Of a stretch of 64,000 nucleotides of DNA, positions 1 to 64,000 are shown in pieces (positions within the stretch are counted from its first letter, which is position 1; each line of letters starts with the position of its first letter). Origin of the DNA: Ignavibacteriaceae bacterium (lineage in GTDB: Bacteria; Bacteroidota; Ignavibacteria; Ignavibacteriales; Ignavibacteriaceae); contig JARLHC010000111.1 of the NCBI GenBank assembly GCA_031292455.1, forward strand, positions 1-64,000, given 5' to 3'. The position numbers and the translations under genes are program-made. The notes under the pieces were generated by a model. It did not search any database and was not told where the DNA came from. It saw only the letters and a program-made list of their open reading frames with translations.

Positions 1-1169
1 GAATTGTAGTAGCATAGATCCCCGGTTTTATAAAAGATCTTCTCTTCTCCTTCGAAAAAAAGAGTAAAAAATGACTGACGATTTTTTTCAGAGTTTTCCC
101 AATAACCTTTGGTTATTTGATTACCTGCTATACAAAGCTCACCTTTTTCGGATTGAGGAAGTTTTTCAAGTTTATCATTTACGATAATTGCTGTTATACC
201 TTTAAAAGGAGTACCTATCGATATCAGCCCATTGTATGTATTGCCATTCGATTTTTCCGGAGTCCAGGTATATCCGGTACACCATATCGTCGCCTCGGTG
301 GGCCCGTATAAATTGATTATTTCAGAGTTTGGTACACAACCTGCCCATTTTTCAACAAGTAGCTGTTGTGATGCTTCGGCAGTCAGTACACAGTATTTTA
401 TATCAGGAAGTGAGATTCTGTCAAAGAATGGAAGAAGATAGGAAAGAAGTGAAGGGACTAACGTTGCAAAAGTTATATTATGTTTTCGCAAAAGATTTAA
501 TACATAGGTATACTTAACAGATTCCGGAGGTACTGTGAAAATGCATGCACCTATAAGCAATGGTACTAGTGTGCACGCAATCGATACATCGAATGTCAGA
601 TCAAACATTTGCAGAAAGCGGTCAGTACTGTCTAACTTAAAATTGAGCGCAAAAAAAGCATCAATGAAACTGTTAATGTTGCGTAAGTTTATAGGGACTC
701 CTTTGGGAAGCCCTGTACTCCCGGAGGTAAACAAAATATATAAAGTCTCATCAGGCAAACGTTCCGCAGCAAATAATTCATGGGTTTCTGATACTTTTTC
801 AGCGCTTAATATATATTCCACTTTGTTCAGATCCATGCATTCTGCTGTTTTAATTCGGTCTTTGCTGGATAATACAACGCTTATATCTGCCTGTTCAATA
901 ATTGTACTGTTTCTGTCAACTGGATTTTTAAAATGAAGAGGTACAAATGTAAAACCACTTAGCCAGACTGCATAAATTGAAGCATAAGTTTCGATATCGT
1001 TATATGTAACTATGCCTGCATTTTTACTTTTTCTATCGGTACTCATTAAAAGTGATTGAACTTCAGATACTTTATTTCTAAAATCATTATAGGTATAGAA
1101 TTTACCATCTATACAAAAGGCATTCCTTTCACTGTTAATTTTAAAAGAATTTATTATTGAATTTAGCAT
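1..1169 (-). CDS. AMP-dependent acyl/amino-acid adenylating enzyme (DltA-like), cut by the window edge
   Basis: The minus strand is open from an ATG at 1169 to the window edge, giving about 389 residues without the C-terminal part. The AMP-binding P-loop (GSTGLPKGVP) lies near residues 149-158, and the adenylation core motif NLYGPTEAT near 286-294. Family members activate a carboxylic acid with ATP and load it on CoA or a carrier protein. The small N-terminal region and the GPTEAT motif resemble DltA or stand-alone NRPS adenylation domains more than fatty acyl-CoA ligases. Such families usually have about 500 residues, so roughly 110 are missing. No carrier protein is adjacent inside the window; the nearest visible one is at 33127. 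The substrate cannot be told. Family assignment is firm, DltA-likeness is an inference. Confidence 0.85.
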   Translation of the reverse strand, partial: MLNSIINSFKINSERNAFCIDGKFYTYNDFRNKVSEVQSLLMSTDRKSKNAGIVTYNDIETYASIYAVWLSGFTFVPLHFKNPVDRNSTIIEQADISVVLSSKDRIKTAECMDLNKVEYILSAEKVSETHELFAAERLPDETLYILFTSGSTGLPKGVPINLRNINSFIDAFFALNFKLDSTDRFLQMFDLTFDVSIACTLVPLLIGACIFTVPPESVKYTYVLNLLRKHNITFATLVPSLLSYLLPFFDRISLPDIKYCVLTAEASQQLLVEKWAGCVPNSEIINLYGPTEATIWCTGYTWTPEKSNGNTYNGLISIGTPFKGITAIIVNDKLEKLPQSEKGELCIAGNQITKGYWENSEKNRQSFFTLFFEGEEKIFYKTGDLCYYN

Positions 1170-1303
1170 ATTTCTTTGTTGTAATAGGTAAAGAGCACTT
1201 CCAAAATCGTGGTGAAAAAATACATAAACGTCTGTGTTTTAACAAATATAGCTCAGCTGTCCGTGGCTGAATTGGGGGATTTATGAAAGAGGAATATCAA
1301 TGA

Positions 1304-2536
1304 TTATAAATACTGACCTTTGGCAACCATAAAGCTCCAGTAAATAATATAAAATATCGATGTAAGATACATTTGAACTGTAACTATTCTTACCAATAAT
1401 TTATTTTCTTTTAGCTCCGTGCTGAATATCAGGAAGAAAAATGGTATGCAAAGGAATATATGTATTGCTCCTACAATTGTACTGATTGAGAATACTGTAG
1501 CAAATCCCAGTATTGCATATTTTAAGAAAGAACTGAAACTGTTCTCATTTTTCAAAATTATCATTATCAGGGATACAACACCAAGTATAATTAAAACTAA
1601 CATATTTATTTGATAAGGGAAAAAGAAAAACCTGTGAATTTGAATTGATAATTGTGCGGCCAGGCCTGTCGATACTTCCGGACCATTAGATTGTGAATGG
1701 AGCGGAATTGAAAAATAAAACATCGGGATAATAAATAGCAGCGGCAGATATTCAAATTTCAGTACTTTTTTAAATTTATATAATGCTAAAAATATCCCTG
1801 CAAATCCAATATTTGCTAAAAAAGCATTTAAATGTTCAAAGCTTGACTTCAGTGTATGATGCTCAAAATTAGGGTGTGTCAAACCTCCCCACTGATAAAA
1901 AAGGGCTAAAGCTGGTAATAAAAAAATTACTTTTAACAATAGTTTATTAAAAAAGTCCTTTTTACTTATTTCCTTTTTGTATAATTGCATAATTTCATTC
2001 AAAAAAAGTGCAAATATTACTACTAACATCCATTGCTGGCTTAAAATAGCCAGCCCGAAAAACAAATGAGATATTATTTGCCTGTACTTGAAATTGCTGA
2101 AAAAGTAATAGTAAATCCCGATTATTGTAAATAATAATCCGTAATTAAACATATAATAAGTAAAGGAACTCACTATAAGATAGGGATTGGAAATAATAAG
2201 TAAGACTAATAAAAGCGGGTCAAACTTTAAGTGCTGCGCTATTTTATATATAAAAAAACAAAGTATTATCAGTATTAAATAATTCAATAATCTTAAAACA
2301 TATATTGTCCCGTTTATTTTATAAACAACACTTCCCAATATATACGGTAGAGGAGTATAAGCACTTGAATAGGTTGTATGATTATTGATTATTTGAGAAA
2401 ATGATATATTCTGAGTATTCGGATAATGAAAAAATAATTCATCTCCGCAAATTGGAGTAAAAAATATTGCGACAAAACAATATAAGAGTAGAAGAAATAT
2501 AGGAATATGGATTAATCTGAATTTATACCTTTCCAT
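1304..2536 (-). CDS. Polytopic membrane protein, probable GT-C type glycosyltransferase
   Basis: 410 residues with about ten or eleven hydrophobic segments. After the first transmembrane helix comes an acidic pair in CGDELFF (D32, E33), followed by a loop containing YTPLPYILGS. An Asp/Glu pair in the first periplasmic loop is typical of GT-C enzymes (GT39/ArnT/PMT-like) that use lipid-linked sugar donors. The gene is on the minus strand, as is the adenylating enzyme to its left, with 134 bp between them. Proximity to a polysaccharide locus fits addition of a side sugar on the periplasmic side. An unspecialised hypothetical membrane protein remains possible because no full domain signature is visible. 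Confidence 0.55.
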   Translation of the reverse strand: MERYKFRLIHIPIFLLLLYCFVAIFFTPICGDELFFHYPNTQNISFSQIINNHTTYSSAYTPLPYILGSVVYKINGTIYVLRLLNYLILIILCFFIYKIAQHLKFDPLLLVLLIISNPYLIVSSFTYYMFNYGLLFTIIGIYYYFFSNFKYRQIISHLFFGLAILSQQWMLVVIFALFLNEIMQLYKKEISKKDFFNKLLLKVIFLLPALALFYQWGGLTHPNFEHHTLKSSFEHLNAFLANIGFAGIFLALYKFKKVLKFEYLPLLFIIPMFYFSIPLHSQSNGPEVSTGLAAQLSIQIHRFFFFPYQINMLVLIILGVVSLIMIILKNENSFSSFLKYAILGFATVFSISTIVGAIHIFLCIPFFFLIFSTELKENKLLVRIVTVQMYLTSIFYIIYWSFMVAKGQYL

Positions 2537-3258
2537 AACTCGTTTTCCTCTAAATATTTAACAATATTTATAGCCCAAACTAGAATGGAACAAAGTCTTT
2601 AAATGACTTATAAAGTCTAAAGGAATGATAATATTACAGGAGCAGGGGGAATCAAGCTTAGAAATAATTATAAAATCTATCTCGATCTTAAAACAAATAT
2701 TCCCAACCGATATTTAGTCCTATAATTACAAATTAGTTAATTGAATCCTGAAAGGCAAACTCTTTTAACTTATTATGTGTTAATATTTATTGGTATTGTA
2801 ACCCATTCTTTATTAAATTTCTTGCTTAAATAATAAAAAAACAAGGTTTTAGTACTGAATTTTTGCATGAATTATTTTACCCCTTCTTTGTTATTATTAT
2901 TTAATGGAATATCTGATTTATTTAGTAGCATTTAAAGATAATAAAACTGTTTTGTAGGATTTAAGTGCGTGAATTTGAACCATATTTATTCAAACAAACA
3001 ACACTCGTTTTTGCCCTCTGCAGTATAATCTTGAATATTAGTTTGTATTCTTATTTAAGGATCTTCGATAAAGTATATTAATTCCGGAAAATTACATTTT
3101 CACTTTATCTGCTGTGAGAATATATTTTGGAAGACTTGACATCAATCTGAAATGTGACTCACGAAGCGAAGCTATACTTATTCTTTAGTCCATTCTCTCC
3201 CGATTCTATTTGAACAAACTTATATGTTGTCTTAATCACTTTTACCCCTGGAATAAAA
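2537..3258. other. Divergent intergenic region, 722 bp, AT-rich
   Basis: This gap separates the minus-strand membrane protein gene from the first plus-strand gene of the polysaccharide locus. I find no convincing open reading frame on either strand. It should hold promoters for both directions. The only notable element is the GC-richer motif at 3151-3191, which recurs upstream of 8098. Confidence 0.6.
3151..3191 (+). promoter_or_regulatory. Repeated upstream element, copy 1 (GTGAnTCAC - GCGAAGCT)
   Basis: A short palindrome GTGACTCAC is followed by GAAGCGAAGCT and, after a few bases, TCTTTAGT. Nearly the same order of blocks is found at 8021-8083. It lies about 70-110 bp upstream of the first gene of this plus-strand run. 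Conservation between two otherwise unlike intergenic regions suggests a regulator site or a leader-RNA element. Its function is unknown. Confidence 0.45.
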
Positions 3259-4395
3259 TTGAACTTAAACAGGCTTAGTTCTACCAAACGAATTTTAATC
3301 AGGAATTTGTCAAATATTCCCGGATGGCGTACAAACCGGAAAATTGTTGTGATCGAATCAGATGACTGGGGTGCCATCCGTATGACATCAAAGGATGTTT
3401 TCAATAATCTTGTTAAGGCAGGTGTGCCGATTTCAGATTGCCGTTATAATAATAACGATTCGTTGGCAGGTGAAAATGATCTCACCTCTTTGTTTGAAGT
3501 GCTTCGATCAGTCAAAGATAAAAATAATAATAATGCAGTGTTTACGGCGGTTAGTGTTGTGGCTAATCCGGATTTTGAAAAAATTGAACAAAATGGTTAT
3601 AGTAAATATTTCTGGGAGCCATTTACCGAAACGCTTAAAAGATATCCCGGTCATTCTAAATCTTTCGATTTGTGGAAAGAAGGAATTAAAAATAGGCTGT
3701 TTATCCCCCAGTTCCATGGCAGGGAACACCTGAACGTAACTGCATGGCTGAAAGCACTTAGAAATGGAAATGCCGATACACTCCTGGCCTTTAAAAATCG
3801 TGTCTATGGTATTACCCCTAGGGCTTATTTAAGCAATGTCAGTTACCAGGCGGCCTTTGATATTGAAGATATTTCTGAGATCGTTTACCATAAAGAAGTT
3901 ATCCGTGAAGGACTCGGATTATTTGAGAATCTTTTCGGATATAAAGCCCGGTACTTTATTCCTACAAACGGACCTTTTAATAATCAGCTTGAAAAGGTTG
4001 CCTCTGAATGCGGTGTAAAATATATCGGCACGTCTAAAATCCAGTTGGAACCGATAGGTAATAATAAAACACGGAAAGTCTTTCATAGAATTGGTCAAAA
4101 AAACAGGTTCGGCCAGACTTATATTACAAGAAATTGCTTTTTTGAACCTACTGATAAAAGTAAAAACTGGATAGATAGCTGCTTAAAAGAAATTGAAATT
4201 GCATTTCGTTGGGGTAAGCCCGCTGTTATTAGCTCCCATCGGGTTAATTATATCGGATATATCAATCCGTCTAACCGTGCTGATGGATTGAAACAACTAA
4301 AAATATTTCTTGATGAGATTTTGAAACACTGGAATGACGTTGAGTTTTTAACTACTGACCAGTTGGGTGATTTAATTACGAAATCTGATAGTTGA
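3259..4395 (+). CDS. Putative polysaccharide deacetylase (CE4/NodB-like), copy 1 of 3
   Basis: 378 residues. A conserved block VVIESDDWGAIRM (D35, D36) and a block QFHGREHLN (H153, H157) lie at the spacing expected of CE4 motifs 1 and 2, where an Asp pair and an HxxxH pair bind a metal; a late block ISSHRVNYIG is also shared. From this I infer a metal-dependent deacetylase-like enzyme acting on an N-acetyl sugar; the family assignment is not certain. There is no signal peptide, so it is probably cytoplasmic. It starts with TTG at 3259: the frame is closed by a TGA at 3211-3213 and no ATG lies between. The next gene, a close paralogue, overlaps it by 4 bp. Confidence 0.65.
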   Translation: MNLNRLSSTKRILIRNLSNIPGWRTNRKIVVIESDDWGAIRMTSKDVFNNLVKAGVPISDCRYNNNDSLAGENDLTSLFEVLRSVKDKNNNNAVFTAVSVVANPDFEKIEQNGYSKYFWEPFTETLKRYPGHSKSFDLWKEGIKNRLFIPQFHGREHLNVTAWLKALRNGNADTLLAFKNRVYGITPRAYLSNVSYQAAFDIEDISEIVYHKEVIREGLGLFENLFGYKARYFIPTNGPFNNQLEKVASECGVKYIGTSKIQLEPIGNNKTRKVFHRIGQKNRFGQTYITRNCFFEPTDKSKNWIDSCLKEIEIAFRWGKPAVISSHRVNYIGYINPSNRADGLKQLKIFLDEILKHWNDVEFLTTDQLGDLITKSDS

Positions 4396-5561
4396 GTGTT
4401 TTGCAAATACCTGAATTAAAAAAAACAGTTCTGAATAAATTTATTAATGTATTTGGCTGGAAAACCAAACGCAGAATTATCGTAATTGAATCCGATGATT
4501 GGGGCAGCATTCGTATGCCTTCTAAAGAAGTATATCAGTCATTGTTGAAAGCAGGCGTCCCCGTGGATCAGGATCCATACAACAGGTATGATTCCCTGGC
4601 AAGTGAATCTGACTTAGCAAATCTGTTCGAAGTATTGTCTGCTTTTAAAGACAGATATGGAAATCATCCTGTCTTTACTGCTAACTGCACTGTGGTTAAT
4701 CCTGATTTTGAAAAAATTAAAAGTTCAGGCTTTCAGGAATATCATTACGAACTCTTTACTGAAACGTTAAAAAAGTATCCTGGTCATGCAAATTCTTTTG
4801 AACTGTGGCAGCAGGGTATTTCACAAAAGCTTTTCTATCCTCAATTCCACGGAAGGGAACACCTTAATATTAATCGATGGATGAATGCACTCAAACAGGA
4901 TTCAAAAATTACTCGGCTGGCTTTTGATATTGGACTTTTTGGCATCAAAACAGAAATGTCACACAATATAAGAAGTAGCTATCTCGCTGCCTTGGATTTC
5001 GATTCCGGTTCAGAAGCCGCTAATCTCAAAATTATTTTAACAGAAGGATTAAATCTGTTTGAACAATTATTCGGGTATAGAGCAGACTCCTTCATCGCAC
5101 CCTGTTATACATGGAGCAGATCGTTTGAACCTGTTTTATTTAATGCGGGAATACGGTATTTAAAAGGGAATTTTATTCAGGCAGAACCGGTCCATTCATC
5201 CGGAAATATTAAATTCAATAAGCTGTACCATTATATAGGACAATCTAACAAATCAGGTCAATATTACTTGATTAGGAATTGTGAATTTGAACCAGGCCAG
5301 AATGAAAATATTGACTGGGTAAATTATTGTCTTTGCAGAATCGATAACGCTTTTAAATGGCAAAAACCCGCTTCAATAAGTACCCATAGACTGAATTATA
5401 TTGGTTTCATTGATCATACAAATACTGACAGGAATTTACCCTTGCTTAAAAACCTTTTCTACGAAATTCTTAAAAGATGGCCGGATGTAGAGTTTATGAC
5501 ATCCAGTCAGTTAGGTAACCTTATCGGCTCAAAAGCAATTGAAATTTTACCTGTTTCCTAA
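4392..5561 (+). CDS. Putative polysaccharide deacetylase (CE4/NodB-like), copy 2 of 3
   Basis: 389 residues, clearly paralogous to its upstream neighbour with the same residue numbering: IVIESDDWGSIRM with D35 and D36, and QFHGREHLN with H153 and H157. The late block ISTHRLNYIG is also retained. Sequence elsewhere has diverged considerably, so this is an old duplication, not a recent one. The TTG start overlaps the TGA stop of the preceding gene, implying translational coupling; another TTG lies three codons later. Predicted to act in the cytoplasm on a sugar precursor or lipid-linked intermediate. The family reading as CE4-like rests on the Asp pair and HxxxH motif. Confidence 0.65.
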   Translation: MSVLQIPELKKTVLNKFINVFGWKTKRRIIVIESDDWGSIRMPSKEVYQSLLKAGVPVDQDPYNRYDSLASESDLANLFEVLSAFKDRYGNHPVFTANCTVVNPDFEKIKSSGFQEYHYELFTETLKKYPGHANSFELWQQGISQKLFYPQFHGREHLNINRWMNALKQDSKITRLAFDIGLFGIKTEMSHNIRSSYLAALDFDSGSEAANLKIILTEGLNLFEQLFGYRADSFIAPCYTWSRSFEPVLFNAGIRYLKGNFIQAEPVHSSGNIKFNKLYHYIGQSNKSGQYYLIRNCEFEPGQNENIDWVNYCLCRIDNAFKWQKPASISTHRLNYIGFIDHTNTDRNLPLLKNLFYEILKRWPDVEFMTSSQLGNLIGSKAIEILPVS

Positions 5562-5574
5562 AGACATACACTAA

Positions 5575-6660
5575 ATGAAAGAAATAAAATCTATTTGTTT
5601 TGTAGCTTCAGGCTTAATGGGAGGTGGCACCGAAAGGGACATGTCAGGTTTGGCAAACTATTATTGCAGCCTGGGAATAAGAGTCGGGATTCTATTGCTA
5701 TTTAAATTGGATCGTTTTTATACGATTGATAAACGCATCGCAATTTACGAACCTGAAATAGATAGGCAAAAGATGAATAAATATATCTATGCTTTAAGGT
5801 TATTCCCATTTATTAGAAAGATTGTAAAAAAAACGAATCCTGATGTGGTTTTCAGTTTCGGCGAGTGGTTTAACCCGTTTGTTCTGTTAGCAACAAGAGG
5901 ATTAAAATATCCCGTATTTGTTTGTGATAGAATGAGCCCTGATTTACAATTTGGGTTGATTCTTGATACGGCTAAAAAGTATTTATATAAAAGAGCTGAT
6001 GGAATTATTGCACAGACCCATTATGCTGCAGATATTATCAGGAAGAGAACCAATGCAAAAAATGTCTCTGTTATTCCGAATCCGTTGAATTTGTTGGATT
6101 ATAAACCATGCGAAAAGAAAAACTATATTGTCTCTCTTGGAAGATTATCAAAGGAAAAGGGGCATAAATATCTAATAAATGCTTTCTCTAAAATCGATAA
6201 CCCTGATTGGTTTCTGCATATAATTGGCGATGGACCCTTGCGCCATGATCTGGAAGATCTGGTTCAACATTTGGGTATTAGTGAAAAGGTAATATTTCAT
6301 GGGCACTTAAAAGATTTTTCTAAAATATTCGCAGAATCGAAGATTTTCGTACTCCCTTCATTATCTGAAGGTTTTCCCAACGCTCTTATTGAAGCAATGT
6401 CAGCATCTCTCGCATGTATAAGTTCCAATTGTGTAGCAGGACCGGGAGATATCATAAATCATGGTGAGAATGGTTTATTGGTTGAACCCGCAAATGTTGA
6501 TGAACTAAGAAAAACATTGAATGATTTAATTGAAGATACGGCACTTCGGATTAAACTTTCTGAAAATGCAAACAAGATTAGGGAAAAATTGAAATATGAA
6601 AAGATCGCAGCCGAATATTTGAAATTTTTATCCTCGGCTCAGCCGGATTCCTCTAATTAG
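5575..6660 (+). CDS. Glycosyltransferase family 4
   Basis: 361 residues with the two-lobed GT-B pattern. The N-terminal glycine-rich loop is GLMGGGTERDMS. The C-terminal domain has VSLGRLSKEKGHKYLI and the donor-site signature EGFPNALIEAM, followed by CVAGPGDII and NGLLV, typical of GT4. It should transfer a nucleotide-activated sugar onto the growing lipid-linked oligosaccharide at the inner face of the membrane. It lies 13 bp after two CE4-like genes. It resembles the GT4 at 28794, sharing SFGE, N-FVL, GLK-PVF, DR--PD and the CVAGP loop, so both probably use similar substrates. The donor sugar cannot be assigned. Confidence 0.88.
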   Translation: MKEIKSICFVASGLMGGGTERDMSGLANYYCSLGIRVGILLLFKLDRFYTIDKRIAIYEPEIDRQKMNKYIYALRLFPFIRKIVKKTNPDVVFSFGEWFNPFVLLATRGLKYPVFVCDRMSPDLQFGLILDTAKKYLYKRADGIIAQTHYAADIIRKRTNAKNVSVIPNPLNLLDYKPCEKKNYIVSLGRLSKEKGHKYLINAFSKIDNPDWFLHIIGDGPLRHDLEDLVQHLGISEKVIFHGHLKDFSKIFAESKIFVLPSLSEGFPNALIEAMSASLACISSNCVAGPGDIINHGENGLLVEPANVDELRKTLNDLIEDTALRIKLSENANKIREKLKYEKIAAEYLKFLSSAQPDSSN

Positions 6661-6678
6661 AAAATAAAATATCTGAAT

Positions 6679-7758
6679 TTAATTGGTTAATATTTTCACT
6701 ATTCTCTTAGCTGTTGACCCATCCCATAGTTCAGGAATGCTCCCTGTCTTTTTCTTGCCGCCCAGAACTTCTATTGCGGCAGATTCAACCTTCTCCATGT
6801 TGGTTCCAATGAGTTGGTTTGTTCCTATTTCTACTGTGCTGGGTCTTTCGGTATTATCCCTGACTGTAATACACTGGACACCCAGGAATGTGGATTCCTC
6901 TTGTATACCTCCGCTGTCAGTAATAATTAATTCGGCATTTTTAGTAAGAGCTAAGAAATCAATATATCCAAGTGGCTCTGTAAAAATTACCCTTTCCGAA
7001 ATTTCATCGTTATTACTGTGTAGCTCTAAATTCTTCCTCGTGCGTGGATGAATAGGGAAAACAATCTTACGGTGCTTTGATAAAACTGAAAGAGTTTTAT
7101 ACAACTGGCTGATAAAAATATCTGAATCTACATTTGCAGGGCGGTGTAGCGTAATAAGAATATAGTTCTCATGCAATTTTAACTTTTCAAAGATTTGAGA
7201 ATTTTCAGCTTTTGGAAGATAATTTACTAAACTGTCTATCATGGTATTCCCGACAAAGAATATCTTTTTTTCATCAGCACCTTCGTGCTTTAAGTTTCTT
7301 AAACCGGCTTTTTCAGATACAAATAAATAATCTGAGATCCTGTCCGTAAGAATCCTGTTTATCTCCTCAGGCATTGTGTTATCAAAACTTCTTAAGCCGG
7401 CTTCAATATGTGCTATCTTTATTCCCATTTTCGCAGCTGTCAGGCTGCACGCAATCGTAGAATTAACATCACCGACAACAATAATAAGATCAGGATTTTC
7501 TTTCTCTAAAACCTTTTCAAATTTTATCATTATACCTGCAGTTTGCTCGGCATGGGTACCCGACCCGACACCAAGATAAAAATCAGGTTTTGGAAGTTCT
7601 AAATCAGTAAAAAATATTTCAGACATTTTCTTATCATAATGCTGGCCGGTATGGCAAATCAGGTGCTTTATTTCAGGGTGGTTAGTAAATTCTTTATGAA
7701 TAGGAGCAATTTTCATGAAATTCGGCCTTGCACCTACAACTGATAGTATCTTTTGCAT
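6679..7758 (-). CDS. wecB: UDP-N-acetylglucosamine 2-epimerase (non-hydrolysing)
   Basis: 359 residues, the usual length for the family. Signature blocks run in order: VGARPNFMKIAP at the N-terminus, CHTGQHYDKKMSEIFF, VVGDVNSTIACSLTA, HIEAGLRSFDNTMPEE, TLHRPANVD and SGGIQEESTFLG. The enzyme interconverts UDP-GlcNAc and UDP-ManNAc, a precursor of ManNAc-derived surface sugars. The ManNAc connection agrees with the WecG/TagA-like transferase at 49369. It is on the opposite strand from the rest of the locus and converges on the GT4 gene with only 18 bp between stops and no clear terminator. Divergent promoters shared with the flippase gene should lie in 7759-8097. Confidence 0.95.
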   Translation of the reverse strand: MQKILSVVGARPNFMKIAPIHKEFTNHPEIKHLICHTGQHYDKKMSEIFFTDLELPKPDFYLGVGSGTHAEQTAGIMIKFEKVLEKENPDLIIVVGDVNSTIACSLTAAKMGIKIAHIEAGLRSFDNTMPEEINRILTDRISDYLFVSEKAGLRNLKHEGADEKKIFFVGNTMIDSLVNYLPKAENSQIFEKLKLHENYILITLHRPANVDSDIFISQLYKTLSVLSKHRKIVFPIHPRTRKNLELHSNNDEISERVIFTEPLGYIDFLALTKNAELIITDSGGIQEESTFLGVQCITVRDNTERPSTVEIGTNQLIGTNMEKVESAAIEVLGGKKKTGSIPELWDGSTAKRIVKILTN

Positions 7759-8097
7759 ATAATTATTATAAAAAAATAAAGCTAAATTAAGCTATTATAC
7801 CATTCCATGAAAGAAAAATTCACCAAAAATTATAAAATCCTTAATTATATCAATTTCACATGTTTCTTAGGTTTATTCTACATTTTAGATTACTTTTAAA
7901 GATTAATTAAGGTTAATTATTCTCATTAAAATTGATCATATTTCAATAAGAGGGAAGATATCTATTACGGTTCAATTACCTCTCAGTCGGATTATGAAAA
8001 TGAACTTAATTTAAATTATTAATGTGATTCACGGGGCGAAGCTGTGTCTATTTTCTATTAATAGGGCGATAAATTCTTTAGTACATAAATCCCAACA
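7759..8097. other. Divergent promoter region between wecB and the flippase gene
   Basis: This 339-bp AT-rich region has no open reading frame that I would defend. It should contain the start signals for the minus-strand epimerase gene and for the long plus-strand operon that begins at 8098. Its right part carries the second copy of the GTGAnTCAC / GCGAAGCT element. Confidence 0.6.
8021..8083 (+). promoter_or_regulatory. Repeated upstream element, copy 2 (GTGAnTCAC - GCGAAGCT)
   Basis: Blocks in order are AATGTGATTCACG, GGGCGAAGCT, and after an insertion of about 24 bases TTCTTTAGTAC. The same blocks, with a C instead of T at the palindrome centre, occur at 3151-3191. The element begins 77 bp before the flippase start. 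In this copy CAC and GTG flank GGC-GAA-GCT, so a small imperfect hairpin could form in RNA. A protein-binding site or antitermination leader element are both possible. Confidence 0.45.
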
Positions 8098-9534
8098 ATG
8101 AGCCTAAAACAAAAAACTGTTAGCGCCTTAATATGGAGCTTGATTGATAATATTGCCAATTTGGGGATAAATTTTGTAATAGGTATTATCTTGGCACGTT
8201 TGCTTTCTCCGCATGAGTTTGGGCTGATTGGAATGATTACTATATTCCTGGCTGTGGCTCAGACCTTTATAACAGGTGGTTTTGGCCAGGCATTGATCCG
8301 CAAAAGCAATTGTACGCAAGCCGATTATTCTACCGTCTTTTTATTTAATCTGGTTGTCAGTGTTTTCCTTTTTCTGGTATTATTCTTCTCAGCCGGTACA
8401 ATAAGTGCTTTTTTCAATGAACCTAAATTAAGTTTGCTTATAAGGGTATTGGCTACCGGTCTCATAATCAATGCTCTTTCAATTATTCAAAAGACTATTC
8501 TTACAAAACGCCTTGATTTTAAATTACAGACCCGTATTTCAATTATAGCTTCCGTTATTTCAGGAATTATAGCAATTGTATTAGCCCTCTATGGTTTTGG
8601 TGTATGGAGCCTCGTAGTAAGAATATTAATTTCATTTGTATTGAACTCATTCTTGTTATGGTATTGGAATACCTGGCGTCCCTTATTTCTATTTGATAAA
8701 AAATCCTTTAATGAACTTTTCTCTTTCGGCGGTAAGATATTATTAAGTGGACTGATTGATACCATATACCAGAATATATACTATGTCGTAATTGGAAAAT
8801 ACTTCCATGCTGATCAGTTAGGCTATTATACCCGGGCCGATCAGTTCCAGGCATTGCCATCTCAAAATATGCAGGGAGTGATAGGACGGGTTAGTTATCC
8901 GATTTTAGCAACAATTCAGCATGATATCCCTGCGTTAAAATCGGCATATATTAAGTTGATAAAAAGTACAATGTTGATTAGTTTTGTCCTTATGATTGGA
9001 ATGGCTGCAGTTGCTAAATCTATGATAGTGGCTTTGATCGGCATAAAATGGCTTCCATCAGTAGCATATCTTCAGTTACTTTGTTTTGTAGGCATGTTTA
9101 TTCCGTTGCATGCACTTAATCTGAATATGTTGGAAATCCAGGGCCGCAGCGATTTGTTCCTCCGGTTAGAAATAATTAAAAAAATTCTTGCAGTTCCTGC
9201 TATCATCATCGGAATTTTCATCGGAATTAAAGGAATGATAGTCGGTATGTTCATCAATACTTTAATAGCATATTATCTCAATAGCTATTGGTCCGGAAAA
9301 TTTATTGGCTATTCATTCTTTAATCAAATTAAAGATTTACTTCCGGCTTTTCTTATAGCCGTAATCGTAAGTGGTTTGGTATTCCTTTTAGGTATCCTTG
9401 TCAATTTATCCCCCATTGTGGTTTTCTCTTTACAAATTTCATTAGGGGTCTTATTGACAATTGGAATTTGTGAATTTATTAAATTTGAAGACTATTTCTA
9501 TATCAAACAGATTATTGTCGAAAAAATATGGTAA
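8098..9534 (+). CDS. wzx: Lipid-linked oligosaccharide flippase (Wzx/MOP superfamily)
   Basis: 478 residues and about 12-14 hydrophobic helices. The N-terminus, with QKTVSALIWSLIDN followed by GIILARLLSPHEFGLIGM, is typical of the WzxC/TuaB group of polysaccharide flippases, as is the block KYFHADQLGYYTRADQFQ in the central loop. The protein should move undecaprenyl-pyrophosphate-linked repeat units to the periplasmic face. It heads the long plus-strand gene run and is the only flippase visible in the window. The ATG start has no strong Shine-Dalgarno, as is common in this group of bacteria. The upstream element at 8021 probably belongs to its leader. Confidence 0.92.
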   Translation: MSLKQKTVSALIWSLIDNIANLGINFVIGIILARLLSPHEFGLIGMITIFLAVAQTFITGGFGQALIRKSNCTQADYSTVFLFNLVVSVFLFLVLFFSAGTISAFFNEPKLSLLIRVLATGLIINALSIIQKTILTKRLDFKLQTRISIIASVISGIIAIVLALYGFGVWSLVVRILISFVLNSFLLWYWNTWRPLFLFDKKSFNELFSFGGKILLSGLIDTIYQNIYYVVIGKYFHADQLGYYTRADQFQALPSQNMQGVIGRVSYPILATIQHDIPALKSAYIKLIKSTMLISFVLMIGMAAVAKSMIVALIGIKWLPSVAYLQLLCFVGMFIPLHALNLNMLEIQGRSDLFLRLEIIKKILAVPAIIIGIFIGIKGMIVGMFINTLIAYYLNSYWSGKFIGYSFFNQIKDLLPAFLIAVIVSGLVFLLGILVNLSPIVVFSLQISLGVLLTIGICEFIKFEDYFYIKQIIVEKIW

Positions 9535-9542
9535 TTAAATAA

Positions 9543-10664
9543 ATGGCAAAATTTGACAGCCCGATATATGTAACTCGTCCCGATTTCCCTCCGCTTGAAG
9601 ATTTTAATGAGTATCTTAAAAAGATATGGGAAAATAAAATTCTGACTAATAATGGGCCGTTTCACCAGGAACTTGAACATGCTTTGACAGAGTATTTAGG
9701 TGTTAAATATATCTCATTATTTTCAAACGGAACACTTGCCCTGATTACTGCATTACAAACCTTAAGGATTACGGGAGAAGTTATTACTACTCCTTTTAGC
9801 TTTGTTGCTACTTCTCACTCATTATGGTGGAATGGTATAAAACCTGTTTTTGTAGATATAGAAAATGATAGTTTTAACCTTGACCCGCAACGCATAGAAG
9901 CAGCAATTACTCCTAAAACAACCGCCATAATGCCGGTACATGTTTACGGAAACCCTTGCAATTTGGATGCTATCCGGAAGATTTCTGAAACCTATGGCTT
10001 AAAAGTTATTTATGATGCTGCCCATGCTTTTGGAGTAAAAAAAAGGGATGACTCTGTATTGAATATGGGTGATTTATCGATATTAAGTTTTCATGCAACC
10101 AAAGTATTCAATACTGTGGAAGGCGGTGCAATCGTTTGCCATGACGAAAAAACTAAAATGCAGATCGACCACTTAAAAAATTTCGGATTTACTGATGAAC
10201 TTACTGTAGTTGCTCCGGGTATAAATGCAAAAATGAATGAAATTCAATCAGCATATGGTCTGCTCCTGTTGAAAAATATTGATTCTGCAATTGAAAAAAG
10301 AAGTTTGGTCGCACAGAAATATCGCGGTTTGCTTAAAGATGTTAAAGGTATTCGTTGTTTATATGATATAAAAGGTATTCGGCATAATTATTCATATTTC
10401 CCTATTCTTGTCGATCAGAATCACTATCCTATGACCAGGGATGATTTATACGGTTTATTGAAAAAGAATAATATATTCGGGCGAAGATACTTTTTCCCTC
10501 TTATCAGTAATTTCCCCACATATAATGGTTTAGACTCTTCCCGTCCTGAAAATTTACCTGTGGCCACTATGGTTGCCAAACAAGTCCTTTGCTTACCAAT
10601 CTATCCCGCTCTGGATTTGTCGGATGTGGAAAAAATATGTGACATAATTATCCGGCAAGTTTAA
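9543..10664 (+). CDS. DegT/DnrJ/EryC1/StrS sugar aminotransferase
   Basis: 373 residues. The PLP lysine is K187 in the block LSFHATKVFNTVEGG, and D158 in IYDAAHAFG should contact the cofactor pyridine nitrogen. The SFHATK-F-T-EGG variant is characteristic of the VioA/FdtB/QdtB/WecE-like branch that aminates 3- or 4-keto nucleotide sugars. It starts 8 bp after the flippase gene and is followed closely by wbqC and a GNAT gene, a context often seen for an N-acylated amino-sugar. The exact keto-sugar is unknown because no matching dTDP-sugar synthesis genes are in the window. Confidence 0.92.
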   Translation: MAKFDSPIYVTRPDFPPLEDFNEYLKKIWENKILTNNGPFHQELEHALTEYLGVKYISLFSNGTLALITALQTLRITGEVITTPFSFVATSHSLWWNGIKPVFVDIENDSFNLDPQRIEAAITPKTTAIMPVHVYGNPCNLDAIRKISETYGLKVIYDAAHAFGVKKRDDSVLNMGDLSILSFHATKVFNTVEGGAIVCHDEKTKMQIDHLKNFGFTDELTVVAPGINAKMNEIQSAYGLLLLKNIDSAIEKRSLVAQKYRGLLKDVKGIRCLYDIKGIRHNYSYFPILVDQNHYPMTRDDLYGLLKKNNIFGRRYFFPLISNFPTYNGLDSSRPENLPVATMVAKQVLCLPIYPALDLSDVEKICDIIIRQV

Positions 10665-10668
10665 TAAT

Positions 10669-11358
10669 ATGAAAGTTGCTATTATGCAGCCGTATTTATT
10701 TCCCTACATCGGTTACTTTCAGTTGATGAACGCAGTCGATAAATTTATTATTTATGATGATGTTAATTATATCAAACAGGGATGGATACACCGGAATCGG
10801 ATTCTGTTAAATGGTAAGGATTTCCTGTTCACTCTGGGAGTAAAAGGTGCAGGATCATTTAAGAAAATTAATGAAGTTGAAGTCGGAAATCCCAATGACA
10901 AAATATTAAAAACTATCATTCAGGCATATCGGAAGGCACCATTTTATTCAGAAGCTTTCCCCTGTATTGAAGAGATTTTATTGAACAATGAAAAAAATCT
11001 GTCAAAATTTATAATATTTTCCTTAAAAAAAATTGCTGATTACCTTGGGATTAAAACCATATTATTTATTTCGTCTAAAATAGAAAAGAATAATGAACTA
11101 AAAGCTCAGGAAAAAGTAATCGAAATTTGTAAAAGAATGAAAGCGGATATTTATATAAATGCAGTTGGAGGAAAAGAACTTTATAATAAAGAAAGATTCT
11201 TAAAAGATAATATTGAGCTTAAATTTATTCAGAGCGAACTTGCTGAATATAAACAGTTTGATAACGAATTTGTCCCGGGCCTTTCTATTATTGATATTAT
11301 GATGTTTAATTCAAAAGATAAAATTCAGAAATTGCTTTCACGGTATGAATTGGTATGA
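10669..11358 (+). CDS. wbqC: WbqC family protein
   Basis: 229 residues, the normal size. The opening block MKVAIMQPYLFPYIGYFQL and the following FIIYDDVNYIKQGWIHRN are diagnostic for the WbqC-like family. The proteins occur in O-antigen loci beside DegT aminotransferases; their reaction is not settled. The gene follows the aminotransferase by 4 bp and its stop overlaps the start of the next gene (ATGA), so the three are translated together. Family call is secure; biochemical role is open, with modification of the amino-sugar being the natural guess from context. Confidence 0.93.
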   Translation: MKVAIMQPYLFPYIGYFQLMNAVDKFIIYDDVNYIKQGWIHRNRILLNGKDFLFTLGVKGAGSFKKINEVEVGNPNDKILKTIIQAYRKAPFYSEAFPCIEEILLNNEKNLSKFIIFSLKKIADYLGIKTILFISSKIEKNNELKAQEKVIEICKRMKADIYINAVGGKELYNKERFLKDNIELKFIQSELAEYKQFDNEFVPGLSIIDIMMFNSKDKIQKLLSRYELV

Positions 11359-12305
11359 ATAAGGTAATAGGCGGTTTTTTTGATCTGGAATTAAATAAGG
11401 GGACTGAATTATATCTCGGCTCAATTCGGCTGAATACAGGACGTAATTGTCTTGAGTATATATTGCGGGCCGAAAACTACCAGAAAATTTATTTACCGCG
11501 TTATATCTGCGATGCAGTTCTTGAACCTATCTCCAGATTAAATATTAATTATGAATATTATAATTTAGATGAAGAGCTTAATCCTGTTATCAATAATGCA
11601 GTCGTAAAGAATGAAACCTTGCTTTGCGTAAATTATTTCGGAGTAAAAAACAAAACTATTGAATCAATTTCCGCCAGTATTAAAAATCTTATTGTTGATA
11701 ATACACAGGCACTGTTTAGCAAACCAATAAAAGGAATTGATACTTTTTACTCAGTACGCAAATTCTTTGGAGTACCGGATGGCGCCTATTTATTTTCAAA
11801 TGAAAAGTTAAAAGATAAAATTGAACAGGACTTTTCCTGGCCACGGATGGTGCATTTACTTCTTAGGATTGATAAAAGCGCTGAGGATGGTTATCCGGCG
11901 TTTGTAATAAATGAGGAATTTCTGGAAAATCAGCCTATAAAAATTATGTCGAAGCTTACACAAGCATTACTTCAAAATATTGATTATGAGAAAGCAAAAG
12001 TCAGAAGACATGAAAATTTCCTTTATTTGCATGAAAAACTTCATAAGCTGAATGATTTAAAAATAGATGATAATGATGTGGATGCACCGATGGCATATCC
12101 TCTTCTGTTTCCAAAAGGGAAAGAAATAAGAGAGAACCTGATAAAGCGGAAAATATTTGTCGCTACCTATTGGGAAAATATGAAAAATATTTTTGATGAA
12201 AATTCTTTTGAGGCATATTTATCAAACAACCTTTTACCTCTGCCCATCGACCAAAGGTATAATATAGATGATATGAATGTTATCTTAAATCAAATTAAAA
12301 CTTAA
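11355..12305 (+). CDS. DegT-like PLP-fold protein of unknown function
   Basis: 316 residues, shorter than standard DegT enzymes (about 370-390). The block LIVDNTQALF corresponds to the DAAHA block of DegT proteins (D115 as cofactor aspartate) and TFYSVRKFFGVPDGAYLF corresponds to the lysine block (K136). Both key residues therefore appear retained although overall similarity to the neighbouring aminotransferase is slight. It overlaps wbqC by 4 bp. It may be a divergent aminotransferase, or a PLP enzyme with another reaction supplying the WbqC step. I regard the PLP-fold assignment as probable, the reaction as unknown. Confidence 0.6.
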   Translation: MNKVIGGFFDLELNKGTELYLGSIRLNTGRNCLEYILRAENYQKIYLPRYICDAVLEPISRLNINYEYYNLDEELNPVINNAVVKNETLLCVNYFGVKNKTIESISASIKNLIVDNTQALFSKPIKGIDTFYSVRKFFGVPDGAYLFSNEKLKDKIEQDFSWPRMVHLLLRIDKSAEDGYPAFVINEEFLENQPIKIMSKLTQALLQNIDYEKAKVRRHENFLYLHEKLHKLNDLKIDDNDVDAPMAYPLLFPKGKEIRENLIKRKIFVATYWENMKNIFDENSFEAYLSNNLLPLPIDQRYNIDDMNVILNQIKT

Positions 12306-12381
12306 TATTGAATTCTCTGCTTATAAATCAAAAGTTCAATTTCAATGAAACGTTAATTATAAACAAGTTATAAGGCAAAAA

Positions 12382-12930
12382 ATGGAATTTTCGATATTTT
12401 TCAGGGCGTTAAAATTAGAAGATGCAGAATTTATTAATTCTTTGCGTCGGATTGAAGAAATGGAAAATAAGATCGGGGGAAATAAAAGATTTGTTGCCTT
12501 AGAACGTGAAACCAAATGGGTCAATGATCTGATTATGAATGATAATCCGGGATTTATCTACGTCGCTGTCTGCGAAAAGGGTAGTGATGCAATCATCGGA
12601 TATGCCTCTATTACTGAAATAGATTACCGGAATGGTCGCTGTTATTGGGGCGGGATAAAACTATTACCCGAAAAAGCAGGTAAAGGATATGGCTTTCAGG
12701 CTGCTTTATTATTATTAAAATATGTATTTGAAGAATTACGGATGGAAAGGTGTGCTGCAGAAGGTTTAGAAGAACATACAGTAGGGCTGAAACTTATGGA
12801 AAAGGCAGGATTTAAGAAAGAAGGCTTAATGAGAAAACATATTTACAAAAACGGGGAATATAAAAACAATTGGCTGCTAAGTATTTTAAAAGAGGAATAT
12901 GAAGTTCTTAAAAAGAAATATGAGATCTGA
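12382..12930 (+). CDS. GNAT family N-acetyltransferase (RimJ/RimL-like)
   Basis: 182 residues. The order of elements is that of GNAT enzymes: N-terminal FRALKLEDAEFINSLR, a central beta strand followed by GIKLLPEKAGKGYGFQA, which is the acetyl-CoA pyrophosphate loop (normally R/Q-x-x-G-x-G/A), and the C-terminal block AEGLEEHTVGLKLMEKAGFKKEG typical of RimJ/L. In this setting it most likely N-acetylates the amino-sugar produced by the aminotransferase at 9543. A 76-bp gap precedes it and a 111-bp gap follows. An unrelated acceptor cannot be excluded. Confidence 0.85.
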   Translation: MEFSIFFRALKLEDAEFINSLRRIEEMENKIGGNKRFVALERETKWVNDLIMNDNPGFIYVAVCEKGSDAIIGYASITEIDYRNGRCYWGGIKLLPEKAGKGYGFQAALLLLKYVFEELRMERCAAEGLEEHTVGLKLMEKAGFKKEGLMRKHIYKNGEYKNNWLLSILKEEYEVLKKKYEI

Positions 12931-13041
12931 TCATGAATCAATTAGCTGGAATCGTAAAAATTATCTTTGCGGAGTTGTTTGCTCCGGAAATGATTTATCC
13001 TGTTAAGTTTACTGGGATGTTTATTGACGCACAGAGTTATA

Positions 13042-14019
13042 ATGTCTGAGCCTTTGCTTAGCGTTTGGATTGTTACCTACAACCACGAGAAATTTATAGC
13101 CCAGTGTATAGAAAGTGCCTTAATGCAAAAAACCAATTTCGAATTCGAAATTGTAATAGGAGAAGATTGTTCAACTGATGGAACCAGAACTATTGTTAAA
13201 GAATATGAAAAAAAATATCCCGGTATTATTCGTGCTATCTATCATCAGGAGAATGTCGGTGCATATCGGAATGCCTATGAATATACCCTGCCAATTTGCA
13301 AGGGTAAATATATTGCGGTCTTAGAAGGGGACGATTACTGGACTGACCCTTATAAATTGCAAAAGCAAGTCGATTGTCTGGAGGATAATGAAAAACTTTC
13401 ATTTTGCTTCCATTCTATTCTTATTGTGAATTTCGGAGAAAAAAAGAATACTATTACTGCCAGAAAATATTTTAAAGACAGAATATTTAATATAAAGGAC
13501 CTGATTAATGGTGACGGTTCCTTTGTCCCAACCCCGTCAATTCTTTTTAGAAAATCTCTTATCGGGAATATCCCCGACTTTCTCAAATCTGCACCGATGG
13601 GAGATTATTTCCTGACACTCATATTGGGAGATAAGGGGGATAGTTATTATATCGATCAGCCTATGGCAGTTTATAGAAAACGGGTAACCGGGTCCTGGTC
13701 AGAAAATAATAATCAGTTATCAGATCAATCTTTGTCAAAACAGTACAAGGAAATTATTTTATCTCTGAAACGTTTTAACGACTTTACACAATTTAGATAT
13801 GATAATATTATAAAAAATCATTTAATCAATATTGGGTTAGATCTTTATAGTAAAAAAATTATTAAATCTAAAGATGAATTAATATCATTTGGTTTATTGA
13901 TCAAATCTCTGAATATTTATTCTATGCGCCGTTTAATGATTGGGATTAAAGATACCCTTTGGCATAGTATTAAAAAAACATTCTATAAAATTGGCGTTTA
14001 TTTTAATTTATCATTTTGA
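13042..14019 (+). CDS. Glycosyltransferase family 2
   Basis: 325 residues from ATG 13042. The frame also has an upstream TTG at 13024, but the ATG directly precedes the conserved core and is preferred. GT-A signatures are VWIVTYNHEKFIAQCIESAL, then GEDCSTDGTR for nucleotide contact, and the metal-binding block VLEGDDYWTDPYKL. Later residues include MGDYFLTL. The enzyme should transfer one sugar of the repeat unit in the cytoplasm. The 111-bp gap upstream contains only a small GC-rich hairpin (GCGGAG - GCTCCG). Donor and acceptor unknown. Confidence 0.88.
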   Translation: MSEPLLSVWIVTYNHEKFIAQCIESALMQKTNFEFEIVIGEDCSTDGTRTIVKEYEKKYPGIIRAIYHQENVGAYRNAYEYTLPICKGKYIAVLEGDDYWTDPYKLQKQVDCLEDNEKLSFCFHSILIVNFGEKKNTITARKYFKDRIFNIKDLINGDGSFVPTPSILFRKSLIGNIPDFLKSAPMGDYFLTLILGDKGDSYYIDQPMAVYRKRVTGSWSENNNQLSDQSLSKQYKEIILSLKRFNDFTQFRYDNIIKNHLINIGLDLYSKKIIKSKDELISFGLLIKSLNIYSMRRLMIGIKDTLWHSIKKTFYKIGVYFNLSF

Positions 14020-14097
14020 ACAGCTGTGAATGTTAAAGATTAAAAGGTTCATTTTATCAGGTCATATTACTATTTATCCTAACAAAGAATTATAATC

Positions 14098-15333
14098 ATG
14101 AAATATTCTTTTAAGAATTTTAACGATATATATAAAGCTGTTGTTTTAATATATTTAGTAAGTGTAACTGATTTACTTCTCGCATATTTTAATATAAATT
14201 TCCCTCTCCTTCGTTATTTCTTTGCTACGGTCGGAGTCTTTTATTTCGCAAGAGGTATTATTTCCACGATGCGTAACTTTCAATCAGGCAGTCTGAAATA
14301 TGCATTCATTTTATTGTTTATACTTACAATGATTATGATTGCACGTGGTATGCCAGTTATTTGGGAAGGGAAGAACAACTATGTTGATCTAAAAACGTTT
14401 ATTAGCGGTCAGCTTTTTGTTTATTTATTGCCCATGATTGTATTCAGTGAACCTAATCTGTATTTATTAAAAAAAATATTCAGGTTTGGTTATCTGCTGG
14501 CAGTATTCTACATTTTAGTTACTGTAATTTTCTGGAGTTTTTTTACAAGATATATATATAATGGAAGCGAATCAATGGGTGTCCTGTTTGCCGCAGGCAG
14601 CTCAATTCTTCTTCTTACTCAATCCTATCATTCTATAAGAATACGAAGGGTTACTGTTATTACCTTTATTCTTGTATTATTTATGAATCTTTTATTTGCC
14701 CGGCGAAATCAGGTGCTTTATTTCAGCACTATTATTCTATTTACTATTTTAATTCACATATTTTCTCGCACCCAATTTGCAAAAAAAAGAAAAGAAGCTT
14801 TTCTGTTCGGATTCATTATCGTATCAATATTTATTACTGCTTATCTTTATTTCGCAAATAGCCAATTCACTTTTTTCTATGAAAGAGCACAAACAGGAAT
14901 GCAGAGCAGGGAAGATGCGATAAATAATTTTATGTATGATTATAGCATAAACCCGAATGATTTTATCATGGGACGCGGGATCAATGGGCTTATTTATAAT
15001 GGCACATCTTCTACTGGTTCTGGTACACTCGAAAGGGCAGGTATTGAAAATGGATATTTACTCCATATATTAAAAGGAGGATGGGTCTACCTGGGATTAT
15101 TGCTGTTGATAACAATACCTGCTATATATCTGGGTTTCTTTCAATCCAAGAATATTCTTAGCAAAGCATCCGCAGCAATTGTTTTCGCTTATTTGATAGA
15201 TATGATCGGATTTGGTGTACCGACATTGACCCTGAAGCATTTAATGATATGGATAGGTGTCAGTTTATGCTATTCTCCCAGAATCCGTAGCTATACAGAT
15301 GAATACCTCAAGTCTGTTATCGGGTTAAAATAA
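14098..15333 (+). CDS. wzy: O-antigen/exopolysaccharide polymerase (Wzy-like)
   Basis: 411 residues, about ten to twelve transmembrane helices. A large hydrophilic loop late in the protein (RGINGLIYNGTSSTGS and ENGYLLHILKGGWVYLGL) matches the arrangement of Wzy polymerases, where the late periplasmic loop ends in a conserved ENGYL/hydrophobic block. The arginine-containing block MNLLFARRNQVLYF resembles the region before that loop. It should polymerise lipid-linked units on the periplasmic side. Wzy proteins vary greatly in sequence, so the call rests on topology, length and location between glycosyltransferases. A second polymerase/ligase-type protein is at 45085. Confidence 0.75.
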   Translation: MKYSFKNFNDIYKAVVLIYLVSVTDLLLAYFNINFPLLRYFFATVGVFYFARGIISTMRNFQSGSLKYAFILLFILTMIMIARGMPVIWEGKNNYVDLKTFISGQLFVYLLPMIVFSEPNLYLLKKIFRFGYLLAVFYILVTVIFWSFFTRYIYNGSESMGVLFAAGSSILLLTQSYHSIRIRRVTVITFILVLFMNLLFARRNQVLYFSTIILFTILIHIFSRTQFAKKRKEAFLFGFIIVSIFITAYLYFANSQFTFFYERAQTGMQSREDAINNFMYDYSINPNDFIMGRGINGLIYNGTSSTGSGTLERAGIENGYLLHILKGGWVYLGLLLLITIPAIYLGFFQSKNILSKASAAIVFAYLIDMIGFGVPTLTLKHLMIWIGVSLCYSPRIRSYTDEYLKSVIGLK

Positions 15334-15340
15334 AATACTT

Positions 15341-16603
15341 ATGAAAATTCTTTGGTTCTCTAATACTTGTGCCAATGCTTCAGATTATTTAAATGATAAT
15401 TTTGTCAGAGGTGGATGGCTTCAATCTCTTGATAAATTATTGCAGGATAAGGTCGAACTTCATGTCGCCTTTTATTATCATAAACTGGATTCAAGCTTTA
15501 AGTATGGCAATACTACATATCATCCGATTAATCCGCTGAACTGGAAATCGCAAAGGATATTGAATCATTTATTGAACCGGGTAGTTGATCAGGAAGATCT
15601 TAAATATTATCTGGATATTATTGACCGCGTAAAGCCCGATTTGATACATATTCACGGAACAGAAAATTCATTCCATTGCCTTATAAATAAAGTAAATATC
15701 CCTGTCGTGGTTTCAATACAGGGAATTATAACAGCTTGCTTAAATAAATTTACTAGTGGGATCGAACTTAATTATTTGTCGTTGTATAGTTTTAATTTGA
15801 AAGGAGGACTTAAATCTTTATTCTTTGCTAGTTCATTTAAGACCGAAAGGAAGCTCTCTGTTCAAAGAAGCATGTATGAATTGAGAGATCTTAAAAATTG
15901 CCGGTATATGATAGGCCGAACCGATTGGGACAGAAGAGTTACATCAATCTTGGCGCCGGGCAGGAATTATTACCATAACGATGAAATGCTTCGTGATATT
16001 TTCTATAAAGAAAAATGGACGCTCCCGTTAAATAAAGATAAACTTGTCATTCTTTCAATAGCGGGAGATAGCCCGTCCAAAGGTTTTGAAACAATCTGCG
16101 AATCAATTTATGAATTAAAGCAATCGGGATTTACAAACTTTGAATGGATGGTAGCTGGCATTTCGGAATCAGATCTTATTGTTAAAATTGTTAAGAAAAA
16201 ATTGAAAAGAAAATATCCAAAATCTGGATTGCTTCTCCTGGGGACAATTAATGAATCATTATTAATAGACAAATTCAAAGTGGCTCACTTATTTGTTAGT
16301 GCCTCATATATTGAAAATAGTTCCAATAGTTTATGCGAGGCTATGATGTTGGGAATGCCATGTATTGCAACGTGTGTTGGAGGTACATCGTCTCTTCTCA
16401 GAGATAAAACAGAGGGAATTCTTATCCAGGAAGGAGATCCGTGGTCAATGGCAGGGGCAATTTTAGAACTATTTAAAAATACTGATAAAGCAGTAGAGTA
16501 TGGGAATAATGCCAGAAAAAGGGCATCCATAAGACATGATAAAAATAAAATTGTTTCTGATTTGATTTCAATTTATCATTCAGTTACAAACTTACCTTAT
16601 TAA
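15341..16603 (+). CDS. Glycosyltransferase family 4
   Basis: 420 residues of GT-B type. N-terminal region contains LKPDLIHIHGTEN-like text (residues near 100: RVKPDLIHIHGTENSF), and the C-terminal domain has ENSSNSLCEAMMLGMPCIATCVGGTSSLL and EGILIQEGDPWSMA, the usual GT4 donor-site region. It follows wzy by 7 bp and precedes the AsnB-like gene by 28 bp. It should add one sugar of the repeat unit at the cytoplasmic membrane face. The specific donor is not predictable. Confidence 0.87.
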   Translation: MKILWFSNTCANASDYLNDNFVRGGWLQSLDKLLQDKVELHVAFYYHKLDSSFKYGNTTYHPINPLNWKSQRILNHLLNRVVDQEDLKYYLDIIDRVKPDLIHIHGTENSFHCLINKVNIPVVVSIQGIITACLNKFTSGIELNYLSLYSFNLKGGLKSLFFASSFKTERKLSVQRSMYELRDLKNCRYMIGRTDWDRRVTSILAPGRNYYHNDEMLRDIFYKEKWTLPLNKDKLVILSIAGDSPSKGFETICESIYELKQSGFTNFEWMVAGISESDLIVKIVKKKLKRKYPKSGLLLLGTINESLLIDKFKVAHLFVSASYIENSSNSLCEAMMLGMPCIATCVGGTSSLLRDKTEGILIQEGDPWSMAGAILELFKNTDKAVEYGNNARKRASIRHDKNKIVSDLISIYHSVTNLPY

Positions 16604-16631
16604 TTAATAAATATGATTAGGTTACAATAGA

Positions 16632-18521
16632 ATGTGCGGAATAGTCGGAATTGTTTCAAAAAATTCCAGTATTAAAGTCGATAGAAACTTATTGCTGAAA
16701 ATGCGGGATACTATGATACATAGAGGTCCTGATGGGGCAGGTATATGGATTTCTGAAAATGAAATGGTTGGGTTTGCTCATAGAAGACTGTCAATTGTCG
16801 ACTTGTCTGATTCAGCATCACAACCTATGTCAAATGAAGATGACCGGATATGGATCACTTTTAACGGAGAAATATATAACCATCAGGAAATCAGAGCTGA
16901 ACTGAAAGCAAAAGGGAATCACCAATGGAAAACCCATCATTCAGATACTGAGGTAATAATACATGCGTATGAAGAGTGGGGTATCGATTTTATTCAAAAA
17001 TTGAGAGGTCAGTTCGCTATAGCGATATGGGATTCTGTCAAACAAGAATTATTCCTTATCAGGGATCGTTCAGGCATAAAACCGATCTATTATACTTATA
17101 CTGATGGACGTCTGATTTTTGCATCTGAGATCAAAGCAATTGTGGAAGATGCCTCTGTTAAAAGAAAAGTTAATGAAGAATCTTTCTTCCATTACCTTTC
17201 TTTCCTCACTGTTCCGGCTCCTCAAACTCTGTTTGATAACATATTTAAAATTCCATCCGGTTCTTATCTTAAATTTTCAACTGATAATAAGATTTGCGTT
17301 AAAAAGTACTGGGATGTTCTCGATAACTTGCAACCCATGAAAAAAGTAAGCGAGGAGGATATTTCAACTTTGCTTATGGAAAATTTGAGAGACGCAGTAA
17401 AATCCCATAAAATGAGTGATGTCCCTGTTGGCGTTTTTTTATCAGGTGGCATTGACTCGAGTACAAATACTGCACTATTTTCAGAAGGTGAAAAAGAAGT
17501 AGTTAAAACTTTTACTATCGGCTATGATAAAGCTTATGCTTCTTATAAAAATGAAACGAATTATGCAAAGAAGGTAGCTGATTTATTCGGAGCTGAATAT
17601 CATGAAAAGCTCCTTTCTGTTGATGATCTTATAGATTTTCTTCCGAGGATGGTTTATTTACAGGACGAACCTCTTGCTGATCCGGTCTGTGTCCCTCTGT
17701 ATTATGTATCGGAATTGGCTAAAAAAAATAACGTAACTGTTTGCCAGGTGGGTGAGGGCGCTGATGAACTTTTTTGCGGTTATTCAAGCTTTGCAAAATC
17801 GTTGAAGATTAATTCCTTTCTTAAAAAATCCCCATATCAATTAAAAAATATCGCTTATGATGTTCTCCTTAATTCAAGATATAAGTTTAGTGCAAAAACG
17901 GAATTTCTAAGAAGACATTTATTAGGGCAGCCTACTTTCTGGAGCGGAGCAGAATATCATTCGGATTCAGAGAAAAAAAATCTTTTGTCTGATAGATTGA
18001 AATGGAATTTTAAAGATTATACTTCCTGGGATGTAATTAGTCCATATTATATCGATTTCCTTAATAAGTCTCCTGATAAAAATTTTCTTAATTGGATGAC
18101 TTATGTTGATTTGAATTTCAGATTACCCGAATTATTGTTGATGAGAGTAGATAAAATGAGCATGGGAGTAAGCATAGAAACCAGAGTTCCTTTTCTTGAT
18201 TATAAGTTTGTAGAATTTGCAATGAGTATACCCGCAGAAAGCAAAATCAAAAATGGTGTGCTAAAATCTGTCCTGAAAAATTCCGTAAGAGGTTTGCTTC
18301 CTGATGAAATTATTGATCGGCCCAAACAAGGTTTTGGCATTCCAATGATAGAATGGCTGTTTCAGAAGCTTGGTAGCAGGATCCATGATGAAGCTGTTTC
18401 ATTTCTTAAAAAAACTGACCTTTTTGATGGCCCGGAATTAATGAAAATAATTGCAAATCATGACCAGCGCAGTTGGATAGTGTTGAATTTTATAATGTGG
18501 TATAACGAGTTTATTGATTAG
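16632..18521 (+). CDS. AsnB-type glutamine-dependent amidotransferase (asparagine synthetase fold, WbpS-like)
   Basis: 629 residues. Methionine removal exposes Cys2 of MCGIVGIVS, the glutaminase nucleophile, with the RGPDG block near residue 34. The synthetase domain carries the PP-loop GVFLSGGIDSS near 267-277 and later GEGADELFCGY. All catalytic blocks look intact. The family makes asparagine, but members inside O-antigen loci such as WbpS act on sugars, converting a uronic acid to its amide. Here it sits between a GT4 and a CapK-like gene, so a polysaccharide role is likely, though no UDP-sugar dehydrogenase is visible to supply a uronic acid. Annotation as plain asnB is the conservative choice. 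Confidence 0.88.
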   Translation: MCGIVGIVSKNSSIKVDRNLLLKMRDTMIHRGPDGAGIWISENEMVGFAHRRLSIVDLSDSASQPMSNEDDRIWITFNGEIYNHQEIRAELKAKGNHQWKTHHSDTEVIIHAYEEWGIDFIQKLRGQFAIAIWDSVKQELFLIRDRSGIKPIYYTYTDGRLIFASEIKAIVEDASVKRKVNEESFFHYLSFLTVPAPQTLFDNIFKIPSGSYLKFSTDNKICVKKYWDVLDNLQPMKKVSEEDISTLLMENLRDAVKSHKMSDVPVGVFLSGGIDSSTNTALFSEGEKEVVKTFTIGYDKAYASYKNETNYAKKVADLFGAEYHEKLLSVDDLIDFLPRMVYLQDEPLADPVCVPLYYVSELAKKNNVTVCQVGEGADELFCGYSSFAKSLKINSFLKKSPYQLKNIAYDVLLNSRYKFSAKTEFLRRHLLGQPTFWSGAEYHSDSEKKNLLSDRLKWNFKDYTSWDVISPYYIDFLNKSPDKNFLNWMTYVDLNFRLPELLLMRVDKMSMGVSIETRVPFLDYKFVEFAMSIPAESKIKNGVLKSVLKNSVRGLLPDEIIDRPKQGFGIPMIEWLFQKLGSRIHDEAVSFLKKTDLFDGPELMKIIANHDQRSWIVLNFIMWYNEFID

Positions 18522-18534
18522 AGTATAAAGAAAT

Positions 18535-19890
18535 ATGAGTATCATTCATTACATAAGGTATATTAAGCCTCAGAGAATTTATTCAAGAAGATTATTCCTT
18601 CAGTGGTTCAATTTTATTGAGAAATCACAATGGTGGACGAAAGAAGAGCTTTTTAACTACCAATGGAATAAAATAAAAGTGCTTTTAAATTATTCCTATA
18701 AAAATATACCCTATTATCAAAATATGTTTAAGGCTCTTGGTGCTTTTCCCGAAGACATTAAAACACTGAAAGATTTTCAAAAATTGCCTTATTTGACCAA
18801 AGAGATAGTAAAAGATCGGATTGAAGAATTATTACCCCCAAATTATAAAAATAAAAAAAATAACTTTAAATATTTTACTACTAGTGGATCTACTGGACAG
18901 CCACTTGGATTTTATTTACTTCCTATAAATGATATAATAGAAAATGCCTTTATGATTCAACAGTGGAGGAGGGTGGGTTTTAAAGAAAACCGGACTACAG
19001 TAATTTTGAGAGGTGAACCCATTAAGACCGATGGTCTGTTTTATAAACAAAGACTATCTGATACCTGGTATTTTTCATCGTTTCGGCTAACAAAATATAA
19101 TATAAAAATTTATATAGATAAGTTGAATAATTTAAGACCGGAATTTTTGCATGTCTATCCTTCCAGTTTAAATGTGCTGATAAACTTATTACTGGAATCA
19201 GGATTAAAGATTACTTTTTCTCCTACTGCCATTTTATGCGGATCGGAATCATTAAATGATTTTCAAAGGGAATTATTTCAAAAAGTTTTTAATACTCGGG
19301 TCTATCGCTGGCTGGGTTCGGCAGAGCAAACTACACTTGCAGGCGAGTGCGAAAGTTCTTTTAATTTGCATGCTTGGCCGCAATATAGTTACGTTGAATT
19401 ACTTAATGAAGATGGCCAGGAAGTAAAAGAATTTGGAGAGTCTGGTGAAATTATCGGAACCAACCTGCATAACTTTGCTACTCCCTTTATTCGTTATAAA
19501 AGTGGAGATATTGCAACTTATGCCGGAAACTCCTGCCGGAAATGCGGGAGACAATTTCTTATGTTCGACTCAATAAAAGGCAGAACTCAGGATATTGTTT
19601 ATTTAAGTGACCATTCTACTTTTCCTATTGGACCGGCAATATTTGGTATTCATGAAGATTATTGGTCACTTATAAATTTTATTCAAATTGTGCAGAATAT
19701 CCCTGGTGAAATAATAATTAAAATCGACACTAGAGCAGATAAAGAATTATTAATCCAAAAATTAACCCCTTTGTTTAATGCCAGATTTGGTAGGATTCTC
19801 AAATTCTCATTGGAATTTAGTTCAGATATGAAGAAAACAAAAAACGGAAAACATATCTTTTTAATTCAGAATTTAAAACCGGGATCTTGA
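18535..19890 (+). CDS. CapK / phenylacetate-CoA ligase-like adenylate-forming protein
   Basis: 451 residues. The P-loop block FTTSGSTGQPLGF lies near residues 115-127. A later segment, YRWLGSAEQTTLAGEC, occupies the place of the adenylation motif, and CRKCGRQF offers a Cys pair as in PaaK-like proteins. PaaK relatives in capsule and exopolysaccharide loci are called CapK and have no proven reaction; activation of an acyl group for attachment to a sugar is a plausible role. It starts 13 bp after the AsnB-like gene and its TGA overlaps the TTG start of the heparinase-fold gene. Family assignment strong, substrate unknown. Confidence 0.85.
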   Translation: MSIIHYIRYIKPQRIYSRRLFLQWFNFIEKSQWWTKEELFNYQWNKIKVLLNYSYKNIPYYQNMFKALGAFPEDIKTLKDFQKLPYLTKEIVKDRIEELLPPNYKNKKNNFKYFTTSGSTGQPLGFYLLPINDIIENAFMIQQWRRVGFKENRTTVILRGEPIKTDGLFYKQRLSDTWYFSSFRLTKYNIKIYIDKLNNLRPEFLHVYPSSLNVLINLLLESGLKITFSPTAILCGSESLNDFQRELFQKVFNTRVYRWLGSAEQTTLAGECESSFNLHAWPQYSYVELLNEDGQEVKEFGESGEIIGTNLHNFATPFIRYKSGDIATYAGNSCRKCGRQFLMFDSIKGRTQDIVYLSDHSTFPIGPAIFGIHEDYWSLINFIQIVQNIPGEIIIKIDTRADKELLIQKLTPLFNARFGRILKFSLEFSSDMKKTKNGKHIFLIQNLKPGS

Positions 19891-21887
19891 TTAAAATTTC
19901 TATTTCTAAAATGAAAAGGCATTTCCGTTCCTATGATTCCATAATCAGAATGGGATATAGTTTACAGAAGCGGCTGAATCAATGTTATTTCAATTTCTTT
20001 GCCAAAAGTATTGATAACTCGCTAATAACTCAGGTAGAACGGAATATTGATAATGAGGTATTTAAGAAATCTTTGGCAGAAATGATATCTATACCACCCG
20101 AATTAACTGCACTTATTAATTTAGATGAGTCTGCTGCAATCCTTGCTGAAGCGGTTCGAATAAAACAGGGTGTTTTTAACTTACTTGGCTCGGGTGATAT
20201 AATTTTAAAGAATATTGACTGGCATAAAGATTTTAAAACTGGTTTTCGTTGGAATCCGGGAACATTCTATAAAAAATATGTTCAGGAAGGAATAGATACT
20301 GGCTCCGATGTCAAGGTTCCACGCGAGTTAAGTCGTTGTCACCACTTTTTGAAGTTAGCTCTTGCTTACAGACTTACCGGAAATGAAGAATACGCCGGGA
20401 TATGCGTTGCTCAAATGTTAGATTGGATAAAAGAAAATCCCTTCATGTATAGCATAAATTGGGGCTGTACAATGGATGTGTCCATAAGGGCAGTAAATTG
20501 GATATGGGCGATAGGGCTAATTACAGGTTCCGTTTCATTAAATGAAATTTCTATTGAAAGGATTAAGTCCAGTTTATACGAGCACGGTTGGTTCATTTAC
20601 CGGAATCCTGAAAAGGAATATTATAACAATCACAATCATTATTTGGCTGATCTGACTGGGCAGGTTCAACTGGGCTTGCTATTTAATAACCTGGATGAAC
20701 CGAAACATTGGCTTGAAACTGGCAAAGAGGAATTATTTCGGGAAATAAGAATGCAGATTCTTCCCTCTGGCATGTCTTATGAACGATCAACAAATTATAA
20801 CAGGCTTGTACTGGAATTATTACTTGTACCGGTTCTTATTCTTAGGAAGAATGGACACGAAGTGCCTCAGGATATTTGGTTTAGATTGGAAAAGATGTTT
20901 GAATTCATCATGTATAGTTTGAAACCGGACGGTACTACTCCCATAATAGGCGATCAGGATGATGGCCGGTTACTCCCGTTTGGATGTGAATCCAATATCG
21001 ATTACAGGTATCTTCTTTCTTTGGGTGGGATGTTGTTTGACAGGGATGATTTTAAGCATCACGGCAATGGGTTTAATATCTATTGCGCCTTGTTTGGAGG
21101 AAAATATGAAAAGGAAAAATATGCTGCTAATGATGATAACAAAATAGCTCTTTCTTCCAGAGCTTTTCCGGATTCCGGTTATTACATTATGCGGAAAGAT
21201 AATAACTATCTGATCTTTAATGCAGAAGGAAAAGGACTATATCCGGAATTAGCCTCGGGAACTCATACACATAGCGATTTGTTATCATTCGAATTATATA
21301 CTCAGGATAAATCATTTCTGGTTGATCCCGGTAGCTATGTCTATACTGCAGATGCTAAAGAACGTATGTTTTTCCGGAGTTCACAAATGCATAATACTGT
21401 TACAATTGATGGCGAATCACAAAATGTAATTCGCGTGGAAAATCTATGGGATTTTGAACGTAATGCTATTCCGGAAGTTTTAAAATGGGAATCTTGCGAA
21501 TCATATGATTTGGTGGTTGCAAGACATACGGGTTTCAAACGGCTTAATGATCCTGTAGTCCACCAGAGATCAATTACTTTTGACAAGCAGGAACTAAGTT
21601 GGAAAGTTAGAGACGAATTATCAGGGGAAGGTTGTCACTTATTTGAATGGTTTTTTCACTTTGATACAGGAATTGACTTTAATATTAAGGATAAAGAAGT
21701 TCAGACAAATTGCGGTGATGGTAAAAATCTTCTTTTTACATTTTCAGGTTCGCAAATTATTGTATTGAGAAAAGAAGAATCGTATGTATCAAAGGGATAT
21801 GGAACGAAAGAGAGGGCAGAAGTACTCGTTGTATCTGTTCATTCAAATTGCCCGTTAGAATTAATAATATCAATTAATCAAATTTAG
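19887..21887 (+). CDS. Heparinase II/III-like protein (alginate lyase fold)
   Basis: 666 residues. The N-terminal alpha-toroid region contains FRWNPGTFYKK, GCTMDVSIRAVNWIW and NHNHYLADLTG; the C-terminal beta region carries ASGTHTHSDLLSFELY and DPGSYVYTADAKERMFFRSS, standard marks of the heparinase II/III family. The family cleaves uronic-acid polysaccharides by elimination, but no signal peptide is seen, so it may work in the cytoplasm on a biosynthetic intermediate. The possible TTG start at 19887 overlaps the previous stop; an in-frame ATG at 19911 is an equally possible start. It pairs with the bi-domain oxidoreductase just 4 bp downstream, a pairing known from other exopolysaccharide loci. 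Confidence 0.88.
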   Translation: MIKISISKMKRHFRSYDSIIRMGYSLQKRLNQCYFNFFAKSIDNSLITQVERNIDNEVFKKSLAEMISIPPELTALINLDESAAILAEAVRIKQGVFNLLGSGDIILKNIDWHKDFKTGFRWNPGTFYKKYVQEGIDTGSDVKVPRELSRCHHFLKLALAYRLTGNEEYAGICVAQMLDWIKENPFMYSINWGCTMDVSIRAVNWIWAIGLITGSVSLNEISIERIKSSLYEHGWFIYRNPEKEYYNNHNHYLADLTGQVQLGLLFNNLDEPKHWLETGKEELFREIRMQILPSGMSYERSTNYNRLVLELLLVPVLILRKNGHEVPQDIWFRLEKMFEFIMYSLKPDGTTPIIGDQDDGRLLPFGCESNIDYRYLLSLGGMLFDRDDFKHHGNGFNIYCALFGGKYEKEKYAANDDNKIALSSRAFPDSGYYIMRKDNNYLIFNAEGKGLYPELASGTHTHSDLLSFELYTQDKSFLVDPGSYVYTADAKERMFFRSSQMHNTVTIDGESQNVIRVENLWDFERNAIPEVLKWESCESYDLVVARHTGFKRLNDPVVHQRSITFDKQELSWKVRDELSGEGCHLFEWFFHFDTGIDFNIKDKEVQTNCGDGKNLLFTFSGSQIIVLRKEESYVSKGYGTKERAEVLVVSVHSNCPLELIISINQI

Positions 21888-21891
21888 GATC

Positions 21892-24048
21892 ATGAAACAA
21901 ATATTTAAAAATACAGATGGGATAAAAGCCCATGAGGTACCTCTTCCCACCCAGGGGGAAAAGGAATTACTTGTTGCAGTTGAGGCTAGTGTAATCAGCA
22001 CTGGTACTGAAACTATGGATATGCGCCACAACAATTTGTCATTGCTTGAAAAAATTCAGGAAAAGAAATTACTACTCGATAAGGTAAAAAAGACGATTAA
22101 AGATAAAGGACTGGAAGTTACTTGGAATGCAATCAGACAGAGATTAAGTCCCGCCGAACAAGCATTGGTTTTTGAACCAATGGGTTATAGCAATTCTGGT
22201 ACTATTGTTGCAAAAGGCAGCTTAGTCAATGGATTTAATGTTGGTGACCGGGTTGCTTGTGCTGGAGCAGGAATAGCAGCGCATGCCGAATATGTTGCTG
22301 TTCCGGTAAATTTAGCAGTTAAACTTCCTGATAATGTCCCCTTTACATCAGCTGCATTTTCTACAATTGGTAGTATAGCTCTTCAGGGCATTAGAAGAGC
22401 GGATTTGTCTTTTGGCGAAACTGTTGTAATCACTGGGCTGGGACTTCTTGGTCTGATTGCTGTTCAGATTGCAAAAGCCTGGGGTTTAGTTGTTATCGGA
22501 CTGGATATTAACCCCGCACGTTTGGATTTGGCTAAAAAGATAGGTGCCGATTTTTGTTTTCGGGCCGATGATCCGTCTGTCGAAAACAATATCAGGGATA
22601 TAACAAATGGATACGGGGCCGATGCGGTTATAATATATGCCGCAACCAGAAGTTCTGATCCGGCAAATCAGGCACTTAAAATTTGTCGTCGAAAAGCACG
22701 GGTTGTAGTAGTAGGGGCTATAGGCATGGATTTGCAGCGCGATGCCATGTACATGAAAGAGTTGGATTTTGTTATGTCAACTTCATACGGTCCTGGTAGA
22801 TATGATAAATCATACGAGATGAATGGCATAGATTATCCAATAGGATATGTAAGATGGACAGAAAATCGGAATATGATGGAATTTGTTCGATTACTCTCTA
22901 ACGGTCAAATTGATATTCAGCCTCTTATTAGCAATACTTTTACAATAGATCAGGCTAACGAAGCTTATCAAAGCCTTGTTGAAAATCCGGGGCACAATAT
23001 TGCAAGCTTGTTTCTTTATCATCACGAAAATTATGAAGCACAGGTAAGTAAAAGCGAATTGTATCCAAGACCAATTCTGAAAGGGAAAATCAGGGTTGGC
23101 ATAATAGGAGCAGGTGGATTTGTGCAAAGTAACCACTTACCTAATATTTTAAAGCTGCCTGATTTATATGAGCTGGTTGCCATAGCCAACCGCACTCCGG
23201 CAGAAGCAAAAGCTGCGGGTGAAAAATATAAAACTCGATATATAACTACCGATTATAAACAGGTTTTAAACGATCCTGAAATTGATATGGTTGTAATAGG
23301 CACAAGACATAATCTCCATGCCGTTCAGGTAACCGATGCCATTAAAGCTGGTAAACATTTACTTGTAGAAAAACCTTTGGCCATGAATGAAGCAGAACTT
23401 TGTATGATTCAGGATGCGTTTAATGAAAATCCTTCAATTCATGCAACAATCGGTTTTAATAGAAGATATTCTCCGTTAACCCAGAAAGCAAAAAATGTAA
23501 TTAATAAGCATAACCATCCGGTTGTAATAAATTATCGTATAAATGCTGGCTTCTTCCCGCCGGATATTTGGATTCAGGATTTGGAAGAAGGTGGGGGAAG
23601 AATTATAGGTGAAGTATGTCACTTTATTGATCTGGTAGGTTACCTGGCCGGAAGTGAAGTTAGCAATATTCAAACATCACATATTCCTGTTAATGGAAAA
23701 AATGTCAAATCTGAAGATAATATAATAATAACACTTTCATTTAAGAACGGATCAATTGGAGTAATCACCTACGTCTCAATTGGTGGAAAATCAATGGAGA
23801 AAGAAAGAATTGAAATATTCAGTAATAGTTGTTCCATGGTAATAAATGATTTTAAAGAACTTCAAATGTTTAATTCTGACGAAAAAGATATTAAGTTAAA
23901 AGAAACTGATAAAGGACATTATCGGGAAATTGAGGAATTTGCAAAATGCCTTAAGGGTGAACATTCTCTTATCCTCCCCTTTACAAATGATTTAACAGTC
24001 ACCGGACAAACAATTTCTGTAATAAAGCAAATTCATGATCTGAATTAA
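21892..24048 (+). CDS. Bi-domain oxidoreductase: MDR alcohol dehydrogenase fused to Gfo/Idh/MocA dehydrogenase
   Basis: 718 residues. Residues 1 to about 380 are a medium-chain dehydrogenase: substrate domain with SVISTGTETMDM, then the NAD-binding fold with VVITGLGLLGLIAVQIAKAWG. From about 396 onward a second Rossmann domain begins (VGIIGAGGFVQSNHLP), followed by HLLVEKPLAMNEAE, typical Gfo/Idh/MocA text containing the EKP motif. Both halves appear intact. The fusion is known from polysaccharide loci and should oxidise, reduce or epimerise a sugar. It is immediately downstream of the heparinase-like gene and its TAATG stop/start junction couples it to the next glycosyltransferase gene. Confidence 0.9.
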   Translation: MKQIFKNTDGIKAHEVPLPTQGEKELLVAVEASVISTGTETMDMRHNNLSLLEKIQEKKLLLDKVKKTIKDKGLEVTWNAIRQRLSPAEQALVFEPMGYSNSGTIVAKGSLVNGFNVGDRVACAGAGIAAHAEYVAVPVNLAVKLPDNVPFTSAAFSTIGSIALQGIRRADLSFGETVVITGLGLLGLIAVQIAKAWGLVVIGLDINPARLDLAKKIGADFCFRADDPSVENNIRDITNGYGADAVIIYAATRSSDPANQALKICRRKARVVVVGAIGMDLQRDAMYMKELDFVMSTSYGPGRYDKSYEMNGIDYPIGYVRWTENRNMMEFVRLLSNGQIDIQPLISNTFTIDQANEAYQSLVENPGHNIASLFLYHHENYEAQVSKSELYPRPILKGKIRVGIIGAGGFVQSNHLPNILKLPDLYELVAIANRTPAEAKAAGEKYKTRYITTDYKQVLNDPEIDMVVIGTRHNLHAVQVTDAIKAGKHLLVEKPLAMNEAELCMIQDAFNENPSIHATIGFNRRYSPLTQKAKNVINKHNHPVVINYRINAGFFPPDIWIQDLEEGGGRIIGEVCHFIDLVGYLAGSEVSNIQTSHIPVNGKNVKSEDNIIITLSFKNGSIGVITYVSIGGKSMEKERIEIFSNSCSMVINDFKELQMFNSDEKDIKLKETDKGHYREIEEFAKCLKGEHSLILPFTNDLTVTGQTISVIKQIHDLN

Positions 24049-25328
24049 TGGAATCAGTAAAAAATATTAACAGTTCAAAAAATTTAACTGTTAAAAAGAA
24101 AAAATTTGTCTATTTGTGTTCCATCAGTTATGATGGTACAGTGTATAAAACTCAGGTAATCGATTGGCTGAAATTATACGATCTTAATGGTATAACCTTT
24201 GATTTATTACAAATTTTTCATTTCCGCTTACATTACAATCCTTTTTTAATGATAAAGCAAATTAAAACCATAAGGAAAGAAACACATCTGCTGAAAGGAT
24301 TTCTTTATTTTTTCCCTTCTAAAAATTTTCTATATATAATCAATACGTTGGTTTTATATGCTCTGTTTTTGAAATATATTTTTAGATATGATAATATCCT
24401 GGTCTTATCCAGGGGAATGTATGGAAGAGAAATGAATTTGTTAAAGAAAATATTTCCCCGTAAAATAACTTTTTATTATGATGCTAGGGCAGCTTCAGCA
24501 GAAGAGAATAAATATCTATCAAATAAAAGAAATGATTTTTCCAGGAAAAGAGCTGATATAATCAAATATATTATTGATTTGGAAAATCGGACTCTTCAAT
24601 CTGCTGATAAAATATTTGTCGTATCCGAAAAACTCAAAAATTATTTCATAAAAAATTATAATACTCCAAAATATAAGTTCTTTCTTTATCCGTGTTTGTC
24701 CGATTCAAATAAATTCTACTATGATAAAAAATTGCGCGCAAATACAAGGAAAGATCTGAATTACACCGAGCAAGACATAGTTTATGTTTATGCCGGTGGC
24801 TTGAGCAGCTCTTGGCACGTGACTGACTTTATCTTTAATTTCTTTAATTATGCATCCCAAAAACAGGGAAATGCAAAGTTCTTAATTCTTTCAAGAGATA
24901 CGGTTTCAATATCAAAGATGTTAGAAAATAATCCTGATTTGAAGAATAAAGTTATCTTTATGTCTGTTGATAATGAAATAATCGGTAAATATTATAATGC
25001 CTCGGATTATGGGATACTCTTTAGAGAAAATTCAATTATGAATAATGTTGCTTCCCCGACAAAATTTGCCGAATACTTGCTATGTGGATTACCTGTTTTA
25101 ATTTCGGAGGGCGTGGGAGACTATTCGGATTTTTGTAAAACTAATGGTTTAGGATTTGTAATAAACGAAGATCAATTAAAGGATAATTCCTTATTAGACC
25201 CCGGTATATTTCAATCTAATGAATTTAACAGAGACCATATATCCGCAATTGGAAAGAAGTTCTTGACAAAAGAATCAATTTTACCCAAAGTTCTGGAATT
25301 ATTTAATACTGATGTTGCCTCTGTTTAA
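24048..25328 (+). CDS. Glycosyltransferase, GT4-like
   Basis: 426 residues. A GT-B fold is suggested by ENRTLQSADKIFVVSEKLKNYF in the middle and by FVYAGGLSSSWH-like and ASPTKFAEYLLCGLPVLISEGVGDYSDF blocks in the C-terminal half, which occupies the GT4 donor site. The usual E-x7-E motif is less typical than in neighbouring GT4 enzymes, with the second part changed to KFAEYL. Its ATG overlaps the stop of the bi-domain oxidoreductase by one base, and its end overlaps the next gene by 17 bp. Function as a cytoplasmic sugar transferase is likely, specificity unknown. Confidence 0.75.
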   Translation: MESVKNINSSKNLTVKKKKFVYLCSISYDGTVYKTQVIDWLKLYDLNGITFDLLQIFHFRLHYNPFLMIKQIKTIRKETHLLKGFLYFFPSKNFLYIINTLVLYALFLKYIFRYDNILVLSRGMYGREMNLLKKIFPRKITFYYDARAASAEENKYLSNKRNDFSRKRADIIKYIIDLENRTLQSADKIFVVSEKLKNYFIKNYNTPKYKFFLYPCLSDSNKFYYDKKLRANTRKDLNYTEQDIVYVYAGGLSSSWHVTDFIFNFFNYASQKQGNAKFLILSRDTVSISKMLENNPDLKNKVIFMSVDNEIIGKYYNASDYGILFRENSIMNNVASPTKFAEYLLCGLPVLISEGVGDYSDFCKTNGLGFVINEDQLKDNSLLDPGIFQSNEFNRDHISAIGKKFLTKESILPKVLELFNTDVASV

Positions 25329-26451
25329 TCGAAAGTTATTATTACGCAATCTGCTTAATATCCCTGGATGGAAAACTGAACGCAGAATAGTTGTCATTGA
25401 ATCAGATGATTGGGGCAGCATTCGAATGGCTTCAAAAGAAGCTTATCAGTTTTTCTTAAAATCGGGATATCCCGTCGATCAATGTTCTTATAACAAAAAC
25501 GATGCTTTAGAAAGTAATGAAGATTTAGAAAAGCTTTTTGAAGTTCTGATTTCGGTTAAAGATAGAAATGGAAATCCGGCAGTATTTACTGCAAATACTG
25601 TAGTTGCAAATCCTGATTTTGAAAAAATAAAATCTTCAGGCTACCTTGAATATTATTATGAGCCCTTTAACGAAACATTTAAAAAATATCCCGCTCATAA
25701 CAAAGTTTTTGATTTATATAAAGAAGGAATAAAGAATAAAATATTTTATCCTCAGTTTCACGGTCGGGAACATCTGAATGTGAGCAGATGGATGAATGCA
25801 TTACGTCGGGGTGATCAGGATACTCATTTAGCATTCAGCCGAAATATGTTCAGTGTTCATACACTGCCAAAACGGGATAACAGAAATGAATTCATGGATG
25901 CAATGGGGTATGATTCTCTGGTTGAGAGAGGAGAACTTAATGAAGTAATATCCGAAGGATTATCCTTATTTAATGAGAAACTCGGTTATAAGTCCAAATC
26001 ATTTATAGCCTCTTGTTATATATGGGATTCTGGAATTGAACCACTTCTTCTTAAATCGGGAGTATTCTTTATTCAGGGTGTTGCAGTTCAATGCGTTCCC
26101 AAACTAAACGGTAGTTTCGGGTATAAGAAAAAATATCATTACCAGGGGCAGAGTAATTCAATTGGGCAGCATTATTTAGTGAGGAATAGTTTTTTTGAAC
26201 CAAATGATTTTATCGATTTTAACTGGATAGATGATTGCCTGAACCGTATATCAGTTGCGTTCCGGTGGAATAAACCGGCAATTATCAGCAGTCATCGTAA
26301 AAACTATATCGGATTTATTAATCCCGCAAATCGTGACAAGAATTTGCAGCTTCTGGGTACTCTTTTGACCAATATACTTCAGAAATGGCCTGATGTTGAA
26401 TTTATGACATCAGATCAGTTGGGTGATTTAATAAGTGGTAATAAATTGTAA
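25312..26451 (+). CDS. Putative polysaccharide deacetylase (CE4/NodB-like), copy 3 of 3
   Basis: 379 residues from an ATG inside the end of the previous gene. It is a paralogue of the two proteins at 3259 and 4392: VVIESDDWGSIRM gives D32 and D33, and PQFHGREHLN gives H150 and H154, offset by exactly three residues from the other copies. ISSHRKNYIGFINPANRD near the C-terminus is also shared. Twenty kilobases separate it from the other two copies. The upstream overlap with a glycosyltransferase and the next gene two bases away place it in the main operon. The deacetylase reading is inferred from motifs. Confidence 0.65.
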   Translation: MLPLFNRKLLLRNLLNIPGWKTERRIVVIESDDWGSIRMASKEAYQFFLKSGYPVDQCSYNKNDALESNEDLEKLFEVLISVKDRNGNPAVFTANTVVANPDFEKIKSSGYLEYYYEPFNETFKKYPAHNKVFDLYKEGIKNKIFYPQFHGREHLNVSRWMNALRRGDQDTHLAFSRNMFSVHTLPKRDNRNEFMDAMGYDSLVERGELNEVISEGLSLFNEKLGYKSKSFIASCYIWDSGIEPLLLKSGVFFIQGVAVQCVPKLNGSFGYKKKYHYQGQSNSIGQHYLVRNSFFEPNDFIDFNWIDDCLNRISVAFRWNKPAIISSHRKNYIGFINPANRDKNLQLLGTLLTNILQKWPDVEFMTSDQLGDLISGNKL

Positions 26452-26452
26452 T

Positions 26453-27781
26453 ATGAATGATTTTACATTACTGCTGCCAGTTTTTAAATCTAAGGATGAA
26501 AGAACAATTGAATGCCTGACTGATGTTTATGAAGATATTCCTTTTATGAAGGAATTAATATCCGGTTTGATAAATGATAACCTTAAAGACGATCAAATAA
26601 AGAATAAAAGAATACTTTTGAAACCAAACTGGGTGAATCATTCAGCTGGCAAAAACGATGATTTGTGCTTGAGAACGAATGATAATTTTTTATTGGCTGC
26701 ATTGGAAGTTATCCTCGGAAAAAAACCATCCAAAGTTATAATTGGCGACGCTCCAATACAGGGATGTTTATGGGATAAAATGATAACCCCTGCATTTCGT
26801 GATAAAATAAATAATTTAAGTGCTCACTATGCAATTCCTGTTGAATTAAAGGATTTTAGACGTAGAATATTTAATCCGGCTAAAAATAATCCTGTTGAAG
26901 AACGCAGGCCTTTAGATGAATATATCATATTCGATTTAGGCAAAAGGAGTTTTCTGGAACCTATTAGTATAAGTGGGAAAAATATTTTTCGGGTAACAAA
27001 TTATAATCCGGATAGGTTAGCGGATGTGCACACTGCAGGAATTCACAAATATTGCATAACTAAAGAGCTCTTTGAAGCTGATGTCGTTATTTCGTTGCCA
27101 AAAATTAAAACTCATCAAAAGGCCGGGATAACAGGCGCTCTTAAAAATTTGGTGGGCGTGAATGGAGATAAAGACTTTCTTCCTCACCACCGTTTAGGTG
27201 GAACTGGTTTTGGGGGAGATTGTTATCCCGGTAAAAATTATTTACGATTATGGTCGGAGCTTTCTCTGGATGTTGCAAATCGTAACCAGGGTAAATTAGT
27301 TTATTGGATTTGGATAAAAATATCTTCCATCCTTTGGAGAATGACTAAGCATACTAAAGTTCACCATATTTCAGCTGCTTGGTATGGAAATGATACTACA
27401 TGGAGAATGGTTTTGGATTTAAATAAGATAGCTGTTTTTGGCAAAGCAGACGGTACGATTGCTGAAGAACCTCAAAGAATGGTTTTTAGTCTCTGCGATG
27501 GAATAATCGGAGGGCAGGGGAATGGTCCTCTCAAACCGGAACCCTTACCCCTGGGAGTTATTTGCTTTTCAAACCATTCGGCTATTACAGACATTAGTAT
27601 GGCAATACTGATGGGGTTTGATTTTCAAAAAATACCGTTATTAAAGGAAGCATATAATTTATTTGATAATCTAAAGGTTAATTTGAAATATAATGGAAAA
27701 TCTATCTCGTTTGCCGAATTACATCAGTATTTAATGCATGTTTTGCCGGCTCCTGGATGGATTGAATATATGAAATCATGA
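26453..27781 (+). CDS. DUF362 domain protein without ferredoxin module
   Basis: 442 residues from ATG 26453; a GTG six codons upstream is in frame but would overlap the previous gene, so the ATG is preferred. Recognisable DUF362 blocks are ILLKPNWVNH near 54, VIIGDAPIQGC, and especially VISLPKIKTHQKAGITGALKNLVG near 213-235. Many DUF362 proteins carry a C-terminal 4Fe-4S ferredoxin domain; none is present, and no Cys cluster is seen. The reaction of the family is not known to me. It is coupled by an ATGA overlap to an ATP-grasp gene, so the pair probably acts on the same metabolite in the polysaccharide pathway. Confidence 0.85.
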   Translation: MNDFTLLLPVFKSKDERTIECLTDVYEDIPFMKELISGLINDNLKDDQIKNKRILLKPNWVNHSAGKNDDLCLRTNDNFLLAALEVILGKKPSKVIIGDAPIQGCLWDKMITPAFRDKINNLSAHYAIPVELKDFRRRIFNPAKNNPVEERRPLDEYIIFDLGKRSFLEPISISGKNIFRVTNYNPDRLADVHTAGIHKYCITKELFEADVVISLPKIKTHQKAGITGALKNLVGVNGDKDFLPHHRLGGTGFGGDCYPGKNYLRLWSELSLDVANRNQGKLVYWIWIKISSILWRMTKHTKVHHISAAWYGNDTTWRMVLDLNKIAVFGKADGTIAEEPQRMVFSLCDGIIGGQGNGPLKPEPLPLGVICFSNHSAITDISMAILMGFDFQKIPLLKEAYNLFDNLKVNLKYNGKSISFAELHQYLMHVLPAPGWIEYMKS

Positions 27782-28797
27782 ACAGTATTAAAATCGCCAT
27801 TCATCATAGTCCTAACTCTTTTAGTGATCGTTGGATTAAATACTGTGAAAGGAATGGAATAGCATATAAAATTGTAGACTGTTATAAATCTGATATTATT
27901 TATCAATTGGATGAATGTGATGCTTTAATGTGGCATTATCACCATTCTAGTCCAAGAGATTTTTTATTTGCTAAACAGTTACTGTATTCAGTTCAGGCTT
28001 CAGGGAAAAAAGTATTTCCGGACTATCATACAGTCTGGCACTTCGATGATAAGGTCGGTCAAAAATATCTGCTTGAAGCAATAAATGCACCTCTTGTTCC
28101 TTCTTATATCTTTTATTCCCGTAAAAGTGCAATAGAATGGGTGAATAAAACTTCTTTTCCCAAGGTGTTTAAATTACGGGGGGGGGCTGGATCGATAAAT
28201 GTTAAATTAGTAAAAAATAAAAGGATAGCAATTAGGTTAATTAAGAAAGCTTTCCGGCGTGGATATAAACATAGTAGCCAATTGGATATAAAAGAAAGAT
28301 ATAGGTTAATTACTATTGGTAAGGGTTCCATGCTAAGTCTTTTCAAAGGCATGGCAAGGTTGTTTATTTCATCTGATTTTGCCAAAATTCATGGAAGGGA
28401 AAAAGGATATATTTACTTTCAGGATTACTTACCGAACAATGATTCTGATACTCGAATAATTGTAATCGGCGATAAAGCTTTTGGAATAAAAAGGTTGGTT
28501 AGGAAAGGTGATTTTAGGGCATCAGGTAGTGGTAGCCTTTTATTTGAAAAATATGAAATTGACGAACGATGCTTGAAAATAGCTTTTGATTTGATTAAAA
28601 AATTGAATGCACAATGCATTGCTTATGACTTTATATTTGATGAGAAAAATTTACCTCTAATTGTTGAAATAAGTTATGGCTTTAGTGTAGAAGCATATGA
28701 TTCATGCCCTGGTTATTGGGACAGAGATTTAAATTGGCATGAGGGGCAATTTAATCCGCAGGAATGGATGATAGAAGATTTGATACGATCAATATGA
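27778..28797 (+). CDS. ATP-grasp protein (RimK-like)
   Basis: 339 residues. The layout is that of ATP-grasp ligases: an N-terminal domain ending in FPDYHTVWHFDDKVGQKYLL, the lysine-containing beta hairpin FPKVFKLRGGAGSINVKLVK, then GYIYFQDYLPNNDSDTRIIVIG with YFQ-x5 contacts to adenine and R for phosphate, and a late ALDF-like block CIAYDFIFDE...LIVEISYG whose acids should bind Mg. ATP-grasp enzymes form amide or similar bonds through acyl phosphates. It overlaps DUF362 by 4 bp and the next GT4 gene. A G9 tract lies in the loop coding for RGGAG. Substrate unknown; amino-acid attachment to a sugar acid is one idea. Confidence 0.75.
   Translation: MNSIKIAIHHSPNSFSDRWIKYCERNGIAYKIVDCYKSDIIYQLDECDALMWHYHHSSPRDFLFAKQLLYSVQASGKKVFPDYHTVWHFDDKVGQKYLLEAINAPLVPSYIFYSRKSAIEWVNKTSFPKVFKLRGGAGSINVKLVKNKRIAIRLIKKAFRRGYKHSSQLDIKERYRLITIGKGSMLSLFKGMARLFISSDFAKIHGREKGYIYFQDYLPNNDSDTRIIVIGDKAFGIKRLVRKGDFRASGSGSLLFEKYEIDERCLKIAFDLIKKLNAQCIAYDFIFDEKNLPLIVEISYGFSVEAYDSCPGYWDRDLNWHEGQFNPQEWMIEDLIRSI
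28178..28186 (+). repeat. G9 homopolymer tract inside the ATP-grasp gene
   Basis: Nine consecutive G residues occur in an otherwise AT-rich sequence, coding for part of R-G-G-A-G in the ATP-binding loop. With nine Gs the frame is open on both sides. Gain or loss of one G would truncate the protein. Poly-G tracts are known contingency loci in surface-glycan genes of other bacteria. Confidence 0.8.
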
Positions 28798-29879
28798 AAA
28801 TAATCTGTTTACTTATCCCTTCTCTTCATGCCGGCGGTATGGAAAGAGTAATGTCAGAATTGGCGTGGTATTTTTCGGATAAGCCCAACCTTGAGTTGCA
28901 TATTATATTATATGGGCATAAACGGGATATATTTTACTCTGTTCCTGATAATATATCTCTGCATAAACCGGACTTTGAATTCAAAAATTCAAAACGATTT
29001 TACTATTCACTTAGAACCCTTTGGTTTCTTCGCTGGGAATTAAAGTCAATCAATCCTGATTCTGTTTTAAGTTTTGGGGAATATTGGAATAGTTTTGTTT
29101 TAATTGCAAGTTTGGGGCTTAAATTTCCGGTGTTTATTTCTGATAGATGTCAGCCGGATAAAAACCTGGGATATTTTCAGGAATTCCTTAGAAGATGTTT
29201 ATATCCTAAATCAAGAGGAGTCATAGCACAAACTGAAAAAGCAAAAGAAATTTATAGCAGGCAGTTCAAACATAATAATATTAAAGTAATTGGTAATCCA
29301 ATTCGATCTGTCAATAGTAATGGAAAAAATACTGTAAAAGAAAATATTGTTTTAACTGTTAGTCGGCTGATTAAAACCAAAAATCATGATGAACTCATCA
29401 AACTTTTCGTTAGAATTAACAAACCGGGATGGAAACTGGTTATCGTTGGGGGAGATGCGCAAAAACAAGATATAATGCATAATTTGCAATGCCTGATTAA
29501 AAGTCTGAATGCGGAAGATAAGGTGATCTTAGAGGGTAATCAGTCAGATGTAGATCCTTATTTCCTGAAAAGTAAAATATTTGCGTTTACTTCAAGTTCA
29601 GAAGGATTTCCAAATGTTATTGGTGAAGCACAATCAGTTGGCTTGCCTGTTATTTCCTTTAATTGTGTAGCTGGTCCGTCGGAAATGATAGAAGATGGCT
29701 ACAATGGTTTTTTAATTCCATTATTTGATTATGAATCCTTTAAATCAAAACTTGAATTGTTGATGGATGATGCAGTGTTAAGAGAACGTTTAGGTTCCGT
29801 AGCTAGAGAAAGTATACAAAAATATTCAGTTAATAGAATTGGAGAACAATTCTACAATTTCATTTTAGGTGATAATTGA
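28794..29879 (+). CDS. Glycosyltransferase family 4
   Basis: 361 residues from ATG 28794, which overlaps the preceding stop (ATGA); a longer start at 28764 lies deep in the upstream gene and is less likely. GT4 marks are LIPSLHAGGMERVMSELA at the N-terminus and SSEGFPNVIGEAQSVGLP followed by CVAGPSEMIEDGYNGFLI. It is a paralogue of the GT4 at 5575, with matching SFGEYWNSFVL, GLKFPVF, SDRCQPD and IAQT segments. Each of the two lies downstream of a CE4-like gene. Donor sugar unknown. Confidence 0.88.
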   Translation: MKIICLLIPSLHAGGMERVMSELAWYFSDKPNLELHIILYGHKRDIFYSVPDNISLHKPDFEFKNSKRFYYSLRTLWFLRWELKSINPDSVLSFGEYWNSFVLIASLGLKFPVFISDRCQPDKNLGYFQEFLRRCLYPKSRGVIAQTEKAKEIYSRQFKHNNIKVIGNPIRSVNSNGKNTVKENIVLTVSRLIKTKNHDELIKLFVRINKPGWKLVIVGGDAQKQDIMHNLQCLIKSLNAEDKVILEGNQSDVDPYFLKSKIFAFTSSSEGFPNVIGEAQSVGLPVISFNCVAGPSEMIEDGYNGFLIPLFDYESFKSKLELLMDDAVLRERLGSVARESIQKYSVNRIGEQFYNFILGDN

Positions 29880-31087
29880 AAGTGCTGCAAATAAATGCTG
29901 TAGTTAACTCAGGCAGCACAGGGCATATTGCTGAGGATATCGGTAAACTTTTAATTTTAAAAGGCCATGAGAGTTATATAGCATTTGGCCGGGGAAATCG
30001 TCCAAGTACTTCAAAAATAGTCCGAATTGGGAATGTTTGGGATACAAGGTTGCATGGTATTAAAACCAGGTTATTCGACCGCCATGGATTTGGTTCTGAA
30101 AAAGCGACACTAGATTTATTAGAAGAAATTAAAAATATACAACCCGACATTATTCATCTCCATAATCTTCATGGATATTATTTAAATGTCGAGATATTAT
30201 TTAATTACCTTAAAAAATCTCAAATACCGGTTGTATGGACTTTACACGATTGTTGGCCATTCACAGGACATTGTACATATTTTGATAATGTGAACTGTTT
30301 TAAATGGCAAAACGGCTGCTATAATTGTCCAAATAAAGGAGCCTATCCTACAAGCTGGTTTAAGGATAATTCGAATCTGAATTATAAACAGAAAAAGATT
30401 CTGTTCAATTCCGTTCCGTGGATATCAATTGTTAGTCCGTCTCAATGGCTGGCTGATCACTTGTCGAAATCATTTTTGGGAGGCTATCCGATAAGCATGA
30501 TTCGCAACGGTATTGACCTTGGCATTTTCTACCCTCACAATAGCGAAAGTATAAAAGCGAAAATCGGAATTGGAAAAAAATTCATGCTGTTAGGAGTGGC
30601 CAGTGTATGGGACAAGCGTAAAGGTTTGGAAGATTTTATTAAATTAAACGAATTAATTTCAAACGACATGACGATTGTCTTGGTAGGACTTAGTCAAAAG
30701 CAATTGAAAAGTTTACCGAAGAGTATGATCGGAATAGCACGAACTGAAAATATTGAGGAACTTACTGAATTTTATTCTGCTGCCGATGTATTTCTGAATC
30801 CAACCTGGGTTGATAACTGTCCTATTACTAATTCTGAGGCCTTGGCATGTGGAACACCCGTGGTTACATATAGAACAGGTGGAAGTCCGGAATCAATTAA
30901 TGATCAATCAGGTATAGTTGTTCAGAAAGGAAATATTCACTCTCTTTATTCTGCAATTATGGAAATCAGGGCAAAAGGGAAATCCTATTATTCTAAAGCA
31001 TGCATTCAAAGGGCATCAGAATTATATAATAAGGATATTAAATATCAGGAATATATTGATTTATATAACTCACTTATTGCGGATTAA
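29876..31087 (+). CDS. Glycosyltransferase family 4 (WcaC-like)
   Basis: 403 residues. N-terminal MKVLQINAVVNSGSTGHIAE and DIIHLHNLHGYYLNVEILF, then TLHDCWPFTGHCTYF with nearby Cys pairs (NGCYNCPNKG) are typical of the colanic-acid WcaC-like branch. The C-terminal donor region has NPTWVDNCPITNSEALACGTPVV and TGGSPESI. Start is TTG at 29876 within the sequence TTGA, overlapping the TGA of the previous gene; no nearby ATG fits. It should transfer a sugar, possibly galactose-type in its family, to the lipid-linked intermediate. Confidence 0.88.
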   Translation: MKVLQINAVVNSGSTGHIAEDIGKLLILKGHESYIAFGRGNRPSTSKIVRIGNVWDTRLHGIKTRLFDRHGFGSEKATLDLLEEIKNIQPDIIHLHNLHGYYLNVEILFNYLKKSQIPVVWTLHDCWPFTGHCTYFDNVNCFKWQNGCYNCPNKGAYPTSWFKDNSNLNYKQKKILFNSVPWISIVSPSQWLADHLSKSFLGGYPISMIRNGIDLGIFYPHNSESIKAKIGIGKKFMLLGVASVWDKRKGLEDFIKLNELISNDMTIVLVGLSQKQLKSLPKSMIGIARTENIEELTEFYSAADVFLNPTWVDNCPITNSEALACGTPVVTYRTGGSPESINDQSGIVVQKGNIHSLYSAIMEIRAKGKSYYSKACIQRASELYNKDIKYQEYIDLYNSLIAD

Positions 31088-31096
31088 TATTTTAAA

Positions 31097-32227
31097 ATGA
31101 GTAAAAATAATAAAATCATTTTATTATCTCATGTTTCTGGATATATGATGATTGATATTGCGAATGCTTTTGCTGCAAATTATGAAGAGTGCATACTTCT
31201 TACAGGCGAGCTTCGGAAACGGAATAAAAGTCTAAATCCTCGGATACGTCAGATTAATTTGATAAAATATAACCCGACAAAAAATCTCAATAGATTATTA
31301 ACTTGGACAATTGGGTCTTTGCAGGCATTATTATATATTATTTTTAAGGGTAGAAATGCAGACCTGTTTATTACCTCAAATCCACCATTTGGAATTTTTC
31401 TTCCTTATTTTTGTACTAATAAATATTCTATTCTGATATACGATATTTATCCGGATTTATTAATCAATTACAAAATTTTATCCCGAAATTCCCGCGTAAT
31501 TAAATTCTGGGAAAAAACTAATATAAAAATATTTGCAAATGCTAAAAATATTTTTACTATTAGTGATGGTATGAAACAACAAATAGCAAAATATGTTAAT
31601 TATCAGAAAATTGATGTAATATCATGCTGGACAGATAATTCCTTTCTGAAGCCAATACCGAAAGAAGAGAATATATTTATTCATCAGCAGCATATAGAAG
31701 GTAAGTTTATTATTCTTTATTCAGGGAATGTTGGTTTTACCCACAATGTTGAAACTCTTTTAGATTTAGCTGATAGAATTCAAAGGAAAGATATACTCTT
31801 CCTTATTATAGGCGATGGAGATAAAAAAAAGATGCTTTCAGAACGTATTCATAATTCTGAATTACAAAATGTCAGGCTATTGCCTTGGCAGGATATTGCA
31901 ATGTATCCTTATAGTTTAAGCTCTGCGGATCTTGCCATAGTGACTCTTTCGAAAGAAGCCTCAATAATGAGTGTGCCGAGTAAATTATTCGATATTATGT
32001 CAGTAGGATCTCCAATACTAAGTATTGCTGAAAAGAATTCCGAAATCGCAAAAATTATAGATAAATATGATTTGGGAATTTGCTGTTTGGCTGACCAAAT
32101 TGACACTATGGTGGATTTTATCTTTAATCTGATGGATAATAAAAATTATTATAATAAGTTGAGGGGAAATTCTTTGAAAACTTCACAAAAATTTACTCCG
32201 GATAATGCCTGCAAATTTGTGAAATAA
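31097..32227 (+). CDS. Glycosyltransferase family 4 (WbuB-like)
   Basis: 376 residues. The block YSILIYDIYPDLLINYKIL followed by a hydrophobic stretch and IFTISDGMKQQIAKYV resembles WbuB-type GT4 enzymes, which contain a D-YPD motif. The donor domain has YSGNVGFTHNVETLLDLA, LPWQDIAMYPYSLSSADLAIVTL and SVPSKLFDIMSVGSPILSIAE. WbuB-like proteins often transfer an N-acetyl-6-deoxyhexosamine such as FucNAc. It directly precedes the initiating phosphoglycosyl transferase by 7 bp, consistent with transfer of the second sugar. That order argument is inference. Confidence 0.85.
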   Translation: MSKNNKIILLSHVSGYMMIDIANAFAANYEECILLTGELRKRNKSLNPRIRQINLIKYNPTKNLNRLLTWTIGSLQALLYIIFKGRNADLFITSNPPFGIFLPYFCTNKYSILIYDIYPDLLINYKILSRNSRVIKFWEKTNIKIFANAKNIFTISDGMKQQIAKYVNYQKIDVISCWTDNSFLKPIPKEENIFIHQQHIEGKFIILYSGNVGFTHNVETLLDLADRIQRKDILFLIIGDGDKKKMLSERIHNSELQNVRLLPWQDIAMYPYSLSSADLAIVTLSKEASIMSVPSKLFDIMSVGSPILSIAEKNSEIAKIIDKYDLGICCLADQIDTMVDFIFNLMDNKNYYNKLRGNSLKTSQKFTPDNACKFVK

Positions 32228-32234
32228 TATTTTT

Positions 32235-32846
32235 ATGTATAAATCTTTTTTTAAATATGTAATCGATTTTATCCTGGTATTTGTTGGATTAGTATTGATA
32301 TCACCGTTATTTCTTTTCATTATGACTTTATTATTATTTACTAACCATGGTCATATTTTTTTCTTTCAGGAACGCCCGGGTAAAAAGACACGTCTATTTA
32401 AACTGATAAAGTTTAAAACTATGACGGATTATCTCGATAAAAATGGCATACTCTTGCCGGATTCAAAACGTTTAACAAAAGTTGGTAGGTTTTTACGTTC
32501 AACTTCTCTTGATGAATTACCGCAGCTATTAAATGTATTAAGAGGTGAAATGAGTCTGGTCGGTCCTCGTCCACTTCTGGTTAAATATCTGCCATTGTAT
32601 AATAAGAAACAAGCTAGGCGACATGAAGTAAGGCCGGGAATAACTGGGTGGGCTCAAGTCAATGGACGTAATGCATTATCGTGGCCTGAAAAGTTTGAGC
32701 ATGATGTTTATTATGTTGATAATATTTCATTTGCACTGGATATAAAAATACTTTTTCTTACTATAAAGAAAATATTTATAAAAGAAGGGATTAATTCAGG
32801 TCCGGATATTACGATGCAAACTTTCTCGGGAAATGTTAAAGTATAA
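32235..32846 (+). CDS. pglC: Initiating phosphoglycosyl transferase, PglC type
   Basis: 203 residues, thus the short PglC/WbaP-C class with a single N-terminal membrane segment and without the four-helix domain of WcaJ. Diagnostic blocks: [55 protein letters not shown] with the catalytic D93-E94 pair, and [18 protein letters not shown]. It transfers a sugar phosphate from a UDP-sugar to undecaprenyl phosphate, starting repeat-unit synthesis. Bacillosamine-type donors are favoured by the PglF/E/D-like genes just downstream. It is the only initiating transferase in the window and closes the long operon; 280 bp of AT-rich DNA follows. Confidence 0.9.
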
Positions 32847-33052
32847 TCCACAATATAACCACTTTATCTTTTACCGGAATAACTCAATATATTAATAAAT
32901 TAAGTATAAAAATTGTTAAAAAAGTAAAATTTCTAATTATTTATATACATTATGAAGCAGACATATATAATTTTGGATTGGTAAACATAAAATTATATAT
33001 TATATTATTTATTCAAAATATAAGAACTAAACAAAATATAATATTTTTATAA

Positions 33053-33060
33053 TACTTTTG
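33053..33060 (+). promoter_or_regulatory. Possible Bacteroidota-type -7 element ahead of the ACP gene
   Basis: TACTTTTG fits the TAnnTTTG consensus of Bacteroidota housekeeping promoters and lies 67 bp before the ACP start in a 280-bp gap that is very AT-rich. No matching upstream TTG box at the expected spacing is clear, so this is only a candidate. A TGAGTCACG sequence at 33088-33096 partially resembles the element seen at 3151 and 8021. Confidence 0.3.
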
Positions 33061-33126
33061 ATTATAATCCAATCTTAAATTCCTATATGAGTCACGATCC
33101 TTTTAACAATTAGATTTACAAAAATT

Positions 33127-33354
33127 ATGAAAGAAAAATTTATCAATTCTCTTAAAGACACTCTTGAAATTCAAAACCGGGAAATATTGCCGGGTGATAA
33201 ATTCAGAGAGTATAAAGAATGGGATTCACTTGCGCAATTATCACTTATTGCTATGTTAGATGATGAATATGGTGTTGCTATAGAAAACGAAAAATTCATG
33301 AAATTGATAACTGTAGAAGATTTAATGAACGAAGTTATAAGTCACTCAAAATAG
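33127..33354 (+). CDS. Acyl carrier protein
   Basis: 75 residues. The phosphopantetheine attachment serine is S34 in EYKEWDSLAQLSLIAML, a good match to the DSL motif, followed by the acidic helix DDEYGVAIENEKF. The length is typical of stand-alone carriers. It is not in a fatty-acid operon: the next two genes are a KAS III-like synthase and an SDR reductase, then sugar-modifying enzymes. It is therefore likely a specialised carrier for an acyl group destined for a sugar. The Ser context WDSL, not ADSL or GDSL, also points away from the housekeeping AcpP. Confidence 0.93.
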   Translation: MKEKFINSLKDTLEIQNREILPGDKFREYKEWDSLAQLSLIAMLDDEYGVAIENEKFMKLITVEDLMNEVISHSK

Positions 33355-33419
33355 AGTTAATGCTATAACACAGCTTTTAAGCAATCGCAAATTAAATTAA
33401 AAATTAAACAAAACTACCT

Positions 33420-34478
33420 ATGCCTTATCTAGAATTTAGCAATGTCGGAATCACGGGAATGGCTGGTGCAGTTCCCGTCAATGTTATTGATAATTATAAA
33501 TATACTGCTTTTTTCCCCTCCGAAGATGTCAAAGAAATTATTGATAAAATTGGAGTTAAGGAACGCAGATTTGCTGATTCATATACTTGCTCCTCCGACC
33601 TATGTTTTGCAGCAGCAAAGAAATTATTTGCTGATATGAACATAGAAAAAAACGAAATCGATCTGCTAATCTTTGTATCCCAAACACCGGATTATAGGAT
33701 GCCTGCAACGTCTGTTATTTTACAGAATAGATTAGGATTATCTGATAACACAATGGCTCTGGATCTAAGCATAGGATGCTCAGGATTCATATACGGGCTT
33801 TCAGTGGTATATGCACTGATGCAACAAAATAGTTTTAGGAAAGCACTGTTCCTTGATGGCGAGACAAGGTCAAAGGTGTATTCACCTAAGGACAGAAAGA
33901 CTGCCTTCTTATTTGGAGATGGCGGAGTAGCTGCACTAATTGAGAAAAAGGAAAAATTCGGTAAAAGCTATTTCTCATTAAATTCCGATGGCTCGAGAGA
34001 GTCTTTGATAAAAATTAATGCTGGCGGTTATAGAAATCCAAGCTCAGCTGAAACTGTTATTGAAAAAGTAGTCGATGAATTTGGAAATATTCGAAGTGAA
34101 GAACAAGGATATATGAATGGAGCGGATGTTTTCAATTTTGTTCTTCGGGAAATTCCAAAAGATTTCAAGAACTTGATTGAGCACTCAAATACTGGATTGA
34201 ACCAAATAGATTATTTTGTCTTTCATCAGGCTAATACTTATATCAACGGTTACCTCATGAAAAAGTTAAAACTTGATCCGGCAAAAGTCCCATCTTCAAT
34301 TGAAAAATTTGGAAATACCTCCTCTGTGTCTATTCCTCTAACAATTATTTCCGAACTTAAAAATATGCTTGATGGAAAAAAGAAACTTCTGTTAAGCGGT
34401 TTTGGTGTCGGAATGACTTGGGGAACTGCAGTTATTGATTTCGATGGATGCAAAATAAGCGAAATCGTCGAAGTTTGA
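33420..34478 (+). CDS. 3-oxoacyl-ACP synthase III-like ketosynthase
   Basis: 352 residues. The catalytic triad is complete: C120 in LDLSIGCSGFIYG, H269 in FVFHQANTYI, and N299 in KFGNTSSVSIP. KAS III enzymes condense an acyl-CoA with malonyl-ACP. The gene starts 65 bp after the ACP and ends 2 bp before a reductase gene, so the three form a short pathway giving a 3-hydroxyacyl-ACP. A housekeeping FabH is less likely given the glycan-gene surroundings. Starter unit cannot be deduced; acetyl-CoA would give 3-hydroxybutyryl after reduction. Confidence 0.9.
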   Translation: MPYLEFSNVGITGMAGAVPVNVIDNYKYTAFFPSEDVKEIIDKIGVKERRFADSYTCSSDLCFAAAKKLFADMNIEKNEIDLLIFVSQTPDYRMPATSVILQNRLGLSDNTMALDLSIGCSGFIYGLSVVYALMQQNSFRKALFLDGETRSKVYSPKDRKTAFLFGDGGVAALIEKKEKFGKSYFSLNSDGSRESLIKINAGGYRNPSSAETVIEKVVDEFGNIRSEEQGYMNGADVFNFVLREIPKDFKNLIEHSNTGLNQIDYFVFHQANTYINGYLMKKLKLDPAKVPSSIEKFGNTSSVSIPLTIISELKNMLDGKKKLLLSGFGVGMTWGTAVIDFDGCKISEIVEV

Positions 34479-34480
34479 AA

Positions 34481-35254
34481 ATGGACCAAAGAAAATCCCC
34501 TTTTAATTTGATTGGGAAAAACATAATCGTTACTGGAGCTTCTTCAGGGATAGGACGTCAATGTGCGATAAGTTGCAGCATGATGGGGGCTAATGTTATT
34601 CTGTTCGGCCGGAATCCGGATAGACTAAATGATACCCTTAATTGTATGGATAATATTTCAAATCATTTGGTCTATTCTGTTGACCTGAGGGAATATAATA
34701 AGGTTGAAGAGTTAATAAAAGAAATAGTTTTTCAAAAAGGGAAAATGCATGGTCTGGTAAATTGTGCAGGTATTTCTAATACGTTACCTTTGAAAATGAT
34801 TACACCCGATAAAATGGATGATTTTTTTCATAATAATGTGCTTGGCAGTATTAATATCACAAAATTTGTTACAAAACAGTCTTCGTTCTCCGAAGAGGGC
34901 GGAAGTGTTATTTTTATAAGTTCTGTAATGGGTACTGTTGGTGAATCGGGTAAAACATTATATGGCCTTACAAAAGGAGCATTAATTGCAGCTTCAAAAT
35001 CTATTGCTATCGAATTAGCTAATAAGAAGATCAGAGTGAATTGTATATCACCTGGTGTTGTGGAAACACCATTATCTCAAAAAGCAGTTTATAGCCAGAA
35101 TGAAGAATCGTTAACTAAAATTAAAAATTATCATCCATTAGGATTAGGTCAGACAGATGATGTGGCAAATGCTTGTGTCTTTCTATTATCAGATGCCTCA
35201 AAATGGATAACCGGTATTAATTTATTTGTTGATGGAGGATATTCTGCAAGGTAA
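34481..35254 (+). CDS. SDR-family reductase (FabG-like)
   Basis: 257 residues from ATG 34481, two bases after the preceding stop; an ATG at 34448 lies within the previous gene and is rejected. Features of classical SDRs: nucleotide loop VTGASSGIGRQCA at about 18-30, LVNCAGIS (the NAG motif), catalytic Ser in FISSVMG, and Tyr-Lys in YGLTKGALI at about 160-164. The end, WITGINLFVDGGYSAR, is typical of FabG-like proteins. It likely reduces the 3-ketoacyl-ACP made by the upstream synthase. Direct action on a keto-sugar is an alternative. Confidence 0.88.
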   Translation: MDQRKSPFNLIGKNIIVTGASSGIGRQCAISCSMMGANVILFGRNPDRLNDTLNCMDNISNHLVYSVDLREYNKVEELIKEIVFQKGKMHGLVNCAGISNTLPLKMITPDKMDDFFHNNVLGSINITKFVTKQSSFSEEGGSVIFISSVMGTVGESGKTLYGLTKGALIAASKSIAIELANKKIRVNCISPGVVETPLSQKAVYSQNEESLTKIKNYHPLGLGQTDDVANACVFLLSDASKWITGINLFVDGGYSAR

Positions 35255-35265
35255 GAATTATTAAT

Positions 35266-35916
35266 ATGAAAAATGTTATTATTATTGGTTCTGGGGGGCA
35301 CAGTGCCGAAATCGACGAATATATTGCCTATTCTCAAAAAAAGATTGATAAACAATTATTTAATGTAATCGGATTTTTAGATGATAATCCGGCCAATTAT
35401 TTAAGATACAAATTTTCTGCTCCACTATTGGGTGGGGTAAGAAATCATATTGTACGTAATGATTGTCATTATATTATGGGGATTGCTAATTTAAAGTATC
35501 GCAGACTCTTTATTGAAAAATTTTCTTCAGACGGTGCTGATTTTATTACTTTTATACATTGTACCGCTTATGTGTCAAATTCAGCACAGGTTGGGAAAGG
35601 AGTTGTAATAGCTCCTAATGCAAATGTTGGCCCTAATGTTAAAATAGGGGATTTTACATTATTAAATTCAAGAAGCAGTATGGGTCATGACACAGTGGTC
35701 GGCAAATATAACGTTATCAGTCCGAATGTCTGTTTCTCCGGATTTACAAATATCGGAGATGACAACTTGTTTGGCATTAACAGTGCTACTATCCCAGGAA
35801 TAAAAGTTGGGAACAGGAATAAAATAGCAGCCGGAATAATACTAGATAAAAACGTTGAAGATGATTCAGTGATTTTTTATCGTTATAAAGAAAAAATATT
35901 GGCTATTTCGAAATAG
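35266..35916 (+). CDS. pglD: Sugar O/N-acyltransferase, PglD/NeuD family
   Basis: 216 residues. The N-terminal Rossmann-like part opens with VIIIGSGGHSAEIDEYI; from about residue 100 the sequence follows the left-handed beta-helix hexapeptide pattern (AQVGKGVVIAPNANVGPNVKIG). H141 in SSMGHDTVVG is placed like the catalytic base of PglD. PglD acetylates UDP-4-amino-sugar with acetyl-CoA. Because an ACP, ketosynthase and reductase directly precede it, here the donor may be an ACP-bound hydroxyacyl group. That substrate shift is inference only. Confidence 0.88.
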   Translation: MKNVIIIGSGGHSAEIDEYIAYSQKKIDKQLFNVIGFLDDNPANYLRYKFSAPLLGGVRNHIVRNDCHYIMGIANLKYRRLFIEKFSSDGADFITFIHCTAYVSNSAQVGKGVVIAPNANVGPNVKIGDFTLLNSRSSMGHDTVVGKYNVISPNVCFSGFTNIGDDNLFGINSATIPGIKVGNRNKIAAGIILDKNVEDDSVIFYRYKEKILAISK

Positions 35917-35919
35917 ATT

Positions 35920-37068
35920 ATGGATAATACTAATACAATTAAGCCCAGAATTTGGTTGTCCTCTCCTCACATGGGGAAGGATGAATTTAGTTTTGTAAAA
36001 GAGGCTTTTGACACTAATTGGATTGCGCCTCTTGGACCTAATGTTGATGGCTTTGAACAGGATTTGTGTCGTTATAACGGATCAAAATATGCCGCAGCCC
36101 TGTCCTCCGGTACAGCAGCAATTCATCTTTCTTTGGTTTTAATAGGAGTGAAACCAGGCGATGAAGTTATCTGTTCATCTTTTACTTTTTCAGCATCAGC
36201 TAACCCAATTCTTTATCTTGGCGCAATTCCGGTATTTGTTGATAGTGAAGAATCTTCCTGGAATATGAATCCTGAATTTCTTGAGACAGCTATTATCGAC
36301 AGATTAGCGAAAGGGATAAAACCTAAAGCAATTATTGTTGTTCATCTTTATGGCATGCCTGCGAGAATAAATGAAATTTTGGCAATAGGTAATAAATTCG
36401 ATATACCAGTAATAGAGGACGCTGCCGAAGCTCTTGGTTCTTATTATGAGGATAAACATCTTGGCTCGTTTGGTATAATGGGAATTCTTTCCTTTAATGG
36501 AAACAAAATTATAACTACTTCCGGAGGTGGAGCACTAATTTCAGATAATAAGGATTTTATTGACAAAGCACGCTTCCTTGCAACACAGGCAAGAGATAAA
36601 GCTCCTCATTATCAGCATTCTGAAATTGGTTATAATTATAGAATGAGTAACATTTGCGCAGGAATTGGCCGGGGTCAAATGAAAGTTCTTGATGAAAGAG
36701 TTAAACAACGCAGGTATAATTTTAAATTTTATGAAAATCAAATCAGCAATTTTGCAGGAATTGATTTCCAGCTTGAACTGGAAGGCGCATCCTCTAACAG
36801 ATGGCTTACTGCTATTATTATTGACCCTTCAAAAACCGGGGGAAAAACAAGGGAAGATTTACGTTTAGCTATGGACAATGAAAATATTGAGTGCCGTCCA
36901 TTATGGAAGCCTATGCACTTACAGCCTGTCTTTGAAAAATATCCTTTCTACGGTGATAACACTTCTGATAAATTATTTAACCGTGGTTTATGCCTGCCAT
37001 CTGGTTCCAATTTGTCAGATGAAGATAGGGCAAGGATATTAAAATGTTTTTATTCAGTTTTTCAATGA
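35920..37068 (+). CDS. pglE: UDP-4-amino-sugar aminotransferase (PglE-like, DegT family)
   Basis: 382 residues. N-terminal LSSPHMGKDEFSFVKEAFDTNWIAPLGP is characteristic of the PglE/EpsN branch. The PLP lysine is K196 in SFNGNKIITTSGGG, and the cofactor aspartate lies in VIEDAAEALGS. The enzyme should transfer an amino group from glutamate to the 4-keto group of UDP-4-keto-6-deoxy-GlcNAc, giving the substrate for the acyltransferase 3 bp upstream. The gene order acyltransferase-aminotransferase with a WbpM/PglF dehydratase downstream supports this route. Confidence 0.92.
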   Translation: MDNTNTIKPRIWLSSPHMGKDEFSFVKEAFDTNWIAPLGPNVDGFEQDLCRYNGSKYAAALSSGTAAIHLSLVLIGVKPGDEVICSSFTFSASANPILYLGAIPVFVDSEESSWNMNPEFLETAIIDRLAKGIKPKAIIVVHLYGMPARINEILAIGNKFDIPVIEDAAEALGSYYEDKHLGSFGIMGILSFNGNKIITTSGGGALISDNKDFIDKARFLATQARDKAPHYQHSEIGYNYRMSNICAGIGRGQMKVLDERVKQRRYNFKFYENQISNFAGIDFQLELEGASSNRWLTAIIIDPSKTGGKTREDLRLAMDNENIECRPLWKPMHLQPVFEKYPFYGDNTSDKLFNRGLCLPSGSNLSDEDRARILKCFYSVFQ

Positions 37069-37116
37069 TTTCATCTCATAGAATTAACAATTGAATGCAA
37101 TTTCTGATTTCATATA

Positions 37117-38112
37117 ATGAATAATTATGCTTTACTCTCAAATAAACGTATACTGATAACAGGCGGGGCTGGATTTATTGGTTCAAATCTATGTGAGGAT
37201 TTTTTACAACATGATAATGAAGTTATCTGTTTAGATAATTTTTCCACAGGCAAAATTGAAAATATTAGAGAATTGCTCTATAATAAAAATTTTAAGCTTG
37301 TTGTTGGTGATATTCGGAATTTGAATGATTGCAATAAAGCTGTCGATAGTGTAGATATCGTATTGCATGAAGCTGCTCTTGGGTCTGTTCCCCGCTCAAT
37401 TAATGATCCGATCACTACCAATTCTGTTAATATTAGCGGCTTTCTGAATATGCTGATCGCTGCAAGAGAAGCAAAGGTAAAACGGTTTGTTTATGCTGCC
37501 AGTTCTTCGACGTATGGCGATTCTGAAAATCTTCCCAAAGTTGAAGAAATTATAGGTAAGGCCATTTCTCCTTACGGTGTGACTAAGTATGTCAATGAAT
37601 TATATGCACATGTATTTGGACTCCAGTATGGTCTAAATACTATCGGACTCCGGTATTTTAATGTATTTGGCCGCAGACAGGATCCTGCAGGAGCTTATGC
37701 TGCTGTTATCCCTAAATTTACAATGCTTCTTATGGCACACAAATCACCCGTAATTTATGGGGATGGAACCAATTCACGGGATTTTACTTATATTGATAAT
37801 ATTATTCAGATCAATCACTTAGCTGCTCAGGTTAAAAATCCTTCAGCTGTCGGTCAGGTTTTTAATGCTGCTGTTGGAGAGCGCAATGATTTGAACTCTT
37901 TGACTAATTATCTTAAATGTTATTTAAATGAATATGACGCGGAAATCTCTAATATCCCTATTCAATATGGACCTTCTCAAAAAGGGGATATTCCTCATTC
38001 CTTAGCCTCAATTAAAAAAGCAGAAACTTTGTTAGGATATAAACCTGAATTTTTCCTGAAAGAAGGACTAAAAATTGCAGTAAAATGGTATTGGGAAAAT
38101 TTAAATAAATAA
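37117..38112 (+). CDS. wbpP: NAD-dependent epimerase, UDP-GlcNAc C4-epimerase type (WbpP-like)
   Basis: 331 residues. The nucleotide loop ITGGAGFIGSNL is at about 15-26, and the catalytic Tyr153/Lys157 pair lies in SPYGVTKYVNELYA. Segments such as FVYAASSSTYGDSENLPKVEE and RYFNVFGRRQDPAGAYAAVIPKF strongly resemble WbpP/TviC, which interconvert UDP-GlcNAc and UDP-GalNAc. It should provide GalNAc or a GalNAc-derived sugar for the repeat unit. A 48-bp gap separates it from the aminotransferase gene. Confidence 0.9.
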   Translation: MNNYALLSNKRILITGGAGFIGSNLCEDFLQHDNEVICLDNFSTGKIENIRELLYNKNFKLVVGDIRNLNDCNKAVDSVDIVLHEAALGSVPRSINDPITTNSVNISGFLNMLIAAREAKVKRFVYAASSSTYGDSENLPKVEEIIGKAISPYGVTKYVNELYAHVFGLQYGLNTIGLRYFNVFGRRQDPAGAYAAVIPKFTMLLMAHKSPVIYGDGTNSRDFTYIDNIIQINHLAAQVKNPSAVGQVFNAAVGERNDLNSLTNYLKCYLNEYDAEISNIPIQYGPSQKGDIPHSLASIKKAETLLGYKPEFFLKEGLKIAVKWYWENLNK

Positions 38113-38197
38113 AAAATGTGGTTTCTTCAAATAAGTAAGATTATTGACTAAATTATATAAATTTGAAGAATGATGAACTTTTTTATACGGATTTATT

Positions 38198-40192
38198 ATG
38201 CCAATTAAATTTTTATTAAATCAAACGGAAAAACTGAGAAATCGTCATTTCTTTTTGATAGATGTTATTATTGTTCTATTCAGTCCTCTGCTTACTCTTT
38301 TTATAGGGCTAGACGGACAAATTGACTTCTCAATCTACTTCCTGCCATTAATTGCTGTTACATTATTATTTGCAATTATTAAATTTAATATTTTTTATTT
38401 CTTTGGGCTGTATAGAAGTTTTTGGAAAAAAGCAAGTATTGATGATCTCGCTAAATTGATTTTTATCGCTTTTAACACTGCTCTGCTTCAATATATCATA
38501 TTTACTCTGTTAAGAAGCTTTTCCTTTAAGTGGTTGGAGCTTAGCATACTTCCTCATTTTTTCTCAATAATTGACTGTTTTATTGCATTAAGCTTAGTTG
38601 CGATTTCACGTTTTAGTATTCGTCTCTCACAAAGATCTGCTGAGAGGTTTTATTTGGCAAAAAATATCCAAAATGCTAATACACTTATTGTTGGTGCTGG
38701 CGATGCTGGTGTTAATATGGCGGAAGAATTACAGAGACACCCTAAAGTTGGATTAATTCCCGTAGCTTTTGTAGATGATAATAAAGAAAAGCATGGATTT
38801 CGTATCAGGGGGCTTGAAGTCAAAGGTGATAGGACTTTAATACCCGAAATTGTAGCAAAATATGGGATTAAGAAAGTATTGATTGCAATGCCTTCTGTAC
38901 CAGGTCTGGTAATCAGGGAAATTATGGAAATTTGCAGACAGGTAAATGTGGAAACATTTACTATGCCTGGCTTATTCGAAATAGTAGGAGGCAAAGTTTC
39001 TATTGAACATATCCGCAAAATTGAAATTGAAGATCTATTACGCCGGGAGACTATCCAAACTGATATTGAAAAAGTTAGTAATTTTTTATCTGGAAAAAAA
39101 GTGCTTATTTCCGGAGCTGGTGGATCCATTGGTAGTGAACTGGCAAGACAGATAATTAATATTTGCCCTTCTGAAATTATATTATTAGGTCATGGTGAAA
39201 ATTCTATATTTGAAATTGAGTATGAATTAAAAGAAAGAATATCCAAAATTAATTTTATTGGACATGATGTTAAATTAATATGCAGAATAGCTGATCTAAG
39301 GTTCATTGATAGATTGGAATTTATTTTTAATGAATTTAGGCCTGATGTAGTAATCCATGCCGCAGCTCATAAACATGTGCCTTTAATGGAAGAAAACCCA
39401 TCTGAAGCTATTACAAATAATGTATTGGGAACAAAAAATTTGGTGGATGTATCATTGAAATTTAATGTTAGGAATTTTGTCTTAATATCCACTGATAAAG
39501 CAGTAAACCCCACAAGCGTAATGGGTGCTAGTAAAAGACTAGCCGAAATGATTGTTCATAATGCAGCAATAAAATCAGGAAATTGTTATTGTGCTGTACG
39601 TTTCGGGAATGTTTTAGGTAGCCGTGGCAGTGTAATAAAAACATTCAAAAAGCAGTTGGAAAAAGGTGGTCCTATTACTGTAACTCATCCGGAAATCATT
39701 CGTTACCTTATTACAATTCCTGAAGCAGTGCAACTTGTTCTTCAAGCCTCGGTTTTAGGTAAAGGTGGTGAAATTTTTATGCTTGATATGGGAAAACCTA
39801 TCAAAATTGTTGATCTTGCAAAAGATCTTATAAAGCTTTCTGGTTTGATAGAAGGTAAGGATATCAAAATTGTATTTACAGGATTACGTCCAGGAGAAAA
39901 ATTATTCGAAGAGCTATTTGTTGATGGAGAAAATTATGAGCGAACTGTTCATGAGAAAATATTCATTGCCAGGAATTCCAGTGAATATATAACTGACAAT
40001 TTAATTCCAAAGATTGAATCATTGATTAGATCGGCTAAAGAAAACAATAATTCAGAAATGTTACAAATGTTGATAGAGCTATTACCTGAATATACCCCCG
40101 GAGAAAATGCTATAGCGAAATTAGGGGGAAAAATAATGTTCAAAAAACCTTTATTCTCACTTTCAACAAATAGAAAAGTATCTTTATTCTAA
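38198..40192 (+). CDS. pglF: Membrane-bound UDP-GlcNAc 4,6-dehydratase (WbpM/PglF/CapD family)
   Basis: 664 residues. Four N-terminal transmembrane helices are followed by a first Rossmann domain (TLIVGAGDAGVNMAEEL) and a second with ISGAGGSIGSELARQI near residue 305. In the catalytic region STDKAVNPTSVMGASKRLAE the usual tyrosine is methionine, the S-M-K arrangement known from WbpM/PglF, which work without inversion at C5. The product would be UDP-4-keto-6-deoxy-GlcNAc, feeding the PglE-like aminotransferase. All needed blocks appear intact. An 85-bp gap precedes it; the Wzi gene follows after 16 bp. Confidence 0.93.
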   Translation: MPIKFLLNQTEKLRNRHFFLIDVIIVLFSPLLTLFIGLDGQIDFSIYFLPLIAVTLLFAIIKFNIFYFFGLYRSFWKKASIDDLAKLIFIAFNTALLQYIIFTLLRSFSFKWLELSILPHFFSIIDCFIALSLVAISRFSIRLSQRSAERFYLAKNIQNANTLIVGAGDAGVNMAEELQRHPKVGLIPVAFVDDNKEKHGFRIRGLEVKGDRTLIPEIVAKYGIKKVLIAMPSVPGLVIREIMEICRQVNVETFTMPGLFEIVGGKVSIEHIRKIEIEDLLRRETIQTDIEKVSNFLSGKKVLISGAGGSIGSELARQIINICPSEIILLGHGENSIFEIEYELKERISKINFIGHDVKLICRIADLRFIDRLEFIFNEFRPDVVIHAAAHKHVPLMEENPSEAITNNVLGTKNLVDVSLKFNVRNFVLISTDKAVNPTSVMGASKRLAEMIVHNAAIKSGNCYCAVRFGNVLGSRGSVIKTFKKQLEKGGPITVTHPEIIRYLITIPEAVQLVLQASVLGKGGEIFMLDMGKPIKIVDLAKDLIKLSGLIEGKDIKIVFTGLRPGEKLFEELFVDGENYERTVHEKIFIARNSSEYITDNLIPKIESLIRSAKENNNSEMLQMLIELLPEYTPGENAIAKLGGKIMFKKPLFSLSTNRKVSLF

Positions 40193-40208
40193 AAAGCAAT
40201 AATTATTA

Positions 40209-41819
40209 ATGAAGAGAATTATCCTCTTATTGTTTTTAACTTCAATTCCCGCTACTTATTCCCAGGTAATTTTTGTCCCTGTAGAAAATAATATTTATGA
40301 ATATTTGTCCGAACTTTCCATAAAAGGGATAATTTCCTTTAATGATGATATAAAGCCTCTTTCGCGCGATTACATTAGTGGTAAAATTCATGAATTGGAA
40401 AGTAAAAAAAAATATCTTACTGAAATTGAAATTGAAGAACTTGAATTTTATTCAAAGGAGTATTTCTTTGAACTAAAAAAATATAGTCAGGAAAAATCGG
40501 AAAGTATAACCGGTTTTTTTAATCTTAATGATGATAAGAGATTTAGAGCTTATACATATTATGATTCGCTTTTTTCGATTTTTGTAGATCCGATCTTGGG
40601 ATATAATCTAAAATCACATGACATTAAAAATCATAGTTGGAACGGATTGAACCTCTTTGGTTCTATAGGACCAGACATATCATTCAACTTGAATTTTAAA
40701 GATAATCATGTCAGCAATCTTATTCAGGCAAGAAATGCATTTTCAAACTCTACTGGTATCGGTTTTTTTGCTGGAAGTGATTATGATGAAGTAAATGGAA
40801 ATCTGACCTTTAGTTGGAAGTGGGGTGACTTTTCACTGGGTAAGGATTATTTTGTTTGGGGAAGCGGACAAAGCGGTCAGATAATATTATCAGAAAAAGC
40901 TCCATCTTTTCCGTTTATTAAACTAAGGGTTTTTCCTGTATCTTGGCTGGATTTTACTTATTTCCACGGGGTTTTGAGTTCAGGAGTAATTGACTCGAGT
41001 ACTATTAGAATTAATAAAAATCCATATCGTCCCCATAATGAACTTGTAGAAAAATATATGGCAGCTCATATTATTACTGTTAGACCTTATTCAAACTTCA
41101 ATATTTCATTAGGAGAATCCGTCGTTTATAGCGATCGGTTTCAACCAATTTATTTAATTCCGGTTTTATTTTTTCGTTTGGTTGACCATTACCAGGGTTT
41201 TACAGATGCAAGTGGTGGCAATGCTCAATTATTCGCCAATCTTAGTTACAAAAATTCATATTTAAATAGTGAAATTTATTCTACTTTATTTATCGATGAA
41301 TTGACATTGACTAGTTATTTAAAGGGGAAGAATGCACCTAAGGCAGTGGCTTATACAATAGGAACTCTGTTTATCGATCCTTTCATAAGGGATATTAATA
41401 TTAACTTGGAATATACCAAAATTGATCCTTATGTTTATTTTCATGAGGATGACGCACAGCAATATACCAATCGCAATTATCAAATGGGACATTGGATAGG
41501 TGGAAACAGTGATCAGGTTCATTTCTCAATGACAAAAAAGCTTGCAAGAGGTCTGAACTTATGCCTGTCTTATGACTATATTAGGAAAGGTCATTCACCT
41601 GTTCTGGGAGAAATCCCATATCAGCCACAGGATAGTTTTCTATTCGGTTTAAGGACAAATTACAAGTTCATAAATACTTCTCTTAATTATGAATTGATAA
41701 ATGATTTTTTTGTAAAAGTTGGATATAATTGGGAGTCAATTGATAAGGAAATCATTTCCAATGTTTTTACCTCTGATAAGGATAATTATTTCACATTTTC
41801 GATAAATTATGGTCTTTGA
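40209..41819 (+). CDS. Capsule assembly Wzi-family outer membrane protein
   Basis: 536 residues with a signal peptide (about residues 1-19, ending SQ). The pattern of alternating hydrophobic residues and aromatic-ending strands through the length suits an outer-membrane beta-barrel. Early text NNIYEYLSELSIKGIISF plus the central GKDYFVWGSGQSGQIILS region resemble Wzi-like proteins of this bacterial group, which anchor exported polysaccharide on the cell surface. Its place next to WbpM and Wzc agrees. The family is poorly conserved, so the call is moderately firm. Confidence 0.75.
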   Translation: MKRIILLLFLTSIPATYSQVIFVPVENNIYEYLSELSIKGIISFNDDIKPLSRDYISGKIHELESKKKYLTEIEIEELEFYSKEYFFELKKYSQEKSESITGFFNLNDDKRFRAYTYYDSLFSIFVDPILGYNLKSHDIKNHSWNGLNLFGSIGPDISFNLNFKDNHVSNLIQARNAFSNSTGIGFFAGSDYDEVNGNLTFSWKWGDFSLGKDYFVWGSGQSGQIILSEKAPSFPFIKLRVFPVSWLDFTYFHGVLSSGVIDSSTIRINKNPYRPHNELVEKYMAAHIITVRPYSNFNISLGESVVYSDRFQPIYLIPVLFFRLVDHYQGFTDASGGNAQLFANLSYKNSYLNSEIYSTLFIDELTLTSYLKGKNAPKAVAYTIGTLFIDPFIRDININLEYTKIDPYVYFHEDDAQQYTNRNYQMGHWIGGNSDQVHFSMTKKLARGLNLCLSYDYIRKGHSPVLGEIPYQPQDSFLFGLRTNYKFINTSLNYELINDFFVKVGYNWESIDKEIISNVFTSDKDNYFTFSINYGL

Positions 41820-41939
41820 ATAATATCGAGGTTAAGTTTAAGATTAAAACCAATTTCCCCTTTTTTGATTTATTTTGCCTTAATTGGTATATTTATTCTC
41901 ATTTTTTTCTAAGTTTAGATATTATGGAGAAAAGATAGT

Positions 41940-42449
41940 TTGAAAAAAACTTTAATTTTATCATTTTTTATTATTTTCCCAATTTTCATCTCCGCGCAGA
42001 CTAACGATTTACAATTGGGAAGCGGGATGAATAAACTGGGAATTCAACAAGGGGGATTCTTTGATTGTTCTGACCCTTCGTCTTTAAATATTAAGGTATC
42101 TGTTTGGGGATATGTAAGATATCCAGGCAGATATATTATTCCCGTTTACAGTAAAGTTAATGATCTTCTTTCCTATGCTGGGGGTCCTACTGAGGATGCC
42201 CGTTTGGAAGACATGAGAATTGTTAAAACCGATAGCATCAATTCCAAACAAATAATATATAATTTGAATTTTAAAGATTACCTCATGGATCCAAAAATCT
42301 CAAGTGATAGTTCTATGCAGACTTTAAAAGCTGGTGATGTTTTGCTGGTTTCAGGGTACCCAAGATTTTATTTACGTGATTATATTGGTACAATTTTATC
42401 CGTTATTTCGGTTCTAATTTCTTTTACAATTTTGGTTAGGCAAAAATGA
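41940..42449 (+). CDS. Small SLBB-domain polysaccharide export protein
   Basis: 169 residues. Start is TTG at 41940, supported by a GGAGA at 41926-41930 nine bases upstream; the ATG at 41924 is out of frame and soon closed. A signal peptide (ends near ISAQ) is followed by an SLBB/beta-grasp domain, VSVWGYVRYPGRYIIPVYSKVNDLLSYAGGPTEDA, and a C-terminal membrane helix (YIGTILSVISVLISFTILV). Full-length Wza-type exporters also have a Poly_export domain, which is absent here. It overlaps the Wzc gene by 4 bp, so it likely works with that protein. Confidence 0.85.
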   Translation: MKKTLILSFFIIFPIFISAQTNDLQLGSGMNKLGIQQGGFFDCSDPSSLNIKVSVWGYVRYPGRYIIPVYSKVNDLLSYAGGPTEDARLEDMRIVKTDSINSKQIIYNLNFKDYLMDPKISSDSSMQTLKAGDVLLVSGYPRFYLRDYIGTILSVISVLISFTILVRQK

Positions 42450-44668
42450 GCGAATATTCAGAAAAAGAATTTGATAGCGAAAACTCTTCCAGAAGTTTTA
42501 AAGATTTATTAAATCTGGTTCGAAATGATCCATATCCTGTCTTTATTATTATTTTTAGCTGCTTGATTATCTCTATTGTCTTCGCATTACAATATAGAGA
42601 TATATATAGATCTACTGCATCTTTGAAAATATCAAAACCGAAGGGAGGGGTCCTTGATGGTTCTCTATCACCTGAACTTCAGGGACTTACAGATGATAGA
42701 TTTATACTTACCGAAATTGAAATTATGAAAAGCAGTACTGTCCGTAAAAACGTTGCACAAGCTTTATATGACAGCATTAAATCAGTTGGAACACCTGACA
42801 GCTTCATGATAGGATTTGATCATTCATTCCATATAACTAAGAATGAAAAGAAGATATCTATTGGAGACATTTCTAAAAATCTTGAATATTCTGTAATTAT
42901 TGAACAAAGAAAGGGAATGAATATTGTAGATATTTCGGTCGAATCTCCATCTCCCTTTAGTGCAGCTTTGATTGCAAATATTTATGCAAATGTTTACAAA
43001 AGATTTAACCTTGAAGTAAATAGAGATCAACTGACTATGGTTAAGGATTTTCTCTTGACTCATGTGCAGGAGAAACAACAGGCACTTAAAGAATCTGATT
43101 CCTCCTTGAGTCAATTTCAGACTAAAAATGAAATTATTTCATTAGATGATCAAACTAAAACACTGATTTCTCAATTATCCAGTTTCGAAGCTCAAAGAGA
43201 TGGTGCCAGTATAGAACTAGCAGCAACAGATAAAGCCCTGGCTCAATTGGAGGATGAATTCCATCAACAGAACCCACAGGTTCAGTCATATATTGATGCA
43301 CAGACTAATCAACCTTATGTCCTTGGTTTACAGGAACAAATAGCCAAGCTACAAATCCAAAAAGACCTTGTTTCTAAAAATGGAGGCAACGATCAAATTT
43401 CTAAACCATCTGATGAACAGATTGATATACTTAAGGCTAAGTTAAAAGCGAAAACGGATGTTATGAAACAGTCTATATTTGCGACTAATCCTGAAGCTAT
43501 CAAAGATCTTTATGCAAAAATTCTGGATGCAAAAGTTAAGAAAAGAGGATTATCCACTCAGCTTAATCTTCTTAATGATATTTTAAAAAAATACGAAGCA
43601 CAATTTAACAAATTACCTATAACAACAATCAAGTATGCACAGCTTCAGAGAAAAAGAGAAGCTTCGGAAAAGTTATTCTCTTTACTTGAAGAAAAATATC
43701 AGGAAGCATTAATCAATGAGCAATCTCAACCAGGTAATATTTTTATTTTTGATAATGCCGTAAAGTCCAGTATTCCATCGAAACCCAATCGTTCATTAAT
43801 AATCCTGGTGGGTTTGATGGCGGGTATATTCGCAGGATTTGGATACGTATTTATTAAAGATTATTTCGACGATAGGATTAAATCTCCTGAAGAACTTGAA
43901 AAACGTAATATTAATATTCTTGCATGGGTTCCTGTAATTGAAAATATGGGAGCAAATGGGAAAGGAACCGGAGAATTTATTGTTGCTGAAAAACCGGATG
44001 CGATGCCGAGTGAAGCATTCAAAGCTCTTCGTACTAGAGTTCAGTTCTCTAAAGTCGGAAAAAATATTTTGAAGACTATACTTGTGACTTCAGCTGCCCC
44101 TGGTGAAGGAAAAACTGTTATAAGTGTCAATTTGGCGGGTGCATTTGCTCAGGATAATAAAAAAACCTTGTTGATTGATGCCGATTTAAGAAAACCCAGA
44201 ATTCATAGTTTATTTAATCAACTTAAATCTCCTGGATTTACGGATTATTTTTTTGAAAATGCAACCTTGGATGAAATTATTCGGCCTTCACAATTAGAAA
44301 ATTTGCATATTATAACAACAGGTACTTTGCCACCCAATCCTTCTGAATTGCTTGGTTCGAAAAGAATGGCAGATTTCTTGAATGAAATGCGTGATAGATA
44401 TGATGTCGTTATACTTGATTCTGCACCCATAATAGCTGTAACAGATACGGAAATATTATCAAGATTGGTTGACGCAACTATGGTAGTGGTTTCAACAGAT
44501 TCTACTCTTCTGAACTTAGTAGAAAAAGCTGTGCAATTGATAAAGAATGATTATTCGCTATTTATAGGAACAGTACTTAATAAATTCTCTTACAAAGCCG
44601 GATATGGTCCCTACTATAAATATTATTATTATTATTCCGATAAAAAAGAGACGAAGAGTATTTCTTGA
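42446..44668 (+). CDS. wzc: Polysaccharide co-polymerase with tyrosine autokinase domain (Wzc-like)
   Basis: 740 residues. A first transmembrane helix lies near residues 30-50, a long coiled-coil-rich periplasmic region follows (KEKQQALKESDSSLSQFQ and others), then a second helix near 450-470 after the PSIPSKPNRS-type proline-rich block. The cytoplasmic BY-kinase has Walker A TSAAPGEGKT near 549-558, Walker A-prime LLIDADLRKPR and Walker B YDVVILDSAP. The tail is a tyrosine cluster, YGPYYKYYYYYSD, the autophosphorylation site. It controls polymer length and export. Start overlaps the SLBB gene (ATGA). Confidence 0.95.
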   Translation: MSEYSEKEFDSENSSRSFKDLLNLVRNDPYPVFIIIFSCLIISIVFALQYRDIYRSTASLKISKPKGGVLDGSLSPELQGLTDDRFILTEIEIMKSSTVRKNVAQALYDSIKSVGTPDSFMIGFDHSFHITKNEKKISIGDISKNLEYSVIIEQRKGMNIVDISVESPSPFSAALIANIYANVYKRFNLEVNRDQLTMVKDFLLTHVQEKQQALKESDSSLSQFQTKNEIISLDDQTKTLISQLSSFEAQRDGASIELAATDKALAQLEDEFHQQNPQVQSYIDAQTNQPYVLGLQEQIAKLQIQKDLVSKNGGNDQISKPSDEQIDILKAKLKAKTDVMKQSIFATNPEAIKDLYAKILDAKVKKRGLSTQLNLLNDILKKYEAQFNKLPITTIKYAQLQRKREASEKLFSLLEEKYQEALINEQSQPGNIFIFDNAVKSSIPSKPNRSLIILVGLMAGIFAGFGYVFIKDYFDDRIKSPEELEKRNINILAWVPVIENMGANGKGTGEFIVAEKPDAMPSEAFKALRTRVQFSKVGKNILKTILVTSAAPGEGKTVISVNLAGAFAQDNKKTLLIDADLRKPRIHSLFNQLKSPGFTDYFFENATLDEIIRPSQLENLHIITTGTLPPNPSELLGSKRMADFLNEMRDRYDVVILDSAPIIAVTDTEILSRLVDATMVVVSTDSTLLNLVEKAVQLIKNDYSLFIGTVLNKFSYKAGYGPYYKYYYYYSDKKETKSIS

Positions 44669-44677
44669 TAATTATTT

Positions 44678-44992
44678 ATGCCTAATAATGCTAGCAACAC
44701 TAATATGAATAAACAGAAAATATTTTATTCAAGAAAAATATCCAGAGTTAAATGTCCTGCTTGTTTAAAAGAGGGAACGCTTCATAAATCAAAAACAAGA
44801 AGTTTCAAGGAAAGTTTTATCAAAACCTTCTTTTTTTTTAGTTATTATAGGTGCTGGAGTTGCAATTGGAGGGGAATAATGTTTGCAAAATCACTATCCC
44901 GGCAATCCTTCAAACTTCTATTCCTTTATGTTGTATTAGCTGTCTGCAGTTCGTTTATAGTATTAATGATTTTGAAACAATTTGTAAATTAA
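44678..44992 (+). CDS. Small zinc-ribbon membrane protein of unknown function
   Basis: 104 residues. Two Cys pairs, CPAC near the start of the fold and CWSC later, are spaced as in a zinc ribbon, and one hydrophobic helix (FLYVVLAVCSSFIVLMIL) closes the protein. It lies 9 bp after wzc and before a polymerase/ligase gene, so it belongs to this operon. A run of nine T residues at 44831-44839 codes for phenylalanines between the Cys pairs. I do not recognise a named family. It looks real because of its Cys motif and tight spacing. Confidence 0.65.
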   Translation: MPNNASNTNMNKQKIFYSRKISRVKCPACLKEGTLHKSKTRSFKESFIKTFFFFSYYRCWSCNWRGIMFAKSLSRQSFKLLFLYVVLAVCSSFIVLMILKQFVN

Positions 44993-45084
44993 TTTTTTTA
45001 AGCAAATAGTAAAACAATATATTTTGCGAAATAATTGTTGCGAATATTGTTTGAAATTCCCTTCCTTTACTAAATATTATCCAA

Positions 45085-46278
45085 ATGAATAAAAAAATAG
45101 CATTAATAGCATTCCCGCTATTCTTTATACTTGCAGCTACTAGGAGTATTGAGAATATTAAATGGATATCATATTCAGCCCCACTTTTTTATTTATTTTT
45201 TATTTTTGACGGATTAAAAGACTTAAAAAATAAGGAACTTAGGTTATCCTTACTACTGATTACTACTTTCGGTCTTTGGGCTATGGTTACTTCATGTTGG
45301 TCTACCTACCCCCGCGAAAGCTATATAAGAAGTTTAGTTTTTATGGTATCATCCTCAAGTTTAATCCTGGGTGGATATTGTTGGGTTAAATATTTTAGAG
45401 AAAAGGAATTCGGTTTCTTAATCCCCTTGAATATCCTGCTTTTACTAGTCTCATTATTTTCTTTAATGACAAAAATACCTTTTGATTATTGGGCTGGGTA
45501 TGGTTATGGTCTTAAAAGCTTTTGGGGTCATCAAAACATTCTTGCTAGTTTAATTATTTTTTCATTACCTGGAATCTTTATGCTTCCGGTTAAAGATAAA
45601 AAAATCAATATTTTAATAACTTCCTTTCTTTTAATTCTTAATATTTACATACTTATTCTGACTCATTCCAGAACGTCATTGGCTGTAATAATATTATCTG
45701 CTTTCCTTTTTGCATTGCTCTCAAAACGCATAAAAATCTTCGCTATAATAATGTTGATATTTCTAACTCTTATAATTACCTATATGGTAAATAATAATTT
45801 TCAAAGTCATATAAAGAATTATTTGTTTAAAACCGAAATCTCCTTGTTGGATAGAAAAATGCCAGTGATTTCGGCAAGCTATGAAGCAGCAGTAATTGGG
45901 GGTTGGAAAGGCTTAGGATTTGGGGTTAGTGATAATACAGTCTTAAGTAATCTTTTGTTTAATGTCCATTATCATTTTGAAGGGGTTAGATTAGTCAGAG
46001 AAAAAGCAGTTAGTATTTATGCTCTAATTGAAGAGACTGGTTGGATTGGGTTGATTCTATTTCTTTTTTTTGTATTGTACCTGCTTTATTTGACAGTTAA
46101 AACGTATCTGAATACTATGAGTTGGAGTTCCGTTATGATGGTTTGTCTGCTGATAGGAATGAGCCTGCATGCACAGTTAGAAGGTTGGTGGTTAGGTGTA
46201 GGTTCAGTACAGTTTCCAATATTTATGGCATTAGCAGGAATAACAATAGGGAAAATTGGTATTAAAGCAGAACAATAA
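45085..46278 (+). CDS. O-antigen ligase/polymerase family membrane protein (Wzy_C)
   Basis: 397 residues with about ten transmembrane helices. Features include YGLKSFWGHQNILASLIIFSLP and ILTHSRTSLAVIILSAF, the hallmark region of the Wzy_C family, then a periplasmic loop and AVSIYALIEETGWIGLILFL. These proteins either ligate O-antigen to lipid A-core or polymerise repeat units. A separate Wzy candidate exists at 14098, so this one may be the ligase or the polymerase for a second glycan. A TACTTTTG sequence at 46310-46317, after the gene, could be a -7 promoter element for the next genes. Confidence 0.8.
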   Translation: MNKKIALIAFPLFFILAATRSIENIKWISYSAPLFYLFFIFDGLKDLKNKELRLSLLLITTFGLWAMVTSCWSTYPRESYIRSLVFMVSSSSLILGGYCWVKYFREKEFGFLIPLNILLLLVSLFSLMTKIPFDYWAGYGYGLKSFWGHQNILASLIIFSLPGIFMLPVKDKKINILITSFLLILNIYILILTHSRTSLAVIILSAFLFALLSKRIKIFAIIMLIFLTLIITYMVNNNFQSHIKNYLFKTEISLLDRKMPVISASYEAAVIGGWKGLGFGVSDNTVLSNLLFNVHYHFEGVRLVREKAVSIYALIEETGWIGLILFLFFVLYLLYLTVKTYLNTMSWSSVMMVCLLIGMSLHAQLEGWWLGVGSVQFPIFMALAGITIGKIGIKAEQ

Positions 46279-46371
46279 TTGTAATATTTTATAAAGAAAA
46301 TTATTTCAGTACTTTTGAAATAAATTTTGAATAAAAGATAAAGTTAGCTCTATAATGTATTCTGGTATATT

Positions 46372-47427
46372 ATGAATATCCTATTCTTAACGGACTATAT
46401 GTTGTATGTCTCTGGAGTATCGAAACATTTATTTTATTTGCTATCAGAATTATCCAAAGATGAGGCGTATAATATTATTCTGGTTTGCCCGGGTGGAGAT
46501 TTTATAGATGAATTCAAAAAATTAAAAATTACTGTAATTGAAATTGAAGAAATATCGCATCAAAAGCGTTCGTATTTAAATTTTCTAAAATCCGTATTAT
46601 CTATTTATAGCATAGTTAAAAAAAATAAAATTGAAATAATCCATTCCCACACGCATTATTCTGCTAATATTGCATGGTGGGTTTCAAAAATAACGAAATG
46701 TATTACGATTCAAACCATTCACGGTGTAATACCTTCAGGAGGTAGATTCCCACATTTTATAGCAGATTATTTTATTATAGTTAATAAAAATTCAATTAAA
46801 CACCTGATGTCGAATAGAAAAAAGAAGGAGAGAATATTCTTTGTGAATCTTGGTATACCCATACCAGAAAAACACCTTAAGGATAATAGTGAAATAAAAA
46901 TATTATTCGCTTCAAGGCTAGTCCCTGAGAAAGGTGGAGATATTTATCTTGACGCAATCGCATTAGCAAAAGATAAACTAATTGTAAAAAATTCGTTTGC
47001 TATGGCTGGCGAAGGGGTGTCTGAAAATGAGTTAAGAAAACAAATAACTGATTTAAAAATACAAGTAAGTTTCTTGGGTAAAGTTGAAAATATTTATGAC
47101 TATCTAAAGGACTCGCATATATTTATATTTACTTCAAGGTATCAACTGGAAGGATTTCCTTTAACAATTGTTGAGGCAGCCTTAAATGGGAATTTAATAA
47201 TTACTTCAGATTTTGCCAGCTTAAAGGAGATATTTCAAGAAGATATTGACTGCTTGGTTTTCCATAATAATGATTCCATACAACTTTCTGAAAAAATTAT
47301 TCTTGCAGTTAATAATTATAAGGATTATTCCGAAATGATTGTTCAAGGTATAGAAAAAGCAAAAAATAATTTTTCTATAAGTAAAATGTTGTATGAATTA
47401 AAGCAAGTATATCAGAATGTTACATAA
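46372..47427 (+). CDS. Glycosyltransferase family 4
   Basis: 351 residues. N-terminal ILFLTDYMLYVSGVSKHLFYLLSEL and EIIHSHTHYSANIAWW, then FASRLVPEKGGDIYLDAI and RYQLEGFPLTIVEAALNGNLIITSDFASLKEI in the donor domain define a GT4 enzyme of full length. The last codons overlap the next gene by 11 bp. It belongs to a set of four consecutive glycosyltransferase genes (46372-50100) that likely build another part of the glycan. It resembles the GT4 at 48271 in its SHTHY/SHHRY motif. Confidence 0.87.
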   Translation: MNILFLTDYMLYVSGVSKHLFYLLSELSKDEAYNIILVCPGGDFIDEFKKLKITVIEIEEISHQKRSYLNFLKSVLSIYSIVKKNKIEIIHSHTHYSANIAWWVSKITKCITIQTIHGVIPSGGRFPHFIADYFIIVNKNSIKHLMSNRKKKERIFFVNLGIPIPEKHLKDNSEIKILFASRLVPEKGGDIYLDAIALAKDKLIVKNSFAMAGEGVSENELRKQITDLKIQVSFLGKVENIYDYLKDSHIFIFTSRYQLEGFPLTIVEAALNGNLIITSDFASLKEIFQEDIDCLVFHNNDSIQLSEKIILAVNNYKDYSEMIVQGIEKAKNNFSISKMLYELKQVYQNVT

Positions 47428-48274
47428 TATACCTATTACTGTTCTGATGACAACTTACAACTGTGGTCAGTTTATTAAGACCTCAATAAATAGTATTCTA
47501 AATCAAAACTATAAGAACTTTGAATTATTAATTATTGATGATGGTTCTGATGATAACACTGGAGATGTTATAAAAGAGGTGAATAGTGACAAAATAAGAT
47601 ATATCTGGTTGGAACATATTGGCAGAAGTGCAGCATTAAATTATGGACTTAAAGTTGCCTCATTTGAATGGGTCGCCTTAATGGATGCAGATGACCTTGC
47701 AGCCCCTGAAAGGCTTGAAAAAGAAATAAGTTTGATTAATGGGAATAATCAGAATATAATCTTTTCGGATTCTGTTTATTTTATGAACAATAAAATTCAA
47801 TTTCTCAATATGGTTAATCCTGAAAAAGAAGATATGAAAAGAAAAATTGAATTAAGAGGGCATATATGCAATTCAAGTGTTGTATATAACAGGAATTTTA
47901 TTCTGGAAAATGGAGGATATAATGAAAAGCTTGTACATTCGGAGGATCATGAGCTATGGATTAGGTTACTTAATAAAGGCAACTTTATACATGTGAATGA
48001 CTGGTTAATATTTATGAGAATTAGGAAAAATTCCTTAAGTACCAAAGTTAACGATAGCCCTCCTCGGAAAATATCAATATTTGATGGCAGTAACAATCCA
48101 ATGATAGAAAAAAAAATTGGTATTTTAAGAATTGGCAGAGAGTATATGTTCAGAAAAAAAGTTAAGTTAAGAGTGAAGTATTTTTTATGGAAATATTGGA
48201 ATTATAAAGCATATATCAGTTTATCGGAAAAATTAAGTGATTTAAGTAAGTCTGGAGCCGTTTTTTCTCAATGA
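47417..48274 (+). CDS. Glycosyltransferase family 2
   Basis: 285 residues. The GT-A fold opens with ITVLMTTYNCGQFIKTSINSILNQ and LLIIDDGSDDNT for the nucleotide, then VALMDADDLAAPERLEKE, holding the metal-binding acidic motif. HSEDHELWIRLL matches the later catalytic-base region. It overlaps both neighbours (11 bp upstream, 4 bp downstream), implying tightly linked expression. Cytoplasmic transfer of one sugar is predicted; specificity unknown. Confidence 0.9.
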   Translation: MLHNIPITVLMTTYNCGQFIKTSINSILNQNYKNFELLIIDDGSDDNTGDVIKEVNSDKIRYIWLEHIGRSAALNYGLKVASFEWVALMDADDLAAPERLEKEISLINGNNQNIIFSDSVYFMNNKIQFLNMVNPEKEDMKRKIELRGHICNSSVVYNRNFILENGGYNEKLVHSEDHELWIRLLNKGNFIHVNDWLIFMRIRKNSLSTKVNDSPPRKISIFDGSNNPMIEKKIGILRIGREYMFRKKVKLRVKYFLWKYWNYKAYISLSEKLSDLSKSGAVFSQ

Positions 48275-49353
48275 TAAAGACAAAAAAATGTGCAATACTT
48301 CATTTACAGATAGAATTAAATAAGACATGTGGAGTTTCCAGGTCAATTCTACGAATTATTAAAAACAGTCATAATTATGAACATCATGTGATTTCATTAG
48401 GGGGAGATGCCTTAGATAGATTCGATTTATTCAATTTGAAGATTATTAAAGCCAATAGGAATTCACTATATGGTACTCTCAAAATATTTTTTACTACATT
48501 GAAATATATAAAACAGAATCATATACAAATTGTTCATTCCCATCATCGTTATTTTGATCTCTTGGCATCTCTGCTAAAAACAATTACTTCAATTCGAACA
48601 GTCACAACTGTTCATAGTAAAGTATATAAAAAGAAATTATTTAGTTACAAAAGTGAAAAATTAATTGTTGTAAGCAATACGATAAAGTTACACTTGATAC
48701 AATATTTTAATATAAATCCTTCAAAAATATACTTGATAAATAATTTTGTTGATAAAAATGAAATTAGTATAACTCAAAAAAAAGAGGAAATATTTTCGGA
48801 ATTAGGTCTTAGTCCGGATACGCCTCTTATAGGTTATTTCGGCAGGCTTGATATAAAAGAAAAGGGAGTTGATATTCTGCTCGAAGCTCTGCAAATGATC
48901 ATAGTCGAGATGCCTTCGGTTTTTCTAATATTGGCTGGAAATGGAATTGATGAACAATTGTTAAAAAAGATTGCTTTAAATAAAAAACTACCTGCCAGAT
49001 TTTTAGGAAATATCAGCAATATCTGGAATTATTTAAATGCTTGTGATATTGTTGTTCTTCCTTCAAGAGTTGAACCATTTAATCTGGTTATGATTGAGGC
49101 CGGATTAATAAGTAAAACCGTAATCGGGGCAAGAGTAGATGGAATTGCAGAAACTATCAAGGATCGCTTGACCGGAATTTTATTCATTAAAGAAAATGCA
49201 ATTGATCTCAAAAACAAAATTATCGAGCTATTGAAAGATAAAAATTTAATGGATAGTTTAAGGCAAAATCTTCATGAAGAGGTTATGTGTGAATTTACTT
49301 CTGAAATAATTATTCCCCGAATTGAAAATTTTTATAATCAGCTTCTTCTATAG
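48271..49353 (+). CDS. Glycosyltransferase family 4
   Basis: 360 residues. GT4 features: CAILHLQIELNKTCGVSRSI at the N-terminus, IVHSHHRYFDLLASLL, then GYFGRLDIKEKGVDILLEAL and SRVEPFNLVMIEAGLISKTVIGARVDGIAETI, the donor-binding segment. Start overlaps the preceding stop by ATGA. Specificity cannot be told. It is followed 15 bp later by the GT26 gene. Confidence 0.87.
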   Translation: MIKTKKCAILHLQIELNKTCGVSRSILRIIKNSHNYEHHVISLGGDALDRFDLFNLKIIKANRNSLYGTLKIFFTTLKYIKQNHIQIVHSHHRYFDLLASLLKTITSIRTVTTVHSKVYKKKLFSYKSEKLIVVSNTIKLHLIQYFNINPSKIYLINNFVDKNEISITQKKEEIFSELGLSPDTPLIGYFGRLDIKEKGVDILLEALQMIIVEMPSVFLILAGNGIDEQLLKKIALNKKLPARFLGNISNIWNYLNACDIVVLPSRVEPFNLVMIEAGLISKTVIGARVDGIAETIKDRLTGILFIKENAIDLKNKIIELLKDKNLMDSLRQNLHEEVMCEFTSEIIIPRIENFYNQLLL

Positions 49354-49368
49354 GAACTACCCAGAAAA

Positions 49369-50100
49369 ATGATATATAATATTTTAGGAATAAATATTTT
49401 ATTTGCAAATTATAATGACATTTTGGAGAAAATATTTTCGGATGGTATAAGGACAATTGCTTGTGCTAATCAGTATTATCTAAATTTAGCTTATGAGAAT
49501 AAAGAATATAAAAATAATTTAAACTCATTTGACCTCGTTTTCCCTGACGGGGTAGGGCTAAAATGGGCAGCAGGTTTTGCAGATCAACATGAAGTAATTA
49601 AAAAGCTTGAAAGAATTAACGGTTCTGATATATATCCTGAAATAATTAATAGGATTTTTAATGAAAATTTATCTTTGTATATTTTAGGTGATTCTCAAAC
49701 TGTTCTTGATAATGCATTGAAAAATATTAAGGATAGATTCCAAGGGATAAGAATTGCCGGCAATCATAATGGCTATTTTGACCTTTTTAATGTAAAAATA
49801 ATTGAGGATATAAATTCTTCAAATCCATTTTTCCTATTGGTGGGTTTGGGAGCTCCAAGACAAGAAGAATGGATTAATCGGTGGAAAGATAAACTAAATG
49901 CAAAAAAAATAGTTGCTGTCGGAGGTGGTTTGAGGGTAATAGCCGGGGATAGGAAAAGGGGTCCTCTGTGGGTCAGAAATATCGGACTTGAGTGGTTAGT
50001 TCGTCTTATAACTGAGCCAATAAAAAACTGGAAAAGATATATAATTGGTATACCATTATTTATTTATAGAGTATTAATTCAAAAAATTCAAAAATTATGA
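49369..50100 (+). CDS. WecG/TagA/CpsF family glycosyltransferase (GT26)
   Basis: 243 residues, the normal size. Blocks TIACANQYYLNLAYENKEYK, FDLVFPDGVGLKWAAGF and the later LLVGLGAPRQEEWINRW are typical GT26 text; the DG and PRQE motifs are conserved. WecG and TagA transfer ManNAc-type sugars to the lipid-linked GlcNAc, which agrees with the wecB-like epimerase at 6679. Its stop overlaps the start of the large PorU-like gene, linking glycan and surface-protein genes in one transcript. Confidence 0.92.
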   Translation: MIYNILGINILFANYNDILEKIFSDGIRTIACANQYYLNLAYENKEYKNNLNSFDLVFPDGVGLKWAAGFADQHEVIKKLERINGSDIYPEIINRIFNENLSLYILGDSQTVLDNALKNIKDRFQGIRIAGNHNGYFDLFNVKIIEDINSSNPFFLLVGLGAPRQEEWINRWKDKLNAKKIVAVGGGLRVIAGDRKRGPLWVRNIGLEWLVRLITEPIKNWKRYIIGIPLFIYRVLIQKIQKL

Positions 50101-53100
50101 ATAAAAATATATTAACTGCAGCTATCATTATTATTTTCTTGTCATCACTATCCGCTCAACAGAAGAACTTCAAAAATAATACAATAAATGATGTGAAGGG
50201 GATAGAAGTTAAAGGAAATTCTTTTTATCTAAGTTTGACTGACGGGAACTATAAATACAATGATACACAGAAAGGGAAATTTATTATAAGGGATTTTTCT
50301 GACTATACCAATTCTTCGAAAGCTGGTGAGTACAAACTTCCAGGTAGAACTCTCCTTATTGCTATTCCTCCCGAATCAAAACCGGAATTTAATATTGTTG
50401 ATTCAAAGGAACAAATTCTAAATAATATCATACCAGAAATAAATCCGAAAACGACAGGTAAGGACGGTTCTTTAAATTTAATAGAAGCAAAGATTAAAAA
50501 GGGATCTGGGATTCAGCCTATATTGGAAATATCCGGTTATACTTGGTTCAGGAATTACTATTGTGCTGTTATTAGAATAAATGATGTCAGTTTTAATGAA
50601 ATTTCAAGTCAATTGATTATTAACAAAGAAATTAAATTGGAAATCAGGTTTCCAGGAAATATTAACATAGTTACAAACTCACCGGTTCCTGAGGAAGATA
50701 ATGAAGTAAACAATTTGATATCTAACTCTCAAATGGCAGGGCAGTTTAGAAGTAAATCTAAATTCATAACTACTGATACAACAGGGAACTGGTTTCATTA
50801 TAATCAACCATATATTAAAATCGGTACTGGGTATGAAGGCCTTTTTAGAATTAATAAGAACGATCTTGCCCAGTTGGGTGTTCAAACTGCATCAATAGAT
50901 CCTAGAACATTTCAGTTGTTTGAGTCTGGTAATGAACAAAATATTTTTGTAAGCAACGATACGAGTGGAGTCTTTAGTGATTCTGATTATATTGAATTTT
51001 TTGGAACCAGGAATTTTTCTAAGATTTCTCCCACAATAATCAATTCTGATTTTGAAGAGTATAACGAATACCTTAATAGATATACAGATACAACAATTTA
51101 TTTTCTAACATGGGGAGATACAAGGGGGAAAAGAGCCTATTCAAGCGCAACTCTGGTTTCTGGAATTACCGATACTCTTAATTATTTCTCTTGTATTATA
51201 CATCACGAACCCAACCTGATGCTGCAGTATCTTAATAGCACAGATGAAGTCGCCAACCAGACTCCCAATTGGTATAAAAATAAATCATGGTACTGGCAAT
51301 TTTTACAGGTTTCGCCAGCTTATTTTTTTGATAATTATCAGGTACAAGATATTTATCCTGGAAAACCAGTAAAAGCATTTTTTAAACTGGTCAGCGCCGC
51401 CTCAAGCAGAGCGATAGATTCACACAATATTACTTTTAGTATTAATGGCGTCTTACTGGACTCTCAGTCTGTTGATCTTAATGCACAAGTAGTGTTAAAG
51501 GATAATAATAAGATCACTTCGGATAATTTAATAACTGGGTCAAACTTTTTGACTCTTCATAATTATCCCAATGGGACCGATCCTGATTATTTGGCTTTGG
51601 ATTGGTCAGAATTGCAATATCCTAAGATTCTCAACCTTGCTAATGACTCTCTTTATTTTGAATTTAAGGATAATTTCTCTAATCAAATTTCCATTATCAA
51701 AGTGGGGAATATACCATTATCCTCTAATAATTATGAAATATTTAAAGTCAGACCATTCCTGAAAAGAATTATCAATGCTCAGAATATTGGCGGAAATCTG
51801 ATCTTTTCAGATACTATCAATACGAATGATGCATACGTAATAATAAATCCGGCTAAAATAGCCAAACCAAAATTTTATTATGAGAAGAATTTTGTTAATT
51901 TAAGACAAAGTAGACAAGCCGATTATATTGCTGTAACCCATCCGTTATTTATTGCTGCTGCGCAGAATTATATTAAAGCTATGGCTAAGCTTTATTCTGT
52001 AAATCCTATTTTAATAAATGTGAATGATATATTTGATGAATTTGCCTTTGGTTATCCTTATCCTCAGGGCATTAAAGATTTTATCGGTAATTCTTTGCAG
52101 AACTGGCAGGCGCCACTCCCTTCTTATTTGGTGTTGTTAGGAGACGCTGATTATGATTATAAAAAAAATATATTTAAATCAACTGGTGTAGTTGGAGGGG
52201 GAAATTATATACCATCCTACGGCTCGCCGGTTAGTGACATTTGGTATACAGTTTTTAGTGACACGATCCCTCTTCCACAAATGAAGGTTGGGAGATTACC
52301 AATAAACAGTTCTTCAGATCTTGATTTCTATTTATCCAAAGTCCAGAATAATTTTAATGCACCTTTTGGTGATTGGAATAAACATTATTTGTTCTTTTCA
52401 GGCGGAGATCCCGAATTACCTTATCAGCTGTTATCTTTTAAGGGAGTTAATGATTCCATTATATCGCAATATGTAAGGCCAAAACCATTAGCTGGAAGTA
52501 GTGTACATTTCTACAAGACCCTTGATCCGCCGACTAATTTTGGCCCTTATACCGCAGAACAGTTCAATAGCGCTATTTCGAGCGGAGCAGTATTCATTTC
52601 TTATCTCGGCCATAGTGGAACTTCTACATGGGATAACGGAATTGCTTTCATCAATCAGCTCGAAAATGATGTGAATCGGAATCCGTTAATGACTGATTTC
52701 GGATGCTCAACAAATAAATTTGCAGAGCCGGATATTGTATGCTTTGGAGAAAATTTTATTCTTTCAGGCCAGGCTATTGGGTATATAGCAAATTCTTCAT
52801 TAGGATTTACTTCAACTGCGCTTGCTGCACCGATTGATTTCTATTCTTCATTATTCCAGGATTCAATTTACCAGGTAGGGGAGGCGCATTTAGCAGCAAA
52901 GAATAAAATGTTTAATTCATTTGGTGTATCTGATGTATTTAAAATATTCTCTTATAATAATACTTTATTGGGCGATCCTTTAGTGAGAATTAAAATTCCA
53001 GCTAAACCAAATTTTTCTATAAGTTCTTCCGATATAATAATTCAGGATAAATTTATCAACGAAACGATAGATTCTATTAAAGCATTACTGGTTATTAATA

Positions 53101-55454
53101 ATTACGGCATATCTATTAACGATTCTGTAAGAATAGACATAAGTCATACACTGAATAATAGCACAATTCAGAGCCAGTCATTTTATATTAATATTCCTGA
53201 TTATAAAGATACAATTTCAATATGGTTAAAAACGGGTAAACTTTCTGGAGAGCATACTTTGACTGTTACATTGAATAGTGATAACAGGATACCTGAGATA
53301 TATACTTCTGATAATTCTGCAATTTATAAATTTCTAGTTGCATCAGTCGAGGTTAAATTTACCCTCGAACAGAAAATAGAAAACCCTTCTATTAACAGGA
53401 TAAAATTGCTTAATCCTCCTCTTTTACAGTTGCCTGGGTTCAACTATGTATATCAAATTTCTAAGGATGAAAATTTCACTTATCCGGCTGGAAGCATTGC
53501 CTCAGCGCAAACATTTTATACAGCTTTACCCTTACCTACTCTTAATCAGAGTCAGAGATATTGGTTTAGGATTAAAGTTGACGGATTAGGATCATTTTAT
53601 TCGGAGCCAGTTTCTTTTTTTAATGGAGGAACATCAAAATTTTTATTGAATGATGATGTTGCTTTTAATAATCAAAAAAAAGATAGTGTCCTATATCTTA
53701 ATGGGCATCTTATTTTGGGCGATACAGTTAGAATTTCCGTCGTTTCGGCTGGTGCCCTTGCTGGTCCCTTATGTACAATATCAAAGAATGGGGTTAATTT
53801 ATTGTCGAACTCATATTTCAGTGGAATTGGTATTGTTGTATTTGATCCGGTGACCCTTATTCAGGACACAACAAACTGGTATAATTTATTCGGTAATCCT
53901 GAGGCGGTTACTCAGCTGACTAATCTAATAAATTCTATTCCTACGGGAAAGATTGTTGCTATTGGGGTTTGTGATGATGCTAAGAATAATATGACTGATA
54001 GTCTCATAAATGCTATTAAAACTTTAGGGAGTACCAAGATAGATCAATTAGCATTTCACAGTTCCTGGGCTCTCATAGGAACTAAAGGTGCCATACCTGG
54101 GAATGTTATTGAACAGTTGCATGATCCTAGTAATAAAATTCCTATATCTATCGATACCTTGATTAACAAACAGGTAATAAAGGGCAATTTTATAACCAAT
54201 CTGATTGGTCCGGTTTCAGTATGGAATAATTTAATTGTTAAACAAAACCTACCTTCAGGTACTGACATAAAATTTAAATTGCTTGGAATACAGAAGGATA
54301 GTGTGACAATTGATACCTTGGGTTATATTCCATTAGTTGATTCTGTATCACTTGATTTTGTCGATGCTAAAAAATATCCTCATATAAAAATTGTCAGTGA
54401 ACTTAATCTCGGATCAGGAATCACTCCTCCCTCCATTAGTTATTTGGGAGTAAATTATGTCGGAATTCCTGAACTTGGTACAAATTACCAGGCAGTAACT
54501 CTATCTGCTGACACTTTTAATGTCGGGAAAACCGGTTCACTTAGTTTTTATGTTTATAATGCGGGTGACTTACAAGCTGATAGTGTTAAGGTTATTGTGA
54601 ACGAAGTAATGTCGGATAACTCCAATAGGCAGATTTATGAAACTGTGCTTGATACAATTTATGCTGAAAGCAGAAAGCAAATATCTGTAAACTATAGTCC
54701 CCTCAATGGTACTCGTGCCAGGGAATTTCTAATCCAGATCGACCCTGATAATAAAATTTATGAAATACATAAAGACAATAATATTTTTATTCAACCGTTT
54801 TTTGTAAAATCAGATACTTTGCCTGCTCAAATTAAAATAACATTTGATAATCAAGATCTTTTAAATGGGGATTTTGTTTCTTCAAATCCGGATATTAAGA
54901 TCGAACTAAATGACCCTACTATTAAAGCTATTACGGACACTTTTGCACTTGCCATTTTACTTAATAATAAACCAATTTTTTACAACGATCCTGCAGTAAC
55001 ATATGTTTTTAATAATTCGAATCCTAAAATGATTGTCCATTATAAGCCAAAACTTAATGAAGGATCATATTCGTTAACTGTTTTAGGGAAAGATGCTTAT
55101 GGCGTCCTTTTCGATTCTTCTGGAACAAAAAAAGATTTTGTAGTATCCAAAGATGCAAAAATTCTTTATGCTTATAATTATCCTGATCCTATGGCTAAGG
55201 ATACCTATTTTACTTTTAAACTCACACAGCTCCCGGATGAATTAAGGATAAATATTTATACGGTTGCTGGAAGATTAATTAAACAGATAACAAAAACCTC
55301 TTCTGAGCTTAATTATGATTTTAACCGGATTTACTGGGATGGAAAAGATGCGGACGGGGATGTTCCAGCTAATGGAGTTTATTTTTATAAAATTATCATA
55401 TCCAAAGATGGCCAAAAAGAAAATATTACTCAAAAAATGGCTATTATCCGCTAA
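50097..55454 (+). CDS. PorU-like C25 peptidase with ILEI/FAM3-like domain and T9SS C-terminal domain
   Basis: 1785 residues with a signal peptide of about 20. A region near 220-310 (YEGLFRINKNDLAQLG, DSDYIEFFG) resembles the N-terminal part of PorU. The C25 catalytic pair is visible as H839 in SYLGHSGTSTW and C870 in TDFGCSTNKF. Around 1180-1345 comes a segment with GIGIVVFDPVTL, NSIPTGKIVAIGVCDDA and FHSSWALIGTKG that matches the ILEI/FAM3 pattern. A CARDB-like region follows near 1470-1580, then a T9SS domain from about 1690. PorU attaches T9SS cargo to A-LPS. The start overlaps a glycosyltransferase gene (ATGA). Assignment as the true PorU is probable, not proven; a large gingipain-like protease is the alternative. 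Confidence 0.8.
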   Translation: MNKNILTAAIIIIFLSSLSAQQKNFKNNTINDVKGIEVKGNSFYLSLTDGNYKYNDTQKGKFIIRDFSDYTNSSKAGEYKLPGRTLLIAIPPESKPEFNIVDSKEQILNNIIPEINPKTTGKDGSLNLIEAKIKKGSGIQPILEISGYTWFRNYYCAVIRINDVSFNEISSQLIINKEIKLEIRFPGNINIVTNSPVPEEDNEVNNLISNSQMAGQFRSKSKFITTDTTGNWFHYNQPYIKIGTGYEGLFRINKNDLAQLGVQTASIDPRTFQLFESGNEQNIFVSNDTSGVFSDSDYIEFFGTRNFSKISPTIINSDFEEYNEYLNRYTDTTIYFLTWGDTRGKRAYSSATLVSGITDTLNYFSCIIHHEPNLMLQYLNSTDEVANQTPNWYKNKSWYWQFLQVSPAYFFDNYQVQDIYPGKPVKAFFKLVSAASSRAIDSHNITFSINGVLLDSQSVDLNAQVVLKDNNKITSDNLITGSNFLTLHNYPNGTDPDYLALDWSELQYPKILNLANDSLYFEFKDNFSNQISIIKVGNIPLSSNNYEIFKVRPFLKRIINAQNIGGNLIFSDTINTNDAYVIINPAKIAKPKFYYEKNFVNLRQSRQADYIAVTHPLFIAAAQNYIKAMAKLYSVNPILINVNDIFDEFAFGYPYPQGIKDFIGNSLQNWQAPLPSYLVLLGDADYDYKKNIFKSTGVVGGGNYIPSYGSPVSDIWYTVFSDTIPLPQMKVGRLPINSSSDLDFYLSKVQNNFNAPFGDWNKHYLFFSGGDPELPYQLLSFKGVNDSIISQYVRPKPLAGSSVHFYKTLDPPTNFGPYTAEQFNSAISSGAVFISYLGHSGTSTWDNGIAFINQLENDVNRNPLMTDFGCSTNKFAEPDIVCFGENFILSGQAIGYIANSSLGFTSTALAAPIDFYSSLFQDSIYQVGEAHLAAKNKMFNSFGVSDVFKIFSYNNTLLGDPLVRIKIPAKPNFSISSSDIIIQDKFINETIDSIKALLVINNYGISINDSVRIDISHTLNNSTIQSQSFYINIPDYKDTISIWLKTGKLSGEHTLTVTLNSDNRIPEIYTSDNSAIYKFLVASVEVKFTLEQKIENPSINRIKLLNPPLLQLPGFNYVYQISKDENFTYPAGSIASAQTFYTALPLPTLNQSQRYWFRIKVDGLGSFYSEPVSFFNGGTSKFLLNDDVAFNNQKKDSVLYLNGHLILGDTVRISVVSAGALAGPLCTISKNGVNLLSNSYFSGIGIVVFDPVTLIQDTTNWYNLFGNPEAVTQLTNLINSIPTGKIVAIGVCDDAKNNMTDSLINAIKTLGSTKIDQLAFHSSWALIGTKGAIPGNVIEQLHDPSNKIPISIDTLINKQVIKGNFITNLIGPVSVWNNLIVKQNLPSGTDIKFKLLGIQKDSVTIDTLGYIPLVDSVSLDFVDAKKYPHIKIVSELNLGSGITPPSISYLGVNYVGIPELGTNYQAVTLSADTFNVGKTGSLSFYVYNAGDLQADSVKVIVNEVMSDNSNRQIYETVLDTIYAESRKQISVNYSPLNGTRAREFLIQIDPDNKIYEIHKDNNIFIQPFFVKSDTLPAQIKITFDNQDLLNGDFVSSNPDIKIELNDPTIKAITDTFALAILLNNKPIFYNDPAVTYVFNNSNPKMIVHYKPKLNEGSYSLTVLGKDAYGVLFDSSGTKKDFVVSKDAKILYAYNYPDPMAKDTYFTFKLTQLPDELRINIYTVAGRLIKQITKTSSELNYDFNRIYWDGKDADGDVPANGVYFYKIIISKDGQKENITQKMAIIR

Positions 55455-55483
55455 TACATTATTATCAATTAGATAATGTTAAT

Positions 55484-55513
55484 AAAAAAGAGATGCTGCT
55501 GCATCTCTTTTTT
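55484..55513 (+). terminator. Rho-independent terminator after the PorU-like gene
   Basis: A perfect 13-bp inverted repeat (AAAAAAGAGATGC and its complement) flanks a 4-base loop TGCT; the right arm ends in six T residues. The A-run on the left makes it potentially bidirectional. It begins 30 bp after the stop and closes the polysaccharide-to-PorU transcript. Confidence 0.92.
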
Positions 55514-55554
55514 ATTTTCAGTTTCATCACAGACCAAAATTAAAAAGGTAGAAG

Positions 55555-57156
55555 ATGTCAATTGCTAGAATTATTCTTTTAATAATAGTATCTATAGGTT
55601 ATATTTTTCCACAGCAGATACCTAAACTCGTGGTTGGTATTGTCGTCGATCAGATGAGATTCGATTATCTATATCGTTTTAATAATAATTATAGCGAAAA
55701 TGGATTTAAAAGATTAATGAAGGATGGAACAAATTTTACTTATGCACATTTAAATTATGTTCCTGCATATACGGCTCCGGGGCATTCAGCTATCTATACG
55801 GGAACAACCCCTTTTTTCCACGGAATAATAGGAAACGACTGGTTTAATAAAGAATCAGGAAAACATATCTATTGTACAGATGATGAACGGTTTAAAGGGC
55901 TTGGTGGAAATGACCGAATGTCACCTCTGAATTTAATGAGTACTACAATAACTGATCAGCTAAAGTTGTCAAATAATGGGAATTCGAAAGTAATTGCAGT
56001 ATCAATCAAAGACCGTGGAGCAATCCTTCCGGGTGGAAGGCTTGCGAATGCTGCTTATTGGTATAATTCCCTAAATGGGAATTTTGTTTCTTCAACTTAT
56101 TATATGAATGATCTGCCTGCTTGGGTTAAAGAGTTTAACAATAAAAAGCTTCCGGAAAAGTACTCAGAAATGGAGTGGTCTCTTTCCAAACCATTGAAAA
56201 ATTATAGGTTGAGTTTGCCTGATGAAACTAAGATAGAACCTGATCTGTTTAAAGAAGGTAGAACATATTTCCCTCATTCGTTAAAAAACATTAAAGAAGA
56301 AGATAAACTGGAGTATCTAAAATCGACACCTTTTGGTAATCAATTACTTAATGATTTTGTTTCCGCTGTGCTTGATAATGAAAATCTTGGACAAAACAGT
56401 GTTACAGATTTTTTGGCAATCAGCTATTCATCAACTGATTATATCGGGCATAGGTATGGCCCTAACTCAGTTGAAATTCAGGATACCTATATAAAACTTG
56501 ATCTGCAGATCAGCGAGTTATTACAGATGTTGGATGCAAAAATTGGGAAAGGGAATTATTTATTATTTCTAACTGCTGATCATGGTGTGGCAGAAATTCC
56601 TGATTTGATAAATACTAAAATAAAACAGGTTATTTCCCATAATAAATTTGTAGAATCAATAAAAGGCTTTCTGTTAGCAAATTATGGAACAGATAAGATT
56701 TTATCAGACTATTCTAATGAGCAAATATTCTTAAATTATTCGGTTATTAGCGAAAAGAAATTGGATATTGTCGATGTAAGAAATAAATTAGCTCAATATA
56801 TTAGGGACAATTTCAATTCTATACTAATAGTGTTTACCAGGGATGATTTTAATGGCAAAATCCCAAGCAGAAATGATCCTAATTCTTTATTGAATGGGTT
56901 TAACTCAACCCGATCTGGAGATATTTTTATAGAATTTAATTCTTTAAGTTCTTTTGAATTAAATGGTATGGATAAATCCACTCATGGAACTCCTTATTCG
57001 TATGATACTCATGTACCACTGTTATTTTTTGGATGGGGAATCCCCAAGCAGGAAATTAATGAACCTGTATTTACTATCGATATTGCACCTACATTAGCAA
57101 TTTTATTAAAAATCACTGAACCATCTGGGTCTATTGGTAAACCAATTATTAAATAA
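55555..57156 (+). CDS. pafA: PafA-like alkaline phosphatase
   Basis: 533 residues with an N-terminal signal peptide. Nucleophile T73 lies in AYTAPGHSAIYTG; N94 (GNDW), and K152 and R154 in SIKDRGAILPGG match the phosphate-contacting Asn, Lys and Arg of PafA phosphate monoesterases. D32 in VGIVVDQMRFD, ADHG and the late DTHVPLLFFGWG supply zinc ligands. The K-x-R pair favours a monoesterase rather than a phosphodiesterase of the same superfamily. It should work in the periplasm releasing phosphate. It lies between a terminator and a 164-bp gap, so it is probably transcribed on its own. Confidence 0.92.
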   Translation: MSIARIILLIIVSIGYIFPQQIPKLVVGIVVDQMRFDYLYRFNNNYSENGFKRLMKDGTNFTYAHLNYVPAYTAPGHSAIYTGTTPFFHGIIGNDWFNKESGKHIYCTDDERFKGLGGNDRMSPLNLMSTTITDQLKLSNNGNSKVIAVSIKDRGAILPGGRLANAAYWYNSLNGNFVSSTYYMNDLPAWVKEFNNKKLPEKYSEMEWSLSKPLKNYRLSLPDETKIEPDLFKEGRTYFPHSLKNIKEEDKLEYLKSTPFGNQLLNDFVSAVLDNENLGQNSVTDFLAISYSSTDYIGHRYGPNSVEIQDTYIKLDLQISELLQMLDAKIGKGNYLLFLTADHGVAEIPDLINTKIKQVISHNKFVESIKGFLLANYGTDKILSDYSNEQIFLNYSVISEKKLDIVDVRNKLAQYIRDNFNSILIVFTRDDFNGKIPSRNDPNSLLNGFNSTRSGDIFIEFNSLSSFELNGMDKSTHGTPYSYDTHVPLLFFGWGIPKQEINEPVFTIDIAPTLAILLKITEPSGSIGKPIIK

Positions 57157-57241
57157 ATTATTTAAAGATTTGAGAATTATTGATAAAAGGGGGCTCAATT
57201 CGCAATAAATAAAGCTGTATTGGTGTCAAGTAGAACGTAGT

Positions 57242-57285
57242 AAATGGAAGTTATATATATAAATTTGATATATAATTCTCCATTT
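57242..57285. repeat. Imperfect inverted repeat upstream of the ABC permease gene
   Basis: AAATGGA-AG-TTATATAT at the left pairs with ATATATAA-TTC-TCCATTT at the right, around a 9-base loop. As RNA it could pair over about 17 bp with one bulge. No T-run follows, so it is not a standard terminator. TAAATTTG within it (57260-57267) also fits the TAnnTTTG promoter consensus. It may be an operator for the permease operon. Confidence 0.5.
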
Positions 57286-57320
57286 GTATATTCAACTCAG
57301 AAAATTGAAAAGATATAAAA

Positions 57321-58094
57321 ATGATTAACATATTTCAGTCAGGCAAGAAACATTTTTATTTTTTATTCGGCTTTTTACTTTTGTGGGCAATTCTATTTGA
57401 GTTTATTTTATCTCCAAATCAAATTCTTCCAAGACCTTCTATTGTGATAACCTCAATAAGAGCTTTATTTGAGGATTATCAATTTCTGAATAACTTAATC
57501 TCATCAATTTCAGCTGTTTATGTTCCCTTTTCAGCAGCTAGTTTTTTCCTTTGGATAATGAAAAGTTATCTTATTAACAATCAGAAATTATTTAGTCTTA
57601 TTGCTATTTCCTTGAAAGGGATTTCTGGAATTATACCAGGAATATTTTTGGGATTATTTCTTATTTATTGGTTTCCTGATTCAGAATTAATTAAATATGT
57701 ATTTATTTTCTTTACGTCTTTTCTTTACCTCTTTTTTGAACTCGAATTAGAAATAAAAAAAGTAAATATTGAATTCATTGACTCGGCAATTTCACTAGGC
57801 TGCGAAAAGAATTTTGTCTCTGGTAAAGTTTATTGGAAAGCTGTTGAACCTGCACTTGCGCTATCATTGACGAATCTCCACTTATATCTGTGGACTATAA
57901 TTATTGTATTTGAGCTGATTAAAGGAGGGCTTGGGGTGGGATCCGTGCTTAGATCCGCTATCCAATATAAGGACCTATCCGCGATGTTTACATCTCTTAT
58001 TTTTATTTGTATAATAATTTTTATCGGATCTTTTATAATTAAACATATAAAAAATAAATATTTTTCTTGGAGTATTAGTTGCGTCATTTTTTAG
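57321..58094 (+). CDS. ABC transporter permease, nitrate/sulfonate/taurine type
   Basis: 257 residues with about six membrane helices. The segment SAISLGCEKNFVSGKVYWKAVEPAL resembles the EAA loop of SsuC/TauC-like permeases (EAA-x3-G-x9-I-x-LP), with the central G retained but the acidic EAA start replaced by DSA. The N-terminal block LPRPSIVITSIRALFED (P-P-S motif) is also typical. It overlaps the ATPase gene by 16 bp. No periplasmic binding-protein gene is nearby. Family recognisable, substrate not. Confidence 0.8.
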   Translation: MINIFQSGKKHFYFLFGFLLLWAILFEFILSPNQILPRPSIVITSIRALFEDYQFLNNLISSISAVYVPFSAASFFLWIMKSYLINNQKLFSLIAISLKGISGIIPGIFLGLFLIYWFPDSELIKYVFIFFTSFLYLFFELELEIKKVNIEFIDSAISLGCEKNFVSGKVYWKAVEPALALSLTNLHLYLWTIIIVFELIKGGLGVGSVLRSAIQYKDLSAMFTSLIFICIIIFIGSFIIKHIKNKYFSWSISCVIF

Positions 58095-58837
58095 AAGTAA
58101 AAAATATCAAGAAGTACTTTAAAGAGAAAACAGGGACTAAACAACTTGTTTTCGAAAATTTAAGTTTCAATATCACGGAAAATGATCAAGTAGTAGCAAT
58201 CCTTATCCCATTTGGGGGAGGGAAAACAACACTTCAGAAAATATTATCCGGGTTGGATGATGATTATTCAGGAGAGGTTCTGTTAAATGGCAAGAAAAAT
58301 TTTAATAAATTACCCTACATTCCCGGAGAACCTACTTCATACCCATGGCATAATGTTACGGAAAATGTAAAATTAATTGCATCGATGTATGAAAAAAAGG
58401 ACAAAATATCAAGTATTCAATTGCAGGAATTTATCGATATCGTTGGCCTTACAGGTTATGAAAATCATTTTCCATTTAATAAAAGTTATGGATTTAGATT
58501 CAGAATATCATTAGCTAGAGCATTGGTTATCTCTCCTCAAATAATTTTATTGGATGATTCATTTAAACAGATGGACTTCGAAACAAAAGTTGAAATATTT
58601 GAACTGATTGAAAAAATAAAGGTTGAAAGAAAAATTAAATTTCTTCTTGCTACATCTAATATTACTGAAGTTGCATTACTTTCTGATAAGATATTATTAA
58701 TGAAAAATAAACCAGGAAATATTTCCGGTGAAATAATAGCTGATAAAAACAAAAGAAGCGTTGAACAGATAAAAAATGAAATTCTGAAAAATATTCAGAA
58801 AGAGGATATTCTAAATTGCTCTAATTTTTCTATTTGA
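58079..58837 (+). CDS. Degenerate ABC transporter ATPase
   Basis: 252 residues, TTG start at 58079 inside the permease gene. The fold follows the nitrate/sulfonate ABC ATPases, but nearly every catalytic motif is changed. Walker A reads IPFGGGKT (residues 43-50), with the first Gly replaced by Ile. The Q-loop area YIPGEPTSYPW has no Gln. The signature LSGGQ appears as KSYGF (135-139). Walker B LLDDSF has Asp at the catalytic Glu (D160). The H-loop His is Ser193 in LLATSNITE. The gene is uninterrupted and its coding pattern intact, so it is probably expressed. Either ATPase activity is low or the complex has a non-transport role. Confidence 0.85.
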   Translation: MRHFLEVKNIKKYFKEKTGTKQLVFENLSFNITENDQVVAILIPFGGGKTTLQKILSGLDDDYSGEVLLNGKKNFNKLPYIPGEPTSYPWHNVTENVKLIASMYEKKDKISSIQLQEFIDIVGLTGYENHFPFNKSYGFRFRISLARALVISPQIILLDDSFKQMDFETKVEIFELIEKIKVERKIKFLLATSNITEVALLSDKILLMKNKPGNISGEIIADKNKRSVEQIKNEILKNIQKEDILNCSNFSI

Positions 58838-58849
58838 TGTAGGGACTCA

Positions 58850-60394
58850 ATGAAGGATAAAATTCAAGAATTATTGAAAAAGAAAGTAGATGCAATACTT
58901 GGCGGTGGGGAAGAAAAAACTAAAGATCAGCACAATAAAGGGAAACTTTCCGCACGGGAAAGAATAGAGCTTTTAGTTGATGAAGGTACATTTGAAGAAA
59001 TTGATATGTTTGTTGAACATAGAGCACATGATTTCGGCCTTGATAAAATGAAAATTCCGGGGGATGGGGTTATTACTGGATTTGCAAAAATTGATGACAG
59101 ACCGATTGCATTATTTAGCCAGGATTTTACTGTCTTTGGGGGCTCCCTTTCAGAAACACATGCCGAAAAAATAGTTAAAATAATGAATATGGCTATGAAA
59201 AGTGGTATTCCTGTAATTGGCCTGAATGACTCTGGGGGAGCAAGGATACAAGAAGGTGTGAATAGCCTTGGTGGGTACGCCAATATTTTTTTGTTGAATA
59301 CATTAGCCTCTGGAGTAATCCCTCAAATCTCTGTTATTCTAGGTCCATGTGCCGGGGGCGCTGTTTATTCTCCTGCTATAACCGATTTTGTTTTTATGGT
59401 GCGAAATTCTAGTTATATGTTTGTAACTGGTCCCAATGTAGTAAAAACAGTTACTCATGAGGATGTATCATTTGAGGATCTTGGAGGAGCTGAAACTCAT
59501 GCAGCTAAAAGTGGAGTAGCCCATTTTGTATTTGATAATGAAATCGAAACTCTGTTAAATACAAGAAGATTGTTAGGTTTCCTCCCTTTAAATTTCATGG
59601 ATAAGCCTGCTGATGTTCATTTTAATACAAATGATATATTTCCGGATGAGAGGCTGGATCTTATTGTTCCCGAAACTCCAAATAAACCTTACGATATGAA
59701 AGAAATTATTAATTTAATTGTGGATAGTAAGGATTTTTTTGAAGTGCATTCCAATTATGCTGAAAACATTATTGTTGGATTCAGTAGAATAGGCGGCATG
59801 TCTGTCGGAATTGTTGCAAATCAACCTCAAGTTCTAGCAGGTGTTCTTGATATTAACGCTTCAGTCAAAGGGGCTAGGTTTGTTCGCTTTTGTGATGCTT
59901 TTAATATACCGTTATTAGTTCTTGTTGATGTACCTGGTTTTTTACCGGGAACTGAGCAGGAATGGAACGGCATTATCAGGCATGGAGCAAAACTTCTTTT
60001 TGCCTTTTGTGAAGCAACCGTTCCAAAAGTTACTGTGATTATCAGAAAAGCCTATGGAGGCGCTTACGATGTAATGAATTCTAAGCATATTCGTGGAGAT
60101 TTTAACTTTGCCTGGCCTTCAGCAGAAATTGCAGTTATGGGTCCCAAAGGAGCAGTAGAAATTATATTTAAAAAAGAGATTGCAAAATCAAAAAACCCCG
60201 AGGCTGAAATTGAGATTAAATTAGAGGAATATATAAAGAAATTTGCAAATCCTTATATAGCTGCAGAAAGAGGATTTTTAGATGATATTATTCTTCCCCG
60301 GGATACAAAAAGCAAATTGGTTAATGCTTTTCAGTTATTGAAATTAAAAGTAGATAAAAACCCGCCTAAAAAACATAGTAATATTCCTTTATAA
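58850..60394 (+). CDS. Acyl-CoA carboxylase beta subunit (carboxyltransferase; PccB/MmdA-like)
   Basis: 514 residues, the standard size. Blocks [37 protein letters not shown] and [20 protein letters not shown] form the first oxyanion hole region; [27 protein letters not shown] and [19 protein letters not shown] form the second. It carries carboxyl transfer between biotin and propionyl- or methylmalonyl-CoA in the cytoplasm. The biotin carboxylase and biotin carrier partners are not in the window, so carboxylase versus decarboxylase (MmdA) use cannot be decided. It begins 12 bp after the ABC ATPase gene. Confidence 0.94.
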
Positions 60395-60547
60395 CAGTCA
60401 CATACATATTGCCATTATTGAAGTAAAGTATTCAGAATTGCAATATATTATTATTCTTTTCAAGTCCAAACGAATCATTTTTCCCTTGCTTCTAATCACA
60501 TGAAATCTTATATTAATTCATAAAATAAAATATTTGGAGAACTCTGA

Positions 60548-63259
60548 ATGAGCAAAAAGTTATTACCGCTTTTTGCTATCTCTTTATTGGCTTTGTTCTT
60601 GAATTCGTGCGGAGCAAATAAAGAGATCGCAAAAGACGATAACTCCAAAGAGACGCAGATGACTGTGCCCAAAGGAGGTATCGTTTCTGAAATGTTAGAG
60701 CAGGCACGCCAGTTTTACGTGGCAGCTTTGGCAAAACAGGAAATTAATAGTACAACCGAAACAATCAATAATTACGAATCCTCTCTAAGGATTATCAATA
60801 ACCTCAGTTATTATCCCAATATTGAGCAGAATGATGCTTATATTGAACTTCAGAAATCTATAATTGAAGATTATAGAAAATATGTTGATGGACTAACAGA
60901 ACTTCCTGTAGATGTATCTTTTGCTGCCTTGGAAGAATGGATGGGGAAAACGATGCCGGATTTCCAGTTGACACTTAAAGATAAAGGGAAAACTGTTAAA
61001 CCGACTACAATAATTTCCTCTGATATTCCACTAGAAATAAACCCCTTAGTAGAGCAATATGTAGAATATTTCAATTCCCGCGGAAGAAAATTCATGGAAT
61101 TATGGCTTGCCCGCTCAGCAAAATATTTCCCTATGATGACTAGAATTTTAAAAGAAGAGGGTGTTCCACAGCAACTTGTTTATTTATCTATGGTGGAAAG
61201 CGGACTTAATCCTACCATACGATCATGGGCGAATGCGGTCGGAATGTGGCAGTTTATTAAACAGACTGGAAAATTATACGGGCTAAATTCCGATTTCTAT
61301 TATGATGAAAGAAGAGATCCTGAAAAATCTACAAGAGCTGCTGCCCGTCATTTAAAAGATCTCCATAACTCGCTGGGTGATTGGTATCTTGCCCTGGCCG
61401 CCTATAATGCAGGAGAAGGTAGGATTACACGTGCTATTAATCGGTCAGGAGAAAATAATTTCTGGGGTATATCAAAATATTTAGCCAAGGAAACTCAGAA
61501 TTATGTTCCTCAATATATTGCTGTCAGTTTAATAGCTATGGATCCAAAGAAATATGGATTTACTGTTCCAACACAAGAAAAACCTTATGAATATGAAACA
61601 TATAAGGTTAATGGTGCCATTGACCTTGGTTTTCTTTCAAAATGTGCCGGTGTGAGTCTGGAATCCCTTCAGGAAATGAATCCTGAACTTATCCAAAGGT
61701 GTACACCCGCTAACTATCCCGGAGGTTATCCCCTCCATCTACCTAAAGATAAGGTGCAGCTTTTTGCCTCTAATGTTCAGAACATTCCCGAATCGGCAAA
61801 AAGAAATTACATGGTGCATGTTGTTAAACGTGGTGAAACATTACAAAGAATTGCAGATAATTTCGGAATTTCTAAAAATGATCTTGCTGATGCAAATAAC
61901 ATATCTGCTAAAACAAGACTTTATAAAGGCACTCGATTAAATATTCCTGTTACCGGTTCAAGCTCATCCGATTATGCATATAATACAAATACAGAGACTG
62001 CTGTAGATAATAATACTGGAGATGCAAATAAGTCTGTATCCGATGATAATATCAGTTCCGATGACTATGTTTCACCTTATCTTGTTTTGAATCAGGATAG
62101 TAAAATTAAAACTACTATTTCGCCGGTCAATACTATTACTAATAAACAAAGCGATACTTTAGAGGAATCGGAAAATATTGCAGCTGTTGAGGATCAAAAC
62201 ACGCCAGAAAAATCTGTTAATACCGAAAAGTCTATTGTACCTGCTGGTAAAGTTGCTGTAAGTTATAGAGTTAAGAAAAAAGATAATCTTCTTGCAATTG
62301 CCGATTTATTTGATGTTAGAGTCAGCGATATTAGAAATTGGAACAATATTCCTTATACAAAAACAATTAATGTCGGTGATAATCTAACTGTTTACGTTCC
62401 GGAAAATAAAAAAGATTTTTATGCCAGTCTTGATAGCCAATCTTCAATTGAAAAATCTACTACCAAAAACACTCTATCTAAAAGTAGTAAATCCTGGGTT
62501 TTTCATAAAGTAAAAAGAGGAGAAAACTTAAGAACTATTGCAACCAGATATGGTGTTAATCTTTATGAACTCCGCGAATGGAATAATATTCATGGAAATA
62601 AAGTTGTAGCAGGTAAAAAGATTAAAATATTGTCTACAAAGAACTCTAATTATTTTGCATCAAATGAAAAGAGTTCCACTAAATCATCTGTTTACAAGTA
62701 CAAGGTTAAAAGAGGAGATTCAATTAGCGAAATTGCACATAAATTTGGCATTTCCACCACTAATCTTAAGAAATGGAATGGCTTGACTTCGAATGCTCTT
62801 ACTTCAGGTAAATCCTTAAAAATATTTAGTGATACAAAGATTTCGTCACTCGGTGATAATACTTTAAAAACCTCTGCTAATATCAATTATTATAAAATAA
62901 AAGCTGGGGAAACGATTACTGCTATAGCTGATCGCTATAAGGTACCTGCTTCAAATATAAGGAAATGGAATAATATTAAAGGCAATAAGATTATTGCCGG
63001 CTCTAATCTTAAAATTTATTCGGATGCAGGAGTAAACGATATAGGCAATGATAATTTGGCAACTAAGAATAATACAAGATTAAATAAAAAGTCAGTTAAG
63101 AAAACAGTACAAAAAAGTGAAAATTATTATTCTGTAAAACATGGAGATTCTTTATTCTCAATTGCTAAAAAGTATGGTGTTACAGTAGACGACCTTAGAA
63201 GTAAGAATAATCTTAAAGATAATAAACTCAAACAGGGACAAAAACTAAAAATTGATTAG
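60548..63259 (+). CDS. mltD: Membrane-bound lytic murein transglycosylase D-like lipoprotein with six LysM repeats
   Basis: 903 residues. Lipobox LNSC gives lipidation at C21. The SLT domain has the catalytic E217 in [12 protein letters not shown], then [21 protein letters not shown] and [15 protein letters not shown]. Six C-terminal LysM repeats begin near residues 421, 572, 651, 715, 779 and 859, each with K-x-GD/GE-x-L opening text; a divergent seventh-like segment lies near 350-400. MltD normally has two or three LysM motifs, so this form is long. It cleaves peptidoglycan glycan strands from the outer-membrane side. A 153-bp gap precedes it; its ATG follows GGAGAACTCTGA. Confidence 0.93.
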
Positions 63260-63373
63260 TAAGGAATTTTGTATTCTTAGTCATAATTTTTGTTAAATAT
63301 CTTTTCTAAGTTATTGGAGTTTATTTATCTAAAGCCATATAGGAAAATTTAGTTCTTAATTTATAATGTTAGA

Positions 63374-63462
63374 AGCCGTTAGGGGTGTTGTTCCTATTTA
63401 TTGAATAACTGAGATTATACCCTTAAACCTGATCTGGATAATACCAGCGTAGGGAAACGGGT
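63374..63462 (+). ncRNA. TPP (THI element) riboswitch
   Basis: Core elements are present in order: GGGGTG at 63382-63387, CTGAGA at 63409-63414, ACCC at 63419-63422, ACCTGATCTGG near 63427-63437 and GCGTAGGGAA at 63447-63456. The closing P1 stem pairs CCGTT (63376-63380) with AACGG (63456-63460). It lies in the leader of a TonB receptor gene and is followed by a hairpin terminator. Thiamin pyrophosphate binding should stop transcription. Confidence 0.95.
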
Positions 63463-63485
63463 TAAAAGTGTAATTAAGTGTTTTT

Positions 63486-63510
63486 AGCCGTTTCTTGGAA
63501 CGGCTTTTTT
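63486..63510 (+). terminator. Regulated terminator of the TPP riboswitch
   Basis: AGCCGTT and AACGGCT form a 7-bp stem around TCTTGG, followed by a T-run. The left arm AGCCGTT is identical to the P1 left arm at 63374-63380, so the P1 right arm AACGG can pair with either. When TPP holds P1 closed, the terminator is free to form; without TPP, AACGG at 63456 can sequester CCGTT at 63488. Confidence 0.9.
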
Positions 63511-63527
63511 ATTTTATGGAGTTATCT

Positions 63528-64000
63528 ATGAAAAATTTAATTACGCTTTTTTTATTATATGGGCTGGTGGTTTTCACACACGCTCAGGTACAAGGCAAAA
63601 TAATAAATGCTGAAACCAATCAGCCTCTGCCCAATTCTAATATTTTAATCGAAAACAAAATAATTGGTACTTCCTCTGATAATAAGGGTGAATTTATTCT
63701 TGATGGAAATGTTAAAGTAGGGGATATACTCCTTGTTAGCTATGTCGGCTTCACCACGAAAAGAGAGACCATTACTATAAATGATTTGTTACATCCAGTA
63801 CTTATTTCACTTATTCCAGCTATAATTTCCGCACAGACAGTTTTGGTTGAAGCCTCAATTGGTGAAGAAGGTCTTACTCCTTTTGCTTTTCAAAAAATAA
63901 ATAAGGATTTTATAGAAAATAACTATTCTATTCAGGACATTCCTCAATTCTTGGGTGAACTTCCATCAATCACATTTTATTCTGAAAACGGCAATGGTAT
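63528..64000 (+). CDS. TonB-dependent outer membrane receptor, 5' part (probably thiamin-related)
   Basis: The first about 157 residues are present; the gene runs off the window. ATG 63528 follows a GGAG at 63518-63521; an in-frame ATG at 63516 is possible. A signal peptide ending near HAQ is followed by a carboxypeptidase-regulatory-like domain (GKIINAETNQPLPNSNILIEN, VSYVGF), then the start of the plug domain (QDIPQFLGELPSITFYSE). The upstream TPP riboswitch suggests uptake of thiamin or a precursor, a known regulon member in this phylum group. The barrel is outside the window. Confidence 0.9.
   Translation, partial: MKNLITLFLLYGLVVFTHAQVQGKIINAETNQPLPNSNILIENKIIGTSSDNKGEFILDGNVKVGDILLVSYVGFTTKRETITINDLLHPVLISLIPAIISAQTVLVEASIGEEGLTPFAFQKINKDFIENNYSIQDIPQFLGELPSITFYSENGNG

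Follow-up and report, generated by a model that had tools for sequence, protein, structure and literature searches.

A FAM3-like domain in PorU2-type sortase-like proteins of Ignavibacteria and its association with a polysaccharide operon

A domain of the ILEI/FAM3 family lies within a PorU2-type C25 sortase-like protein whose gene closes a polysaccharide operon of an Ignavibacteriaceae bacterium, and related domains recur in PorU2-type proteins throughout the class Ignavibacteria and in other families of Bacteroidota. The window, i.e. the whole stretch of DNA analysed here, comprises 64,000 nucleotides (contig JARLHC010000111.1, positions 1 to 64,000). The protein, 1785 aa long, is encoded by ORF 50097-55454 on the + strand and belongs to the PorU/PorU2-type C25 peptidases. 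Its features are as follows.

50097-55454, + strand: PorU2-type C25 sortase-like protein (NCBIfam NF052324 and Foldseek match to 6za2)
50097-50159, + strand: probable Sec signal peptide MNKNILTAAIIIIFLSSLSAQ (read by eye)
51924-52988, + strand: Peptidase_C25 domain, residues 610-964 (PF01364, E 2.9e-52)
52611-52613, + strand: codon of catalytic His839 (alignment of ILEI-bearing proteins)
52704-52706, + strand: codon of catalytic Cys870 (same alignment)
53637-54119, + strand: ILEI/FAM3-like domain, residues about 1181-1341 (PF15711 core, own profile and AF2 model)
55179-55406, + strand: T9SS type A C-terminal sorting domain, residues 1695-1770 (TIGR04183, 25.3 bits, cut-off 23)

The original prediction had recognized the domain from motifs at residues about 1180-1345. 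All of these motifs are present in the ORF in the claimed order, and the coordinates were correct to a few residues, as an iterated profile stretches the domain to approximately residues 1181-1341. The proposed ILEI/FAM3 identity was borne out by PF15711, which matched with E 7.2e-21 and 74.9 bits (cut-off 27) over residues 1242-1332 (window 53820-54092), spanning the entire model (positions 1-90 of 90). When PDB sequences were searched with phmmer, FAM3C, FAM3B and FAM3A were retrieved, then POMGnT1, and a 41-sequence profile matched FAM3B (8e-26), FAM3C (3e-25), POMGnT1 (3e-22) and TMEM2 (5e-19). The expected FAM3 fold was also recovered by structure prediction. An AF2 model of window 53502-54251, built from 41 homologues, reached a mean pLDDT of 92.7, and its top PDB match was the N-terminal sugar-binding (stem) domain of POMGnT1 (5ggl, E 3e-10, TM 0.80 by target length), followed by FAM3C (5lc2, TM 0.76), FAM3A (0.73) and FAM3B (about 0.71). 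TMEM2 matched more weakly, and nothing significant came after it. Matches to viral models were largely tail fibre, hinge connector and receptor-binding proteins. A chance or misread motif is ruled out by the PF15711 and profile matches together with the predicted fold.

As for the host protein, its description as a PorU-like C25 peptidase held true, except that it represents a PorU2-type second sortase while PorU proper is encoded elsewhere in the genome. The best NCBIfam match was PorU2 (NF052324, 387.8 bits), followed by PorU (NF033707, 265.7 bits); both scores lie under the curated cut-offs of 450 and 420 bits, respectively. ILEI-bearing relatives within the class likewise score below the NF052324 cut-off, at about 310-415 bits. 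The ORF shares the N-terminal and C25 architecture of NF052324. The His839-Cys870 dyad is intact, and both residues are kept in 67/67 ILEI-bearing proteins alignable over that region. The predicted model of residues 238-1353 (pLDDT 86.8, pTM 0.73) contains weak linkers, one at approximately model residues 850-880 and another at 940-970, where the ILEI domain starts. With this model, Foldseek returned the PorU crystal structure 6za2 as the top match (E 1e-37), then the gingipains RgpB and Kgp. The closest solved fold is thus that of P. gingivalis PorU, with which the protein also shares the His-Cys dyad, the type A C-terminal domain and the presumed removal of cargo signals. However, PorU (about 1330 aa in the class) lacks the ILEI domain, and the genome's own PorU adjoins PorV.

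That true PorU is located on contig C68 (969.6 bits), with PorV directly after it (255 bits, cut-off 250); ORF 50097-55454 as the canonical PorU is therefore ruled out. SprA/Sov is also encoded in this genome, in fragmented form (774 bits), and a propeller match to the PorZ family was obtained. Since true PorU, PorV, SprA/Sov and a PorZ-family match are all present, ORF 50097-55454 is, as judged from its sequence and the gene inventory, an accessory sortase-like protein alongside the canonical T9SS set. A second PorU2-type gene of this genome (L058, contig C95, 110012-113761) lies beside a divergent WecG gene and a GT4 gene; it ends with the contig at residue 998, ahead of the ILEI position, and is grouped with the ILEI carriers in the tree described below. 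It is thus uncertain whether ORF 50097-55454 is the sole ILEI-bearing PorU2 copy, because the L058 protein stops at the contig end before the domain would be reached. The genome also encodes a PorU-like paralogue of the 1.9-kaa type (L057:8392-12828, contig C39), which is probably inactive as a peptidase because Ser replaces both catalytic His and Cys.

The domain had been regarded as a local insertion, and this view did not survive the survey of homologues, which revealed a general PorU2 feature across the class and in other Bacteroidota families. PF15711 occurs in 188 of the 294 class genomes and in 77 of 296 genomes sampled from the phylum, mostly in open frames of approximately 1500-1950 aa. 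The alignment that seeded the genome scan comprised nine sequences. The named relatives with the domain are Ignavibacteriales, Melioribacteraceae and Stygiobacter electus, and in most class genomes its position within the PorU2-type protein is the same. A related but more diverged region is present in those PorU2 proteins of other families whose scores lie above the NCBI cut-off. Many of them match the ILEI profile individually (E 1e-4 to 1e-11), and a profile of 16 over-cut-off PorU2 regions, including some regions that had no individual ILEI match, aligned with the ILEI profile at probability 98.8 and E 7e-17. Restriction of the domain to the source lineage is ruled out by the class, phylum and over-cut-off PorU2 matches. 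Two short PorU2 forms, L107 and L108, lack the region. In an unrooted C25 tree built with a quick method, canonical PorU and the 1.9-kaa paralogues formed one branch devoid of ILEI (support 96), while ORF 50097-55454 fell outside it among ILEI-bearing rows, and ILEI was present nearly everywhere else. From this, we infer that the domain dates far back in the PorU2 lineage. It goes undescribed in NF052324 because this model covers the N-terminal part only (879 positions).

Several variants of this architecture were observed. Two PorU2 proteins of approximately 2400 aa (L043:169-7365 and L062:4212-11393) contain two ILEI domains about 625 residues apart. At L035:10489-15640, PorU2 is distributed over three successive ORFs of 1155, 227 and 324 aa, and the second of these consists mostly of the ILEI domain; this may reflect frameshifts or real separate genes. 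At L128:11994-13751, an ILEI-type domain is fused to a phosphatidylserine decarboxylase-like protein that has no peptidase part.

The stem of POMGnT1 binds GlcNAc via Arg129, Asp179 and Arg207, and FAM3C, FAM3A and a worm domain were also found experimentally to bind sugars (PMC9802357). The carbohydrate-binding modules of streptococcal phage tails have the same fold (PMC9437275). In the profile alignment of 41 family members, the three POMGnT1 positions correspond to the following codons.

53820-53822, + strand: Ser1242, in place of Arg129 (Arg in 17/41 members)
53973-53975, + strand: Asp1293, in place of Asp179 (Asp in 29/41)
54057-54059, + strand: His1321, in place of Arg207 (Arg in 27/41)

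Asp1293 is therefore the one sugar-contacting residue of the three retained in ORF 50097-55454, while Ser and His occupy the other two positions. The complete triad, which marks proven binders and is not required for ILEI family membership, occurs in 11 of 41 members and is incomplete in 30. Within the nearest clade, the equivalents of Asp179 and Arg207 are almost always kept and Ala or Pro stands in place of Arg129. The nearest relative, L080, has Arg in place of Arg207; His at this site is exclusive to ORF 50097-55454. The best-conserved positions of the domain are buried residues and glycines. The domain thus shares its predicted fold and the Asp179 equivalent with the POMGnT1 stem and FAM3A-C (ILEI, PANDER), but these are animal proteins without a peptidase, and two of the three contacts differ. 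Sugar binding by the ILEI family of PorU2 proteins is plausible on these grounds, while for the copy in ORF 50097-55454 it is uncertain because two of the three residues are changed. The original prediction of a glycan-binding part gains support from the match to the POMGnT1 stem and from the position of the gene in a glycan operon, and is weakened by these substitutions.

The PorU2 gene is the last of a polysaccharide operon, preceded by these genes.

40209-44668, + strand: export genes, i.e. Wzi-like, SLBB (Wza-like) and Wzz/Wzc-like tyrosine kinase (domain matches)
45085-46278, + strand: weak Wzy/O-antigen ligase-like protein (PF04932, E 6.7e-05, below cut-off)
46372-47427, + strand: GT4 glycosyltransferase (PF00534, E 1.2e-28)
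47417-48274, + strand: GT2 glycosyltransferase (PF00535, E 2.5e-30)
48271-49353, + strand: GT4 glycosyltransferase (PF00534, E 1.6e-30)
49369-50100, + strand: WecG/TagA/CpsF glycosyltransferase (PF03808, E 1.3e-49)

The WecG-type gene and PorU2 share 4 bp (ATGA) at their stop and start, and in the class a WecG-type gene is usually found just before PorU2. Among 51 genomes of the order, ILEI and WecG were both present in 35, both absent in 11 and present singly in 5 (Fisher p 5e-7, ancestry ignored), and WecG was missing from 11 of the 13 genomes without ILEI. When both occurred, they were at most 7 kb apart in 33 of 35 genomes, which do not represent 33 independent events, as gene order is inherited. 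Of 28 ILEI loci of the class, 18 had WecG and 25 had any glycosyltransferase within the three genes upstream, versus 0 of 7 class C25 genes without ILEI. In other families, by comparison, WecG was upstream of 0 of 14 ILEI-bearing PorU2 loci and any glycosyltransferase upstream of 1 of 14; the WecG-PorU2 link is therefore a feature of the class only. The upstream neighbour of PorU2 in several of these other loci is PorV2 (547-567 bits). A PorV2 gene beside PorU2 was not found in the class, where the PorU2 gene is linked to WecG instead; the best PorV2-like match of the source genome lies elsewhere and below the cut-off.

Other neighbours deserve mention. Directly downstream of PorU2, a protein of approximately 220-260 aa with a T9SS-type C-terminus is encoded at L063:13023-13682, L047:15604-16272, L083:3536-4201, L037:3625-4347 and L099:12175-12963, exceeding the TIGR04183 cut-off in L063 and L047; it is absent next to ORF 50097-55454. 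At several of these loci, the next gene encodes a protein of about 450 aa with an outer-membrane-barrel-like end, and the two could possibly be a dedicated cargo and anchor. The gene of about 450 aa found downstream of PorU2 in relatives did not match any PorV model. Further upstream in the same polysaccharide region, window positions 16632-18521 and 19887-24048 encode an asparagine-synthase-type amidotransferase, a heparinase II/III-like protein and an ADH-GFO/IDH fusion. Amidotransferase homologues also occur near PorU2 in L038, L039 and L068, and a uronamide-making, WbpS-like role is conceivable for them.

PorU of P. gingivalis depends on PorZ, which binds A-LPS and presents it to this sortase (PMC8545088); PorU attaches the C-termini of cargo to a linking sugar through an amide bond (PMC7468200). 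For ORF 50097-55454 we lean, by a little, towards an accessory sortase of the T9SS that carries its own module for docking a glycan; family, fold, catalytic dyad, sorting domain, the occurrence of PorU, PorV and Sov, and the gene linkage are what the analysis established, and sugar binding, the identity of the glycan and conjugation by PorU2 are what we infer. PorU2 would be exported to the cell surface, where its His839-Cys870 C25 site would cut the C-terminal signal off T9SS cargo and PorU2 would then conjugate the cargo to polysaccharide. The FAM3/POMGnT1-stem-like domain, on a probably flexible linker behind the catalytic and Ig-like domains, would serve as a lectin-like docking module holding the glycan of the WecG operon near the active site. 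One PorU2 polypeptide would then do what PorZ does for PorU, i.e. bind and present the glycan, although PorZ is a separate beta-propeller protein with a fold unrelated to the ILEI domain. The sortase part is supported by the dyad, kept in all 67 alignable ILEI-bearing proteins, and by PorU and gingipains being the nearest folds. Docking is supported because the POMGnT1 stem, FAM3C and FAM3A bind sugars, because carbohydrate-binding modules of phage tails have the same fold and viral structural matches fall largely on tail fibres and receptor-binding proteins, and because the Asp179 and Arg207 equivalents persist in most of the family; an operon-derived glycan is supported by the co-occurrence and proximity of WecG and ILEI and by the upstream glycosyltransferases. 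Docking is weakened by Ser and His replacing Arg129 and Arg207 and by the scarcity of the full triad, and the operon-derived glycan by the confinement of the WecG link to the class. The PorZ-family match in the same genome also counts against this reading, and no genes for a linking sugar were identified.

The main rival is that the FAM3-like domain has lost sugar binding and is structural or docks proteins such as PorV2, cargo or the attachment complex, with PorU2 still a sortase or signal peptidase. The incomplete triads, the preferential conservation of buried and glycine positions and the canonical PorU2 genes of several other families that adjoin PorV2 rather than glycosyltransferases would fit such a role; we nevertheless consider it rather unlikely, given the retention of the Asp179 and Arg207 equivalents in most of the family and in almost all close relatives and the strong operon link to glycosyltransferases in the class. 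That PorU2 is a surface protease, releasing cargo or cutting its signal without conjugation and adjacent to the glycan operon through shared regulation or operon inheritance, seems improbable: C25 does include plain proteases such as the gingipains, and inherited gene order lessens the weight of the linkage, but two PorU models top all other NCBIfam matches, and WecG and ILEI come and go together. Recognition of foreign or host glycans (adhesion, nutrient targeting) in place of the own polymer, which the FAM3-type folds of phage adhesion proteins binding foreign cell-wall sugars might suggest, is very improbable, as the gene closes an operon that makes the polysaccharide of the cell itself and includes the genes to transport it, and start and stop codons often overlap there.

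The PF15711 match itself is a routine Pfam outcome, and PorU2 is an existing NCBI family. When open-licence literature was searched for PorU2, PorU paralogues and bacterial ILEI domains, nothing relevant on PorU2 and no PorU2 experiment was found, so that the FAM3-like domain as a hallmark of PorU2 and the WecG-PorU2 linkage both appear undescribed in that literature. Until now, PorU2 has existed only as a database family, named "putative type IX secretion system sortase PorU2", whose function was a guess. With its FAM3-like domain and the neighbouring WecG operon, PorU2 gains a testable hypothesis, namely which glycan is used and how it reaches the active site. A fold mostly familiar from secreted factors of animals and tail fibres of phages also gains a widespread host in bacteria, and such bacterial occurrence is in line with an old sugar-binding role of the FAM3 fold. 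Going further, and tentatively, Gram-negative bacteria might have in PorU2 a second class of sortase-glycan ligase that is self-contained. In it, a lectin of FAM3/POMGnT1 fold, fused to the transpeptidase, would choose a polysaccharide other than LPS (capsule or exopolysaccharide) that is dedicated to it and made by the WecG operon. If this were true, Bacteroidota would possess parallel routes of cargo anchoring, each with its own glycan.
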